Assembly (NCBI RefSeq): GCF_041260155.1
Contig: NC_091933.1
Location: 36,911,293 to 36,975,292, forward strand
DNA length: 64,000 nucleotides
Origin: Ptychodera flava
Taxonomy: Eukaryota; Hemichordata; Enteropneusta; Ptychoderidae
Reading direction: 5' to 3'
Each line of letters starts with the position of its first letter. Position 1 is the stretch's first letter. Shown in pieces: positions 1 through 64,000 of this stretch. The translations under genes and the position numbers were made by a program. The notes under the pieces were generated by a model. That model saw only the letters and a list, made by a program, of their open reading frames with translations, made no database searches and was not told the DNA's origin.

Positions 1-2147
1 CTCATTGTTTCAGAAATGCAGACAGTGATTTAAGGATAAAGCCTGGCATCAGAATTCCAGGAAAAGATTTCATACAATTTAATCCTTTGAAACCTGTTTG
101 TGGGGTTAATCTCTACATGATGTTATGTAGGTCATATTCTGTCGCAGATTCTGACCGAAGTGTTTAATCTAAGTCACTGACAGAAACAATGAGATGTAAC
201 TATCATGCGTGTACAGTGGTGACAGGTTTTTTGAATGCTTCACATATTTACCCGCATGCCTTTAAACTGACGTAACTTTTGTAATGATGCAAAAACTCTA
301 CCAGAAAAGAAAGTTGGTTTTGCTAATGTTGGAAAGGTGCAACTTGTTGAAGCTGTGGTTTAAAGTAATTTGAAATGCAGATGAAATATTCAAGCACTGA
401 GGTTGTTCAATATTAGGCTTTGCATGAACTTTGCAGTGTAATGAGTTGTACAAGAGAACAATTTTAGACATATATATATGCATAATGATTGCTTGTGAAT
501 GTAATTGTGTGTTATGGACTGGGACAGATAGATCTGATAAGGCATAAAAAAATTATGAATTCAAACACTTCCAGATAATTTAAAGCATAATTCGTCAAAC
601 ACTTGAAATGTGTAAAAACTTTTTCTGAAAAGAAAGTTGCAAATCAAATAATATGCATGTCATAATAACTGTTCAATGCTTTAACATTGCTTGCACTAAT
701 GTTTCAACAAATGATTACTTTGATAGATGGGTGTCACTTGCATGGCTTCTTTCCCAGAATGCAACAGTCTAATCAGCTACCACTGTCTAGTGGAGTTAGT
801 AATCTGCAGACACTTTCAATAGTGAATAATGAAGACAATCCAGATGCAATTGCAAAATTATATGAAAATGAATCCCTGCTTACAGTCACAGCCAAGAATG
901 AAACATGCTGGTCTTTGTCATGTGAATCAATCAAGACCATTCATGGTCTATGTCCAATTTTTCTCAGTCAAACACTTTTCATCAACCAACCACATGTTTT
1001 ATCATTTACCAGTAAATGGCCAAAACAGTCATGACTACTGAGTATTCATGCCTTGTCAAAATCAACCAAAACCTAGTCCATCTGTTATCGATTATCATTT
1101 ACTGTTCATTTACACTCATATTTGTTTGTCACTATGAGACAACCACCATGTCACATGACCAATCAATTTGCCAAAGTCATGACCAGTGTTCTATGCATAT
1201 CATCATATGAATCACTCAGAACATCCCCCATACTACCGTATGGTTTTGTCTGATTTACATATACAGCTGTAGGTGTAGCACACCTAGCTAGTCGTACATT
1301 CTGTTGAATGTTGCAATCTAGGATATATTATCACCCATCTGCCCATCTGAATATTAACCAAATCCATCCTGCCGTAACTCCCCGCCACCTTGCATGAACT
1401 GCTGCAACACAAAGCTAGTATCTAATTGGCTTGCATGGGGGAAAATGGGATGAATTGTCCAATAGCAACAGAAGACTCAATTAAAGTTACCAGGCATAAT
1501 GTAATCATAGATGCAGCATACACACATGCACATACACATACTGTATCCATTGATGAACACAGTACAAAACAGAACCTTGCATGACTGTTGCTTCCTTCAC
1601 ATCAGGATAGAAATTCAACTTGCATGCTAACTTACATGTTATACTGTCTTGCATGCTACTGTACTGTAATCCTGTACATAACAGGGTATCATTTATATTG
1701 TAATGCATGATTTTAGTAGGACCTAGGGATTGGAATCCATATTAGGTCCAACTCTGTTGTCATTGTAATGTCTTTGGTTTGCTTTCCTTGTAGGGATGTA
1801 AAGGACTTCATATAAGTTTTGTGTTGGGATATTGAGTGTGTTGTATCTTTTAAAGGAAATGATTTGTGTTTTAATATCAGAATGAACCTGAGTAACTTTG
1901 AGTTACAGAAAGTCTGTACATTATTTTCAATGTTAACTGGGAATGTTTCTCAGAATGCCTGATGATGACCCGTGTTACATTCTCCTGTATCAGAGTTACC
2001 ACAGGTTCATTGACATGAGGTGATAAGGTCAAAGGTCAAGTTGACCAAAGGGTATTAAGGTTCAGCTTGCCTGTATGAGGCGCCGTGAATGAAGAGAGTG
2101 TTATTGACGATGTGTGTATTTCAATTCTTCCAACAATCACTCTACAG
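1..2147. other. Intron or upstream sequence of the dynein gene
   Basis: AT-rich sequence without a recognisable exon. The first dynein exon I can place starts at 2148 with a normal acceptor, and it codes for a segment deep inside the motor, so the 5' part of the gene must lie before this window. A 115-codon open frame at 687-1034 has no resemblance to dynein or any other family I know, and I treat it as chance. Confidence 0.6.
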
Positions 2148-5100
2148 GTATGTCAGGTCCAGGACTGCAAACTATCTCACTCGGACAAGGTCAAGGGCCA
2201 ATAGCTGCTGCTATGATTGACAAGGTCAGTGCCATGATGTCCATAATGTCAAAGTTATCTTGATGTTCTGTGAATAGTTCATAAAGTGATCATGTGAGCA
2301 TTTAGCAAAAATTGGTCTAATTGTATGTCACAGCATAGGTACATTTGTAGGCTGATGCATGAACACATGGATTTTAGAATGACAGGAAAGAGATAAAAGA
2401 ACTTGATGGAAGAACTTTCGTCTCCATTTGTGTTCTGTCAATCAACAGCCATTAGAACTGTAATTTTGCATACTATGAAAATCAAGTGTCTATTGTGAGA
2501 CTTCAGGTTGTAATGAAATTGTTGCTGGAAATTTACTCGTAAAACATCACAGGTAACACGGCTTGTCACTATTTACGTACTATTCTGCCCTAGATTTATT
2601 TCAGTCTGATGTTGAAGTTCATTTTCAGATTATGTGTCTATAATGAGTTTACAAGGTTTTCAAAATTACATGAAGAGGTTTCACTGTATGTACATGTAGG
2701 ATGTATCCTGTGATCACATTTTGTCTGAGTGTAATTACTACATAACATTTTGTCAACTTTGTATGAGCAGGCAATAGAACAAGGCACCTGGGTTGTACTT
2801 CAGAACTGCCATCTAGCATCATCATGGCTACCAACGCTGGAGAAGATCTGCGAGGAGGTCATCACTGATCCCGAAAGAACCAAGCCTACATTCCGACTGT
2901 GGCTGACCAGTTATCCGTCTCCGGAATTTCCGGTCTCTGTGCTGCAGAACGGAGTGAAGATGACCAACGAACCACCCAAGGGATTGAGAGCAAATCTGTT
3001 GAGATCCTATCTCAATGATCCAATCTCAGATCCACTGTTCTTCAGTGCTTGCAACAAACCTGAGGTGAGATATAATCCAATGTGAAATAGGAACTAAGTG
3101 AATGTCAATTTTATGAATATATATCAGTACATATAGTACATGCTTTCATTAAGTGGAAGAAGCTGGTAGTTTTACAGCTGTTCCCATTGCTATATCAAAA
3201 ACAATAATAAAAACAATAATATGAGTAACAGCAGAAATTGTCATTCAGTTGCTTTGGCACTGGTGAATCTATGACGCTCTATGTAAAGCAATTTCACCAT
3301 TTAATAGAATGTGAAAATGGAACTGAGTAAATGTACATTTTGTACTGTATTTGTATACATAGCTGGTAATTTTGACACTGTTCCCATTGCTATGGCACTG
3401 GTGAACCTTTGACGTTCTCTATATAGCAAAGTCACCTTGTACAAACTAACACAAAATGCTTCAAATCACTTGAAGAGCACCCTGCACCCACAACACACAT
3501 ACTGACCACAAACTTTGACAAACTCCAGGAAGGGAGCAACCCTATAGACCTTTAGTTTGTGTCTGAAAATCAGTGCCAGGCCCTGTGAAACTTTCAGTCA
3601 TTGGCAAGATGTTAAAACCATACATGGCACATGTGATTTGCCTTTCGTTAGATGTGGCTTTCTAACTATGGATGCTGACCACTTATACTGTATTTTATCA
3701 TTTACATTGTCCACTTCATTCCAGACATGGAAGAGATTACTCTTTGGCCTTTGCTTCTTCCATGCACTGGTTCAGGAAAGAAGGAAATTTGGTCCTCTTG
3801 GCTGGAACACCTACTATGAATTCAATGAATCAGATCTCAGGATCAGTGTCCGACAGCAACAGGTGAGCAGTCCTCTCTTAACTCTTCACTTACAGCACAC
3901 AGAATAATGTCATCTTGAGGATCCTGTTTGGATTGAGGGCAGAGGATTAGGGAATGCCAGTACGCTATATTGGCATGGTGTACATATACATGTAAATGTC
4001 TACATAGTGTATGTGGCACATCTGTGTAACAGTGAGTCTCATCATCCTTATAGTAATGATTTATTTGTCCTAGAGGGCCCACCCTTTCATAATGAATAAC
4101 AGTAACACACCCGTCAGATAATGTTGAAGTAAAATTCTGCTCAGAATGAACATTTGTTCCCCAATCTCGCCTTACAACAGCACATAAATGCCATGGAAAA
4201 TTCCAGTGTAGCATATCTTGCATTCCAGAATCTTCTCTTTACCACAGGAATATTAAGAGAAAAAGTAGAATCTTGCACATGAATTAATTAGTACATATAA
4301 GTTTGTTCAGCCACAAGCACATGATTTCAGCCTGTGCATATAGACTCTTTGATTTAATGCTTTCACCTGTATGTGGGTCCAACCATAATTGAGATTTACC
4401 AAAGTCCAGTGTTGAAAGGATGAAACTCCATCATAAAGCTGTTAATTGTTGGAGTGCAGTAACAAATAGTCCACATCCTATAATATCATTACACTGGATA
4501 TCTATGAGTAAATTGAATATGAATGTCAGTACAATTTATTAAATCTTGACTTTCACTATACACATTTTAAAACTGATTTTCCAACATCTTGTAGATGTTC
4601 CTCAATGACTATGATGACGTTCCTTTGGAAGCCTTAACATACTTGATAGGTGAATGCAATTACGGTGGCAGAGTGACAGATGAACACGACAGAAGACTTC
4701 TAAACAGTCTTCTGGAGAACTTCTACAACAAAGAGAGCATCAAGGAGAACCAGTACCAGTACTCAGAGAGTGGCAAGTACTATTGCCCTGACTCTGAGAA
4801 ATATGAGGGTTACTTGGAGTATATCAGAAGTCTGCCATTCATTGTCAGTCCAGAGGTAAGTCTTCAATAGGGCTAGCACTGATTCTTGGTGACATGATGG
4901 TTCCATTATTGGTATGCAAAAATAAGTCTTTATCCGAAATTTTATAAGACTTTCAGAAATTACCTCAAATTTGTATTCAACATACCTCACATAAACAGAA
5001 GACTTTATGTCTGAGTTCATATATATACACTTTGTGTCAAATATAAATGAATTTCAGGTGAACATCTGACCAAATATTTCTAATTTGACATCAGCTATCT

Positions 5101-8100
5101 TACCAAAAGCACATTTTCATTTATGTTAAATATCTTGCCAAGAATGTCAAAGTATAATTATATCAAATATCTTCCCAACTCATAAATTTTACATCAATGT
5201 CTTTCCAAATATTTCTATTTTTGAGTCAGATATCTTACAAAAAAGCACATTTTCATTTAATTATATGTCAAATATACATGTACATTTTATTTTGTGCATC
5301 TTGCCAGCTGTGCACAATCTGTATCTTATATCTTACCAGTGATACACATAGCATGGCAATCAGTTATCTCACCAAGTATCTACATTTCATGTCATATCTC
5401 ACCAGGTGTTTGGACTGCATGAAAATGCAGATATCACCAAAGATCAGCAGGAGACATTCCAGTTGTTTGATGGTATACTCACAACCCTACCAAGACAGGT
5501 AACCTCCTTCCATCGTATTTTCATATCAGCTGGAGACTTTACTCCCTTTCAAATCTATCAAAGATGTGTGTTATTCCTCAGAAACAAAAAATTTCAGACA
5601 AAAAATAATCGTCCTTGACTTCATTACGATACATTGTATTGTGGTATTCCTTCAAGATATTCTGTCAAGAACATCTCCACCCGGGGGCCAATTGTTTACT
5701 ATTAACAGATGAAAATAAGTATTTCTTATCAGAGACAAAAATTGGAAAGGGTCATTACTCCAAAATTGTAACCTTATCAGCCTCTGTAGAAAAAGCAACA
5801 AACTTGAACTTCATTAGACATTGAAAACTATCAAGAACAAGAGACATGTCCATGAAACAAATGTAAAATAGTGCAAAAAATGTAAAAGCTATCATCCAGT
5901 TGCCATTTTGTAAACCGCACTTATTATATTAAATAACATATCATGCATGTTCATTAGTTTAAAAAAGCAAAAATATGAGTTTTTTCATTGATTGGTTTCA
6001 GATAATGTAACTTAAATTTATCATGTGCATTTTTAGTTATTTTGCAGTTTTGTGAGTATAAATGCAACAGATGTTAATTTTATTTTTCTTTCCCATTTTC
6101 TTTCCCCAACACACTGTTTCCCAATTCATCTCAATGGGTATAAAACATATTTACACGCAATAAATGTATGGCCATGGTAATTGGAATTGCGCACTTATAA
6201 CTGTAGACCAAAGATTCACAGGTATTTGGTAAACCGCTGTGTGACTGTGTGTAGTGTTGACAAAAATCACAATCATTTCTCTCACAAATTAACGCTCTTC
6301 TTAGTACACATCAACACTGTCATGCACACAGACACCCTTCCTAATTTGCATGCTGCAATTTGATTGGTTTTTAGTTTGCTACACTTGGACCATGTGACAC
6401 ATTAGCACTCACCTAACACTATGTGGCATGGATTGTCATGGTACTGACTGCATGCAGATCACAAACACAGTATCTGTTTAACCATCCACATCTACATCTT
6501 CAAGGCTGCATGTCAATGCTACGATTTCAAAATAACACAAATCACAATACTGTTAAGGTATAATGATGTCTTTCCTTTCAACAGAGACTTTGTGCATTAA
6601 AGAAATAATTTATGTCTTTGAGTAATTTTATTGAACCAATTAGTGATATGTAGTAAATAAGGACACTATGGAACAGGTATTTGAGCATCTGATTCAGGGA
6701 TAGTATCAATTCTCTTACGCTGTATTTTCAATCCAATTTTTGGAGGGCTAAATTTCTGTATGATATCTCCTTCAAGAAGTATAAGGTCATACCATTATGA
6801 ACAATGTATTTGAATTCCATTTACAGATAGTATAGGTTCAGTCATGTGTTCCATTCCTAGCTTGCTTCAGTCATATCAAAATCTTTTCAGTGATTCAATG
6901 CAATTTTTCCAGTGTTTAAGTTTACCGTAGTTTTTAACAGTGCCAGAAATGCTGGATCTGGCTTGAACAGTTTAGTAAAATAGTCTAAGTTTATGTAGAC
7001 ATAAACTTGACACCTGTAATCACAGCGTTTTAACTTCGTAGCTAGCTTTAAAATCACAATCACAGACCACCACATGCATGGATAGATGTAACGGCACTGC
7101 ACAAATGTCAGAGTCAGACACGTACACATTACAGTCACTTTCCATGGTAGATTGTCATTGTAGCTGATGGTGATGAGAGTTGTTGTCTTCAAGTTAATGT
7201 TGTAGTATCATTACACCCTAGACTTAGATAGTAGTTGACATTTTGTCTATGCCTATGGATAAGGGCAATGAAATTCTAGATTTAAGCAATGTAGAAAGAA
7301 AGAAATTTTGTGCATATCTGGTATTGAACATATAATTTCATCATAAAATACTCAATGTTCATTATCTCTGGAATATGGAAAAGCTTGCTTGATGTTTTGC
7401 CACGCCTGGTATTTTCATATGTTCTTAAAATATTTTCCACCAAGAGACCACTTAGGCTAGTGCATCCCAGTTCATTTCTATTGTAATTAGAAAAGGAAAA
7501 TTGATTTGTGTGTAATAAACTGGGCTATTATGGTAATCACTGAAAGCAAACATGTCATTGGCTTATATGTTACGTGGTGGAATTCAAAGCATAAGATCTT
7601 CTCCACAGTTTCGATAAATCTAACGTTATTTTTGTGGTAAATTATTAACATGTTAAAGACGTAATTTGAGGTCTAGTATGTAGTTCTATTCAACAATTTC
7701 ATTTCATAAATACATATAAGGTATAATAATTGATACAAGGACACTAAGAAATACTCCCAACCAGTAATTCATTTTTGTTCAACTAATCCTGAACAATGTC
7801 TTCATTTTGTTCTTCAAGAAGATCTGTTACATTCTCTCACACCCAGTCCGATAAATGCTTCCGAATTGCAAATTAAAACCCAGAAACCCCATACTAACCA
7901 TAGTTCATCACAAGTGCTCCTGTCCTGTCCCTTATTGATGTGCTTGTTTGAATCCCATTCATTGCAATGTGACAGCCTTCATCCATCTCATTGCAAAGTT
8001 TGTGGTGAGAGTTCCAGTGTGTTTGCAATAATTGCTTTTTGAATTACAGTTTTAAAAGTTTCTTGTTCGTACTATATAGTAGTTGCTGTAATGTAAAAAG

Positions 8101-11100
8101 TCAAAAATTCTGTTTTCAGAGCAGCAATGTGCTTGCTCTAATCTGCTTAGCTTCATTCTTGCCAACACAAATAAAATACTTTTCAGTCAGTATATAAATT
8201 ATCAAGTCCAGCACAATAAATTAATTAGTAAACAAGTAGAATTATCAAAATAAAGAGAAAATGTGTAACAATGTAAAGAGAAATTGTATGATATAAATAT
8301 CATATAAATGTGTAATGGATATTAATTGTTTTGTTTTATCATAATGTGACTTACATACTGACGTAATATATTATCATGTAATGTGATAACATCCCTTTCA
8401 GAATACAGGTCTGGCAGAGTTTGTCGTGTTCAATGTGTATTTTGAGTGTTTCTTCTGTGTTGAAACATGTCATCAATGTGAAATCCTGCCGACAGACACA
8501 GGGTATATAGCTACTGGATATTTGTGTATAGGCAGTATTGCATACAGTATAGCATCTCAAACTAGTACACTTCCTAGCCAGAAAGTCTTGATTTTTGTGT
8601 ACATTCTGAACTTTATAGTAAGTCAAGTCCATCTCATGCGATAATTACCTTTATCAACATGATGTGGAGGGAGAAAGATGAAATTTCGCTCTCGAAATTT
8701 TTGTGTCGGATGAGTTCATGTAGAGCAATAGAGAACCAGGGATAGCAACAATTTTATGAGAATGAGAAGTCATAATAATATCGATAATAACTCTGGCTAA
8801 TTTGCTCTCCAGTTTACTGACATTCCAGTCTGAACATCAAACGAAATGCAATATCATCAACGTATGGGCATTTTTAAGGAAAGGACAGAAAAAAAACCAG
8901 CGAGAATTTTGCAAAAGTGTTCACTCTGGACAAATTTTAGTCAATACCGTACACATACAAAACATGAATTTTGTCCTGAGTCCTGTCAGCAGGATTACAA
9001 ATATGATGGCATGTGTAGAATTTTATATGCTGGACAAAAAATGAAAGGGATGTTTTACTGAAGTTTTAGAAATAACAATCCTTTCTTTACAGGTGTCGGA
9101 GTTACTCTAAACTTTGTCCTTCTTTACTCTCTTTCAATCACTTTTCTCTTCCTTTTACTAACACCTTTGCTGTCTAGGTGTACTATAGCCACCTCTTTAT
9201 TGACCCACTGTTACGCAAGTATGGGCAGGTACCAAAACAAAAAACAAAAAAACAAATTACTCTGGCATGGTTTTTCCCCCCGTATGCCTAGCCTGCATGT
9301 TGAATACATCTACATGTACCCTGGTGTCTAGATGCAATTTTTTATCATCCGCCCTGATAGAATTTATATTGTAGCTTTCAAAAATGTCAAAAGGTGTCAT
9401 TTACGCTGTAGAAACTGAAATTGTACTTTGCAGGCATGTTGTACAGTTGCAGATTTTTTGAAAAAGTCCTGTAGTCCCAAAGTTTTCACTTTTCCTGATG
9501 TTACCAGAATTTGTCTTTTGCCCTTGTTTCTGCTCATCTTGATCAACACCCAACTCAAGTCGCAAATGCAAATGATCACCAGCGAAAGTCAACTCCAATA
9601 TAAATCTCACAACCAAGTTGGCTGCTGGAAAGGTTTGTTTGTTTGCTAATCGATGTTCTCTGTTTCCTCCTGACCCTACTTGTAGGCTCAAGGCGGAGCA
9701 AGATCAACTCAACAGATCATTGAGGACCTAGCCAGTGACATCTTGTCCAAATTACCACCAGATTTTGACTTAGAAGAAGTGCAGGTAATTCGCTGAAAAA
9801 ATATAATAGTTTTGTTGCTTTGTCATCTATAGAATACTCTCTCAAAGAAAACATTTTCCCTTTTTTTGTCATTGATGAATCCATCTTTCCAATACAGCAC
9901 AAATTTGAGTTCCAGGGGATCAAGTTTACTTTAATCAGTGTATGTTAAGTGTGTAAAATATCATTTGCTGTGTTTTTATCATTAGAGAGATTTTTAATGT
10001 CAGTACACTGATTTATAAACATTTTTGATACATGTAACTCAGCAACTTAAAAAGAAAAGTCTACCAATATTGTAATGTATAACATGTATGCCTAGAGAAA
10101 GGCTGAATAGTCATAGAAAGTTAGCAATGCACTTAATTTTGGAAAAAAGATATATACATAAAATTATGTGAGAAGTGAAGACTATATTTCATGTGAGAAC
10201 ACAATGGCCATCGTGTGATAATGGAATCCAAGTGCATTTTATCTCAACCCTAACTCATCTTACACCAATTCCTTCGCATGATCCCTTCTTTAACTCTTTG
10301 AGTGCTGTAATTTTTCCCACCAAAATTTTAGTTCAACATTTTACTGATTTTTATGAATTTTAATGTGATTTTTTTTATAATTTTGAACAAATTTGACATC
10401 ACATTTCATCCATTACAGCTTTTTATCAAAAGTTTGGAAAATATCTGAAAAAAATTGACTGGGGAATATTTTTAAAGGTGAAAAAAATGACTTTGGCACT
10501 CAAAGGGTTAATCCATTTTCCATGTGATTATCCCAATGCATCATGTGATTTGTTTCCCTGTCCATGTAACAGTTTACTCAAATCATGTGAATGATTTTCA
10601 AAATCATGTGTGCTGTCTGTGTTCACCTTACAGGCCAAGTATCCTGTACAGTATGAGGAATCCATGAACACAGTACTGGTGCAAGAGCTGATAAGATTCA
10701 ATAGACTGACATCAGTGGTCAGGAGTAGTTTGTATGATGTCTTGAAGGCAATCAAAGGCCTGGTTGTCATGTCAGCTGAGTTAGAAGATGTCTTTGACAG
10801 TATGATGGTTGGCAAGGTATAGTATCAGCTCTCAGCATTCCAGTGTACAGCATGTGTGAAATCTGAACTGGTTTTCTGTGCTTTTCATTCGTCATATAGG
10901 AATACTGTAACTTTCTTTGACTCTTATTAAGATATTGTCAATGTTTGGTGTAAGGGGTTGTCGATCATAAAAAGTGGTGCACTAGAAACATATTTCCTTA
11001 GTTAGGTGTCAATTCCACCCTCCTCCCTCAAAACAAAATTCCTCAATGCGGAAAAGGTTTCAGGAAAATTCTGTTCTTTATTATGTGTGTATGAAGAATA

Positions 11101-14100
11101 CCAACCTGTCTTTAACATGTAGACTTTGCAAAATCTACACATGAATATCTAAACAATCTATTTATGTGTTGATACTTTTTCAATGTACCAAAAAGAGCTG
11201 TTTGACAACAAATAGATGTAATGTTCTTCATGGCAAGACACAACCAAATATGAACTGCGGGGAGATAGTTCAGAAAGTGTTGATCTGTCATGATTTTTTC
11301 TGGTACAATGTATCAAAAAGTGTCAAAAAAGACATGTTTCCTTATTGTGTGACAGACAGGTCACTACTCGGGGTCATGACTTTTAGCAATTTCGTGTGTC
11401 ACAATTAAAATATCATATATGTTATTGTTTCACAGTCTGAAAGTTTTGGTTAAAACAGAATCCTTACTGTAATTTTGATGCACTCAAAACAAATTAGGTT
11501 CTTACCCTATCCCTCCTAAACTAAGGAACTACACTTCTACTGCGTCAGCTATTATGATCAATAGCCTCCTGATGATTGCACCATGATTTCAATATGTGTT
11601 ATATCTGGTAGCAAAACACTGTCATTGCCATCAAAACTGTTTTGAAACCTGCACAGGTCATGTGAGGTTGTATGACTACATAACTTGGTATATTTATTTT
11701 TCTTTTCAAACCAATGTGTGAGTTTGTACAACAGGTTTTTAAACATTATATCAATGATGCAAGTCAGGTCCACTGAAACTCTCTTTATTTCATGTTGTTG
11801 AACAGTTCAAAGGTCACATTGCAACCTCATCGTCTCTTTCTGTGTTGTTATTTTTCATTGGTCAGGTACCTGCCATGTGGGCGGCCAAGTCGTATCCATC
11901 ATTGAAACCACTAGGTAGCTATGTGACTGATCTCATAGCCAGGCTGCAGTTCCTAAGGGTAGGTCACATCTTATCTTAACACTATAACCCTAATGCTAAT
12001 TGGCGTCAGTGTGAATCAAATCTGTTTAGGTAATATGCACTCGAAAGTAAAAGACTTAAACTTTTGCTCTAACTTTCCTCAAGGAATCTTTTAATCATTC
12101 TCTTTCAAAATCAAGAATAAAAATAGGGGGTCACCGTGCAAATTTTGGTACTAGAGAAACAAATTACCCAAGATTTACCGATATTAGAAATTCAAAATGG
12201 CCGCCATCCCTGTGTTAACTCTATGAAGAAAAATAAAAATTTTCGAATTTCGAAAAAGTAAGCCAATGAAAAGTTTTCTTTCACCAAGAGCTTTAAAATG
12301 AACCCCCACATGTTGTATATCAGAAGAGAATTGTAAAAGTTTGAGAGTCCGAAGGTCTGCCCCTGAGGTGCGTTCTGCCTTAACCATTTTACAAGCAAAT
12401 TTCAAGGCCACGCTATACTGTTAGCTGTGATAGATTTGGCCTCTAAAAAGGAAATTGGGAAGGTATTGTGCTAGAAGTCGGATGTTTTTTCATGTTTGTA
12501 CAGGAATGTCAGTGGCTGACAGGCAAAGTTGAATGTTTACCATTTGAATAATATATACTTAGAACACATATATATTTATATTATTATACATCTACCATCG
12601 AGAACAATAGAACTTAGCTTGTGCTAAAAAAGCCGTACTGAACGCGCGCCCGTTCCGTAACACGTACGGTTTCAAGGCGCCCCATTCCCTGCTGCTGTAT
12701 CTGCACGTTCACTGTAGAACGGTTTCAAGGGACCCCTTGGATGAGTGCCAGAACGTATGTATGTGTGTAGTGCACACACTAGCTCCAAAACTTGCAGAAG
12801 CGCGTCCGAGGTAGCGTTCCACACTGGCGCTATAAAATCGGAAGTAAAATTGTTGACATTGCACGAAAACGGTCACTACTCCGACATTTTGATGCCCCGA
12901 TCAGGAATGTAAGATGTATAATAATAAGGTTATTACGAAAATACCGCAAAGGATGCACTCGGACATTGGTGCCGCGCATCGCCCTTCGCTTGCGTCGGCG
13001 ATACGCTGCGCCAATGTCCTCGTGCATCCTTTGCGGTATTTTCATAATAACCTCATAATATTTCTTTTTATCCAGTGTGTAAAATTGGTAGGAAAAGAAT
13101 ACTGAATCAGTGACAAACAGCAGTTTGAAAGATAACTAATACAAAATATCTCTTGTAACCCAGGATGATGAAACTTGCTTTTAGGTTAACCCTTTGCCTC
13201 CTGACCCCCTGGTGACCTATGACATCATGCAGACATTTTTGTCTGAGCTGGGTTCAAGGAGTTAATATTCAATGTAACACAGGTCTTGGATTTTGAAATG
13301 TTCTTACAATACATCCCACCATATTTTGTAGCCTGACATCATATGCTTCCTTGTAGACACTGATATACTTGTGTTGTTTTCTGTAATCCAATCTTGTGCC
13401 AATTATAATTATTAATCTGATATTAATGGATTATAACTGAGAGTAATGTGATAACAGGTAACACTATATTTTGACTGATTGATTCTCACAATGTTTTGCT
13501 TTGATTAAGGAATGGATCACCAGCGGGATGCCCAACGTGTTCTGGATATCTGGATTTTACTTCACACAGTCATTCCTGACTGGATCGTTGCAGAATTATG
13601 CCAGGAAGTATAGAATACCCATTGACCATCTGGGATTTGAGTTTGAAGTCACCGACCAAGAGTCAAACATGAATTCCAAACCAGTAAGTGGTTACCATGT
13701 AGGGTGATAATTACTTGCATGAAATGTGTGTTGCCATGGAAATTTCTCAAAGTGTTATCAAAGGAACAAAGTCTCTATGTTGTCTGTGATCATGTATGGC
13801 GGCAAGAAATCTCCTTCAAATGCAATGCATAGGAATATTTTCAGTTGTATTAAAGGATTAAATAAAGCTACCATCATTTTTAGACGCTGTGTTTGTCAGA
13901 GTTGGATATAATTGTTTATTTGCTTGAAACTTACTGAAAAGAGCGATGGACAAACACCTTGACCCTGCTTCAATATGGAACAGACAATGAACACCATGAC
14001 ATAATTTCTTAAAGATACATGTATATTGTACTTTCAACACAAATTTCATGGTAATGAGTGAATGACTATTCCAACAAATCACAAACTGTAGTGTAAGGCA

Positions 14101-16085
14101 TAGGAACATTCATTTGACTGAACTGAACTGAACAGGACCTCATCAGCTAGTGACATAATTTACACCATGGTTTACAAGGCCTTTGACTTTTGTGACATTA
14201 AGGTAGTGTGCACCTCGAAAGTGAAAGACTTAGACGTTTGCTCAAACTTTCCTCAAGGAATCTTTCAACCACTGTCTTTCAAAATCAAGAATAAAAATCG
14301 TGCAAATTTTTGTCCTTGAGAAACAAATTTCTCAAGATTTACCGATGTTTCAAATTCAAAATGGCCACCATCACTGTGACAACTCTATGGAGGAAATGTT
14401 TCAATTATCAAAAAACTAAGATGGTGCAAGTTCTTCTTTTTCCAAGGGCTTCAAAATGAGCCCCCACAAGTGGTAGATCAGAAAAGAATTGGAAAAGTTT
14501 GAGAGTCTGAAACTCATCACCGAAGCACATTCCAACAAAAAAGTGACTTTGTCCCTGTGAGATGACATTTCTCATATTACTTTTCTCAAGATTTCTTCAA
14601 ATGTAATTCCATGGTATTTCTGTTTTGTTTGCCTGACAGAGTGACGGTGTCTATTGCAAGGGTTTGTTCATGGAAGGAGCTCGGTGGTCAAGAACAAATA
14701 AAGTGATCAGTGAATCCAATCCCAAGATACTGTTCGACCCCGTACCTGTGGTATCCTTTGCTATGTGTTCACAGACTGAACAACTGCATAATAACTAGCA
14801 TCTAACATCATGGATTCATCTGGTGGTAAAATTGCCATCCAATTTGGATTCATAACATTCCAATTGGAATTTGTGTTTCAGACAGAATCATTTTGTGATA
14901 TAAATATACACTGCTATAGGGTTGTCCACATTATCAGAATGACAAGACAAAATAGTAACAATAATTCACATACATGTACATACAGAAATGTTTCATACAT
15001 TATTCATGTAAAAGAGAGAGAGAGAGAGAGAGACACACACACATCATAATTTATGTTAATTTTGATTAAATCCACAATCATCATAACATGATTATTTTCA
15101 AGGTACTGGTATGTTGCTATGCCTTACTACATTTTTATGCCTTTAAATATTGAATTTTTTTACAAGGCTGCATGTAAACTAGAATGACTGTGTTTGAATT
15201 CAATTCTGAAGTACTGGTATTTATGGTGTGTAAAATCAACACTTCAGTTAAGTGTACAACATCTATAATAGTTGATTTCTGTATATTCACTTTGCCATAC
15301 CAGGCTGCAGGCATCAATATGCCACAAGCATAATTAAGTCAGTGTTAGAAACCTTAACCAGCATTTTATTTGTAGATTTGGTTTAAGCCAGGCGTCAAAG
15401 CTAACTTCCAGCCCAAGTCATCCTATGCATGTCCAGGTACTGTATGAAACACTGACACATTTCCTCACTCATATTCCACTTCCTGGTACACAATGCTTTC
15501 CAAGTTGCGATATACAGTGGTCAATATAAACATGTGCAGTAGCTCACCAAATGAGAAGTATATTTAGTGAACATATACCTACTTTGAACTGCCTATACTT
15601 TGAAACTTTTTAGATCCCTAATGTGTATTGCATGGTCTACAATATTCACATGTATCACACGTCTTATGATGTGCATATATGTGTAAAGCCAGACTCAGTC
15701 TTGTACCTGCATTCAAACCAATGTACATGTATACATGTAGGTATGCTTTGTCACCTAAAAGTTCAGCACCATGGTTTCAGAAGAGTGTATTTGCTATGTT
15801 TCCGGTACATACATTTGCATGTATATATTAAAGAAGTGGATGAAATTAGAATCATTAATGCAAGTTTCCATTGTCGCATCACTTTCACCATGTTTACATA
15901 CAGGATTATGTAACCATTTTGATCTGTTTTCCATTTCAGTTTACAAGACAAGTGCAAGACGAGGGGTGTTATCCACCACTGGACACTCCACAAACTTTGT
16001 GTTGGATATTGATCTTCTGTCCGATAGAAATGAAAGTCACTGGATTAATAGAGGAGTAGCCATGCTCTGTCAGCTTGACGATTAA
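2148..16085 (+). CDS. DNAH3: Axonemal dynein heavy chain, 3' part (DNAH3-like)
   Basis: Dynein heavy chains are the ATP-driven motors of cilia and flagella; the DNAH3/7/12 group forms single-headed inner arms. Twelve plus-strand exons join in frame: 2148-2224, 2771-3064, 3725-3862, 4595-4855, 5406-5498, 9686-9784, 10634-10816, 11866-11958, 13510-13683, 14640-14750, 15376-15436 and 15940-16085 (TAA). They give about 575 residues, the C-terminal eighth of a chain of about 4,000. Landmarks are [92 protein letters not shown] and the terminal [11 protein letters not shown]. Nearly all introns fall between codons; the last is phase 1. This part holds the end of the AAA ring (AAA6) and the C-terminal domain. 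Phrases such as [30 protein letters not shown] and HWINRGVA match my memory of DNAH3 better than DNAH7 or DNAH12, but the exact paralogue is not proven. The gene is 5' incomplete here. Confidence 0.9.
3080..3440 (+). repeat. Imperfect tandem duplication in a dynein intron
   Basis: Two neighbouring units share the same order of phrases: gaa..ggaactaagtgaatgt / ggaactgagtaaatgta, then agctggta.tttt..., ctgttcccattgctat, and ggcactggtgaa...tgacg.tct. The second unit (about 3307-3440) is shorter because the first carries an A-rich insert near 3200. The repeat stays inside the intron and does not touch a splice site. Confidence 0.6.
5090..5405 (+). repeat. Degenerate tandem array ending at a splice acceptor
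   Basis: About nine loosely spaced copies of a phrase like ATATCTTACCA(G), every 30-40 bp, each followed by AT-rich filler such as agcacattttcattta. The final copy, atatctcaccag, is the acceptor used by the dynein exon at 5406. Several earlier copies (for example tatatcttaccag near 5325) look like weaker acceptors. Confidence 0.6.
5499..9177 (+). other. Long dynein intron
   Basis: AT-rich intronic sequence without recognisable coding potential apart from the candidate 51-bp exon at its end. The open frames here (for example 8351-8632 on the minus strand and 8426-8644 on the plus strand) overlap each other on opposite strands, have no family resemblance and lack splice support. Confidence 0.6.
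9178..9228 (+). CDS. Candidate 51-bp cassette exon in the dynein gene
   Basis: The segment codes for [17 protein letters not shown] without a stop. It is preceded by a long pyrimidine-rich tract ending in ctgtctag and followed by the donor CAG|gtacca. Length is 17 codons, and both neighbouring introns are phase 0, so including it would keep the dynein frame between ...TLPRQ (ending 5498) and AQGGARST (from 9686). The dyneins I remember have no insert here, so it would be a lineage-specific or alternative exon. Chance remains possible, because short open stretches between splice-like sites are common in long introns. Confidence 0.35.
10291..10510 (+). mobile_element. MITE with TAACYCTTTGAGTGC ends, copy 1
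   Basis: This 220-bp AT-rich element starts with taactctttgagtgc and ends with gcactcaaagggtta, an inverted pair differing at one or two bases. The body contains tcccaccaaaattttag. A second copy, in the opposite direction, lies at about 37800-38005. The absence of coding capacity and the short terminal inverted repeats fit a non-autonomous DNA transposon. The superfamily is not known. Confidence 0.7.
12028..12382 (+). repeat. Dispersed repeat family A, copy 1
   Basis: A 350-bp repeat found four times in the window. Shared phrases in order are cgaaagt.aaagactta, tttcctcaaggaatctttt, tcaagaataaaaat, gagaaacaaatt, aaattcaaaatggccgcc, tctatg.ag.aaa, and aaaagtttgagagtc. It does not code. This copy lies in a dynein intron. 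Confidence 0.75.
12921..13060. mobile_element. GC-rich foldback element
   Basis: An inverted repeat with arms of about 60 bp. The left arm runs from ataataaggttatt through ataccgcaaaggatgca to gccgcgcatcgcc. The right arm mirrors it as ggcgatacgctgcgcc...tgcatcctttgcggtat...aataacctcat. The loop is short and GC-rich, unlike the surrounding AT-rich intron. Overlapping open frames on both strands here are by-products of the symmetry. Confidence 0.75.
14198..14534 (+). repeat. Dispersed repeat family A, copy 2
   Basis: Starts ttaaggtagtgtgcacctcg and ends near aagcacattccaac. It shares the ordered phrases of the copy at 12028, including tttcctcaaggaatctttc and aaattcaaaatggccacc. The start ttaaggtagt is shared with the copies at 31620 and 55369, so it probably marks the true left edge of the family. 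It lies in the dynein intron just before the exon at 14640. Confidence 0.75.
15010..15045 (+). repeat. GA/CA microsatellite
   Basis: A run of GA dinucleotides followed by CA dinucleotides inside a dynein intron. Confidence 0.9.
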
Positions 16086-18920
16086 AATACAGTCTAACCA
16101 TGTATGTTCAGTGTTATCAACTTCTGCATCCTGCCCGGGTTTTTTTTGTTTTCAATTTTTTTTTTATATTTGTTCAATTTTGGTGGAAAAGATACTGGAA
16201 AATTGTTTGCCTTTTACATAACAATATTGAACCACTGTCCCGGCAGGTGTGCAGGGTAGACATTGAGCATACTGTATGTGGTACTGTCAGTGCTGAGAAC
16301 TCTCTACATTCACGTTCCAGCCCACAAAAATAAACATTAGCAATCACAAAGAGCTTGGCAGAGCCATAGCTACTGTCTGTCAATCCTGTGTTTAAAACCA
16401 TAAAGCTGAAATGTCAATGGAATCAAACAGACACATCGCTGTATCTGTGATGTCAAGGAAGCTGATATGAGTACAGAATGGCAGATACAGTGATTGTACA
16501 ATGCATGTACATGGATTTACCAAGAAGAATCAGAAATGTATAGTGTTCACTGTGTTAGTGAAAAGAGATGTAGAGTCTGTGAGTTGAAGATGCATGCACA
16601 GCTATCTTTGCAAACTGAAGGTAATACAGACTTTGTGTGCAAAGTACATATTTCCATGTAGAGAATACAAATGAATGTAAGTCATGAGAATGTAGATTTA
16701 TTATATGGAGTACACTTGTAAATATGTTTCATATCAAAATGGATGTTGATTTCATATGTACAGAACATCCGTAAGATATGAAAAAGGTGAGAAAGATAGC
16801 GTAGTGCATCTGCAATAGAATATTGTTGGTTACAATGGACACGAAATTTGTTCATCTGTGACTTTCTGATTTACGTAGCAGATAGTGGAAATAGTTGACT
16901 GTAGAAATAGCTAGCGGTTCTATGCAATAGTGACTTGTCCTAGTAAACTTATATGTAGTGATGAATGTGGTATGATTGACTACAAACAAAATAATCTGTG
17001 ATTTCCAATGTATAAAGTGGTATTAATGAGTTTATTCATACATGTATTTACAGTGGCAAGCTTACTTGTAGATTCTCCATTCACCTTGCTGTGTATACAT
17101 CATATTTACCACACTTTGAAAATTGATGTAAAGCGTACTCATGCAGTGATAGTTTGTTTCACAGTGCATCCATCATTGAATTTTGAGGGAAGTTTTTTTA
17201 AAATTGGTTTTTTTTTTCATTGCACCAATGATTCTAATAACATTTATTCCATCCAAAGTTAATTCAGTGAAAGAATTGTATTTGATATGTGTTTTTCCAT
17301 TCTTGTAGTTTTTACGTAATATGATATTATGCTTGATTCAGCTTTTAGTGGTACCAAAAGTAATAAATGATTGTATTTAAATGCCAGTTGGGAAAGGAAA
17401 ATAAAGTATATCCTGGGCTCAAAGATCACTCCAAATCATAGCTGATGTCATAAGTTTGAGTGATCACATATCATGAAGTGCAAAATCTATGTGATTTTAA
17501 CCATGTCATTGCAGTGAATGAAAAGTCTCCAGTTAAATATAATGGAATACTTGTTCTGTCTACGAAGACAGACAAATTTTCTCAAAAGATGTTTCCCAAA
17601 GGATGAATTTAAACTGTTTGTCCCTTTCCAAGTACTTATATCCGTTCACAGCCATTGTCATTATTGTATCTTAACAGTCTAACAAAGTACATTTATTTAT
17701 CAGTACTCTAGTTTTTGTATTCATATCAGTACACAGTTAACGCTTCTTAGACTTCAACATTAAAGAATTCATGAAAACCTAAGGTGTACTGCTGTCAGGA
17801 GACCTCTATCTTTATAAACAAAACACCGTGCCTTACGAATACTGTGTTGTCATTTAGTGGTGTATAATAGTCAATAATCATGTCCAACAAGAATTTTAAA
17901 CTCTTCCTCAATTTTATTTCCATCTTATCATGCAAGTATGAAAGTTATTTTCTGTACAGCCTTGAAATTTCATTGCTTTTGCAAGGAGCTTCCTCCAAAC
18001 AGTGCTACCAATCTCTCTTCATTGATCAGAATGTAGAACAGTTGGTGTTGTTATGGGTCACATATATTTACATGTAATAGACTAACGGAGGTGTACGGTT
18101 TGTCACAAAGTATTAGTGGTGAGGCATAGAGAGTGCTTGTTCTACAAACAGTCCATATAAACGGGCAACAGTAATGACATTGAAACACTTCATCTTAACA
18201 CAGATATTGAACCAGCTGTCTGTCTATGAAATTTTCAAAAATACTTGAAAAAAATTGAATTTTTGTCCAAGCAGACAGATATTATAGAATCTCTTTCTAG
18301 ATTGTTTTGGTTCTCTGTTCCGAACTTGAAAAGATGAAAAGAAAACAGAAGTAATGAGAAAACAGCAATATACACAGTAAGTGATACCATCACTTGTTGC
18401 CAGTCGGTCAATTTTAGTTGTAGTTTGTGATGAAGAAAATTTGGTAGGGCATTGATGTTGAAAATTGACTATTCTTGATAACTTATTAAGAGGCTTCATT
18501 TATTCTGGATCAATTATCAACATTATTGTAATGGAACAGATAATCTGCAATTTCAATTTTTTTTAGCAAATTTTCTAATTTCTTGAATATTAGCAATACC
18601 ATCAACCAGATCTGTAAATTTCTGTAAATATCTTCTTCGTATTATAAAGTATATTCCTCTATACCTTTGATGTCTATATCCTATATTCTATATCAAAATT
18701 AATATTTGTATAAAGACAAGATTTGTAACCATGGCTATTGTAAATGATGAATAGATTATTTTGTATGTCTTATGAAAACTTAAATACTTTGTAAGGTTTT
18801 CTTGTAAATGTCCCTTTTTGTAAATGAACTGACTTTATTGTATATTTACATGGATATGTCCTCTGGATTAATTCATTTCATGTTAAATGTCACAAAATAA
18901 ATGAAAGAAAAACTGAATTG
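16086..18920 (+). other. Probable dynein 3' UTR and polyadenylation region
   Basis: No coding potential after the dynein stop. AATAAA signals on the plus strand lie at about 16329, 17362, 17400 and 18896. The last is followed by a T/G-rich stretch (tgcttgtcgtttgtgtcttt), which makes it a good candidate for the distal end of the transcript. Which signal is used cannot be told from the sequence. Confidence 0.5.
18896..18901 (+). terminator. Candidate distal dynein poly(A) signal
   Basis: AATAAA about 2.8 kb after the stop, followed within about 40 bases by a GT-rich element. Earlier AATAAA copies at 16329, 17362 and 17400 could give shorter 3' ends. Confidence 0.45.
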
Positions 18921-21900
18921 CTTGTCGTTTGTGTCTTTGGAATGGTAGGGTACTCTATCAAGCGCCCTATGATGCCTGAGTCGGGGGTATCTTTGCTAAT
19001 GTCTGTGTGTCAGTCTTTGCAAAGCATGAAAACTAATACAGCTGTAAATTCTCAAACTCGCTTGTTTTGTAAAATCATAGGTCCCAGCTATGTCCCAGTA
19101 ATGTATTCATCCAATTCAAGAAAAGTCATTTATCAGGAGGCCTCTGAAGTCTGGTTCCGGTTTTCTCTTTTCGTTTGTTCTGATTATGCCTCCTCAAAGC
19201 CATCTTCCAAGTCACTTATATTAAACACGTGCCATTGTCATTTAGTCAGATTGTGTAAATGTGGTCCTGTTGTTGATGCAGGTCGATAAATGTATCCGTG
19301 GCTCCTTGTGTTGAAACGTCGGAGTGATCATCCTCTTCACGCAATTGTACACTGTCCCTAAGACTTTATGTACTTATCGACTTGGCTGTTATCAGAATAC
19401 AGGTATCGGGAAATGCGAGCATGTTTATAGCTTGATCTTCTGGAACTCTCAGATTTTTTGCATTACTCTCAAACCAAGTATTCGAGTAACTATTAAAGTT
19501 TTATACAAAAGAAAATATACCACGCGAATAATAAGAATTATTGCAATATCGCCTAGCAAGTAATGACCATGCAAAACAGCTTCAATTTATACCACTGTGT
19601 TATTGAGATAAATAGGGTGCCGATACTACGCTCAATGAAGATTTTGGTAACCATACCACATTTGCATGAGGAAAATGCAATTACGCGCTAATTATGGGCA
19701 AATCATCATGTCAATAGCGTAGCCCGAGGATAAGAACATCCATGTTCCACTAGGAAATGAAATTTCAATTGTTCATTACCACTCAGATATAGACAAATTA
19801 AAATACAAACTGGAAAACACTAAGAAGAGAATGTTTAAAGTGAGAGTTGAGTGATTGCTACAGAACGCACATACTGAGGCGAACGGAGTATACGTAGTTC
19901 AGAACGTTTTGGATATTACAGGAGAATGGTCAGTATGACACATGGAGGTAGGAAGAGACCTCCTTCATGTGATACAGGATATCCGGACCATGTGACCAGA
20001 GTTTAGAACAAACGATTCACTGTAACCCCTGGCCAAAAATGTCTAATTGGTGGATAGGCCACCCATCTTGTCAATAGAGCCATATTTTGCAAGATCTGGT
20101 CAAACTTACGGAAATACTATCGTTGAAGTATCAGCAAAGTTTCACAGGCTATGATAATGTTTTCGATGTGGGGGAATAGTTTTGTTTAAAACACTGAATT
20201 TCGTGACACTTTCGAATTTGATAGTATCCGTACCGAGACTGGTTTATGCTGACAAGTCATGACTGATGTAATTACACTTACGGTAAGATGTAACAGGCAG
20301 ATGAACAAGAGCGTCAAACGACTACCCAACATCACCGTTTGGACCAACAGTAGCAGAGCCAACTACATAGTCTACTAGTACGGTTTGGAGGAATAATTAT
20401 GGGTGACAACGCAAAGTTGGAATACTACGTGTTATCAGCTGGACGACCGTGTGATGGTCAGACTAAGATACCAGGCATTGAATTGGTGGCAAGATCATCA
20501 TCAATCCAATAGCTGAATTTCAGACTTACTTGCACGATGATGACTGACCGAGTTATGCCAGTGATTTTGTTGACTTGTGTATTTTCCTTTTATATCCATA
20601 ATTTTCTCAAAGAAAGTCAAAAAACGCAATTACAAACAGTAGTGTAGTGGATAGAGGCACTGTGAGTTTGCAATCTGTGATGTAATGAATCAAAAGGTAC
20701 TAGTATTATTTCCATAAATTTGTACAACCTTTGATAAAATGACTGCAAGGGTTTGCATTTTTTTTATCTATGCATTGGCTGGGGATGGGGATGGGGGGAT
20801 GGGATGTGGGATTGGGGTCGATTGTGTTAATGTTGCTTCATTTGGACTTTAATAAAACAATCGTTTACGTACAATTGCATAGTTATGTAGTAGAAGTCTG
20901 AGGTATAGTTCTGTAGTATGGTCTGGTGGGAAATATACACAACACGATTGGAACTAATTTTGGAGAATTGGATCTTTATATTGTTCAAATTCCTCAAACG
21001 TGTTAGGTGACCTATAGCTGAATGTTGCCATATTACAAATTACTCATGAACACAAGTGTATAACTTTAACAGAAAAGTAGATGAGCTTACATTTGCCAGA
21101 TTAAACCGACATTACTTCACCATCCAATTATTCCAAATTAGTTTCAATCGATAGGTCGGGTTACTTGAAACTATTGTACAGAATTTATTTTTCTGAAATA
21201 TATGATAATCACAGGTCTGCACCTCTAGATAGACTAAAGAATGGTTATTACTATGGGAACCATTCTTTTCATATTGTGAGATCGTTTATTCCAAAATTTT
21301 GCCAGGCTTCGGAAATCGATCTAGCCGTATTCATCAAGGATTGCAACGGCTAAAGAGCGACCTATAGTTCGAATATGCTCAGAATTTCCTCTTTTTGGTT
21401 GCTTTGAAGAAAGATGAGAAACGTATGATGTAAGCTACTACAACTTGTTAAATCTATGTTGGTCATCGTGTTCATAACACAATCAAAATCATCCTTCAGC
21501 GTAAAGTTTGATAATGAACAATGACGGAAGGTACGTCAGTGTCTCTCGTTTATGGTCCTATTTATATCCTTTTCAAAATTTCCAACTTCGTCAGTTTTGT
21601 AACTCACAGTCTCAAAAAGGAAAACTTACCGGTCTCGATGTCCGGAAAGGATACGAAGAATGTCTAAAATTACGATGCTTGCGATCGTTTTTTACGAATA
21701 TTCTGTTTTCGGAATTTGTGCGGGGTGGGGGATACCTGACATGACACATCTTCCGATTTCCGTAGATCCTTGTTTTCATAATAAGTGGATGATAGCCCCC
21801 TCATACCGAGGAGCGGTGAAAGGAACATGCCGGTGACAACGTGTGCATCCACGTATCATCCATTGACCTTATGACCTCATGAAGATTAACAGCACTGGAA

Positions 21901-22125
21901 CCCGATACAGAGTGCATCATTTTCAGGGAAATGCTTTGTTTGCCAACGCGGAAGTGGGATGTGGTACGGGGAAGTACCTTTTGTTGATGACGACAAAGAT
22001 AGGAAGGAGGGGCGCTCTTATCACCAGGAATCAACAACGCAGCTAGTACAGCTATGCGAGGCAGATAGTTAGGCCACAGAGTTCAGACACTCTCCGTCGA
22101 TTTTAGAAGGTTTCAGTTGATCACC
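18921..22125. other. Intergenic spacer before the protease gene
   Basis: No gene recognised. It contains a G-rich tract at 20777-20818 and should hold the protease promoter, but I see no convincing TATA box or other core element at a sensible distance. Open frames here are short and show no family features. Confidence 0.5.
20777..20818 (+). repeat. G-rich tract with quadruplex-like pattern
   Basis: At least four runs of three or more G (ggggatggggatggggggat and onward) within about 40 bases in otherwise AT-rich sequence. The spacing allows a G-quadruplex on the plus strand. Confidence 0.6.
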
Positions 22126-25100
22126 ATGCCTTATCACCACAAAACAAGAAGAGTATACTCTTGGATCATAGTTCTTGCGTGTTTCTGTATGTTAAATTCT
22201 TGTGAAGGTCAGAGCGGTGGCGATTTATACAGGATAAACGGTAAGGCCACTACATCAACCAATTCATGCTCATTTCTTCCACGGCTATTTCAGACTTATG
22301 TTCGAAGTATTATGACAAACATGCAAATGTACAAGTACGAAGATGTTGAAAAGGCAAGCTTGAAAATTCTCAGTAGTTCTTTATAATTCTGATACCCACT
22401 GTAGATAAACTTTTGTTTGGCTCTGGAGAACGAGTCCTTAAATTGAGTCCTTCAGTTGGCCTCTGTTTGCTTTAAGCATAGACCTCAGTCTATATGGAGT
22501 ACTGCGGGAAGACCTATCGTCGAGGTACACTCAAGCGAGTAAATTGTATGAGCAGGTCATCATAAATGAAGAAAAACTTGCATTTCATGTTTCAAACCAC
22601 TTCAGTCGTTGACTGTGTTCAAACATGAGGTGCAAGCGACTCCGTGGTTCAAACATGGACCAAGACTGAGCTCAAACCATGGAGCTAATCAAACCTAGGG
22701 CGGCATTACGTATACATAATCCGGTATATCTAAAGTCACATTTACATTTCCCTCTATCTCTTACTGAGTTTATGATTACATAAACTATTTTGAAGGAAAT
22801 TCAAATCGGCGAGCAAAGCCCCACAACCATGAATGGATTATCTATTCAATCAACAAGAACAAATATACAAAATGTTTTAAGATTTCTTCGAGGTTCGCTA
22901 CATAAGCTCTCGCGTATAAATCAACAAAATTTGGGCACGAAACAGAATATTTAATAAGTAAAATAAAAGCATCGGCCAGGGCGCCTACTTGCTCTCTCGA
23001 ACAACGAAAATTTGATAGTAGTGGCATTCATGTAGGCGACTAGCAACCGGTGCCAAGTATAAACCTACAGCCTCTGTTGAAAGCCATACTAGCAAAAGAC
23101 ACCGCGTTTTGTCAAGGGTAAAGTAACCGTGTTAGGGTCTATGGTTTGTCTTTGTTTGCTATCGCCGAAGTCAGTTACATATTTCCATGCAATAGACTCT
23201 CGAAGAAAGTGTCGATGTACAAAGCTGGTATTGCAATTATGTGTCTTTCTCCTTTCACCCCGTAAGACAGGACCCGATCTGGAAGATCAGATGTGCTGTG
23301 AGGCCCGCCGCGTGTCCTCATTTGAACTTTTCCAGCTTTCAGTTCTACCACTAATCTATGGTCTCACTGCATATTTTTATTAATATTACGAGTATAACAA
23401 TGGTTCTCCAATACGAGACAAAATTAATCCTTTTAATTTACTTTGTGAGTACCAAATGATTTCATCGGAAACTAACTCATACACTTTGATGCGCTGATGT
23501 ACGTCTCTGTGTGACATGACATCCTAAACTACGACAGACATGTTTCATGAAGCATATCGTCATTATATTCTACTTCCTGAAGTACCGAATTTCAACTTTC
23601 ATCACCTCCCACTATTTCTTAGTTTCACTGAAACCACAATGAAACTGCTGAAACTTAGGTCAAAATCTCAGTGGCATTTACTTGAAAGTGGTATGATCAC
23701 GTCTCCTGCCTAATGTCAAGTTTAGTTACACAGGGTAGTTGAGGTATTATCGGAGGTTCAACTCAGTGTTGGTCGTCCGTGTTCTCCTTCAAGTCAAGCC
23801 ACATCGATATCGTTGCCTGTTGTTGCCTTTTATAAACTTATAACATCACAATTAGCTTACTGATATGGAAAAGGTCGATCAAAATGAACATTGACAGATT
23901 TAGCACTAAATTAAACACTTATTCTCTGCTAGAATGGTGGTTAATATGGAAAAACATATGTACTTGCATCTTGCTGGACAATTTCTGCACATAGGAATAG
24001 ATTGTATGGCGCAGCATAATACAGGGAACCACTACTTCAGTGTTTCACACAGGTAGATTATGCTACCTCGTGGAGGTGAGCGAAGAGCTCTTTTCTGCCG
24101 TGGGGTTCACGGGCTTAAAAGTAGATAGAATGCTGCGTGCGAAAGCGATTTCCTTCGGCATCATAATAGTAGAGCAGACTTTTTCTCTGCAGTCTTGACA
24201 TGCTTATACTGACTGCCTTGACACACTAACGTTTACATTTTAGATGACGAAGATGACGACGATAGTTGCGGAGGTACTCGAAGCGTAAGGGAACTGCCTG
24301 GCCAAATTACGACTCCGAATTATCCAGACGCATACCCGGACAACGAGGATTGTAATTGGCTGTTGGTGGCAACACCTGGTGATCATGTCACTATTACTTT
24401 TGATGACTTTGACGTTGAGCAGGAAGATGACTGTCAGTGAGTACATTTCGGAGAATGTTATCTACGCATACCTGCGTTTTTCTTCGAGTTTAATTCCTAG
24501 TCGAAGTTTGAAATAAATTGCTGAATTGCTGAATATGACGGTGTAAGACAAAACCCAGTGAGTTCTGAAAGCTCGTAATTTGAAATGGAAAAGTGTATTT
24601 CTCATTCGCAGGTACGACAACGTCATGATTTTTGATGGCCCTGACAAAAGCTTTGACTTGATTGGTTCATTCTGTGGTAATACAATCCCAGAGGACATTG
24701 TCTCGACCAATCGCCATCTCTATATTACCTTTCATTCGGACCTATCGGAAAACGGCAGAGGATTTTCCCTAATTTACACGATCGATGACAACGATGCAGG
24801 CGATTCTGAGGAAATCCACCCTGAAGAGGAACCAGAATCAAATGAAAGAGGTAACATTGATCATATCAACTAAGGTTGATAAGACTACAATAATCCAGAA
24901 TATGCCTTAATAAAGTTCATGACCCTACAACTTTTTGTAGAAAGAAATTTAAATCCTCCTTACCTGTAACTTAAGATGCATTTTTCATTCTTTTGTTCCG
25001 TATGTAAATACAGATATTCAATGCTTAACACCCAGAAATCGTGATGAAATGACTTATAGTCCAGAGCTTGTCAACAAAGACTTTTAAGAATTCATTTATC

Positions 25101-28100
25101 AACAATAACGTTTCCGGAGGACGACTAGTTTTGAACTCTTTGCCCCTTTCCAAGTAATTGGTATGCATTCGTCATCCATTGACATTATCGTAACTTTATA
25201 ATCTTACTCCTGTGTTGAAGAAGAGGTCAATTCTCGTGCGTAAAGGACCGTGATTATTCAAATAAGGGCTATGTTTCTCCTTCAAAAATGTCAATGTTTG
25301 GAGAACGATCACGCACGGGCGCTTGCAGTTAGAGCGCTTCCCACGGCCATGCATGCGAGGGGAGTCCTTGGACGAGCCATAGTGTTCTTCTCCAGGCCAT
25401 AGTGGTCTTCTCCAGCCTGGTTCTTCTCTTACCACTACGGCTCGGCCAAGGTCTCGCCTCGCATACACGGCCGTGGAAGGCGCTCTAACTGCAAGCGCCT
25501 ATGGATAAGAATGTAAAGACACAGCACTACTCTCCTAGTACAACATTCAGATACTGTTCATAAACAGGACGACCTACATTGTTCGTCTTGACAAATCTGA
25601 TTAGCCTTCACTGAGGGCTGTTTTCTCAACTTCCATGACCTTTTGTAAGGCTTCCTCTTCATCCTCTTGCCGGCTGAAATTGTCAAAAAAGTGACTATTT
25701 TACCCCATTCTTATAGAAAACGCTGAATGTCGGTATCTCTTCACCGAACAAGAAGGAAGTATCCAATCGCCGAATTATCCGTACAGTTACCCTAGCAACG
25801 CCGATTGTGTTTACATCATCAGTGTCGATGATGCAGCCACCATTGAGATCTCGTTCCTGGATTTAGAAACAGAAGGATACGGGTGTTCGTTTGATTACGT
25901 GGTCGTCAAAGATGGAAATAACCAAGGTATGGTACATAGAACCTAACACAAGTATATTCACATACATGCCACTTGTACCCGTTCTGAACGAGCATTGCAC
26001 TATATGGATTAGTGTTTTATGATTTCCAAAAACTTATATGTCAGAAGACGCTGGCGGCAAATGAATGAAATAAGCTTACCTTCCTCTTTACACGGATGAA
26101 AAAAGGACAATATACAACAACATATTCATAGACTACGACTTGGTATCGTATCTTATTTCTTTTACATTTTAGCTGACTTCCTTTCCTTTTGTATCGCAAA
26201 GATTTTCCCCCATTTTTAAATTTCAGATGCGGACACCATCGATACGTATTGTGGAAACGGAATACCGGATCCCATTACATCAACAGGAAATGTGCTTTAC
26301 ATACACTTTGTATCAGATGGTTCAGACAATCGCAGAGGTTTCCATCTAGATTATAAGGCAAAAGGTACTCAAGTGTATACCTAACTTTTTATGCCAGAGA
26401 TGCTACTCAAAGTGTCCTGTTTTTAACCGCAGTATTTTTTTTACTTTTGAAAGATTTTCACTTGGTTCATACTTGTTTCAGTTATATTCTAGTCTCGGTT
26501 ACCCTAGACTGCTCTGCTGGACTCTCATCGGGGCGGCCGGATGAACTTCAAATCCCCGCATAGCAGTCTGGGTAATCGAGACAAGTTGGATTCAATATTT
26601 ATTGCTTTCGTGTGAAGGCTTCTCCGATGTGCCGAAAATCAAGAATAGCTACTTGCGACTGTTTTTTTTGGTTAGTTTTCGTGTTTGTAAAAACTTATTG
26701 GACTATGCTTTTTGTAGAACAATCAATTTTGCTTTCTGAATGGTGCGGTGTTTTCGTGACTGTAAAGGCACATGCACATTAGGACACCGAATTACTCGAA
26801 GGCGGAATTATGGGGCGACTGAGTCAATATGTGGACGATGTATCGATTTTATAAACCATCTGACTACCAAATATGCATTTCTCTTGAAATTTTGGTGAAT
26901 GTTCGTACCACGTTAAAGTCACCTTCATTCTTAACTTTTGCATCTTATTTAAACATTTTTGAAATAAATTCAAACGACCTTTCCGATATTAGCGGCGCGC
27001 TGCCCTTAATTTTGTTTCTTAGTACTTATTAAACTAAAACATATTTGAACCTTACAGGTATTGACCAGCCCGTCGCAGAACAACTCTACTTTACCGAGTC
27101 TCCCCAGAACCTGACAGTTGACATTGGACAGTCTGTAACACAACGATGCAGAGCCAATAACGATGACGTCGTCATCACGTGGTTCAAAGATGGAATATCT
27201 CTTAATCAAGGTTGGATTTTTGTACTTGTAGGCCCTATGTATTTGTTGGCTATGAGTGATTTCCACTGACGTTGTCAGGGGGTGTTAATATCGACGGTGC
27301 TAAAAAAAACCGTCGTTGTGGGACAGAGCCCCGTATTTTAGCACCGTGATGGGTCTATGAGAACTGCGACAAATATAAATTTTGAATATTTCATTATTCT
27401 ATTTTTAAATTACAAAAACGCATTTTCATCAGTACTTTGCTTGAAGTTGTGCTACACAAACTATCTACAATAGACTGAGTGTGATAATTATGCCGATCTG
27501 ATAAACGACTAAAACTTTAAAAACAATTCACAGAATGCGTTACAGAACTTGCTCAATGTTTTTTAGGTGTTAATGACGGCATCTACATCCTAGAAGATGG
27601 TTTATTCATCATACCTGAGATTAGGCATCTACATCCTAGAAGATGGTTTATTCATCATACCTGAGATTAGTGATCAACATTTGGACAAGTATAAATGCCG
27701 GATTCAGACCCGCCGTGGAAGTTTCATAGAAACTACTGTCTCTCTGCACACAGGTAAAGCCCATACCCTTGCTACAATCTCTGCATTTCAATTTCGCTCA
27801 CGTCAACCCCAAACAAAACTTGTAATAATGCCCTTTTAATTATAAAAAGTAAAAATCGTTGGAACATGATATTGGTGATAGAGTTCCATTTCACAACGCT
27901 TACATACAAAGCATATGTATCATGGGAAATACATCCGTAAATCATTCAACAAAGCGTCTTTTTCAAGTTCCATAGTTCCTTCAAATACACTTTGCGCTCT
28001 ATTTTACGTAAACCTATATACATCATCTCAGGTCTGTGAATAAAGTTCCACTATGAAGCTCACTCCTCGCAAAATGTTTACTGAAGATGAAGCGTTTAAA

Positions 28101-29593
28101 ACACAATAAGGAAAAAATGACCGTTTACTGTCCGATAAAACCGCATGTCGACTATAATGCCACAACATGTTACAATTTTAATTCATTAATTTGTCTCTCA
28201 GCGGATTCGCTAATTGCCGGTGAAGTGTTTCAAGTCGTCCCGTCTGATGCTACAATCAACGAGGAAGACATCCATGCATTCCACTGCGAGGTGGCGCCAG
28301 GTTTAGGATACACCGTTGCCTGGGAAAAAGACGGCAACCCTATCGACTTTGACCACAGGATTTATCAGATTCAGGGCAATGACCTTTACGTCTCGATGGC
28401 GTTGCCATCACACGGTGGACAGTATACATGCGTTGCGATTGGAAATAATGACGAAAGAATAGCCACAGCCTCCGCACGGTTGACCATAGTGCCCAAGAAA
28501 ACTGTGGCAGAGGGTAAGCTGGGCAAAATTGTTGCAGTCGCCGGGGGCGCTCTCTTTGTCAACGTTTCGCATGTGATTGTATTTTGGTAAGGTCGAAATT
28601 GCGTACTTTCGATCTCGCACACTTATTACAAAATATTATTTTCAACACAATGCATACGTGACTGTTATTCCGCGGAAAAACTAAAGGCACACAATCGGTT
28701 AATTTCGTTTCGGAAATCAAATTTTGCATGATCAAATTTTATGCTGGAAAATAGGGAATGTCTGACGTAGTTTTTACTTTCTTTTTTTACTTATAGTCTG
28801 TGGTAAAGTGATGGTTGGCAATGATACAACCGAAGACGCAACTCCAGCTGAAGACAATTTTCGGATTGTTGACGGGAAGACTTCGGTGAAAGGTACAGCG
28901 CCATGGATGGCCAGGCTCTGGAACGTTTATGATCGTCGTCATTTTTGTGGCGGCAGTGTTCTCAATGACTACTGGATTGTAACTGCTGCACATTGTTTCA
29001 GAAATTTGGCCGGTCCCCCTGAACAACTGGTGGAAATCCGCCTTGGAGATTACGACGACTTGCAGCCTGATCCGGAAGAACGGATTCACCCGATTGCGGA
29101 GGTTATACCGTACCCGGATTTTGACGGGAGTAATTTTGACGGCGATATCGCCTTGGTGAGACTTGTCACAAAAATTCAATTTACAGACTACATCTGTCCG
29201 ATATGTTTGCCAAGCAAACTAGTTGCACAAGCCATGCTGAAAAGAAATCAGGTTGGACGTGTTCTTGGATGGGGACAAATATCAGAAGGGGGACGATATC
29301 CCCGATATTTGAACGAGGTGAACGTCCCAGTCCGGCGGAAACCAGAATGTGTGGAGTCTGCGCAGCCTTATGAAATGACATCCAATATGTTCTGTGCTGG
29401 TTACCGTGGGGCACTGACTGGAGACGCGTGTAAAGGTGACAGTGGCGGTCCTTTCGTTCAACAGAGAAATAGCACTTGGTATCTGGTCGGTATTGTCAGC
29501 TGGGGGGAGGGATGTGCAAGAGAAAATGAATTTGGCTTCTACACAAAAGTTTACAAATATTACGCTTGGATTGACGATGTTCTCAACCAGTAA
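22126..29593 (+). CDS. Secreted CUB-CUB-Ig-Ig trypsin-like serine protease
   Basis: Nine exons: 22126-22240 (ATG, A at -3), 24244-24436, 24612-24850, 25717-25926, 26227-26364, 27058-27210, 27567 or 27625-27753, 28202-28513, 28797-29593 (TAA). The product is about 761 residues. A signal peptide (hydrophobic core SWIIVLACFCML) is followed by CUB1 (SCGGTRS...TTPNYPDAYP...CQYDNVMIFDG), an acidic linker, CUB2 (ECRYLF...SPNYPYSYP...CSFDYVVVKDG), two Ig domains (C..WFKDG...DKYKC; FHCEV..AWEKDG...GQYTC) and a trypsin domain. Cleavage would fall at R/IVDG. The catalytic residues are in TAAHC, DIALVRL and GDSGGPF; Asp six residues before the serine predicts trypsin-like specificity, and VSWGEGCA is intact, so it should be active. 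Introns at domain borders are all phase 1, as in exon-shuffled extracellular proteins. CUB plus protease recalls C1r/MASP and ovochymases, but those lack Ig domains. The substrate is unknown. Confidence 0.88.
22241..24243 (+). other. Protease intron 1
   Basis: A 2-kb intron after the signal-peptide exon, with donor gtaagg and acceptor acattttag. I see no further exon or recognisable element. Confidence 0.6.
25128..25200 (+). repeat. Short dispersed repeat shared with the dynein 3' region
   Basis: The stretch ctttgcccctttccaagtaa followed by attcgtcatccattgacatt resembles 17615-17690 (gtttgtccctttccaagtac, then cagccattgtcattattgta). Both are non-coding. The family and edges are unclear. Confidence 0.4.
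25318..25500. mobile_element. Foldback element in protease intron 3
   Basis: An inverted repeat whose outer arms match closely: ggcgcttgcagttagagcgc at the left and gcgctctaactgcaagcgcc at the right. The inner part (cacggcc..gcatgcgagg, ccttgg.cgagcc) also mirrors, with small gaps. A short direct repeat, ccatagtg.tcttctccag, fills the loop. It is much more GC-rich than the surrounding intron. Confidence 0.7.
26492..26582. mobile_element. Short inverted repeat in protease intron 5
   Basis: Arms gtctcggttaccctagactg and cagtctgggtaatcgagac surround a GC-rich loop of about 50 bp. It is non-coding and looks like a small foldback element or the remnant of one. Confidence 0.6.
27294..27347. repeat. 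Small hairpin in protease intron 6
   Basis: acggtgctaaaa and ttttagcaccgt form a perfect 12-bp stem around a loop of about 30 bases. It lies between the two exons of the first Ig domain. Confidence 0.5.
27578..27669 (+). repeat. 46-bp tandem duplication inside an Ig exon
   Basis: Two identical 46-bp units, 27578-27623 and 27624-27669, each starting ggcatctacatcctagaaga and ending cctgagatta. Because 46 is not a multiple of three, the exon from acceptor 27566 changes frame and no longer matches the phase of the next exon. The junction creates gagattag|gc, an AG acceptor ending at 27624. An exon of 27625-27753 has the right phase and loses only three residues (Val-Asn-Asp) compared with the unduplicated form. 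Confidence 0.9.
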
Positions 29594-29840
29594 CAAGGAC
29601 ACCAAAATGTGGAATTTTCAGTGTACGCCCTCTACTGGTTGGTTGTTTTCAGGGAGGTACCGGTGGAGAGCGCTGTAAGCTCTGCCCGCAAGTCTGTACA
29701 AGGTGTTGCTAAGCGGTAATGCAGCTTTGAGAAAGCCAGTAACAAGCAAAACTATCTTAAACCATTGTAACCATGTTTCATCACCGGGGGTTGTCTACAT
29801 GTTCGTCCCCAGGGGTGGGTAGGTGTTTCGTTGTATCGCT

Positions 29841-29846
29841 AATAAA
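29841..29846 (+). terminator. Candidate poly(A) signal of the protease gene
   Basis: AATAAA about 250 bp after the protease stop, inside the left arm of the palindrome. I see no other AATAAA between the stop and this point. Confidence 0.5.
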
Positions 29847-30306
29847 GATATATTCTACCAACCTTTGGTGTTTCGGTCTTAACTTAGCACTGCCCTTGAC
29901 AATCTTGCGTATACGTTTTATCAACATGCTGCGTCTATTATCTGATGAGTTTGAGCGCCTAATTAGCCAAAGTAATCAAGGGTAAATTACTAATCTGTGG
30001 ACGCTCTCACCAGATTATCACCGGATTAAATATGACAAAGTCAATAACGAACGCACCAGCAAGGTATCTTCAGTTATACCTTGCTGGTGCGTTCGTTATT
30101 GACTTTGTCATATTTAATCCGGTGATAATCTGGTGAGAGCGTCCACAGATTAGTAATTTACCCTTGATTACTTTGGCTAATTAGGCACTCAAACTCATCA
30201 GATAATAGACGCAGCATGTTGATAAAACGTATACGCAAGATTGTCAAGGGCAGTGCTAAGTTACACCGAAGTTAGACCGAAACACCAAAGGTTGGTAGAA
30301 TATATC

Positions 30307-30312
30307 TTTATT
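30307..30312 (-). terminator. Mirrored poly(A) signal in the right palindrome arm
   Basis: TTTATT on the plus strand, so AATAAA on the minus strand: the mirror image of the signal at 29841. It could stop minus-strand transcripts that read past RRP9. The nearer RRP9 signals, TTTATT at about 30937 and 30951, are more likely the main ones. Confidence 0.4.
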
Positions 30313-30997
30313 AGCGATACAACGAAACACCTACCCACCCCTGGGGACGGACATGTAGACAGCCCCCTGTGGTTTCATTGAAGAATTTCCATCAGTCAAT
30401 ATCTATTTGACAAACACATATACAGCAGCATATTCCGAAGCCTTCTGTTTTAAACCTTACAGTTTAAAACCTGATTTTATTTTCGCGGACAAGTGGTCTG
30501 TATAGCACATTTCATATTCAGCTGAGTAAAAATTTCAAAAGCCAGGAGATAATCTGTTCTGTCAACAGTCTTCCTGCAGGAGAAAACCAAGCTTTGTTTA
30601 GATAAGGAGTTCATTTTCTGTAAAAAAGAATTTCTTTTCTTTAATTTTGTAAAGAATTAAAACTTTGGCGGAGGGCGGCGTCTATTATCTGATAAGAGGA
30701 GTCACAGACTTAAACATCTGTCGTTTGAGGGCGCTGTCTACACGAACGGGGAGGGGAGCATAGAGAGTGCTCGTGAACAGTTGATTTTCAGTTTAATAGG
30801 AGAGTCACTGCTATTGATGTAGTGGTGGAGGAACTGTGATCTAATGACAACTACAACGCGTGTGTGCACAATGCACTGAACACTATATTATTCTTAGGAG
30901 AGAACATGAATTGCTCAAGTACACATCAAATAATTTTTATTCAAGATAATTTTATTCCTCTTTGTTCAATAAAGTTAAAGAATAAAGGATGTCTTAA

Positions 30998-33900
30998 CTA
31001 TGAGCTATCTTTCTTTCTTAATTTGATGACAACTATGCTGTTTTTGGCTTCTTTAAGTCGCCACCATCTTCCTAATCTGTGTTCTTGTCCGACACCAGCC
31101 ACTAGGAAACTACCATCGCTAGAAAACTGCAAGGCATTCACAAAACCAACCTGCATTAGAGAAAAACAAGACAGAGGTGACAAGTAAGAAAGCTGTCTAG
31201 GATTCAAACTGTCACTTGACTGTATAGACTACCTATCATATAGTATATATGGTATGCATATTGCTTTATTTCAATTTGTCTACTCGGTCATTAAACTTTT
31301 GGATATTAATACATTTTTGCACTTTTTGTTGAACAAAAAAATTGAGTTGGAAGTGGAAAGGAACTACATTCAGTAATCTGTCTCATTCTAGCAAACTGAT
31401 GTGAAAGGACAGATGAAAAGGGAAGGTGAGAAAACTATAGACGTTTTTCATTTGTAAATGAACTAATCCTACAGTCATCATAGGGGTCAAAGGTCATGTC
31501 TACTTACCACAGGTATTTGAAACAATGGCTGCAGTGACTTGAAATGTTCTCCACACTGCCAAACACGAATACTGGAATCTCTGGACCCTGCTGGAACAAA
31601 AAATGGATATGTCTTTTAAACATTTTCAATACTTTTCTAATATACCACTTGTCCGGACTCATTTTAAAGCACTTCAAGTAAGAAACATTTTTACGTTCTT
31701 ATTTTTTAGAAAAATAAAATTTTGTATTTTTCTCCATACAGTTAACACACGTGTGGCAGCTATTTTGAATTTCAAATTCTCTAGTTCCAGACTTTGCATG
31801 TTGACCTTTAACTTTTATTCTTGATTTGGCAAGAGAATGGATGAAACTTTCATTCAGGAAGGTTTCAGCAAAACTTTAAGTCTTTCACTTTTGAGTAGTC
31901 GCATACTACCTTAATTGCCTGTAAAAATCTTATAACATAGCCATATCAGGCAGAATCCATTGTGGAAGGTTTTCAGATTTTCAAAATCTTTTAGTTCTCT
32001 GCTGGTCTACAGCTCAGAAGACCAATTTTCAATATTACACAGAAACTTACTGTTCTCCGCAGTTTCACATGGAGATGGGTTGGAATTACAAATATTTCAA
32101 ACTTTGAGGTAATTAACTTCTCCAATCCAAACGTTTGCACAATGATCTCAAAGTTTTGGTCTTATGTAAGAAAATCATTTCAAGTTTCTTTGAGCAAAGT
32201 ACCAGGACAAGTTAAAATCTTTCAGTTTCCAGGTGCACATTAGAGAAATGATGCAAATTATCCTTTACTGTGTGGCAACACGATTGGTCACACACAAATC
32301 ATGCAAAGATGAAGGGATATAATACATAAGTTTTGCTATCTGGGCATACTTTATTTTGATCGCTTTGATAAAAAAGAGTTCCTTTTTTGAAAACCAATTT
32401 ACAGTCCATCTAATGGATGTTGAAATTACAGTAGACACAAACCTGATGCCACCATGTCTGTACTTTTCAATGCAGCTACCGCTGAGATCCAGTTCTCATC
32501 AGGAAGTTTGCCATTGTCGGTGTTACTGTGTGCATTCTGTATCACTACTGTTGGTTTCTTCTTCATCACGCTCCACAATGCCAGTGATCTACACAGCATG
32601 GCATTTTATGAGAAAAAAGAAGTTGAATCAGTTACCGCCATGAGGAAAACTTGTCTGGTTCTGGTAAACTTCATTACAAACAGCTCTAGTGATGGTCAAA
32701 ATGGCTCCATGGATTAGTGTGTTTGACTCTGTTTTGGTTATGTGTGGAATCTACCAGTGAAAGAGTGCACATACTTTTATGTTCTCATGACAGAATGCAT
32801 AATGAAATAGTATGCTCTTACGGTAATACATTAACCTTTCTCTGCAGATGATGTCACAGATTGGCTCTATGTAGTAACAGTTCATGTTGTAACAAACTCC
32901 ACTTATAATTTCTGTCATGATTTGTCAATTTATGGTCAGATGGACTCATTTTAGCACTGATAGATGCAAAAATTAAACTGTCCAAGAAGAAGTTTGGAAG
33001 TGCTACCATGAAAATGTCATCGGCGTGAGTACACATTCTAGAAAACATAAACAAAGACGGAGCTGAAGTCTTTGATAGAGATGAATGACAGCTGAAAAAT
33101 TTCACAATTTTCAGAGTGGAAATGAATGAAGTGTGTTATACAAAATACAGACTGGCCATATTAAGGTAACAGCACACATTTGTTTCTTAAAGTCTGCAGC
33201 CTACATGTAAATCTATTGGACATCCCTATAAAAATTATGTTACCTTAGGCAACAGTGACCCACTGGTCCTTGGTGAAACCAACATTTGCTTTTGGCCAGT
33301 CAGTATTTGCATTCTACAGTGTCATTCTCACTCTTATGCCACTGTTTTTGAGATCTTACAATTGCCTGAAGTGTCCAAAACTGTTTCTGTCAGTGTTTTA
33401 ATTGTGTTAGCACTGTCATGTAACTCTGTGGAATATGCACTTTTATAGTACAGTTGACATTGATGAATTGCTCTGGTTCAAGCATAGACCCTCAAGTTTT
33501 TCTCGAGGGTCTATGGTTCAAGTCATAATAGGAAATAAACTGTTTTCTTTGATGCTTTCTCACTATGGCCATAGGATATTTCTGACCCTTACCCATCATC
33601 AGCTCCAGATAAAAAGTGCCCTTCATTAATCAGCTGTATACAGTCAATACAGCCTTGGTGTCCATGGAACACTAGCTGTGATTCCTCAATCACCTTCCAT
33701 ATTCTGATGGTTCCATCACGTCCTCCGGAGGTTATCGCCCTCTCCCGACTCAGACTGTCAATTCCTGTGATGTCACTCTGGTGACCAAATCTGAGGACAT
33801 GCGAAATAATTGAACGAAAATGAATAAAGAAGCCACATTTTCCTCACTTTAACTTCATATCTGGATGTCACTACATCTGTCATAGACAATGACAAAGAAA

Positions 33901-36900
33901 ATGCCTCTACTTCTTTCAATGTAATCTATTTAATCTCGTGTAATTATTATCAAATTTCAGAGTAGATCCCGTAACACCAAGTGTGAATGTTCATGCTAAT
34001 CAGAATTTCACAATGAACATATGTATACCTGTACATTTTTTGTACAGTACTGCATCAGAACATATAGTTAGAACAACCTAGATCAATCATGCAAGATTGG
34101 ATTCAACTGGGCTGCAGCATGTAAAATCTTACAAATACACTTTCAAGAGAGTGGAAAAACAGTATTAGTACGTTGATCTTTCTGCTAAATCAATACACTA
34201 ACTCATAGTAGTGTTAACAAACAGGTCTGCTCTATCAAAGTATTGCTCACAACTTCAGTAGTCTTTGTCAGATTGGGTGACAATCTTGGATGGAGTGGAA
34301 AGGCATAAAGAACACACCAAAAACTTACAATGTTTCTACATAGGCCATTTCATCCAAGTTCCATATTTTGACAGATCTGTCATGTGATGCACTGAATAGC
34401 TGGTGTGTGTTTCTTCTGAATGCAAGACCCTGACAATAGATATAGAATAATTATCATTTCACTGAAATGTCTGATGTCACAAAACACTGGAATGTGCTCC
34501 TTGCATCCCAAGAGAATGGTGCAGCCCTATTGTTTCATATGGCAATCTCAGACCTCTGTAAGGCAACTTTGTGGTACAAAACTGAGGGTTTTTTTTCAGT
34601 GAGAAGGACAATTTCGCTGTACACTGCTTTGAATACCTGGGCTTGAGTTTAGTTTCCGTTTTTCACAGGCTGGGTGAAAGCATTGTTGTAAATTCCACTG
34701 GATAAGAAAAAAATGTTTGAATTTTGCAGACCTTGTCTTCATCCACAGAAATAGTGGTATAAGCTACGCTAGTGCACAAAATAGCAATATATCAAATGCG
34801 AGCAGACGGATGTCAACTGAACTCACCGATATTGCATCTCTGTGTCCTTTGAAAGTGTGCAACAAGTCACAGGTAACTGGATCCCACACATGGATTAATT
34901 TATTCCTGCACCCTGACACCTGGAGTACATGGAAAACAATTAAGATACATGTAGATATGAAGTGCATGAAACTCAAAAAAATTACGTTTTCATTCCTGAC
35001 AAACCCATTTATAAAGGTGCACATCACAGAGAATATTTGCAAAAATATCGTATGTCATTTACATCCTATTAACAAGGGTAAAATTTGGATGAGGTGTTTT
35101 TCATTTACCTGTAGATTTAAACAAAATACTAATTTTCACCAGATGATTACCGTTATTACTTACCAGAAATTTTCCGTCTGATGAAATTGCTAAACATAAA
35201 ATATGTGCCGTATGGCCTTTATGTTTGCCTTCAGTTCCTTTCCTTCCACCGGGAATCACATGTTCCTTCTTTCCTGTTTCTATATTCCCTGTCAAAATAA
35301 GTTCAGACAAAGTCAGTGACTATCAGCGACAGCTAGAAATAGATGTGATATAAATAATACATAAAAAGATTACTGTTAGTGCTAGCATTTCCCAATTATC
35401 TGAGAATATACCTGACCTGTGTACAATAGGTCAATACAGTACAAGTCATTCTCATATGCTGAATATCAAACACAGGCAGGTTATTCTCTTTTCTGTGCAT
35501 GTCAAAACTTGCAGTGACATTTTTGAAGCGTTTTTTTCACTATAAGACAGTTCCTCTTCATAATATATTATAACACTGTTTTCCACTTGGGTATGCAATA
35601 CTGCATTACATTTGATAATAATGACATGACACCTTACTTTGAACAGACTAGTTGACGGTAGCACAGCATTCAGGATAACCAATTTATTTACACTCACATT
35701 TTATTATTGAACAATCTTTTGCAGCAGAAAATATGTACTTGTCATCAGGTGATATGACTAAGCAAGTAATTGATAACTGATGGCCACGGAGAACCCTCAT
35801 GTCATCCTCTGTAGGCTCCTCATAGTCTTTGGCAACTTTCTTCTGGAGTCGACCAGCCTGTTCTAACTGAGGTACAAAAGAGATGTTGGCATTAAAAGCC
35901 CAAGTGCATCATGACATCACAAACACATCTACAAATTTAAATGAAGAGTGGCTGCTAAACTTTATGTCAATACTTGAAGATTGTTATGATATTGAACGAC
36001 ACTAGTGGATGGTGATTATATAGATATCACTGGGTTTTGACTCGAAACCTGAATACAACACAAACAAACCAAATTTGAAACTTGTTTTCGTCTAAATATT
36101 GTTGCTGGAGATGACTTTGACTTCAAGGTAATGTGCCAGTTCACAAAAGCAAACCATATGCATGTTTAGAAATTTTCCCACGAAAACAAAGTAATTGATT
36201 AAAATAACATTGAGGGCGCACTGAAAAATTGTATGGAACTAAACAGTCTACATGGTACAAGGTTTGGGAACTCTGATAACAATTCTACTGTTACTAATAC
36301 AATTGCATTGATTTACCGTGGGGAACACAGGGTTAAATTTCCCTGGTTAACAAAACACTGAATAAATTGATTTGAAAATCAGATTTCAGAAGTACCAAAC
36401 AACTTCACAAGATTAACAGACAGCAAAAATGAAGAAAACAATTGTAATATTGTACGAAAAAAAATTTTGACTTCTGAAAAAAAGGGAAAAGCTGAATGTC
36501 CGGCCAAATTTTTGTAAGTACAGATTATCAACATACGAAAGATAAACTTACAACTTCCTCTTGTAATCTGTGAGAAATTGCATCTTTAAGTAAATCTTCA
36601 GATTCTTGTTTTTCTTTCTCTGGAACATGAACATCACACAGAAACATCAACAATTTTGTACATCATCGTGGTATCATTTGAAGACTGTAGCATTTTAACT
36701 GATCAAAATGTTGGGAAATATTGCAATTGCTTGACTTCATACTGTGATGCTTTTAGAGAGCTGAATAGAATACTAATGAATCATACGAATGAATTGTTAT
36801 TTTTAAGTAAGAACAACTTATTCTGGGTCTGGGTCCAAGAAGAGAACTCCTTATTATAAATTAGAATGATTCCAGTTTAAACTTTTGGCAGTTCATGATT

Positions 36901-39900
36901 AGGTGATAGAAGGAATTTAAATTCATAGAATACTAGAAGTTGGAAATGTATTTTTTTATATTTTCAGTTCATATGCACATGTACAGCATTCTTAATATTG
37001 TGACAAATAAATTAGATTACTTATTTTAAAACAGAGCAAGCTGAAATTACTTTAATGAAACCATCTTTCTTCATTATTTTTCCATCTTACCTTGGGATTC
37101 CAATTCTGCAAGATATTGCTTGGTAAGTCTCAATCTCTTCTCCTGGGCAGTCTCATCGTTATCTGATTCAGATTCAATAGCTGATGCCTCGTCACTGCAA
37201 TACCAATGATAAAGGCAGTTGTCGTTGATGTGATTATAGTCATGAAAACTATTGTTTAACTCAAAATATGCTATAAAACATTTAATCTGTCAGATATTCA
37301 CAAGCTGTCCAAATTGATGTACGGTGATAACTGATCCTTTGTAGAATAGAAAAAAAAACCATTGCCCAGCTAGGTCCAGGAAAACATGATATGCTGGCAA
37401 ATTCAGTTAAATTTAGGACTCCTGAGGGCAAACTCATGTGTTTTGGCTGTCAGTGAGTAGGTCTATAAAGCTGCATTCATTGAGGGGAGTGTATGTGTCC
37501 AAAAACTTAGAAGAAGAATGTTGCTAAGAAGTGTGTGAAAAATTTTGTATATACAATAAAACCTTTAGTATTCCACAAACATGCAGTGGTGTTCAGTTTA
37601 AGTACTTAATCAAGCATACAGTAATTTCAGCAGGCTGGGCACTACCTCATTTTCTGCCCATCAACTCCCCCCCCCCCTCCAATAAACAAACCCACAAAGC
37701 CTTCATGTCTTGCAAAGGTTCAGATTTCCTAATCCTTCTCCACGGATGATATCCATGTAAACCTCTTTCTCCTGAGTGGTACCACTAATAACTGCCTGAT
37801 TTTAACCTGTTGTCACCTTTACAGAATATACCTCAGTCAAATTTTTTTCAGATTTTTGCCAAAATTTTGATAAAGAACTGTAGCCAAGGAAGTATGATTT
37901 CAATTTGGTCCAAAGTTATCAAAAACATTACAGAAAAATTCATAAAATTTGGTAAAATGTTGCTCTAAAATTTTGGTGGGAGAAATGACAGCGCTCAAAG
38001 AGTAAACTTTCTTACGACTGAGATGAATATTTGATGGTTGAAACCATCTAAAACAAGTGCAGTTTGATTCTATGGATACATCATCCTTTCACTGCTAATC
38101 AAAAGGCTTCATACTGATTGGGGATTAACCAGTACATCCCACTTCTTTGTAAAACAGACCAACAACCAAATATGGTCTCGGGCCACACCATTGGTCTTGT
38201 ATTACATGTATCACGAAAGTTTCTACCCTGGCATGAGTCAAAGTTTCTATAGACTAACTTACCTATCAATTTCTGATTCACTTTCAATTTCCTCATTCTT
38301 TATTCCAGGCCTTCCCTTGGTCTTGAATTTCTGTCTGTCTCCACCTGCTTCTTTGGCAGCTTTCTTTATGATTGAAGTATAAAGACATCATTAGTGATGC
38401 AAAGTCACTAACAGGATTATCAATGCATGTCTACTGTTAGTACTTTACCATGGCACTAATACTGTGTTCCCACTAGCCAAACCAACGCCGCCGGTAACTA
38501 ACGGTTTTGATTGGTAAACACCTGTGGATTAACCCTTAATCTCTACTTATGTCCATACACGGAATTTCCTCCGGTGTTTTGAGGAAAACACCGGTTGTTT
38601 GCGCCCTCTACGTTCAATATATGTCTATAGTAGAAACCGAGTCTAACTTCAGCATCGTCAGGTTGGATATAAACAACAATGGCGGATGTCCAGGACGCAA
38701 CTGTAGCGGCGTGTCTCCTGTATTTTCACCTTCATATGCGATCCAGACGGATTCAACAGTTCAATCGTCGCCTCAGGAATGCCCAGCAACATGGACACAA
38801 CGTACTTCAGTTTGACCATGACGAGTACGCAAGAAATTTTCAAGAACGCCGTAGGCGATCGACCATGCGTTTCATGTACATGCTGCTTCAGCATTTAAAC
38901 AATGCATTGACGCCAGTGGCCCGAGTCTGTCACTTCTTTAAACTTTGCTTTAAGGGCCTTCACTTTTCTGTGAATCTGATCGGCACTTCTGTTCAGTCCC
39001 TTTGCCATGGCTTTCTCTGCTAATGTACGATACACTAAGCTGTCCCTTGACGTGCCGTCCATCATCTGTTGAATCCCAGAATCTTTCCAGATGGAAATCA
39101 GGAGGGCTACTTCATCTTCCGACCAGTTATTTCCCCTGAAAGCTGGAGGGCATTGAACGGGAGCGAGAGATCTGTTGTCTTCCATGGTTCGTGTCGAGTC
39201 CAGCTATGCGTACTGTGCACTCGAGCTGATAGGTCAGAGGTAATGTTTTGGACAAAAGTCGTCGCGAGAGGGCGTTTACACCGTCGTTAACCGTTCTGAC
39301 ACACAATTTGCGTCGGCGCGCCGTTGCAGGTCTGACGAAATTCGACGCCGTAGATCGACGCCGTCGCAGCACCGTCGTTAACTGTTCTCACACGTGGTTT
39401 TCGTCGTTGTTTACCATAACAACGGCGTTCACAACGTTGTTAAATGCTGTGTCAGAACGGCACTTTTGTCTACCCACTACACTCAGTGTAGTGGGGAGTA
39501 TGGTATTTTGTTCAAAACATAGGTCTTTTGGCCCGACCTAAGTAAATGCATCGCGAAGTCCAGGTGGACTAAATTCATGGCTCTGTTAACTTGAAATCAA
39601 TATAAGCTGATAGTTACTTGTAATATGTGCAGTGCAGGGGGTGGCGTGTTCTTCTTTCCCCCGAAATGTAATGCACAGTATAGAAACCATGGTTTTTCTC
39701 GGCGATCTATGTAGAAACCATGGAGGTACCAGAAGAGTACCTCCATAGTAGAAAGGATTACAGTTAACTTGCACCTTTTCCAACCTGCCCAGAACCGACT
39801 CGCCCGATACAAACTTGCCCGATTCCAACTCACCTGAAACCAACTCACCCGATTCCAACTCACTCGAAACCAACTCGCCCGATACAAAATCTCCCATTGC

Positions 39901-40741
39901 TTTAGATGTTACATGTAGTAATAATATATCTTGTGTTATAGATTCCACATACTTTGTGTTGCATTGTAAAGTTTTGCAGAGTGGACAGGCGCCTGTCAAA
40001 AATTGGTTACAGACACGTAGGACATTTATTGCCAAACTTGACACCACATTTGAACGAAATTATCTGCTCTTCTTTCACTTAAAGCCCCAGTAATGCTAAC
40101 TTTTGATGATTTTTTGGACATAATATTCTCCCATGTAAAAATTACAAAATAAGTTCAAACAAGTTTTATACGTAGTAGCGAAAGCAGTCATTCGCGGTAT
40201 CGTATCACCCGAGCAATACCATTGTATTAGTCATGTCTCGTACATTTCTTGTACGTGTACTGTATTTTGGCCGATGGTGTTGTCGATTTAAAAGTATCTT
40301 GTGTCGTGACTATCGCGTCTCACCATGGTGGAACTAGGAGACACACAACACATGCACATGGAGGCTGTGTTCGGAGTCGCTGATTTGTCAGGGCGAGCTG
40401 GTCATAAAAATCACAAATTGATTTCGGGCAAGTTTGTATCAGGCGAGTTGGTTTCAGGCGAGTTGGAAAAGGTACGAGTTAACTGTTAGTGATACACATG
40501 TACCCTGGTAGAAACACGTGTTGTAGTGGCCACCGAGGAGCCCCAAGCTAGTGCTGCGGTTGTAGCAAGGACAAAAATGAACAAATGTGCTCGTGAAAGT
40601 GCTATACTATTAGTCCCATCATCAAAAATTCTTTCTGGCGGAAAACTAAGAGCTGAAACATATTACCTTTCGTTTCACTCCCGTCTTTGACAGCGATTTT
40701 TTGGCTGAAGCCCGATCTCCCCTAATGAAGAAGCCCGACAT
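30998..40741 (-). CDS. RRP9: RRP9 / U3-55K, U3 snoRNP WD-repeat protein
   Basis: RRP9 binds box B/C of U3 snoRNA and belongs to the nucleolar small-subunit processome, which processes 18S rRNA. Twelve minus-strand exons, in transcript order: 40741-40667, 38363-38263, 37194-37091, 36619-36552, 35866-35698, 35288-35164, 34919-34827, 34429-34329, 33790-33593, 32588-32443, 31587-31508, 31150-30998. Phases agree at every junction and the product is 470 residues, against about 475 in human. The N terminus is basic and acidic (MSGFFIRGDRASAKKS, NEEIESESEID). A helical stretch follows (ETAQEKRLRLTKQYLAELES), then WD repeats from about residue 133: VLRGHQLSITCL, FSAAKDCSIIKW, FKGHRDAIS, FSASHDRSVKIW, TSGGRDGTIRIW, SGADDG, SRDSSIRVWQCG. 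The C-terminal signature GVGQEHRLGRWWRLKEAKNS is intact. The start ATG has A at -3. The first intron is filled with transposons. Confidence 0.95.
31588..31590 (-). other. NAGNAG tandem acceptor in RRP9
   Basis: On the minus strand the intron ends ...gttccagcag|GGTCC. Using the second AG gives VASGSRDSS, matching the human VATGS pattern. Using the first adds three bases and gives VASAGSRDS. Both keep the frame, so a one-residue isoform pair is possible in a WD-repeat loop. Confidence 0.6.
31620..31915 (-). repeat. Dispersed repeat family A, copy 3
   Basis: On the minus strand the copy starts ttaaggtagtatgcgactac and continues with aaagtgaaagacttaaagtt and tcaagaataaaa. It is more diverged than the two dynein copies and lies in the RRP9 intron between the exons at 31508 and 32443. 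Confidence 0.65.
37800..38005 (-). mobile_element. MITE with TAACYCTTTGAGTGC ends, copy 2
   Basis: Read on the minus strand, this begins tactctttgagcgctgtcat and continues through tcccaccaaaattttag, matching the copy at 10291-10510. It lies in RRP9 intron 2. The far end (near 37800) is more diverged than in copy 1, so that boundary is approximate. Confidence 0.6.
38679..39023 (+). pseudogene. N-terminal fragment of a Harbinger-like transposase
   Basis: The open frame begins MADVQDATVAACLLYFHLHM. The first 70 or so residues, ending near TMRFMYMLLQHLN, look like real coding sequence, rich in Arg, Gln and His. After about 38900 the frame enters the antisense of the Myb-like gene, so the remainder is not original protein. 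The catalytic domain is absent. The identity is inferred mainly from the partnership with the Myb-like frame. Confidence 0.45.
38895..39185 (-). CDS. Myb/SANT-like protein of the Harbinger-like element, truncated
   Basis: About 96 codons starting MEDNRSLAPVQCPPAFRGNN. The helix pattern W-S-E-D-E-V...I-W...RTLAEKAMAKG..RSADQIHRKVKALK is that of the Myb/SANT-like domain of Harbinger-associated proteins, which bind the transposon ends and help the transposase enter the nucleus. The frame runs into the tail of the opposing transposase-like frame and stops, so the C-terminal half is missing. It is not expected to be functional and sits inside an intron of RRP9. Confidence 0.6.
   Translation of the reverse strand: MEDNRSLAPVQCPPAFRGNNWSEDEVALLISIWKDSGIQQMMDGTSRDSLVYRTLAEKAMAKGLNRSADQIHRKVKALKAKFKEVTDSGHWRQCIV
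39768..40478. mobile_element. TTAA-flanked element with minisatellite-like inverted ends
   Basis: TTAA lies directly outside both ends (39764-39767 and 40479-40482). The left end reads cttgcaccttttccaac and the right end, on the other strand, ctcgtaccttttccaac. Each end continues into copies of a unit like actcgcccgatacaaa / actcacccgattccaa: about six at the left and three at the right. There is no convincing coding capacity; an open minus-strand frame with a repeating SGELVSGELE pattern is produced by the minisatellite. TTAA duplication fits piggyBac or Kolobok-type non-autonomous elements. Confidence 0.7.
39795..39895 (+). repeat. Minisatellite with units of about 20 bp
   Basis: Alternating units of the type aactcgcccgatacaa and aactcacctgaaacc in the left end of the TTAA-flanked element, repeated in inverted form at about 40430-40468. 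Confidence 0.75.
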
Positions 40742-41202
40742 TTCCGGTTTACGCAGCTGTTCGGTTGGTCGACGCATGCGCCGCCACCGTGGAGTGTGCG
40801 CGCTTGGGTCAAGGGTCACTGTTTAGGTATGAAAGCCAATCATAACTTACCTTTCATATACGTACGTCCAACGCTGTTCATAAACCAATCAGTATTCGCT
40901 TTACACATGCATTTAGTTTGTGTGTCTCTAATGGCGTCCCTTTCGAAGTGCGAAGGAGTAACATCAGGCCTGGAGTAACATGTGAAAAATGACACAAATT
41001 TTCTAAACTATATTACATTTCCCGCCACAAATGGCAGCTTGAATGGTAACTGATATCAAACAGAGTAAGTATTGAATACATTGTATTCCTTTAAGATCCC
41101 ACTATTGTCGCGCGCTTCTTGGGTAATCGCTCGTCGGTGACGTCAACTGTCTATTTTTTACATCCATGTTGCTACTAACAAGGCTATTTTTTACATCCGT
41201 GC

Positions 41203-41314
41203 TACTAATTACTTAGCCCTGCGTACGATGCTGTGTGTTCCGCTACAGCTAAGGTGAGCGGGACGATTAGCTGTAGCGGAACACACAGCATCGTACACAG
41301 GGGTACTAATTACT
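41203..41314. mobile_element. 90-bp hairpin flanked by 11-bp direct repeats
   Basis: The arms 41217-41250 (ccctgcgtacgatgctgtgt...ctacagct) and 41269-41302 are reverse complements apart from about two bases, with an 18-base loop. tactaattact occurs immediately before (41203-41213) and after (41304-41314) the hairpin. This is the pattern of a tiny foldback element with an 11-bp target duplication, a length known for Mutator-like elements. The right copy is also the start of the next element. Confidence 0.6.
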
Positions 41315-43084
41315 GCCTGTCACTGCCCGTCAGGAAATTAACCTTCCAATTACTGTAATCATTCGCTATCTCAATACCAAAGACCACCAATATTTATGAA
41401 AAGCTACAAAATAGGAGTCTCTTTTACTCCAAATGCCTGAGTCCTGTCTCGGAACTAACATCAATATCTAGATGTTAGTTCCGACGGGCAAACACGTAGA
41501 TCGCATTCCGAAAACGCTGAGCATGGGGCATCCGTGTTTCGGGGAGCCGCCATTACCGGAAGTTGGTAATGGCAGCTCCCAGAAATGTATTCGGGAATCG
41601 ACGTGTTTGAACAAATTCCAAACCCCATAAACGACAAGGTTAGTGTAGTATAGTGTTCAGTCTTCAGTAGTGATAAATCGGTACGACCAAATGCAGTAAA
41701 TATGTACCATTTCACACCAACACACCTAGTCCAATGGGATGCGCTCATTTTATACTCCCCAGGGCCATCGTCATTGTAGCGCTACTGGTGAGCGAAGTCG
41801 CAAAAACCAAAAATCATCGACCACCTCACCGTAGCGCTACAATTTTGCAGCTATGACGGGCAGTGCTCTGACATTGAATACGATCAGCGTTGCCACTCGT
41901 TTGCAAATCAACGTTTTGGGGGTCTAGGACGACAATTTTGTTTGGTTCTTGAGTGAGTAATAATTTTGATATAAGTAATTGGAAGGTAAATTTCCTGACG
42001 GGCAGTGTGTAAGTGGCAGTGGTGATGCATATGCACATATACGATCCCCGGATACGATCACACGATTAGCGTTACTACTCCAGGGCTCGAAATTAGCGGT
42101 AGTCCCGCGTCCACAGACTACCAACTTTTCCCTGGGGCTACCAAAGTCCATGAAATGGTAGCCCACACGGACTACCAAAGCCTGGGACAGGAAATTACTT
42201 AGTGGGCGACATGATGTTGATCGCTGACGCCACTACACATGCTATACCGACGATCATACAGTCAAACCAGCTGGACACAGAAAGGACATGTCGAATTTTT
42301 TGCGACAAACTTTCAATAAAATATCATTTATATCTGAACTGATGTACTTGGATAACAGGCTCGAGAAATGATGGCCAATGAAAATTCATTTTCATATTTA
42401 TTTAGTCACAATTTATCAATCACAATTGGACACAAAATTATTCAAACTGCAAAGAAAAAGCTGTCGGGCCATCCACACATTTAGCTTCCGGGGGAAATAT
42501 AGTCAAAATTGCCACGAAAGTATTAGGAACATGACTGTACCAAGTTGTCATCCTGAAATTCATAGCCAATCTATTTTTAGCCATGTTATGTTACACGTGT
42601 GAGTGAAAAGTCGTTGTCATTGCGTACATCAAAGCTCTGCGTATGTGTGAATAGGTCGTCAAACTTTGAGGCGTCACCGTCGTCCACTACACATGCTATA
42701 CCGTTCTCCTAAGGCCATGATCAGCAGGTATTGATGTCAAATGACTAGAAAATTCACTCACTGGATAGAATCATGAAAAATAAATCGTTCATCGTCTAGA
42801 TATAAATAAAATATTCTTTACAAAAAAAACCTCTTCATTCATGCATGGGCTACCAGACCTTGTCGCTGGGCTACCAACTTCAGAAAATGGTGGCCCACTG
42901 GGACTACCAGAGTAAAAAGTTAATTTCGAGCCCTGTACTCGCTCGAAAATCAACGTTTTTTGGATCTGGAAACATTGTTTCGTTTGTTTTTACAAAGAGT
43001 AGTGTCTTTGGTATGGAGATATCGATTGATTACAGTAATTGGGAGGTTAATTTCCTGACGGGCAGTGACAGGCAGTAATTAGTA
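41304..43084. mobile_element. Composite MITE with long terminal inverted repeats
   Basis: The left end, tactaattactgcctgtcac continuing tgcccgtcaggaaattaac, is mirrored at the right end (...tttcctgacgggcagtgaca ggcagtaattagta). The match continues inward, imperfectly, for about 90 bp. A third end-like copy lies inside at about 41941-42008 in right-end orientation (tttcctgacgggcagtg), so the element appears to hold two right-hand halves in tandem. The second half is interrupted by the element at 42081-42935. No protein is coded. Confidence 0.7.
42081..42935. mobile_element. CAGGGCTCGAAATTA MITE, copy 1, nested
   Basis: The 855-bp element starts cagggctcgaaatta and ends taatttcgagccctg. The inverted ends continue with repeated phrases about ggctaccaa and atggtagccca. 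TACTC lies directly outside both ends (42076-42080 and 42936-42940). The related uninterrupted sequence at 41887-41915 aligns across the junction (gcgttgccactcgtttgcaa against gcgttac-tactc-gctcgaaa), which supports a 5-bp target duplication. A second copy lies at 45635-46095. Confidence 0.75.
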
Positions 43085-43401
43085 GGACCCGTTGAAGGCA
43101 AAGCACGGCCCTTTGTGGAGTGACCGTGTCTCAAAGCATAATTTATTTCTGTTGTACGTCTAGCTGCAATTGATGTGGCCCTGAACGGCATGACGAATGT
43201 TGACTGTGTTGTTGTGCAGACCAGTTTGAGTCTTATCAACAACAGCATACTACATTCTGAAAAGAAGCCATCGCACGGCCTCATTACATGTAATTTACTG
43301 CAACTAAACATATGTCTCGTCCCCCCTTTTTTCACCTCCATGGTCCAACCATAAGCTACATAGGTGTCTCAGTCTATAATGGAGAAATGATCGATATTAT
43401 A

Positions 43402-43539
43402 GAAATAACAGGCGAAACACTGACCATTAACGTTTATTTGTGGGCAAGGGCGAGAGGAAAGCCAAAAATTAACGGGCGAGGCTTGCCGAGCCCTTGCCCA
43501 CAAATAAAAATTAATGGTCAGAGCGGAGTCTGTTATTTC
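43402..43539. mobile_element. Foldback element
   Basis: gaaataacaggcgaaacact...tttatttgtgggcaaggg at the left is mirrored by cccttgcccacaaataaa...ctgttatttcc at the right, with arms of about 50 bp and a GC-rich loop. It gives open frames on both strands by symmetry and no plausible protein. Confidence 0.75.
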
Positions 43540-45323
43540 CATTATATTATCAGCGAACCCAAGAAAACCGTCAAAATTTCCGAAAATTTCAGGAGCGAAC
43601 GACAACTGGGCCCCAGAAACTGAGCAATACGCGACGCACTTTCACGCGCTATAAAAAATTGGCAAATCCGGAAATTTTTTCAGAAAAAAAGTATCTCAAC
43701 TTGACCTACAAGTGCTCCATTTTATTTTGTGATTGATTATGATTTACGTTTGAGCTATAAAGTTACGATACTTTGAGTTGTTAATCTTATTATTCATATT
43801 CACGGGCATGTAAACAAAACCATTACTGTGTATTTGTGGTCAGTCACATAGTTCAGCTCGATCAATCAAAATGCGACAAGCAGGGCATGGTAATATAATA
43901 GCTCTTGTTTCGTTATCAATATTACTGTTGTTGCATTGCTCTGAAAGGCGAGGAACAATCTTAAAACAGCAGTGAATGACGACGTCTCTGTTCGATATAA
44001 TTCTTTTGATTTTCAACCCTACCTGAGTATCAGACATTTGGTAACCTGGCAAGGTGGGAAATATTTGTCTTTTTCTTTGCCAGGGGTAAATTTGCCAATG
44101 TGAGGTAGAGACAGATAGGGCTGTGGATCGCAGCAACTTTTTATCGGATTGAAGGGTACATCAGTATATTCTGATTATTCACAGCACTACCACTTTAGCA
44201 GTCCTAAATATTAAATGGAGGTAAAATTATTGAACATCTCAGTTTCTGGTGAACTACTTCCAAATTGCTTTCATCATAGACGGTAGAGGGTGAAGATGCC
44301 CCCTCTACTCTCTATGCTTTCATAATGGAGGTGGTCAGCGAGATGCTTTTAACACTACCTCCATGCTTTCAGAAAGACATTAGGGACTTTCTCAGCTTAC
44401 CGCATCAGGACAACAGTAAAATGATTTTGTTTAGGGGAGAGGGTTGACATCAATGCCATCAGTGAACTTTTTTGCAGTTCTTTTTGTGACTGCATTTGTT
44501 TTCTTTTTTTTAATGAGCTCATAAAACATAAAACTGCCCACTTACAAATTTCTCACAAGTTTGCTTTACCCAAGAGTAAACTCTTTCAAGAATAATGTTG
44601 TAATCTGAATTGCTCTTCAATTTGTGAAAAAGTTACAATTTTAAGTATTCATATTACTGTATCTTCATTCTTCTATAGAAAGGAAAGTAAAATTAAAACA
44701 ACACTTGTCTATGCTGAATTTGACAGTCTCTCCTTTCTCTTTATCAATTATACCATGGAGCTAAGAAACGGCTCAGTGGTAGTACACTAATTACTTGCTG
44801 ATGCTATATGGCTAGGGTATACCTGTCCATCAACACTTCACAATTGAGGTTTCATTTTGTTGAAGGGTTTTGATCAAAACAAAATCAATTTCAATTGTTG
44901 GATGTATGCGACAATCTGCAACAGACCCTTACACAGTCAGCTTTGTGAAATTGTTGAATGCAGTTTTGTACTGGTGTATTTGGTAATTTAAGTTAAACTC
45001 GTCCCTGCTATCCTTTTGCTAGTCTTAATGGCCTTTGTTATTTATCTCAGTAAAATGCCTCTGAACAATTTCTGCCACACATAAAAGATATAAAAATGGA
45101 AAGGTAACAGAGAATTGAAAACACGATTGACTCCCGATTACCTCATGATCAGCAATGTATTGTTGGTGTTCAGATGTATTATTACACAATTTTTTTAAAG
45201 ATTATTTGTTGTTATCTACTCACTCAAACATGTACAGGTACCCAATTGAAAAGTACATGTGCTTTTCTTCACTTGTGCAGGTTGTCAACTAAATTTAGCA
45301 CATTGTCCAGTGACCAGGACAAA

Positions 45324-48300
45324 ATGAGTAGTCCAAGGAAAGGTGGATCCCATATTCGGATCAAACAGGAAAAAAGTGATGGATTTGAAGTACATGAAGC
45401 TAGAAGCAAGTTAGATGGAGTTTTACAAACACTTGTAGACAAAGCTGAAGACAGGTAAGTGTCCAATAGTGAACCAATATTGTAGACTTTATGGACATTT
45501 TCTTGATCACAAAGCATGGCCAGCAGTGGTGAACATAACAACAGCTAAAATAATTGCAGTTTCTACCACTTTTTGAGCTTCCATGGGCCCTCAAATCCCA
45601 CTGATGCAAAAGCTTGGCAGAACACTGGATGACAGGCACAGAAAATGATTGCCAATGAAAATGCATTTTCACTACATTTAGATCATAATGTATCAATCAC
45701 AGTTACAAGGAAATTATTGTCTCCTCCCCTGCAATGAAAACCCATGCTCTATTGTTAGCCCTCCTGTGCTACAGTATGTCTCAGCTCACGTGGTGAGAGA
45801 AAGTCGATGTCAGGGAGACTATCAAGAATGGCATACGGTTGTCACCAAACTTTTGAGTGTTACTGCTGTCTGTTATACTGTATTACCAGTTTCCTTTAGA
45901 GGTGTGCAAAGTATTCACATCAAATGACTAGAAAATTCACTTCATGGGCAGAATCTTGAAAAATAGGTCTTTTCTTGCAAAAATATCCCTAAACTACAAA
46001 ATGCATGTGCTACCAGCCATTGTCACTGGGCTACCAACTTCAGAAAATGGTAGCCCAAGTGGACTACCAGGGGAACAAGTTAATTTCGAGCCCTGCTATA
46101 TACCAAGACTGAGTTTTCTAAAGCTGTAGGTAAAAATGTTGCTTCGTAAATGATTTTTGTATGAAGATTTTCAAGTACCGGTACAATGTGTTACTCTCTA
46201 CCTTCTAGTAATCATGGATTTTCACAAATTATTGAAAGCAATGATTACATCATGAATTGAAACAAGGACAGTTACATATTATGTCAACACAACAATTTGA
46301 GTACTTCTGTTATGATTCACACGCTCATAGTTACAGACTGTATTAAAAGGTAATTTTATCTCAACAGTGCCGTTGTTTCTGAAGACGAGAGTATTAATAT
46401 AAAGCTGTCACCAGAACAGTCTACAAGCAGGTAAAGTGTATACATTTAATGATATTCAAGGTGTAACTACAAATAGTTATTAAATTCAATGCAGCCCTAT
46501 TTCTAGCAAAGTTCAAGTCCTAATCTGGAATTTTAAGTGAATAGTGGTCTTTAGTGTCTTGCATTTTCAACTATTTATACTGGTGAGAAGTAACAAGCCG
46601 AAATCATAGGGATTTGACAATATCCATACAAGAGTGTTCATTTTTTCTTCCAGTCATTTCTCATATTGGTGTACACAGTGTTGATGATCCAGTTTTAGGC
46701 TACCCCTATATGTGTGGATTTTTATCAGAACTTATTCTTTTTCATGGTTCCACAGAGAAATTCCAGGTACAAGTGCAAGTCCAAGCAAACGGGGCAGTGG
46801 TAAAAATCCAAGAAAGCGCAGGAAAAAAGACACTTCTGGAAACGAACCAGAGAAGTCTTCCATTGATACCACACGTCTACAACGTGAGTAGAAATATTTG
46901 TAAGACCAGACATATTTGTACCAGAGTTATTTGTCTGATACAAAATCAATTTTAAAACATGGTCAACGAAATTTCAAAGTTGTGATGAGGAGACTATGCC
47001 ACGATTGGTTGGGCAGCTTATTTTAATCTAGCTTTAAAGGCTGCATTTATGTTTTAATATTTATGTGTTTTTCTGCTCATGATGACAGACTCAGAGTTGT
47101 CACAAGGGTGATCTACAGAAGTTGCTTTCCACTTCTGCATCTGCCCTTGGCTTTTGGAAAGCTTTTTTTTTGCAGGTACTTCAATTTCCTAATATTTTCT
47201 TCTCATTTCACAGTTGTGTGGTGTGCAACACATTGTTATATTTTATGCAAAACCAATGAGAACTCAGAAGTGTCTGAAAAGTTTCTATGAATAGCAGCTG
47301 TAATGGCACATCACCACCGGATTTGAACAAATTATTGAATATATTTTATTAATAGACAGTAGTTAAACCGTACTTACAAGTTAATTTGGTGGGAGAGCCA
47401 CATTTGACTATATGAATGATAACATTCCCCCACCACCCCCAAAACTGAGTTTTTCCCAGCCAGTGTACTGGAACAGAAGTCCATTCATAGACCTTTCAAA
47501 TCAGCATTTCTCCAGACATTGCAAAGAAAAATCATATATCCACCGTATAATAACATTTTTGTGCTCCAGAAACTACCTTCTAATTTCTACTTTCATCACT
47601 GTTATTTCAGACACGTATGTAATGAAGTTATTTGACCGCAGTGTTGACCTAGCTCAATTTGACAATGGAACCCAACTGTATGCCATATGTCGTGAGTGGA
47701 TGCTGAATCAACCCAATACCAGACGCTCTGCCAGAAGATCACCTACACCTGATCCGTCAGTATGTGATGATGTAAGAACTATGTTTACTGTGATATAATC
47801 CCTTACAGGTTCTCTATGTGATGCAGTCTCTTTGTTCATTCATGACATTACCCACCATGGTCTACCATGTGTTATTTAATTACTGGAGTTTTCTGATGGG
47901 CCCAGGGCGTTTTTTTCAAAAAATGGGTAAATTGTCGGGGATACATAGGGGTGGGGGGCACTTCTTGAGCTTAATAAACGCCCAGCCCAGAGCGTTTATA
48001 ACACCCACCAAGTACTCACAAAAGCTTGTATTTGAGTTGAAGCTTATACAGTGACAAATAATGATGTAATTATTTTGAACATCCAAGATATACCACTCAT
48101 GGTCATGTGACACATTGTTCTCACCGTACGTTTATTATCGCAACACCAATTGTTCTTATGCAAATAAGTAAACCATTACGGTCCATTGATATGGAAATTA
48201 GTAAACCTTACAGTTAATTAATAGACTTCATTATCATATGAATACAGACGTAAGGTTTACTACTTTCCATATCAATGCACGCATAAAGGTTTACTTATCT

Positions 48301-51300
48301 ACATACAAACGAAAATCAAACATCTGGCAGATTGTACACATGGCAACTTTTAATGAACTAGCGAAATTACATTTCAATGACAACTTATCACGATGTTGAT
48401 TTTGAATGAAAATATGGCGTGATGAACTTGTGTACCAGGTTATTAAACGTAGTTGTATCTGACGAGCAGCACGGAGAATGGTACTCAACTTTTACATCAA
48501 CTTTTGTAAAGTGTTAGACACGGTTTTCTGCAGGAAATTGCTGATACGCAGTGTACGTGCGAAATTCTTCATCAGGACGATGACCAGTGCACTCTTTAAA
48601 TAGTTGTTCATCGAAGCCCTTATTCATACAAAGAAGTTGCTGCAGCAATCTGAATTTAATGGAAATTATCAATAATTGAAAAATATTGCCGTCGAAAAAG
48701 AATGACATTTGAGCGGAAAGTATTGGAATCCCACACTTGAAACTCCGTTCAAAGGACAACACTCAGCGGGCGGGTTAGACCCATTGCATCGAACGTTTCA
48801 GATATTATCATGTCACATTAAACTAGCCTTTCAAAAACACGATGGAGGAAACAATAACGATAACATTCACGCCGGGAAAATGTAAGAAAATAATTGAAAC
48901 TAACCTGCCCTTATGGCCGGTATGATATCCAGATATTCCACACATCCACAAATGTGGTCGGTTCCTGAATACTTCGCTGCTTTTAACTTCAGTTGTTTTA
49001 AGTTTTTCGCGTCGGGTACGTCCCCATGCATCAGACACTGACACTCCTGACCAGGTAGACTTGCGTGTATTTTGAAGTACGCGAGATGTTTGTATTTCAG
49101 TCAATTGTACACTGTTCACGGGAGCAGGAAATCTTTGTCGTTCCTGTTTTGCCGTTAGGTTAAATCCTCTCTGTCATCCAGTGGTATCATGTCAAACTGC
49201 GAGCAAAACCTTTCCACTTCGCTTGAATACATTGTGTCGGAGATATACGAGTATGCGTCCATACTGGTGGCCTGGCCGATACACAGTGACATGCACATGC
49301 AGCATACCACGTGGCAAATTGATGTGCACCTGGATCAGTGCAGTCAGTCTTTTGAGCTATGTGAGAGGTCTGAAATCGGCAGTCTGCGCCCTAAACTGCG
49401 CTAGCGCATTTCAATTTGCGCTATCAATCTGCGCTCCCATTCTGCACTATCAAACTGCGCTCCCATGCGCTATCGATCTGCGCCCATTTTGCGCTCTCTA
49501 TTTCTCCCTGGGTACTGTAACTGAAGCAGTGTATTTGACAGCCATTATTCTCATTAAACGAAACTTGCCCTGCAGCAATGCATTTGATTGGAACTATGTA
49601 TTTGCAACAGCTTGAAGGTTTGACAGCTAAAATGAACGAATTGTTCAGATTTCCCTGCTGTGAAAACGACCCAACTAGCGCAAGAACGTACTACGTCGAT
49701 TATGATTTTACTATTTCCATCATTTGATTTTTTGATATGACATCGATATGGCATCGGATCGAGACATGGTGCTACAGGCGCATTTAGGGAGCTGCATTTA
49801 GGACCCTGGTAGCGAGTCCTGTGTATCATCGATGGCTGCCAGGGCCTACATGGAGATAGAGTTGACCTTTCAAAATTCTGCCTTCTCGACATACACGTAC
49901 GTACTTTTTTGACTTTCCAAACATGTAAACTACATGTATGAGTGTGATAGAAACGACACAACCACTTAACTTAACCACGTATCCGCGGTTTGAAACAGTC
50001 CCGACATTTACGTCCCTCGGACTGGCACTGTCGCTCTACAAACCCTCGCCCCGTCCGGCTCATTCATTGACTCGGATGTGATACATTGTGAATGAAAATT
50101 CAATTTTATGAAATATAAATATTGTAGAATCAGTAGACAGTCCCCTGTAAATCAAATAGGTGTGTACATACAGGTTCAGTAAGGTTGTACTTTCACTCGG
50201 CCGCTAGTTGACAGGTTCACAATCGATGTGATTGTGAGTGCACTGAACAGCTAGAACGTACGTGTTGTCATGCTGAACTGTGGCCCACGGTTAGTGGTTT
50301 TCAATGTTAAAAATCGTTGAAGTGCAATTATGTGCATAAAACTAGCCATTAAAGGCTGACCGGTCGATGAAAATACGAAAACTTTCCATGCAATATGCAT
50401 TATTCACACCGACACGGCTTCATCAACTGTCCCCGTACTCAAGGAAGATGACACTATTCGGTAATGACGTAGCGCACGATCTCGTTCAAGTGTTTTACTA
50501 GCCAAGCCTTTTTGAATGAGCTTACTGTTCTGACTTAGAATTTAAAATAAGTTCGAACTAAATTTAACTTATTCCAACTTAAAGTCGACCGTACATCGGT
50601 AGATCCTGCACGCATGCTTGGCTGACGGATATAGATCGGAGCACGGAGGGGGGGGGGGGGGGTGGCCCTATATACCGGAAGGAAGGAAGAAAAACCAGTT
50701 CAAGTGACCTGAAAATGTACTTCCAGACGCTTACAACACGCTTGCGACGCTTGATCTCGACCAACATGCCAAGATTTTCGTTGCTCGATAATCCGGCCTA
50801 CATTCTCTCCAAAACAAAACGAAAACTGCCAGGACTTTCTTTTGGGGAAAAGTGTTGGGTCACATCGTACCGGGAAATTTCTGAAATATTACTAAAATGG
50901 CAAACTATCAGCTAAAATCGGTACAAGAACGCATATAAATAAAGTTTGAAAAAATAATAGGAGTCAATCTCTCCCGTCTTAACAAAGGGCGACAGGTTTG
51001 CAGCGCGGTGCAAAAGCTATTAATTATAAGAAAATACAACAAACAGTTTATGTTGTCAAGAGTTAGATGTGTTCGTTTCATCTTGAGGTAGGAAAACTAC
51101 AACCATAGACTCCGTTTTTAAAGTCTATGCTACAACCGACGTCCCGTTTGCACAGATGTCGGCGCTGATATGAACTTGACAATCATTTTTCACAAAGAAC
51201 ACGCATAAATTGCCGCGCAAGACAGGAAGTATAGACAGCGTGAGTCAAGAACAAGTGAATGTCCAACGCGATCGCGCGACGACAGCACACAGGTCTCGAT

Positions 51301-54300
51301 CAGATAGACTTTTTTACACAAGTTTCGACATCTTCATCTTGACTGTGAACTCTGGTAACCAGATTGTAACTGTTGAGACAACAGTATACAGTTAATCTAC
51401 TAGTTAAACGTTCGAAAATTGGATTTAAACCAGGTTTAGCAAAGATGTGGTTGCGGTTTTAAATTGCCGTCTCCGGTATAGAAATAAATACATGCATGCA
51501 CCACGGTGTTTGGGTCAAGTAGGGGTAACTTTATTACTACTAGTCAAAAGTCTATATTCCACAGAGTGCCGTGACCACCCCCAAAAATGCCAGCAAGTGC
51601 GAGATACAGAGTTGTGGCTGCTGGGGGTGGCCACTGACACTACCACTATGTTTCTAATGTTTCTAATAACTATTGCTGAAAACGTCACGGTGATCTTCCA
51701 TTCCGACGTCTGGTGCCCCACTTGCCAAAAATTTTGAAAACGGTTGTTCACTCGAATTTAGGCTATCGCTGGGCAGATCGTCCATGTAGCCGACACGAAC
51801 ACGAAGTGTCTGTTAGCGGCTACCAAAAACTATGAAAATAGTAAAGAATGAGCTACAAAATCACTATCAGTTTCGCTTGGAACATATTCGATGGCTTGTT
51901 ACACAACTGTTACCAGATTTCAGGTAACACTGTTTACCACACGATGGATATTTATTTAATAAATTAACCTATAGAGATAGCTGATTGATATCTTAAATGA
52001 GACAGGTGCCTCTACGGCGGTAAAACTTAATCCGGTCCGGGCCCCCGAGAGTTGAAATGTGCGACTTCTGCATGATCACTGCGCCGTGCAGTGTAGCGAC
52101 AATGATATGATTGCAATTTCGTTTGAAGTTCGTTTACATGTATGTTAACGCAAATGAGGCGAAAAATATCATTGTTTGCCAATATCTTGTTATACGGGAC
52201 GAGATCGTGCTACTCTTGTACTGCATGAGCTTTGATCAAGTGCATTGGCCGTCTTTTGATTTTGAATGTCGAAAATTGCATATGTAACCTCTCCTAAAGC
52301 CTTGTGAACTGCGATATGTTTGCATTTTTTCACGATTTTACTTTCTAACAAAAATAAGTTCACGTAAATGTACTGATAGATGCGGAGGGAAGTTTTATTA
52401 CTCACAAAATTTGAACTGTGTGGACAAGTTTGAACAATTAAATAATGAACGGTTGCCGCTCTCATAAAATTGCCACTGCATGGACGTGTGTCATAATCTT
52501 CCAAGAAACAAACGTGATGTAATTTACTGATATGAGTAACACTGGATTCCTATGTAGTTGATTTCCTTGATGTTCTGGTTGTAAGCTTTATTCTCTCCCT
52601 TACATGGCTAGTTTTTGAAAATGTCGGGAAATCAAAGACGATGTAAAAACTGCTCAATTCACTTGCTCATTCCGACACAAACAACAGTGTACTAGTTTAT
52701 CAACGTATAATGTAGTGAGTAGAATTCAAAGAATATCCAAATGTCGAAACATTAAAATGAACACAATATGAGAAGATTCCTTTCACAAAAAGATCAACTT
52801 CAAGTGATACTTTTGAAGATTTGAAACCGAGTACGTATACCCTACTTCACACCTCGTCAGTCTTACGTCATCGACAAGTCACCCACCGCGTCGGCAGGCT
52901 TGACGTCATGGACGTAGACTTGTCAATCATCACGGAAGTCGCGAACATGTATGATCTGTCGGGTTCAAACGTTTCTGTGAACATGAACAGAAATTCTCAG
53001 TATCGACAAAGAAATCGTCAAAAAAGAAGTTGAAAATCGTGATGCTAACGTAAACATAATTTTGTATCCACTTGTGCCATTCCATGTTGCAGGGTTGCGT
53101 CGCCAGCCCTGCCACTCTGCTGTGCATTGTTGGACTCGGGGAAATAGTCGCCGTCAACTAGCAGCAACATCTAACCATGGGGATACTAACATAATTTGAG
53201 TCAGAACTTGACTTTGAGCTTAAAACTACTTGATCACTTCCCGACCTCCTTATACGAGAAAGAAAATCATCTAATTTTACTACTTCACATATCTTTTGTG
53301 TCGGATCCACTGTCCACAGAATGTATGTATGTCGTGATTGTACCGGAAATAAATTCGATCTTACGTTACTCATAACCAGTCGTCCTGACAATCCTGACAT
53401 ACGTCGAAGTTTTTAAAATACATTACGAAAATACTGAAAAGTTTTCTAATATTATGAACAATAGTGTTGCAAAGTGTTGGCAATGGCATGATGGTGGGAG
53501 GCAACGACAGCTATAAAGTTACAAGTAAATACAAATATATTTCGACACTGATATGTCCTACGATCTGGCTGGCAGCTTTATCAATCTGTGGCAAAGTGCA
53601 ACGGATTTATATTGCATTAGTTTCTATATTTCGCAGCTACAAACTAAACTTCCAACATTCCATAGATAGCGCAGAATTGGGGCGCAGATCGATAGCGCAG
53701 AATGGGAGCGCAGTTTGATAGCGCAGAATAGGAGCGCAGATTGATAGCACAAATTGAAATGCGCTAGCGCAGTTTAGGGGCGCAGACTGCCGATTTCAGA
53801 ACCTCTCACATACCTGGTTTTTTAGCCAATGAGAAAGCTGTATTATAATATGCTATTGTGTCAGAATTTCAATCCCTAATGACATCAGGTGTTTTAAGGC
53901 GCAATGCTAATTGATCATTCTGATAGCACCGCACAACTAGGCCATGATATTTTTCAAATTTTCTCTTTTTTCGTGGTATAAGTAGGTAATTGTACAGGTT
54001 CTCGTGTGTTTACAATTCTAAACCTCACGGCTTTAGCTGGCAAGTTGTAAACCGCACGAGGCCGAAAGTTTACAACATGCCAGCTAAAGCCGTGAGGTTT
54101 AGAATTGTAAACCCACTCGAACCCGTACAATTACCGATACTAAACATCCAAGATAAACTTTAAAAAGCAGCACACAAACATAATGTTTATAAACTGTTCT
54201 GTTCATCTGAAAAAGTAACATAGAAGCTAAAAGAAAGATTGGCAAGAATTATTACAAATTTCTTTCCCTTTACCTTAAAGTCTTGAAAGATAAAAATTGT

Positions 54301-56598
54301 TCTGTCTTTATAAAAGAGGAGAAGGAAAACATAAATATTGTTTTCTCTCCTCCCCAATTTCAAGATGTCAATTTCTTTAACAGTGAATTTTTCCTTTCAC
54401 TGTATAATGTCATCGCAACTAATTTTTATCCTATTTTCAAATGGGACTCTTTCTTTTACAATTTCAAAATATCTTAAAATATAATAATCTTTGGTTGTCT
54501 CACAGAGTGATGATGAAGTGAGGAATGTTTACAGTCTACCACCACCTCGTAGCATGCCTGATGACTATGTGGATGGTAGGGATATCAGGATACCATCTCC
54601 CGTACCACAACCAGATGAAGAATTTCGCATGTACGATGTAAGTCACAACATTAACCTTTTCCGTGTAAACAGGTCCACATTAACATCAATAACAAGTGGG
54701 TTAATTTGGTTCAAGCCATGGTGGTGAAACGGTGACCACAAGATACTTCTGTTCTTTAAAAATTTAATGTTCTGAAGTTTTATAAGCACTCTGTAAAGTG
54801 ACACATATATGTATGTACTGCATTCAAGACATAGTCAATTATCTATGCCAAATTTTTGTCTTGATTTCACAACCAACATTCTTTGTGGAATTGATGCACC
54901 ATACAGTTTTTGCACGATCACAGTATCCGATGAATAAGTCCCTGCTTGTGCAGTGTTACCCAGGAAGATAATTCTGTAGAACAAGTGCTGACTTTTGACT
55001 TTGAGACTGCAGAATCATCCTCTTGAATCAGAACGTAGACAGAGGAAATAGACAGCATTGAGTTAATCTAAGGAGTTATGAGGCCCACCAAAATCATATC
55101 AATTGTGTGTTTCATCATTGCTCAACATCCTAATGGGCGTACACATACAAACACTGCTGTTGAATGTTCGTAAGTAGGAAATTCAGCTCGACATTACCAT
55201 GGTTGCCAGGCCTATTGGAAATGATTGGTAATTAAAAGTTCTGTGTAGTTTCATAAAAAAAACATAGAGTACCAAATTGGTCTTACATGGACATTTTGTT
55301 AGAAAATTGTCATGTATTTTAGGGCTATGTTATCAAAAACAGTAATGTTTTGATTGTAGGTCAGGAGTTTAAGGTAGTGCGCTCTCCAAAGTTGAAAGAC
55401 CTCCACTTAAACTTTTGCTCAAACTTTCAGTAATGTAACTTTAACTCATGAGTCATTCACTATTGAAATCAAGAATAAAAATCAGGGGTCACCGTTTAAA
55501 CTTTGGTACTAGAGAAACAAATTACCCAATATTCACTGACTCTTGAAATTCAAAATGGCCGCAATCCCTGTGTTAAGTCTATGGGGAAAATCAAAATTTT
55601 TGACTTTCGAAAAAACTAAGGCTGTAAAAATATTTAAAATATTTCTCATTCAAAGAGCTTCCAAATGAAACCCCACAAGTGGTAGACCAAAAAGTATTGT
55701 AAAAGTTTGAATATCTGTTCCCAAGCACATTCTGCTTTCATGGGTGATGAACATCTAATGACAACCCCTGGTCTTTAAATACATTTTTGTAGTGGAAGTG
55801 GCTGTATAGATGATGTAAAGAGGCATTGAATTGATTCATTTTCAGGATCCTAACCAGGCACCTACAGCGTCTACTCTGCTCAGCGACCACCTCAAAAGAT
55901 GGAAGAAAGTCAGACAAAAGTAAGTACAAGAGAGAAAAGACCTTGTGTTATAGATTGACATATATTCTGTTTGATGCCACATTATGTGCAGTAAATTTAA
56001 TGTGTATTTTGAGATTTTAGGCGATTTCACTTTTCTGTCATTGAGTTTCACACATATGCAATGCAACATTTGCATATTTGTGTAATCATATATGCTGTAA
56101 CTTTAAAAAATTATATACACTGATAGACACTGCAGAAAGTGTGTTACTTCTATCAATATTTCTCACATTTTTGTTGCAATAGGGACAAACGGCTGCATTA
56201 TGATTCTATGGCCATAGAAACGAGTGAGAGTGAAAATTTTTGAGTTCAGCCTTGTATTTGACAATTTTGGTTTGTTCCATATTACGCATAAAGGCATAAT
56301 AGTTAATAGTTAAGACTGTTTTCTCTCAGTTTGTGAGCTTGCAAGAGAGTACGGTAAATATTTTGTGCCCATAAATCAATCAGAACTATTGACAAATTTG
56401 ATAGTCTCTGATTGCACTGAATTACAAATATCCTTACTGCACGAGGAGAGGTCATCTCTACCTTTGAAGATCACTGATGGTACCGAGGTAAATTTTGGAT
56501 TTATGATTTATTTCAGATGGAAAGAATCCTCACAAGCCAATCAAGAAAGGTACGCAGAAAGTTATGCCACTCTGAAAAATATGTATGACAGACAGTGA
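45324..56598 (+). CDS. LIN37: LIN37, MuvB core subunit
   Basis: LIN37 is a subunit of the MuvB core, which forms the DREAM complex that represses cell-cycle genes in quiescent cells and MYB-MuvB that activates mitotic genes. Seven coding exons: 45324-45454 (exon opens at 45281), 46368-46430, 46774-46883, 47611-47771, 54506-54637, 55846-55919, 56517-56598 (TGA). Phases agree throughout, giving 250 residues against 246 in human. The N-terminal helix is IRIKQEKSDGFEVHEARSKL DGVLQ, a basic stretch is KNPRKRRKKD, and the conserved core is TYVMKLFDRSVDLAQF followed by YAICREWMLNQP (human CRAW is CREW here). Next come YSLPPPRS and IPSPVPQPDEEF, and the C-terminal helix SDHLKRWKKVRQKWKESSQ ends KNMYDRQ. 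The start has A at -3 and fits the family's N terminus. The 6.7-kb fourth intron holds a large transposon. Confidence 0.94.
45635..46095 (+). mobile_element. CAGGGCTCGAAATTA MITE, copy 2, truncated
   Basis: It shares with copy 1 aatgattgccaatgaaaat, catcaaatgactagaaaatt, ctgggctaccaacttcagaa and the right end gttaatttcgagccctg. The matching left end is missing. It lies in the first LIN37 coding intron. Confidence 0.7.
48164..48298. mobile_element. Foldback MITE
   Basis: Left arm ataagtaaacc...cattgatatggaaa.tagtaaaccttac and right arm gtaaggtttacta.tttccatatcaatg...ggtttacttat form an inverted repeat of about 48 bp per arm around an AT-rich loop. Confidence 0.75.
48518..49119 (-). CDS. Unrecognised two-exon frame inside LIN37 intron
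   Basis: On the minus strand a frame from about 49119 to 48893 ends at GGGCAG|gttagt. A second, from acceptor attcag at about 48652, runs to TAA at 48518. They join in phase to give about 116 residues: NSVQLTEIQTSRVLQNTRKS..., VFRNRPHLWMCGISGYHTGH and, in exon 2, LLQQLLCMNKGFDEQ... to QQFPAENRV. I do not recognise a family. The frame upstream is open back to an acceptor-like cggcaaaacag without an ATG, so the first exon may be elsewhere, or Met in HLWMCG could start it. No signal peptide or membrane segment stands out. It lies antisense within LIN37 and could be a nested gene or a remnant. Confidence 0.35.
49189..49404 (+). CDS. Unrecognised short frame cut by the 4.45-kb element
   Basis: Starts ATG (MSNCEQNLSTSLEYIVSEIY, then ASILVAWPIHSDMHM) only 70 bp from the opposing frame that ends at 49119, an arrangement like a shared promoter. 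After SQSFEL the reading frame passes into the terminal repeat of the 49360-53810 element and soon stops. A donor-like ctat|gtgaga lies exactly at that border. The protein family is unknown, and chance cannot be excluded. Confidence 0.25.
   Translation: MSNCEQNLSTSLEYIVSEIYEYASILVAWPIHSDMHMQHTTWQIDVHLDQCSQSFELCERSEIGSLRPKLR
49360..53810. mobile_element. 4.45-kb TA-flanked element with 130-bp inverted ends
   Basis: The left end, tgtgagaggtctgaaatcgg continuing cagtctgcgccctaaactgc, is mirrored at the right end with small differences. The ends continue for about 130 bp as diverged copies of a motif like tgcgctatcaatctgcgctc. TA stands directly outside both ends (49358-49359 and 53811-53812), a target duplication typical of Tc1/mariner and some other superfamilies. 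Inside I see no transposase: the longest frames (for example 51447-51737 plus, 49554-49961 minus) have no recognisable motifs. It is therefore a large non-autonomous element, or an old one whose gene has decayed. Confidence 0.7.
50648..50665 (+). repeat. Poly-G tract
   Basis: A run of about 15 G interrupted by one T, inside the 4.45-kb element. Such runs are prone to sequencing error. Confidence 0.8.
53985..54135. mobile_element. Foldback MITE after the large element
   Basis: ggtaattgtacaggttctcg...tttacaattctaaacctcac ggctttagctggca is mirrored by tgccagctaaagccgtgagg...gtacaattacc, with arms of about 65 bp and a loop of about 20 bases. The match is close, with a few differences. Confidence 0.8.
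55369..55737 (+). repeat. Dispersed repeat family A, copy 4
   Basis: Starts ttaaggtagtgcgctctcc and ends near aagcacattctgctttca. It carries the family phrases tcaagaataaaaatcaggg, tactagagaaacaaattac and aaattcaaaatggccgca. It lies in the LIN37 intron before the exon at 55846. Confidence 0.75.
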
Positions 56599-59500
56599 GG
56601 GACTGTGAGTCATTTCTTAACATTACTAGTTCTTAATAGACCTATCATAGCCATACTGGGTTTACGAATGTGAAACTTTAATTTCCTATTCATGTTCAAG
56701 CGCAGACTGTTGACACTAAAATGTCCATGCAAACACACTCAAGTTCGTGTATATGTGAAGTCAACAGTGCAGTTTTTATGCTGAAAAATCATTGTAGATA
56801 TTTTTATAAACCAAAATCATGGAATTTTTTAATTTAACTGCATTTTCAATTTTAATTTCCTTCGTCTTGTTATGTATTTGTTTTAATTCGTCAACTTTGT
56901 ATATATTGAAAGAAGAAGTTTATACAAATTACCCAAGATGCAGTATTTCTAAGACGGCCATCTAGTATCTAGTGATGTGAAAATAATTTCTTGTATTACT
57001 GCCAATGCATTTTATAAGCATCTTTTTTAAAACCAAGACACATTGAAGAGAAGATGTTCTTTCAAGCAATTAAACTATCCTTTGTTGTTAATTCCTATAT
57101 CTCAAGAAATGTTTCATTCCACTTACCAGATCCAGTCAGCATTTCTTAGCGTTTTGGGGTTTGTCGCTTGAGGGCGCTCTTTAGTAAGAATGAAAAATGG
57201 TCACATGACAGAGACACGTTTCCATATAGTGGTTAATTTATTGTGTAAGAGTTGTTTTGAAAACAGCACTAGAGAGAGACAGAGGCATCACATCTAAATT
57301 CAGCCAATGAAAGTGACTGCTCTTGACAAAAATACATACAAAAGAACAGAATAGAATGTAGCATATGTTGTAGGAACCATAACTTGTACATGAGAGTGTG
57401 TACAGACAAAAAAAACGATTTCAGAACATCAAAGGGAATGAAGGGAAAACTAAAATATGAATTGCATTATTTACCATGTATGACATGTGTATGGTGTGTC
57501 TTCTATACAACATGATATGTCGGTCATGCTGAGAAGAAATCTCTTCAGTACATATTACATGCTTTCAAGTTAACTTTAAATAACTGCAGTGGCAAAGGTA
57601 TGCTGTCTTGTATGGAGGATACAGAAATTAACATGTAAAACAACTTTATACAAACAGATAAGAAAAGAAAGCGCAGGACACTGTTATAAGTATAGTGTTA
57701 AAAATACATTGTACATGACCACAGTGAGAAACATGACTTGTACACATCATATAGTAAAAAACATTTACATAAAAATGTGATCACAATATACAACTAAACA
57801 TTACAACACTGACATTTTTGCATTCTTAAAATGGATCTTTAAATTATGCTTTTCTTGTGAACCATCAAATTATATTTAAACAGAGAGCTTTTTCTCTTTC
57901 TCCTTAACATGCAGAGATTGTCACCAAGATGCTCTTTCTCTGGCTTCTGAAAATTATCTTCGGAAGCTGAGACTAATACAATTTCATAAAATCAGGCAGT
58001 GAAGTGTTAAAAAAGTACCTGATACAGAGTTTGTCCAAAATCAAACAGGCTGGTATTTTTTGAGTTTTAAACTTCTTTAAATGGTTTCTTTTCATGAATT
58101 GCCATATGTATGTCTGTGATAAAAAAGTACCAACAAATATACACACCCATTATTTCTTTGTGTCGTCAGGCTGCCTGTGTCATATATGCTACAGATTCAG
58201 TGTGCCCAACATCAGAAAACGTACACAAGTTAGCACAGGGTATCATCAATGTGGAATTACTACCACAATAATTCACTTGATCATTGATGAAGGCAGTTTC
58301 CATGGCACATTTATGCAACACATCTCTTAAAATGTTTGTACAGTAATAAACAAAACAACAATTTTCAACAGTTAAACTTTCAACAGTTTAAACAAAACAA
58401 CTTTCAACAGTTTAAACAATACAACAATCTTCAACAGTTTTGGTATGTTCTTTGATGACAACCAATACTTAGTAAACAACACATTTCCAAATGTGAAATC
58501 AGACGTAGAGATATGATATGGTAAAGTGAAAAATACATCAAACAGAAAAGTATATTATATTGAGATATGAAACACATTTCACCCTTATACAGGCCAATCA
58601 CCAAAATTGAACATAAAAACTATCAAACTACAAATAAAATGTTAAAAATAAGCACCAACAAACACCTTACCACACACATTCTAGAATGGACTTACAATTT
58701 TTGACAACACTGTACAAAGCATTAGAACACCTTATTAAAACTATTGCTTTTGAGTATTTTAAACTGGCTGGATTTCTTTTTGTGAATAAAAATTAAGTTA
58801 TGCCATGTTTGTGATTATGAAACAAATCCTAAACAAAGGAGTGTTGATTTATGAAAGACTGATAAAGCCATCTCAATAACAGCTTGGAATTTCACAAATG
58901 GTAAGTAGTATTATTAGATTAATGGACTACCTTGCATACTGGAGAAAGCTACCATAAGACCCCCTAGGTTTCCTTTGGCAAACCCAAAACAGGAAATGTT
59001 GACCTGCGTATTTTTCAGTCCACCAGAAGGAAGGCACAAATGGTTTAGAGATTGATTTCTTTCCATTGCAGACACATATTACCCCAGACATAGAACAACT
59101 AACATCATTAACACTTGTCACTAGGTCACAAGGACTCTAACTTACAAATCAAAACATTACATATTTTCACGAAATATGAATGTACCCAAACAGCATCTGG
59201 TATGTTTTTTGCTGAAAATCTGGGACAGAATAAAAATAGTCAGAATATGCATAATTTAGATGTTCTCAAAGTGAGTTCTAACCAAGTTCATAGGCATATA
59301 TCATGAGGAATTGTGGCAATTTTAAAGCAATTTCTTTTGTATGATAGGTGATATTCCCCTGTCCATGGCTCTCTTAAATGTCAATACCATGGTCATGTAA
59401 TACAGTCTTGATTTACAGCTTCTATTGCAGATATGCATTACCCCACATCATACTTGGATTTCATGTATCCGTGCCTGAACTGACTGAGAAAGACTATTTA

Positions 59501-62285
59501 TGATGTTGAAATTACACTTTATGAATTCCAGCAGTAATAGCAGCAGTGGTCACGGCTTGCTAGAAAATTTATGGGAAATCAATATTCATTAGAAAATTGT
59601 TAATTCTGAAGAGCTTTGATGAATCGATTGGCTTCAACTCCACAGTTCGTCATGTATGTTGTTGACATCAGTCAGCTACACATCCGAGACAAATAATAAT
59701 CAGTGTTAATATAAACATAACATAAACTTGGTCATTTTTCTGGCATATTTGTTTAGAAAAACGTATGGATGCATGTCCTTTGATTTACACTCTTTTTGAA
59801 ATGTTTGTAGAAATAGAAACTAAAAAAACTAAACGCAAGTTGATGACAGTGTAACATACACGAAATCATTGTATTTCCCTAATATTACCCCAGGGTTATA
59901 TACTTTAATTGCACGTAACAGTCACAAAAATGCTTACCAATCAAGTTTTGAATGATTACAAAGTTGTGAATACTGGTAATTATTTCAGTGTGGCAAGTAT
60001 TGAACCAGGTTTTGCATCACACAGAACACCAATACATAAACTGCAAGATATTTCAAGTACCATATCTCTATCTCACCAACCGTTGATCATAAATTACGCC
60101 AGTGAGCTGGCCAGCTGTGATGTCACTGAGAAATACTTGACTGATTTTTTCAGTGTATGAAATCCTAGCAAGAATACCGGTACACCAGCAATGATGGAGT
60201 AATGGTTGATTTTTTCAGAAGACCAAAACAGGATACTCAAGTTCAATAGGTCATCATTACAGCCAGTGAAGCAGCTTTCCAGGACACTGCTCAGACACAC
60301 ATAACAGAAAAAAAATCCAAGCGGTCTCCATCTAGTGATGGAAATATTTCTGACTATAAAAATACTGTGGTAGTGATTACTAATGCCGATGTGGACGTGG
60401 AGATTATCAATTATTGCCTAACTGTGAGCATACTTCAAACTCCAGACAAAACCTCTTCAAACAGTTCACAAGGCGATAATATATTATTGAGTGTAACAGC
60501 AAATATTGATCCGATACTTCTCATTTGGCAGTTATTAGGAGCTTAATCTTTCACCTTTGACGTGGCCCCAGTCTGCTTGCCAGGTTTTCTTCACTAGTCA
60601 AACAGTGACATCGTACATCACCATGGGCAGTGGTTACAATTTGCAAGAGGCACATGCATTTTTGAAGGAAAAAAAAAGCACTGTTGCATTTTATATCTCA
60701 TTCCTTTCAATGGGTTTGTGTTTTGAAAAAGTGCATGTCTGAAAATCTTCGATTCATGGCCAACACTGCAAAGAACATGTACATGAGAAATTTATTGATT
60801 TTGCTGAAGTTATCAAACTGAAGGTGAACAGTTTATACTGAAATATCTGATGGCCCCATAATATGATTGCTTTCATCTACCATCTTTCATCTTGGAACCT
60901 GTGTAAAATGCTACACTGTTCACATATGCTAGCTTAATGTCACTCACTAATTGTCAGTTCATTTTTTTCAGGCTTCCTCCAGTGTCTTATCACATGTCAG
61001 GTCCCTAAGTTGGTACAGGTTGCACGATTCTGAAGTCACTTAACACACTGTCCCCTGAACATATGAAAGATATCTTAATAAAGGCACAGCAGACATGCCA
61101 CTGTAATTCCAAATTATTTACCTTGAATTTTTGCAAAAACAATGCTGCCAAAATATCCAACATCTTGTTAAAGTGCTGAACTTCAGCTCAATGAAGATGT
61201 GGTATAAGATATACATGTACGTAGGCATCTTAAACTGTCATACGGTTTATCAATTCCTGTGAATTTAGCCAGCAGTATAAAATGAAATTGAGCTGTTACA
61301 TATTAAAAACTACTGGAGACAAAGAGTTTGGTTATCAGAATGGTAAAACAGTTGGAATTCAGACTCGGCTTTTCCTTGGAATAAAATGACAATATTTTCT
61401 CCAAAATGCAAAAATCTCAAAACGACATAACTAGACAACAGACAATGTACATGTATACTGGACTGTTCTCTATACAAGAGTACTTGGACAATAGCACACC
61501 AGAACAGTTCTGCCAGCTAAAAACTGGTAAAAACACATCCATACTTTCACAGTTGCGGGAGTTCATTGGGTTTAACAATCAGTGAACATTCAAATGCATA
61601 GCTTAGACACCAAAATTTAGAGTATTTTCAGCAGAAGTCAAAACCATGAAAATGAACTCTTAATTTTTCCATTAAATACAAAATTACAAAATATCAGAAA
61701 CCTGAGTAGTCAGTTGTCCAAGTAAACAACTAGCAACAGACAAAACTTCTGAATCTTCTGTCCATGAAATGGGAAACTTTTGAAATACTGGAATCTGTGT
61801 AGATGAAAAGTGGACAGGTTTTCATTTTTGCGAAATATAATTCTTTGTCAACAGGTATAAAACTTTTACATCAAAAGAGTTTACTTTTAATTTCAGATTC
61901 TAATCATCATCAACAAAAATATATTTGTGTTCTATAAAATGATTATTTTCCGTATATTTGTTTTTTTCTTAAAAAAAGTTAGGGGTAGGGATTTTTAAGA
62001 TTTATATTCTGCATAGATAATTGTTGTTGACAAACAATTTGAAACATACATTTGGGAAGCAATGTTACAAGTGGAAGCTCAATCCATATTAGAACTGCTA
62101 TTCAGAGGATTCTGCTACACATGTTTTGAAATTTTTTTTTTTCATTTGAGTTTAGTATGAGATGAGAATATATTTGAGTGAAGACTTTCTCTTTGTTATT
62201 GTCCAGAGTATTTTGAATGAGGAATGTCTTTTCCATATTGTTCAAAGTATTTCAGATTCTAGTAAGTGAAAAGCCCGATTTGAAC
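56599..62285. other. Region between LIN37 and the last gene
   Basis: LIN37 and the gene at 62286-63790 converge here, so this should hold both 3' UTRs. It is AT-rich, without conserved coding frames; open frames such as 58094-58330 and 59909-60160 look like chance. Minus-strand AATAAA (TTTATT on the plus strand) occurs at about 57237 and 60788, so the last gene could have a long 3' UTR. I found no clear plus-strand AATAAA soon after the LIN37 stop. Confidence 0.5.
58340..58441 (+). repeat. Short tandem repeat, unit about 25-30 bp
   Basis: Three to four copies of a unit like ctttcaacagtttaaacaaa acaa, with the last ones diverged (caatcttcaacagttt). Confidence 0.7.
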
Positions 62286-63790
62286 CTAACACACTGTCTC
62301 CCTGTCGATGCTGTAAGTGTGTAATTTTGGTCTCTCTGTAAGGCATGGTTGTGTTTTTGTGCTTTCCAGCCAGGGTATTGCCGCTGCTGTTCCACTTCCA
62401 GTTGTGGAGGACACTGATTTTGAAGTTTCATCTTTAAGTGGTGCAATTTTTTGGATCTCCATCCATGGTTCATTCTCTTTCTTGTTTTTGGATTCGGCAA
62501 CTGGTACCACCTCCTTGCTGGGTTGCGTTTGTGGGTCAGACAATGTCTGCTGTTCCGCTGTATCTGTACTGATTTCTTTTCCGGAGGCATTCTGCTCAGT
62601 CGGAGCTTCTTGGCTTCCAGTTGTTGATTCAGCTTCCAATATGGCCTGTGCCTGCTCGACCAGCGTTTCAGCACAGGGCTCCATTCTCATGTTGGCGGCA
62701 GCACGCCTCGCTGCAAAGGCCTCTTGCAGCAGATCGCAGTGGATTAACTGTTTGTGCAGGCAGTTGACAAAGTTGCGGACATCGTGCTCTGCAAATGAAA
62801 TCACAAAATCCAGGTGCTTTGATTCTGCACAAATAAATCTATGAGACGGACACCTGCCCTAACACCTATACTGCATTGAAACAGAGAAGAAGTTGGGAAA
62901 AAAGTATTGAAGTAAACACTATTTGTGTAATGTTAAAGTCAAAACAAACATTCCAGATTGTTCAAATAACTTCACATGTAAGGAGAACGGAAGTCCCACG
63001 AATACATCAGGACAAACGCATTGAAAGTACTTAACCCAAACTGTTTGCCCCTGCTTCAATAACTCTACACAGAGTTCTTCAAAATGTAAATTCTGGGCCC
63101 TGGTAAGTAAGCAGTAATCGTGTGTGGTGGGATGAAAGAGCAAATACTCCAAGCTTAGCCATGCTTATCCCCTTGTGAACAGTGTGTTCATACCCAGGAA
63201 GACGATAAAACCTTAACGCCCATTCCTCCTCCAACCTATTGATGATAAAGATTGTGTATGTGGAGTGGTATTTTTCAGTTGTTGAATTCAAATTGACTTC
63301 TTAAGAGATACATCATCCATGTCTGCCCGGCAAGTTGAGTGTGTACAGTAAATGACATACTTCTTTTCTCTTCATCCCAATCCGATTTTAGTCCCCATGT
63401 GTTCTAAAGATGGCAAATTTTACACGAGGTCAATTTTGGAAAAAAAAAACACAAACTAGAATTGGTACAGCTTTACCAATCTGGTGCCAAGTTTATGCCA
63501 ATCAGGAGTAGCTGGTGAAATATGACAGCTGACATGGAATCGATAGCCCTAGCAGATTACTTGAGCTTACACAATATTCCTTTGTGACCTTACTATGCTT
63601 ATAAGCAAGCATTAGCAACAAATCAACTAGGGTGTCCTGATATCAGAGGGCAGATGTGTATGCTTCTCTTATCCAAAAACTGAAACCCCTCTTTCCATAT
63701 CCACATACCTGGTTCCATGTCCCTGTTGCCATAGTGACAGATTTCAATTGTATCCATGACGATCTTCCCAAGTGATCGGCGAGACATTTT
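62286..63790 (-). CDS. Unidentified gene, two recognisable exons
   Basis: Minus strand. Exon 63790-63709 (acceptor cttgcag, donor gtatgt) codes for KMSRRSLGKIVMDTIEIC HYGNRDMEP, and joins in phase 1 to exon 62788-62286, starting EHDVRNFVNCLHKQLIHCDL and ending at TAG. The second exon continues through an alanine- and arginine-rich helix (LQEAFAARRAAANMR), then a long disordered stretch rich in Glu, Gln, Ser, Thr and Lys, to SIDRETVC. The AUG in AAAATGTCT may be the true start, or further exons may lie beyond 64000. I do not recognise the family. The SRRxLGKIVMDTIEI start faintly recalls the N-terminal helix of microbial-type PARG-like proteins, but nothing catalytic is present here. The LIN37 gene converges on it. 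Confidence 0.6.
62789..63708 (-). other. Intron of the unidentified last gene
   Basis: A 920-bp AT-rich intron with donor gtatgt and acceptor tttgcag. Open minus-strand frames at 62919-63152 and 63079-63291 lie inside it; they overlap each other, lack good splice sites in phase and show no family features. Confidence 0.5.
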
Positions 63791-64000
63791 CTGCAAGAAA
63801 ATGAGAGCACAGGAATGGAATGGTCAAGACAAGTGTTTTGAAGTGCACACAGCTCAAAAGTTCACAGTTGCAGTTACAGTAAGACTTTCTTTGATACTGA
63901 AGTATGGAACACTTATAAGATGGTTTTGCTGTTTTCAAATTAAACGACATTCAGCCTAATTTAATGTGGCGATTACAGGTACCAATTCAATGTTATTCCC

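Follow-up and report, generated by a model that had tools for sequence, protein, structure and literature searches.

A nine-exon CUB-CUB-Ig-Ig-trypsin gene of Ptychodera flava, probably encoding a MASP-like protease with Ig domains in place of CCP modules

The hemichordate Ptychodera flava carries a nine-exon gene whose product joins a hydrophobic leader, two CUB domains, two Ig domains and a trypsin domain, and which, judging from its sequence, is probably a secreted protease zymogen of the invertebrate MASP-like (MASPL, or MASP-related) kind, with an Ig pair replacing the CCP modules. The gene was analysed within a window of 64,000 nucleotides, by which we mean the whole stretch of DNA under study. 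Our confidence in the MASP-like reading is tempered because the relevant text of the published survey of such proteases (Sun et al. 2024, PMC11312191) leaves the phyla that carry the Ig pair, besides Arthropoda, unspecified.

Results

According to our gene model, whose exon chain was derived from genomic DNA with inferred splice joins, the gene occupies positions 22126-29593 of the forward strand and reads as one continuous frame of 761 codons plus stop, from an ATG at 22126 to a stop codon ending at 29593 (Table 1). All eight introns are of the GT-AG type, the longest being 2003 bp and the one between Ig2 and the protease 283 bp, and their phases from 5' to 3' are 1, 2, 1, 1, 1, 1, 1 and 1. 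Phase 1 holds at all five inter-module introns (leader/CUB1, CUB1/CUB2, CUB2/Ig1, Ig1/Ig2 and Ig2/protease), just as an earlier sequence-only reading of this DNA had stated, and the three introns inside domains interrupt CUB1 (phase 2), CUB2 (phase 1) and Ig1 (phase 1); Ig2 and the protease domain are each encoded by a single exon. A division of the CUB, Ig and protease exons among separate genes is disfavoured by the one open frame that runs across the eight GT-AG introns.

Splice sites were scored against a simple consensus and compared with the 428 GT and 382 AG sites found in the gene. The donors of six of the eight introns match the consensus at six of eight positions, a level that 27 of the 428 GT sites equal or better, and those of introns 5 and 6 agree with it at five, a level reached or exceeded by 112 of the 428. 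Pyrimidine fractions of the acceptors range from 0.65 to 0.88, the exceptions being intron 5 (0.53) and intron 6 (0.59).

Table 1. Exons of the protease gene and the tandem duplication, in coordinates of the window
Feature	Coordinates	Strand	Content
Exon 1	22126..22240	+	ATG; hydrophobic leader (signal peptide judged by eye); ends in phase 1
Exon 2	24244..24436	+	First half of CUB1, residues 39-103; acidic stretch before CUB1
Exon 3	24612..24850	+	Second half of CUB1 and acidic linker, residues 103-183
Exon 4	25717..25926	+	First half of CUB2, residues 183-253
Exon 5	26227..26364	+	Second half of CUB2, residues 253-299
Exon 6	27058..27210	+	First half of Ig1, residues 299-350
Exon 7, short	27625..27753	+	Second half of Ig1, residues 350-393; the frame-keeping one of two versions tried
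Exon 7, long	27567..27753	+	Better-looking acceptor; frameshift from the duplication, 381-residue product
Exon 8	28202..28513	+	Ig2, residues 393-497
Exon 9	28797..29593	+	Whole trypsin domain; R519/IVDG, H562, D613, D706, S712 (AGT); stop
Exact tandem duplication	27578..27670	+	46-bp unit in 2.0 copies with 100% matches; length not divisible by three

On the spliced product Pfam detects CUB (1.3e-65, two stretches), Trypsin (4.2e-58, one stretch) and I-set (4.8e-15, two stretches, with Ig domains at about 311-391 and 401-487). Each of the three scores exceeds its own gathering cut-off, and the domain calls are therefore not a matter of chance. This search of a domain database, which had been proposed earlier as a check, returned two CUB domains, two Ig domains and a trypsin domain and, together with the exon chain, it bears out the claimed order of hydrophobic leader-CUB-CUB-Ig-Ig-trypsin, the leader being judged by eye. 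In the Pfam output the positions ahead of the protease are held by Ig domains, without CCP/Sushi modules. EGF is likewise absent from that output and found no match in a cysteine-pattern scan of the eight introns, a scan which an odd EGF could escape. As a candidate for a hidden CCP exon, one loose cysteine-pattern match at 23147 in intron 1 was considered and, lying upstream of both CUBs, dismissed.

With the protease domain numbered from an alignment to prothrombin, the activation site is R519/IVDG, the triad H562/D613/S712 is complete, and the specificity pocket has D706 at position 189 and A707 at position 190, with F742 at position 225, in agreement with the His, Asp and Ser, the D189-type specificity and the R/IVDG site described before. 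These residues predict an active enzyme, made as a zymogen and cleaving after Arg. The codons of S712 and S731 are AGT and AGC. An aromatic residue at 225 and AGY serine codons are usual in C1r/C1s/MASP-2 and in thrombin, and a protease domain encoded by a single exon is usual in C1r/C1s/MASP-2. The likeness to the latter enzymes lies in the single-exon protease domain with an AGY serine codon, whereas the histidine-loop cysteines Cys42 and Cys58, both present here, are not known in them. If C498, which precedes the activation site, is included, exon 9 encodes nine cysteines, and therefore one is left without its usual partner; by position this is C630, three residues before C633, which might stay free or form an inter-chain link.

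The full protein matches 631 PDB sequences, of which the best 60 comprise 58 thrombin or prothrombin entries, one cubilin and one factor Xa; MASP, C1r and C1s are not among these best 60 of the 631. When the CUB pair is taken by itself, 46 PDB sequences match, MASP-1/3, C1r, C1s and MASP-2 chains included, with cubilin, neuropilins and PCPE-1 ranking best and MASP-3 and the other MASP/C1r/C1s chains below them. The best PDB matches of the Ig pair are contactin-2 and Robo1. In the alignment with cubilin CUBs the acids E97, D105 and D146 of CUB1 are kept, and so are E233 or E235, D242 and D283 of CUB2; we take these E / D / D positions to be the calcium-binding residues of CUB domains.

It would be logical to ask here about an independent origin, in which a secreted protease of development, matrix or clotting acquired its CUB and Ig modules separately, through exon shuffling, and is unrelated to MASP or complement. 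The modules could have been freely shuffled because the inter-domain introns are all of phase 1, and this origin would also suit the failure to find an EGF and the scattered kinship of the parts, the closest PDB matches among those listed being thrombin for the protease, cubilin and neuropilin for the CUBs, and contactin-2 and Robo1 for the Ig pair. A PDB ranking, however, depends on which proteins were solved, and its scores add over several CUBs per chain; moreover, an Ig pair standing for the CCPs beside the protease is reported in MASP-like and C1s-like invertebrate proteins in the relevant text of the survey (PMC11312191), which makes descent the easier explanation. We regard independent shuffling as unlikely, and keep it as the leading alternative to a MASP-like identity.

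A feature absent from the earlier description is an exact tandem duplication within exon 7, which encodes the latter half of Ig1 (Table 1). The upstream acceptor, 27566/27567, has a pyrimidine fraction of 0.71, with 47 of the 382 AG sites as good or better, and splicing there shifts the frame and brings a stop after 381 residues. The frame-keeping acceptor, 27624/27625, lies 58 bp downstream of this better-looking one, at the end of the first repeat copy, and has a fraction of 0.59, with 135 of the 382 AG sites as good or better. As the duplication breaks the frame, the full-length protein depends on the acceptor 27624/27625. The duplication could belong to the true genome, to one allele, or to an error of assembly.

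From the same data one could argue that the gene is impaired in this animal or allele, or that it yields mainly a short form, with both CUBs and part of Ig1 and no protease, given that the repeat is exact and frame-breaking and that the acceptor with the fraction of 0.71 looks better than the one with 0.59. An error of assembly, or an allele of very recent origin, would however also show a perfect repeat; an in-frame acceptor is present, and the remaining eight exons share one open frame, to which the protease exon contributes 265 residues, so that we consider impairment or a predominant short form quite improbable. In vertebrate MASP and C1r the CUB1-EGF pair forms the calcium-dependent dimer and the carrier contact. 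A bolder scheme, to which we attach hardly any belief, would combine an EGF-less CUB-CUB-Ig-Ig protease, whose docking would not involve the CUB1-EGF dimer interface, with a splice switch at exon 7, brought about by a young duplication, between the full-length enzyme and a CUB-CUB form of 381 residues that lacks catalysis. The vertebrate counterparts to which such a form is likened are MAp19 and MAp44, but here the form would be reached by a different route.

As to the surroundings, the protease gene and its neighbours give the window the look of animal DNA, with genes that contain introns. Dynein heavy chain exons lie at 2735-4867 on the forward strand (Pfam Dynein_heavy 5.2e-28 at 2735-3082 and AAA_lid_11 1.7e-27 at 4595-4867), and a LIN37 exon (Pfam 1.5e-18) at 47385-47795 on the same strand. 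The reverse strand carries a Myb/SANT-like DNA-binding domain (7.2e-15) at 38898-39203, possibly transposon-derived, and a WD40-repeat gene at 31001-35054, with a Pfam WD40 match of 4.5e-11 at 33592-33843, a score of 0.0017, below the cut-off, at 34767-35054, and no match at 31001-31228; by its motif this gene presumably resembles RRP9. Just downstream of the protease gene, 29782-30371 is a 590-bp self-inverted repeat whose arms are 94% identical; it is probably an element of the foldback or MITE-like type, and the first AATAAA past the protease stop codon, at 29841, falls within it. Four copies of a dispersed repeat, 66-79% alike and in both orientations, were found in the window at 12025-12353, 14198-14511, 31618-31914 and 55369-55711. 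No further copy of the protease gene was found in the window, the tblastn matches outside its own exons having E values of 3.2, 5.3 and 5.4; searches with Rfam and with ARAGORN (bacterial code) had 0 matches, and a scan of viral contigs confirmed no relative of the protease exon, one stretch fitting a pattern.

Discussion

Vertebrate MASP-1/2/3, C1r and C1s are built as CUB-EGF-CUB-CCP-CCP-SP, and the protein of P. flava resembles them in its two CUBs, its two-module spacer and its C-terminal trypsin domain, the last with a predicted Arg-type zymogen cleavage. It differs from them at the N-terminus, where two CUBs were found without the EGF of the CUB-EGF-CUB arrangement, and ahead of the protease, where Ig domains stand in place of the two CCP/Sushi modules. 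That it falls outside the vertebrate-type definition, with no EGF found and no CCP, does not lower the claim that the protease works in a MASP/C1r/C1s-like manner. Ovochymases and other CUB-protease mosaics have CUB and trypsin domains in common with it; they are not known to contain Ig domains and follow a different order.

Among invertebrates, the name MASP-related molecules (MReM) is reportedly linked to Gorbushin (2018/2019), and we infer that MReM and MASPL belong to a single family. The features that the P. flava gene shares with MASPLs are CUBs and a trypsin domain without CCPs, with two IG domains in the CCP place in some MASPL members. In its relevant text, the survey of Sun et al. 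2024 (PMC11312191), which also takes in Hemichordata, describes MASPLs of Arthropoda, Mollusca and Annelida that are devoid of both CCPs and in part carry a pair of IG domains, and says that in most lower invertebrates the CCPs are replaced by two IG domains, Arthropoda being the only phylum specified there. The MASPL accessions given in the survey include C. gigas MASPL-1 (XP_011447092.3), L. littorea (QBA18416.1), P. vannamei (ROT74645.1) and S. kowalevskii (XP_006821215.1). The same source presents an arthropod C1s-like protein of the order CUB-EGF-CUB-IG2-Tryp_SPc, whose bearer is an arthropod in its results, a shrimp in its discussion and two spiders in a legend, and it cites a mollusc MASP without CCPs as able to induce C3 cleavage. 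Unlike the arthropod C1s-like form, which has an EGF, the P. flava gene has none that we could find. It does combine CUBs and a trypsin domain without CCPs and puts a pair of Ig domains where these would stand, as do the Ig-type MASPLs of that text (PMC11312191); Ig domains in this position have thus been described already, and the gene appears to be another representative of an established type. In the portions relevant here, a nemertean study cites invertebrate MReM and reports none in Lineus ruber (PMC9835746), and work on placozoans found no MASP (PMC6321704).

The sequence-only reading had known of no protease with two Ig domains for the CCPs, a view which the MASPL and C1s-like proteins of the survey's relevant text (PMC11312191) do not support. 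Its suggestion of a lineage-specific protease is weakened by the published Ig-type MASPLs, even if that text does not specify which phyla outside Arthropoda have the Ig pair. It had also named a known family with the same domain order as grounds for giving up its interpretation; the exchange of CCPs for Ig domains is indeed reported, and the EGF-less CUB-CUB-Ig order did not occur as a text string in the literature searched, where architectures are drawn in figures. Its broader picture is supported by the predicted anatomy and the literature: a protease with CUB and Ig modules that acts outside the cell, plausibly in immunity, and in which Ig domains take the position of the CCPs of MASP/C1r.

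Returning to the MASP-like identity that we favour, the domains, the protease residues, the CUB acids, the MASP/C1r/C1s chains among the CUB-pair matches and the relevant text of PMC11312191 count for it, and the EGF that was not found, the PDB rankings and the presence of the histidine-loop Cys42 and Cys58 count against it. We propose that the CUB pair, with the acids of calcium-binding CUBs, would attach the zymogen to a protein serving as carrier or for recognition, and that the Ig pair may serve as a spacer and as an arm positioning the substrate. A cut after R519 would free the IVDG end and switch on an Arg-preferring active site of the trypsin type, and the activated protease might then cleave a zymogen downstream of it or a C3-like protein. 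Calcium binding, the partner, the substrate and a role in immunity are all putative elements of this scheme, extrapolated from residues and domain order.

To the reported invertebrate proteases of complement type in which Ig domains stand for CCPs, the present analysis would add one gene with mapped exon phases. The gene alone alters no general view; its intron map, together with the EGF that was not found, could bear on the question of whether Ig-type and CCP-type proteases share their ancestry or arose by convergence.
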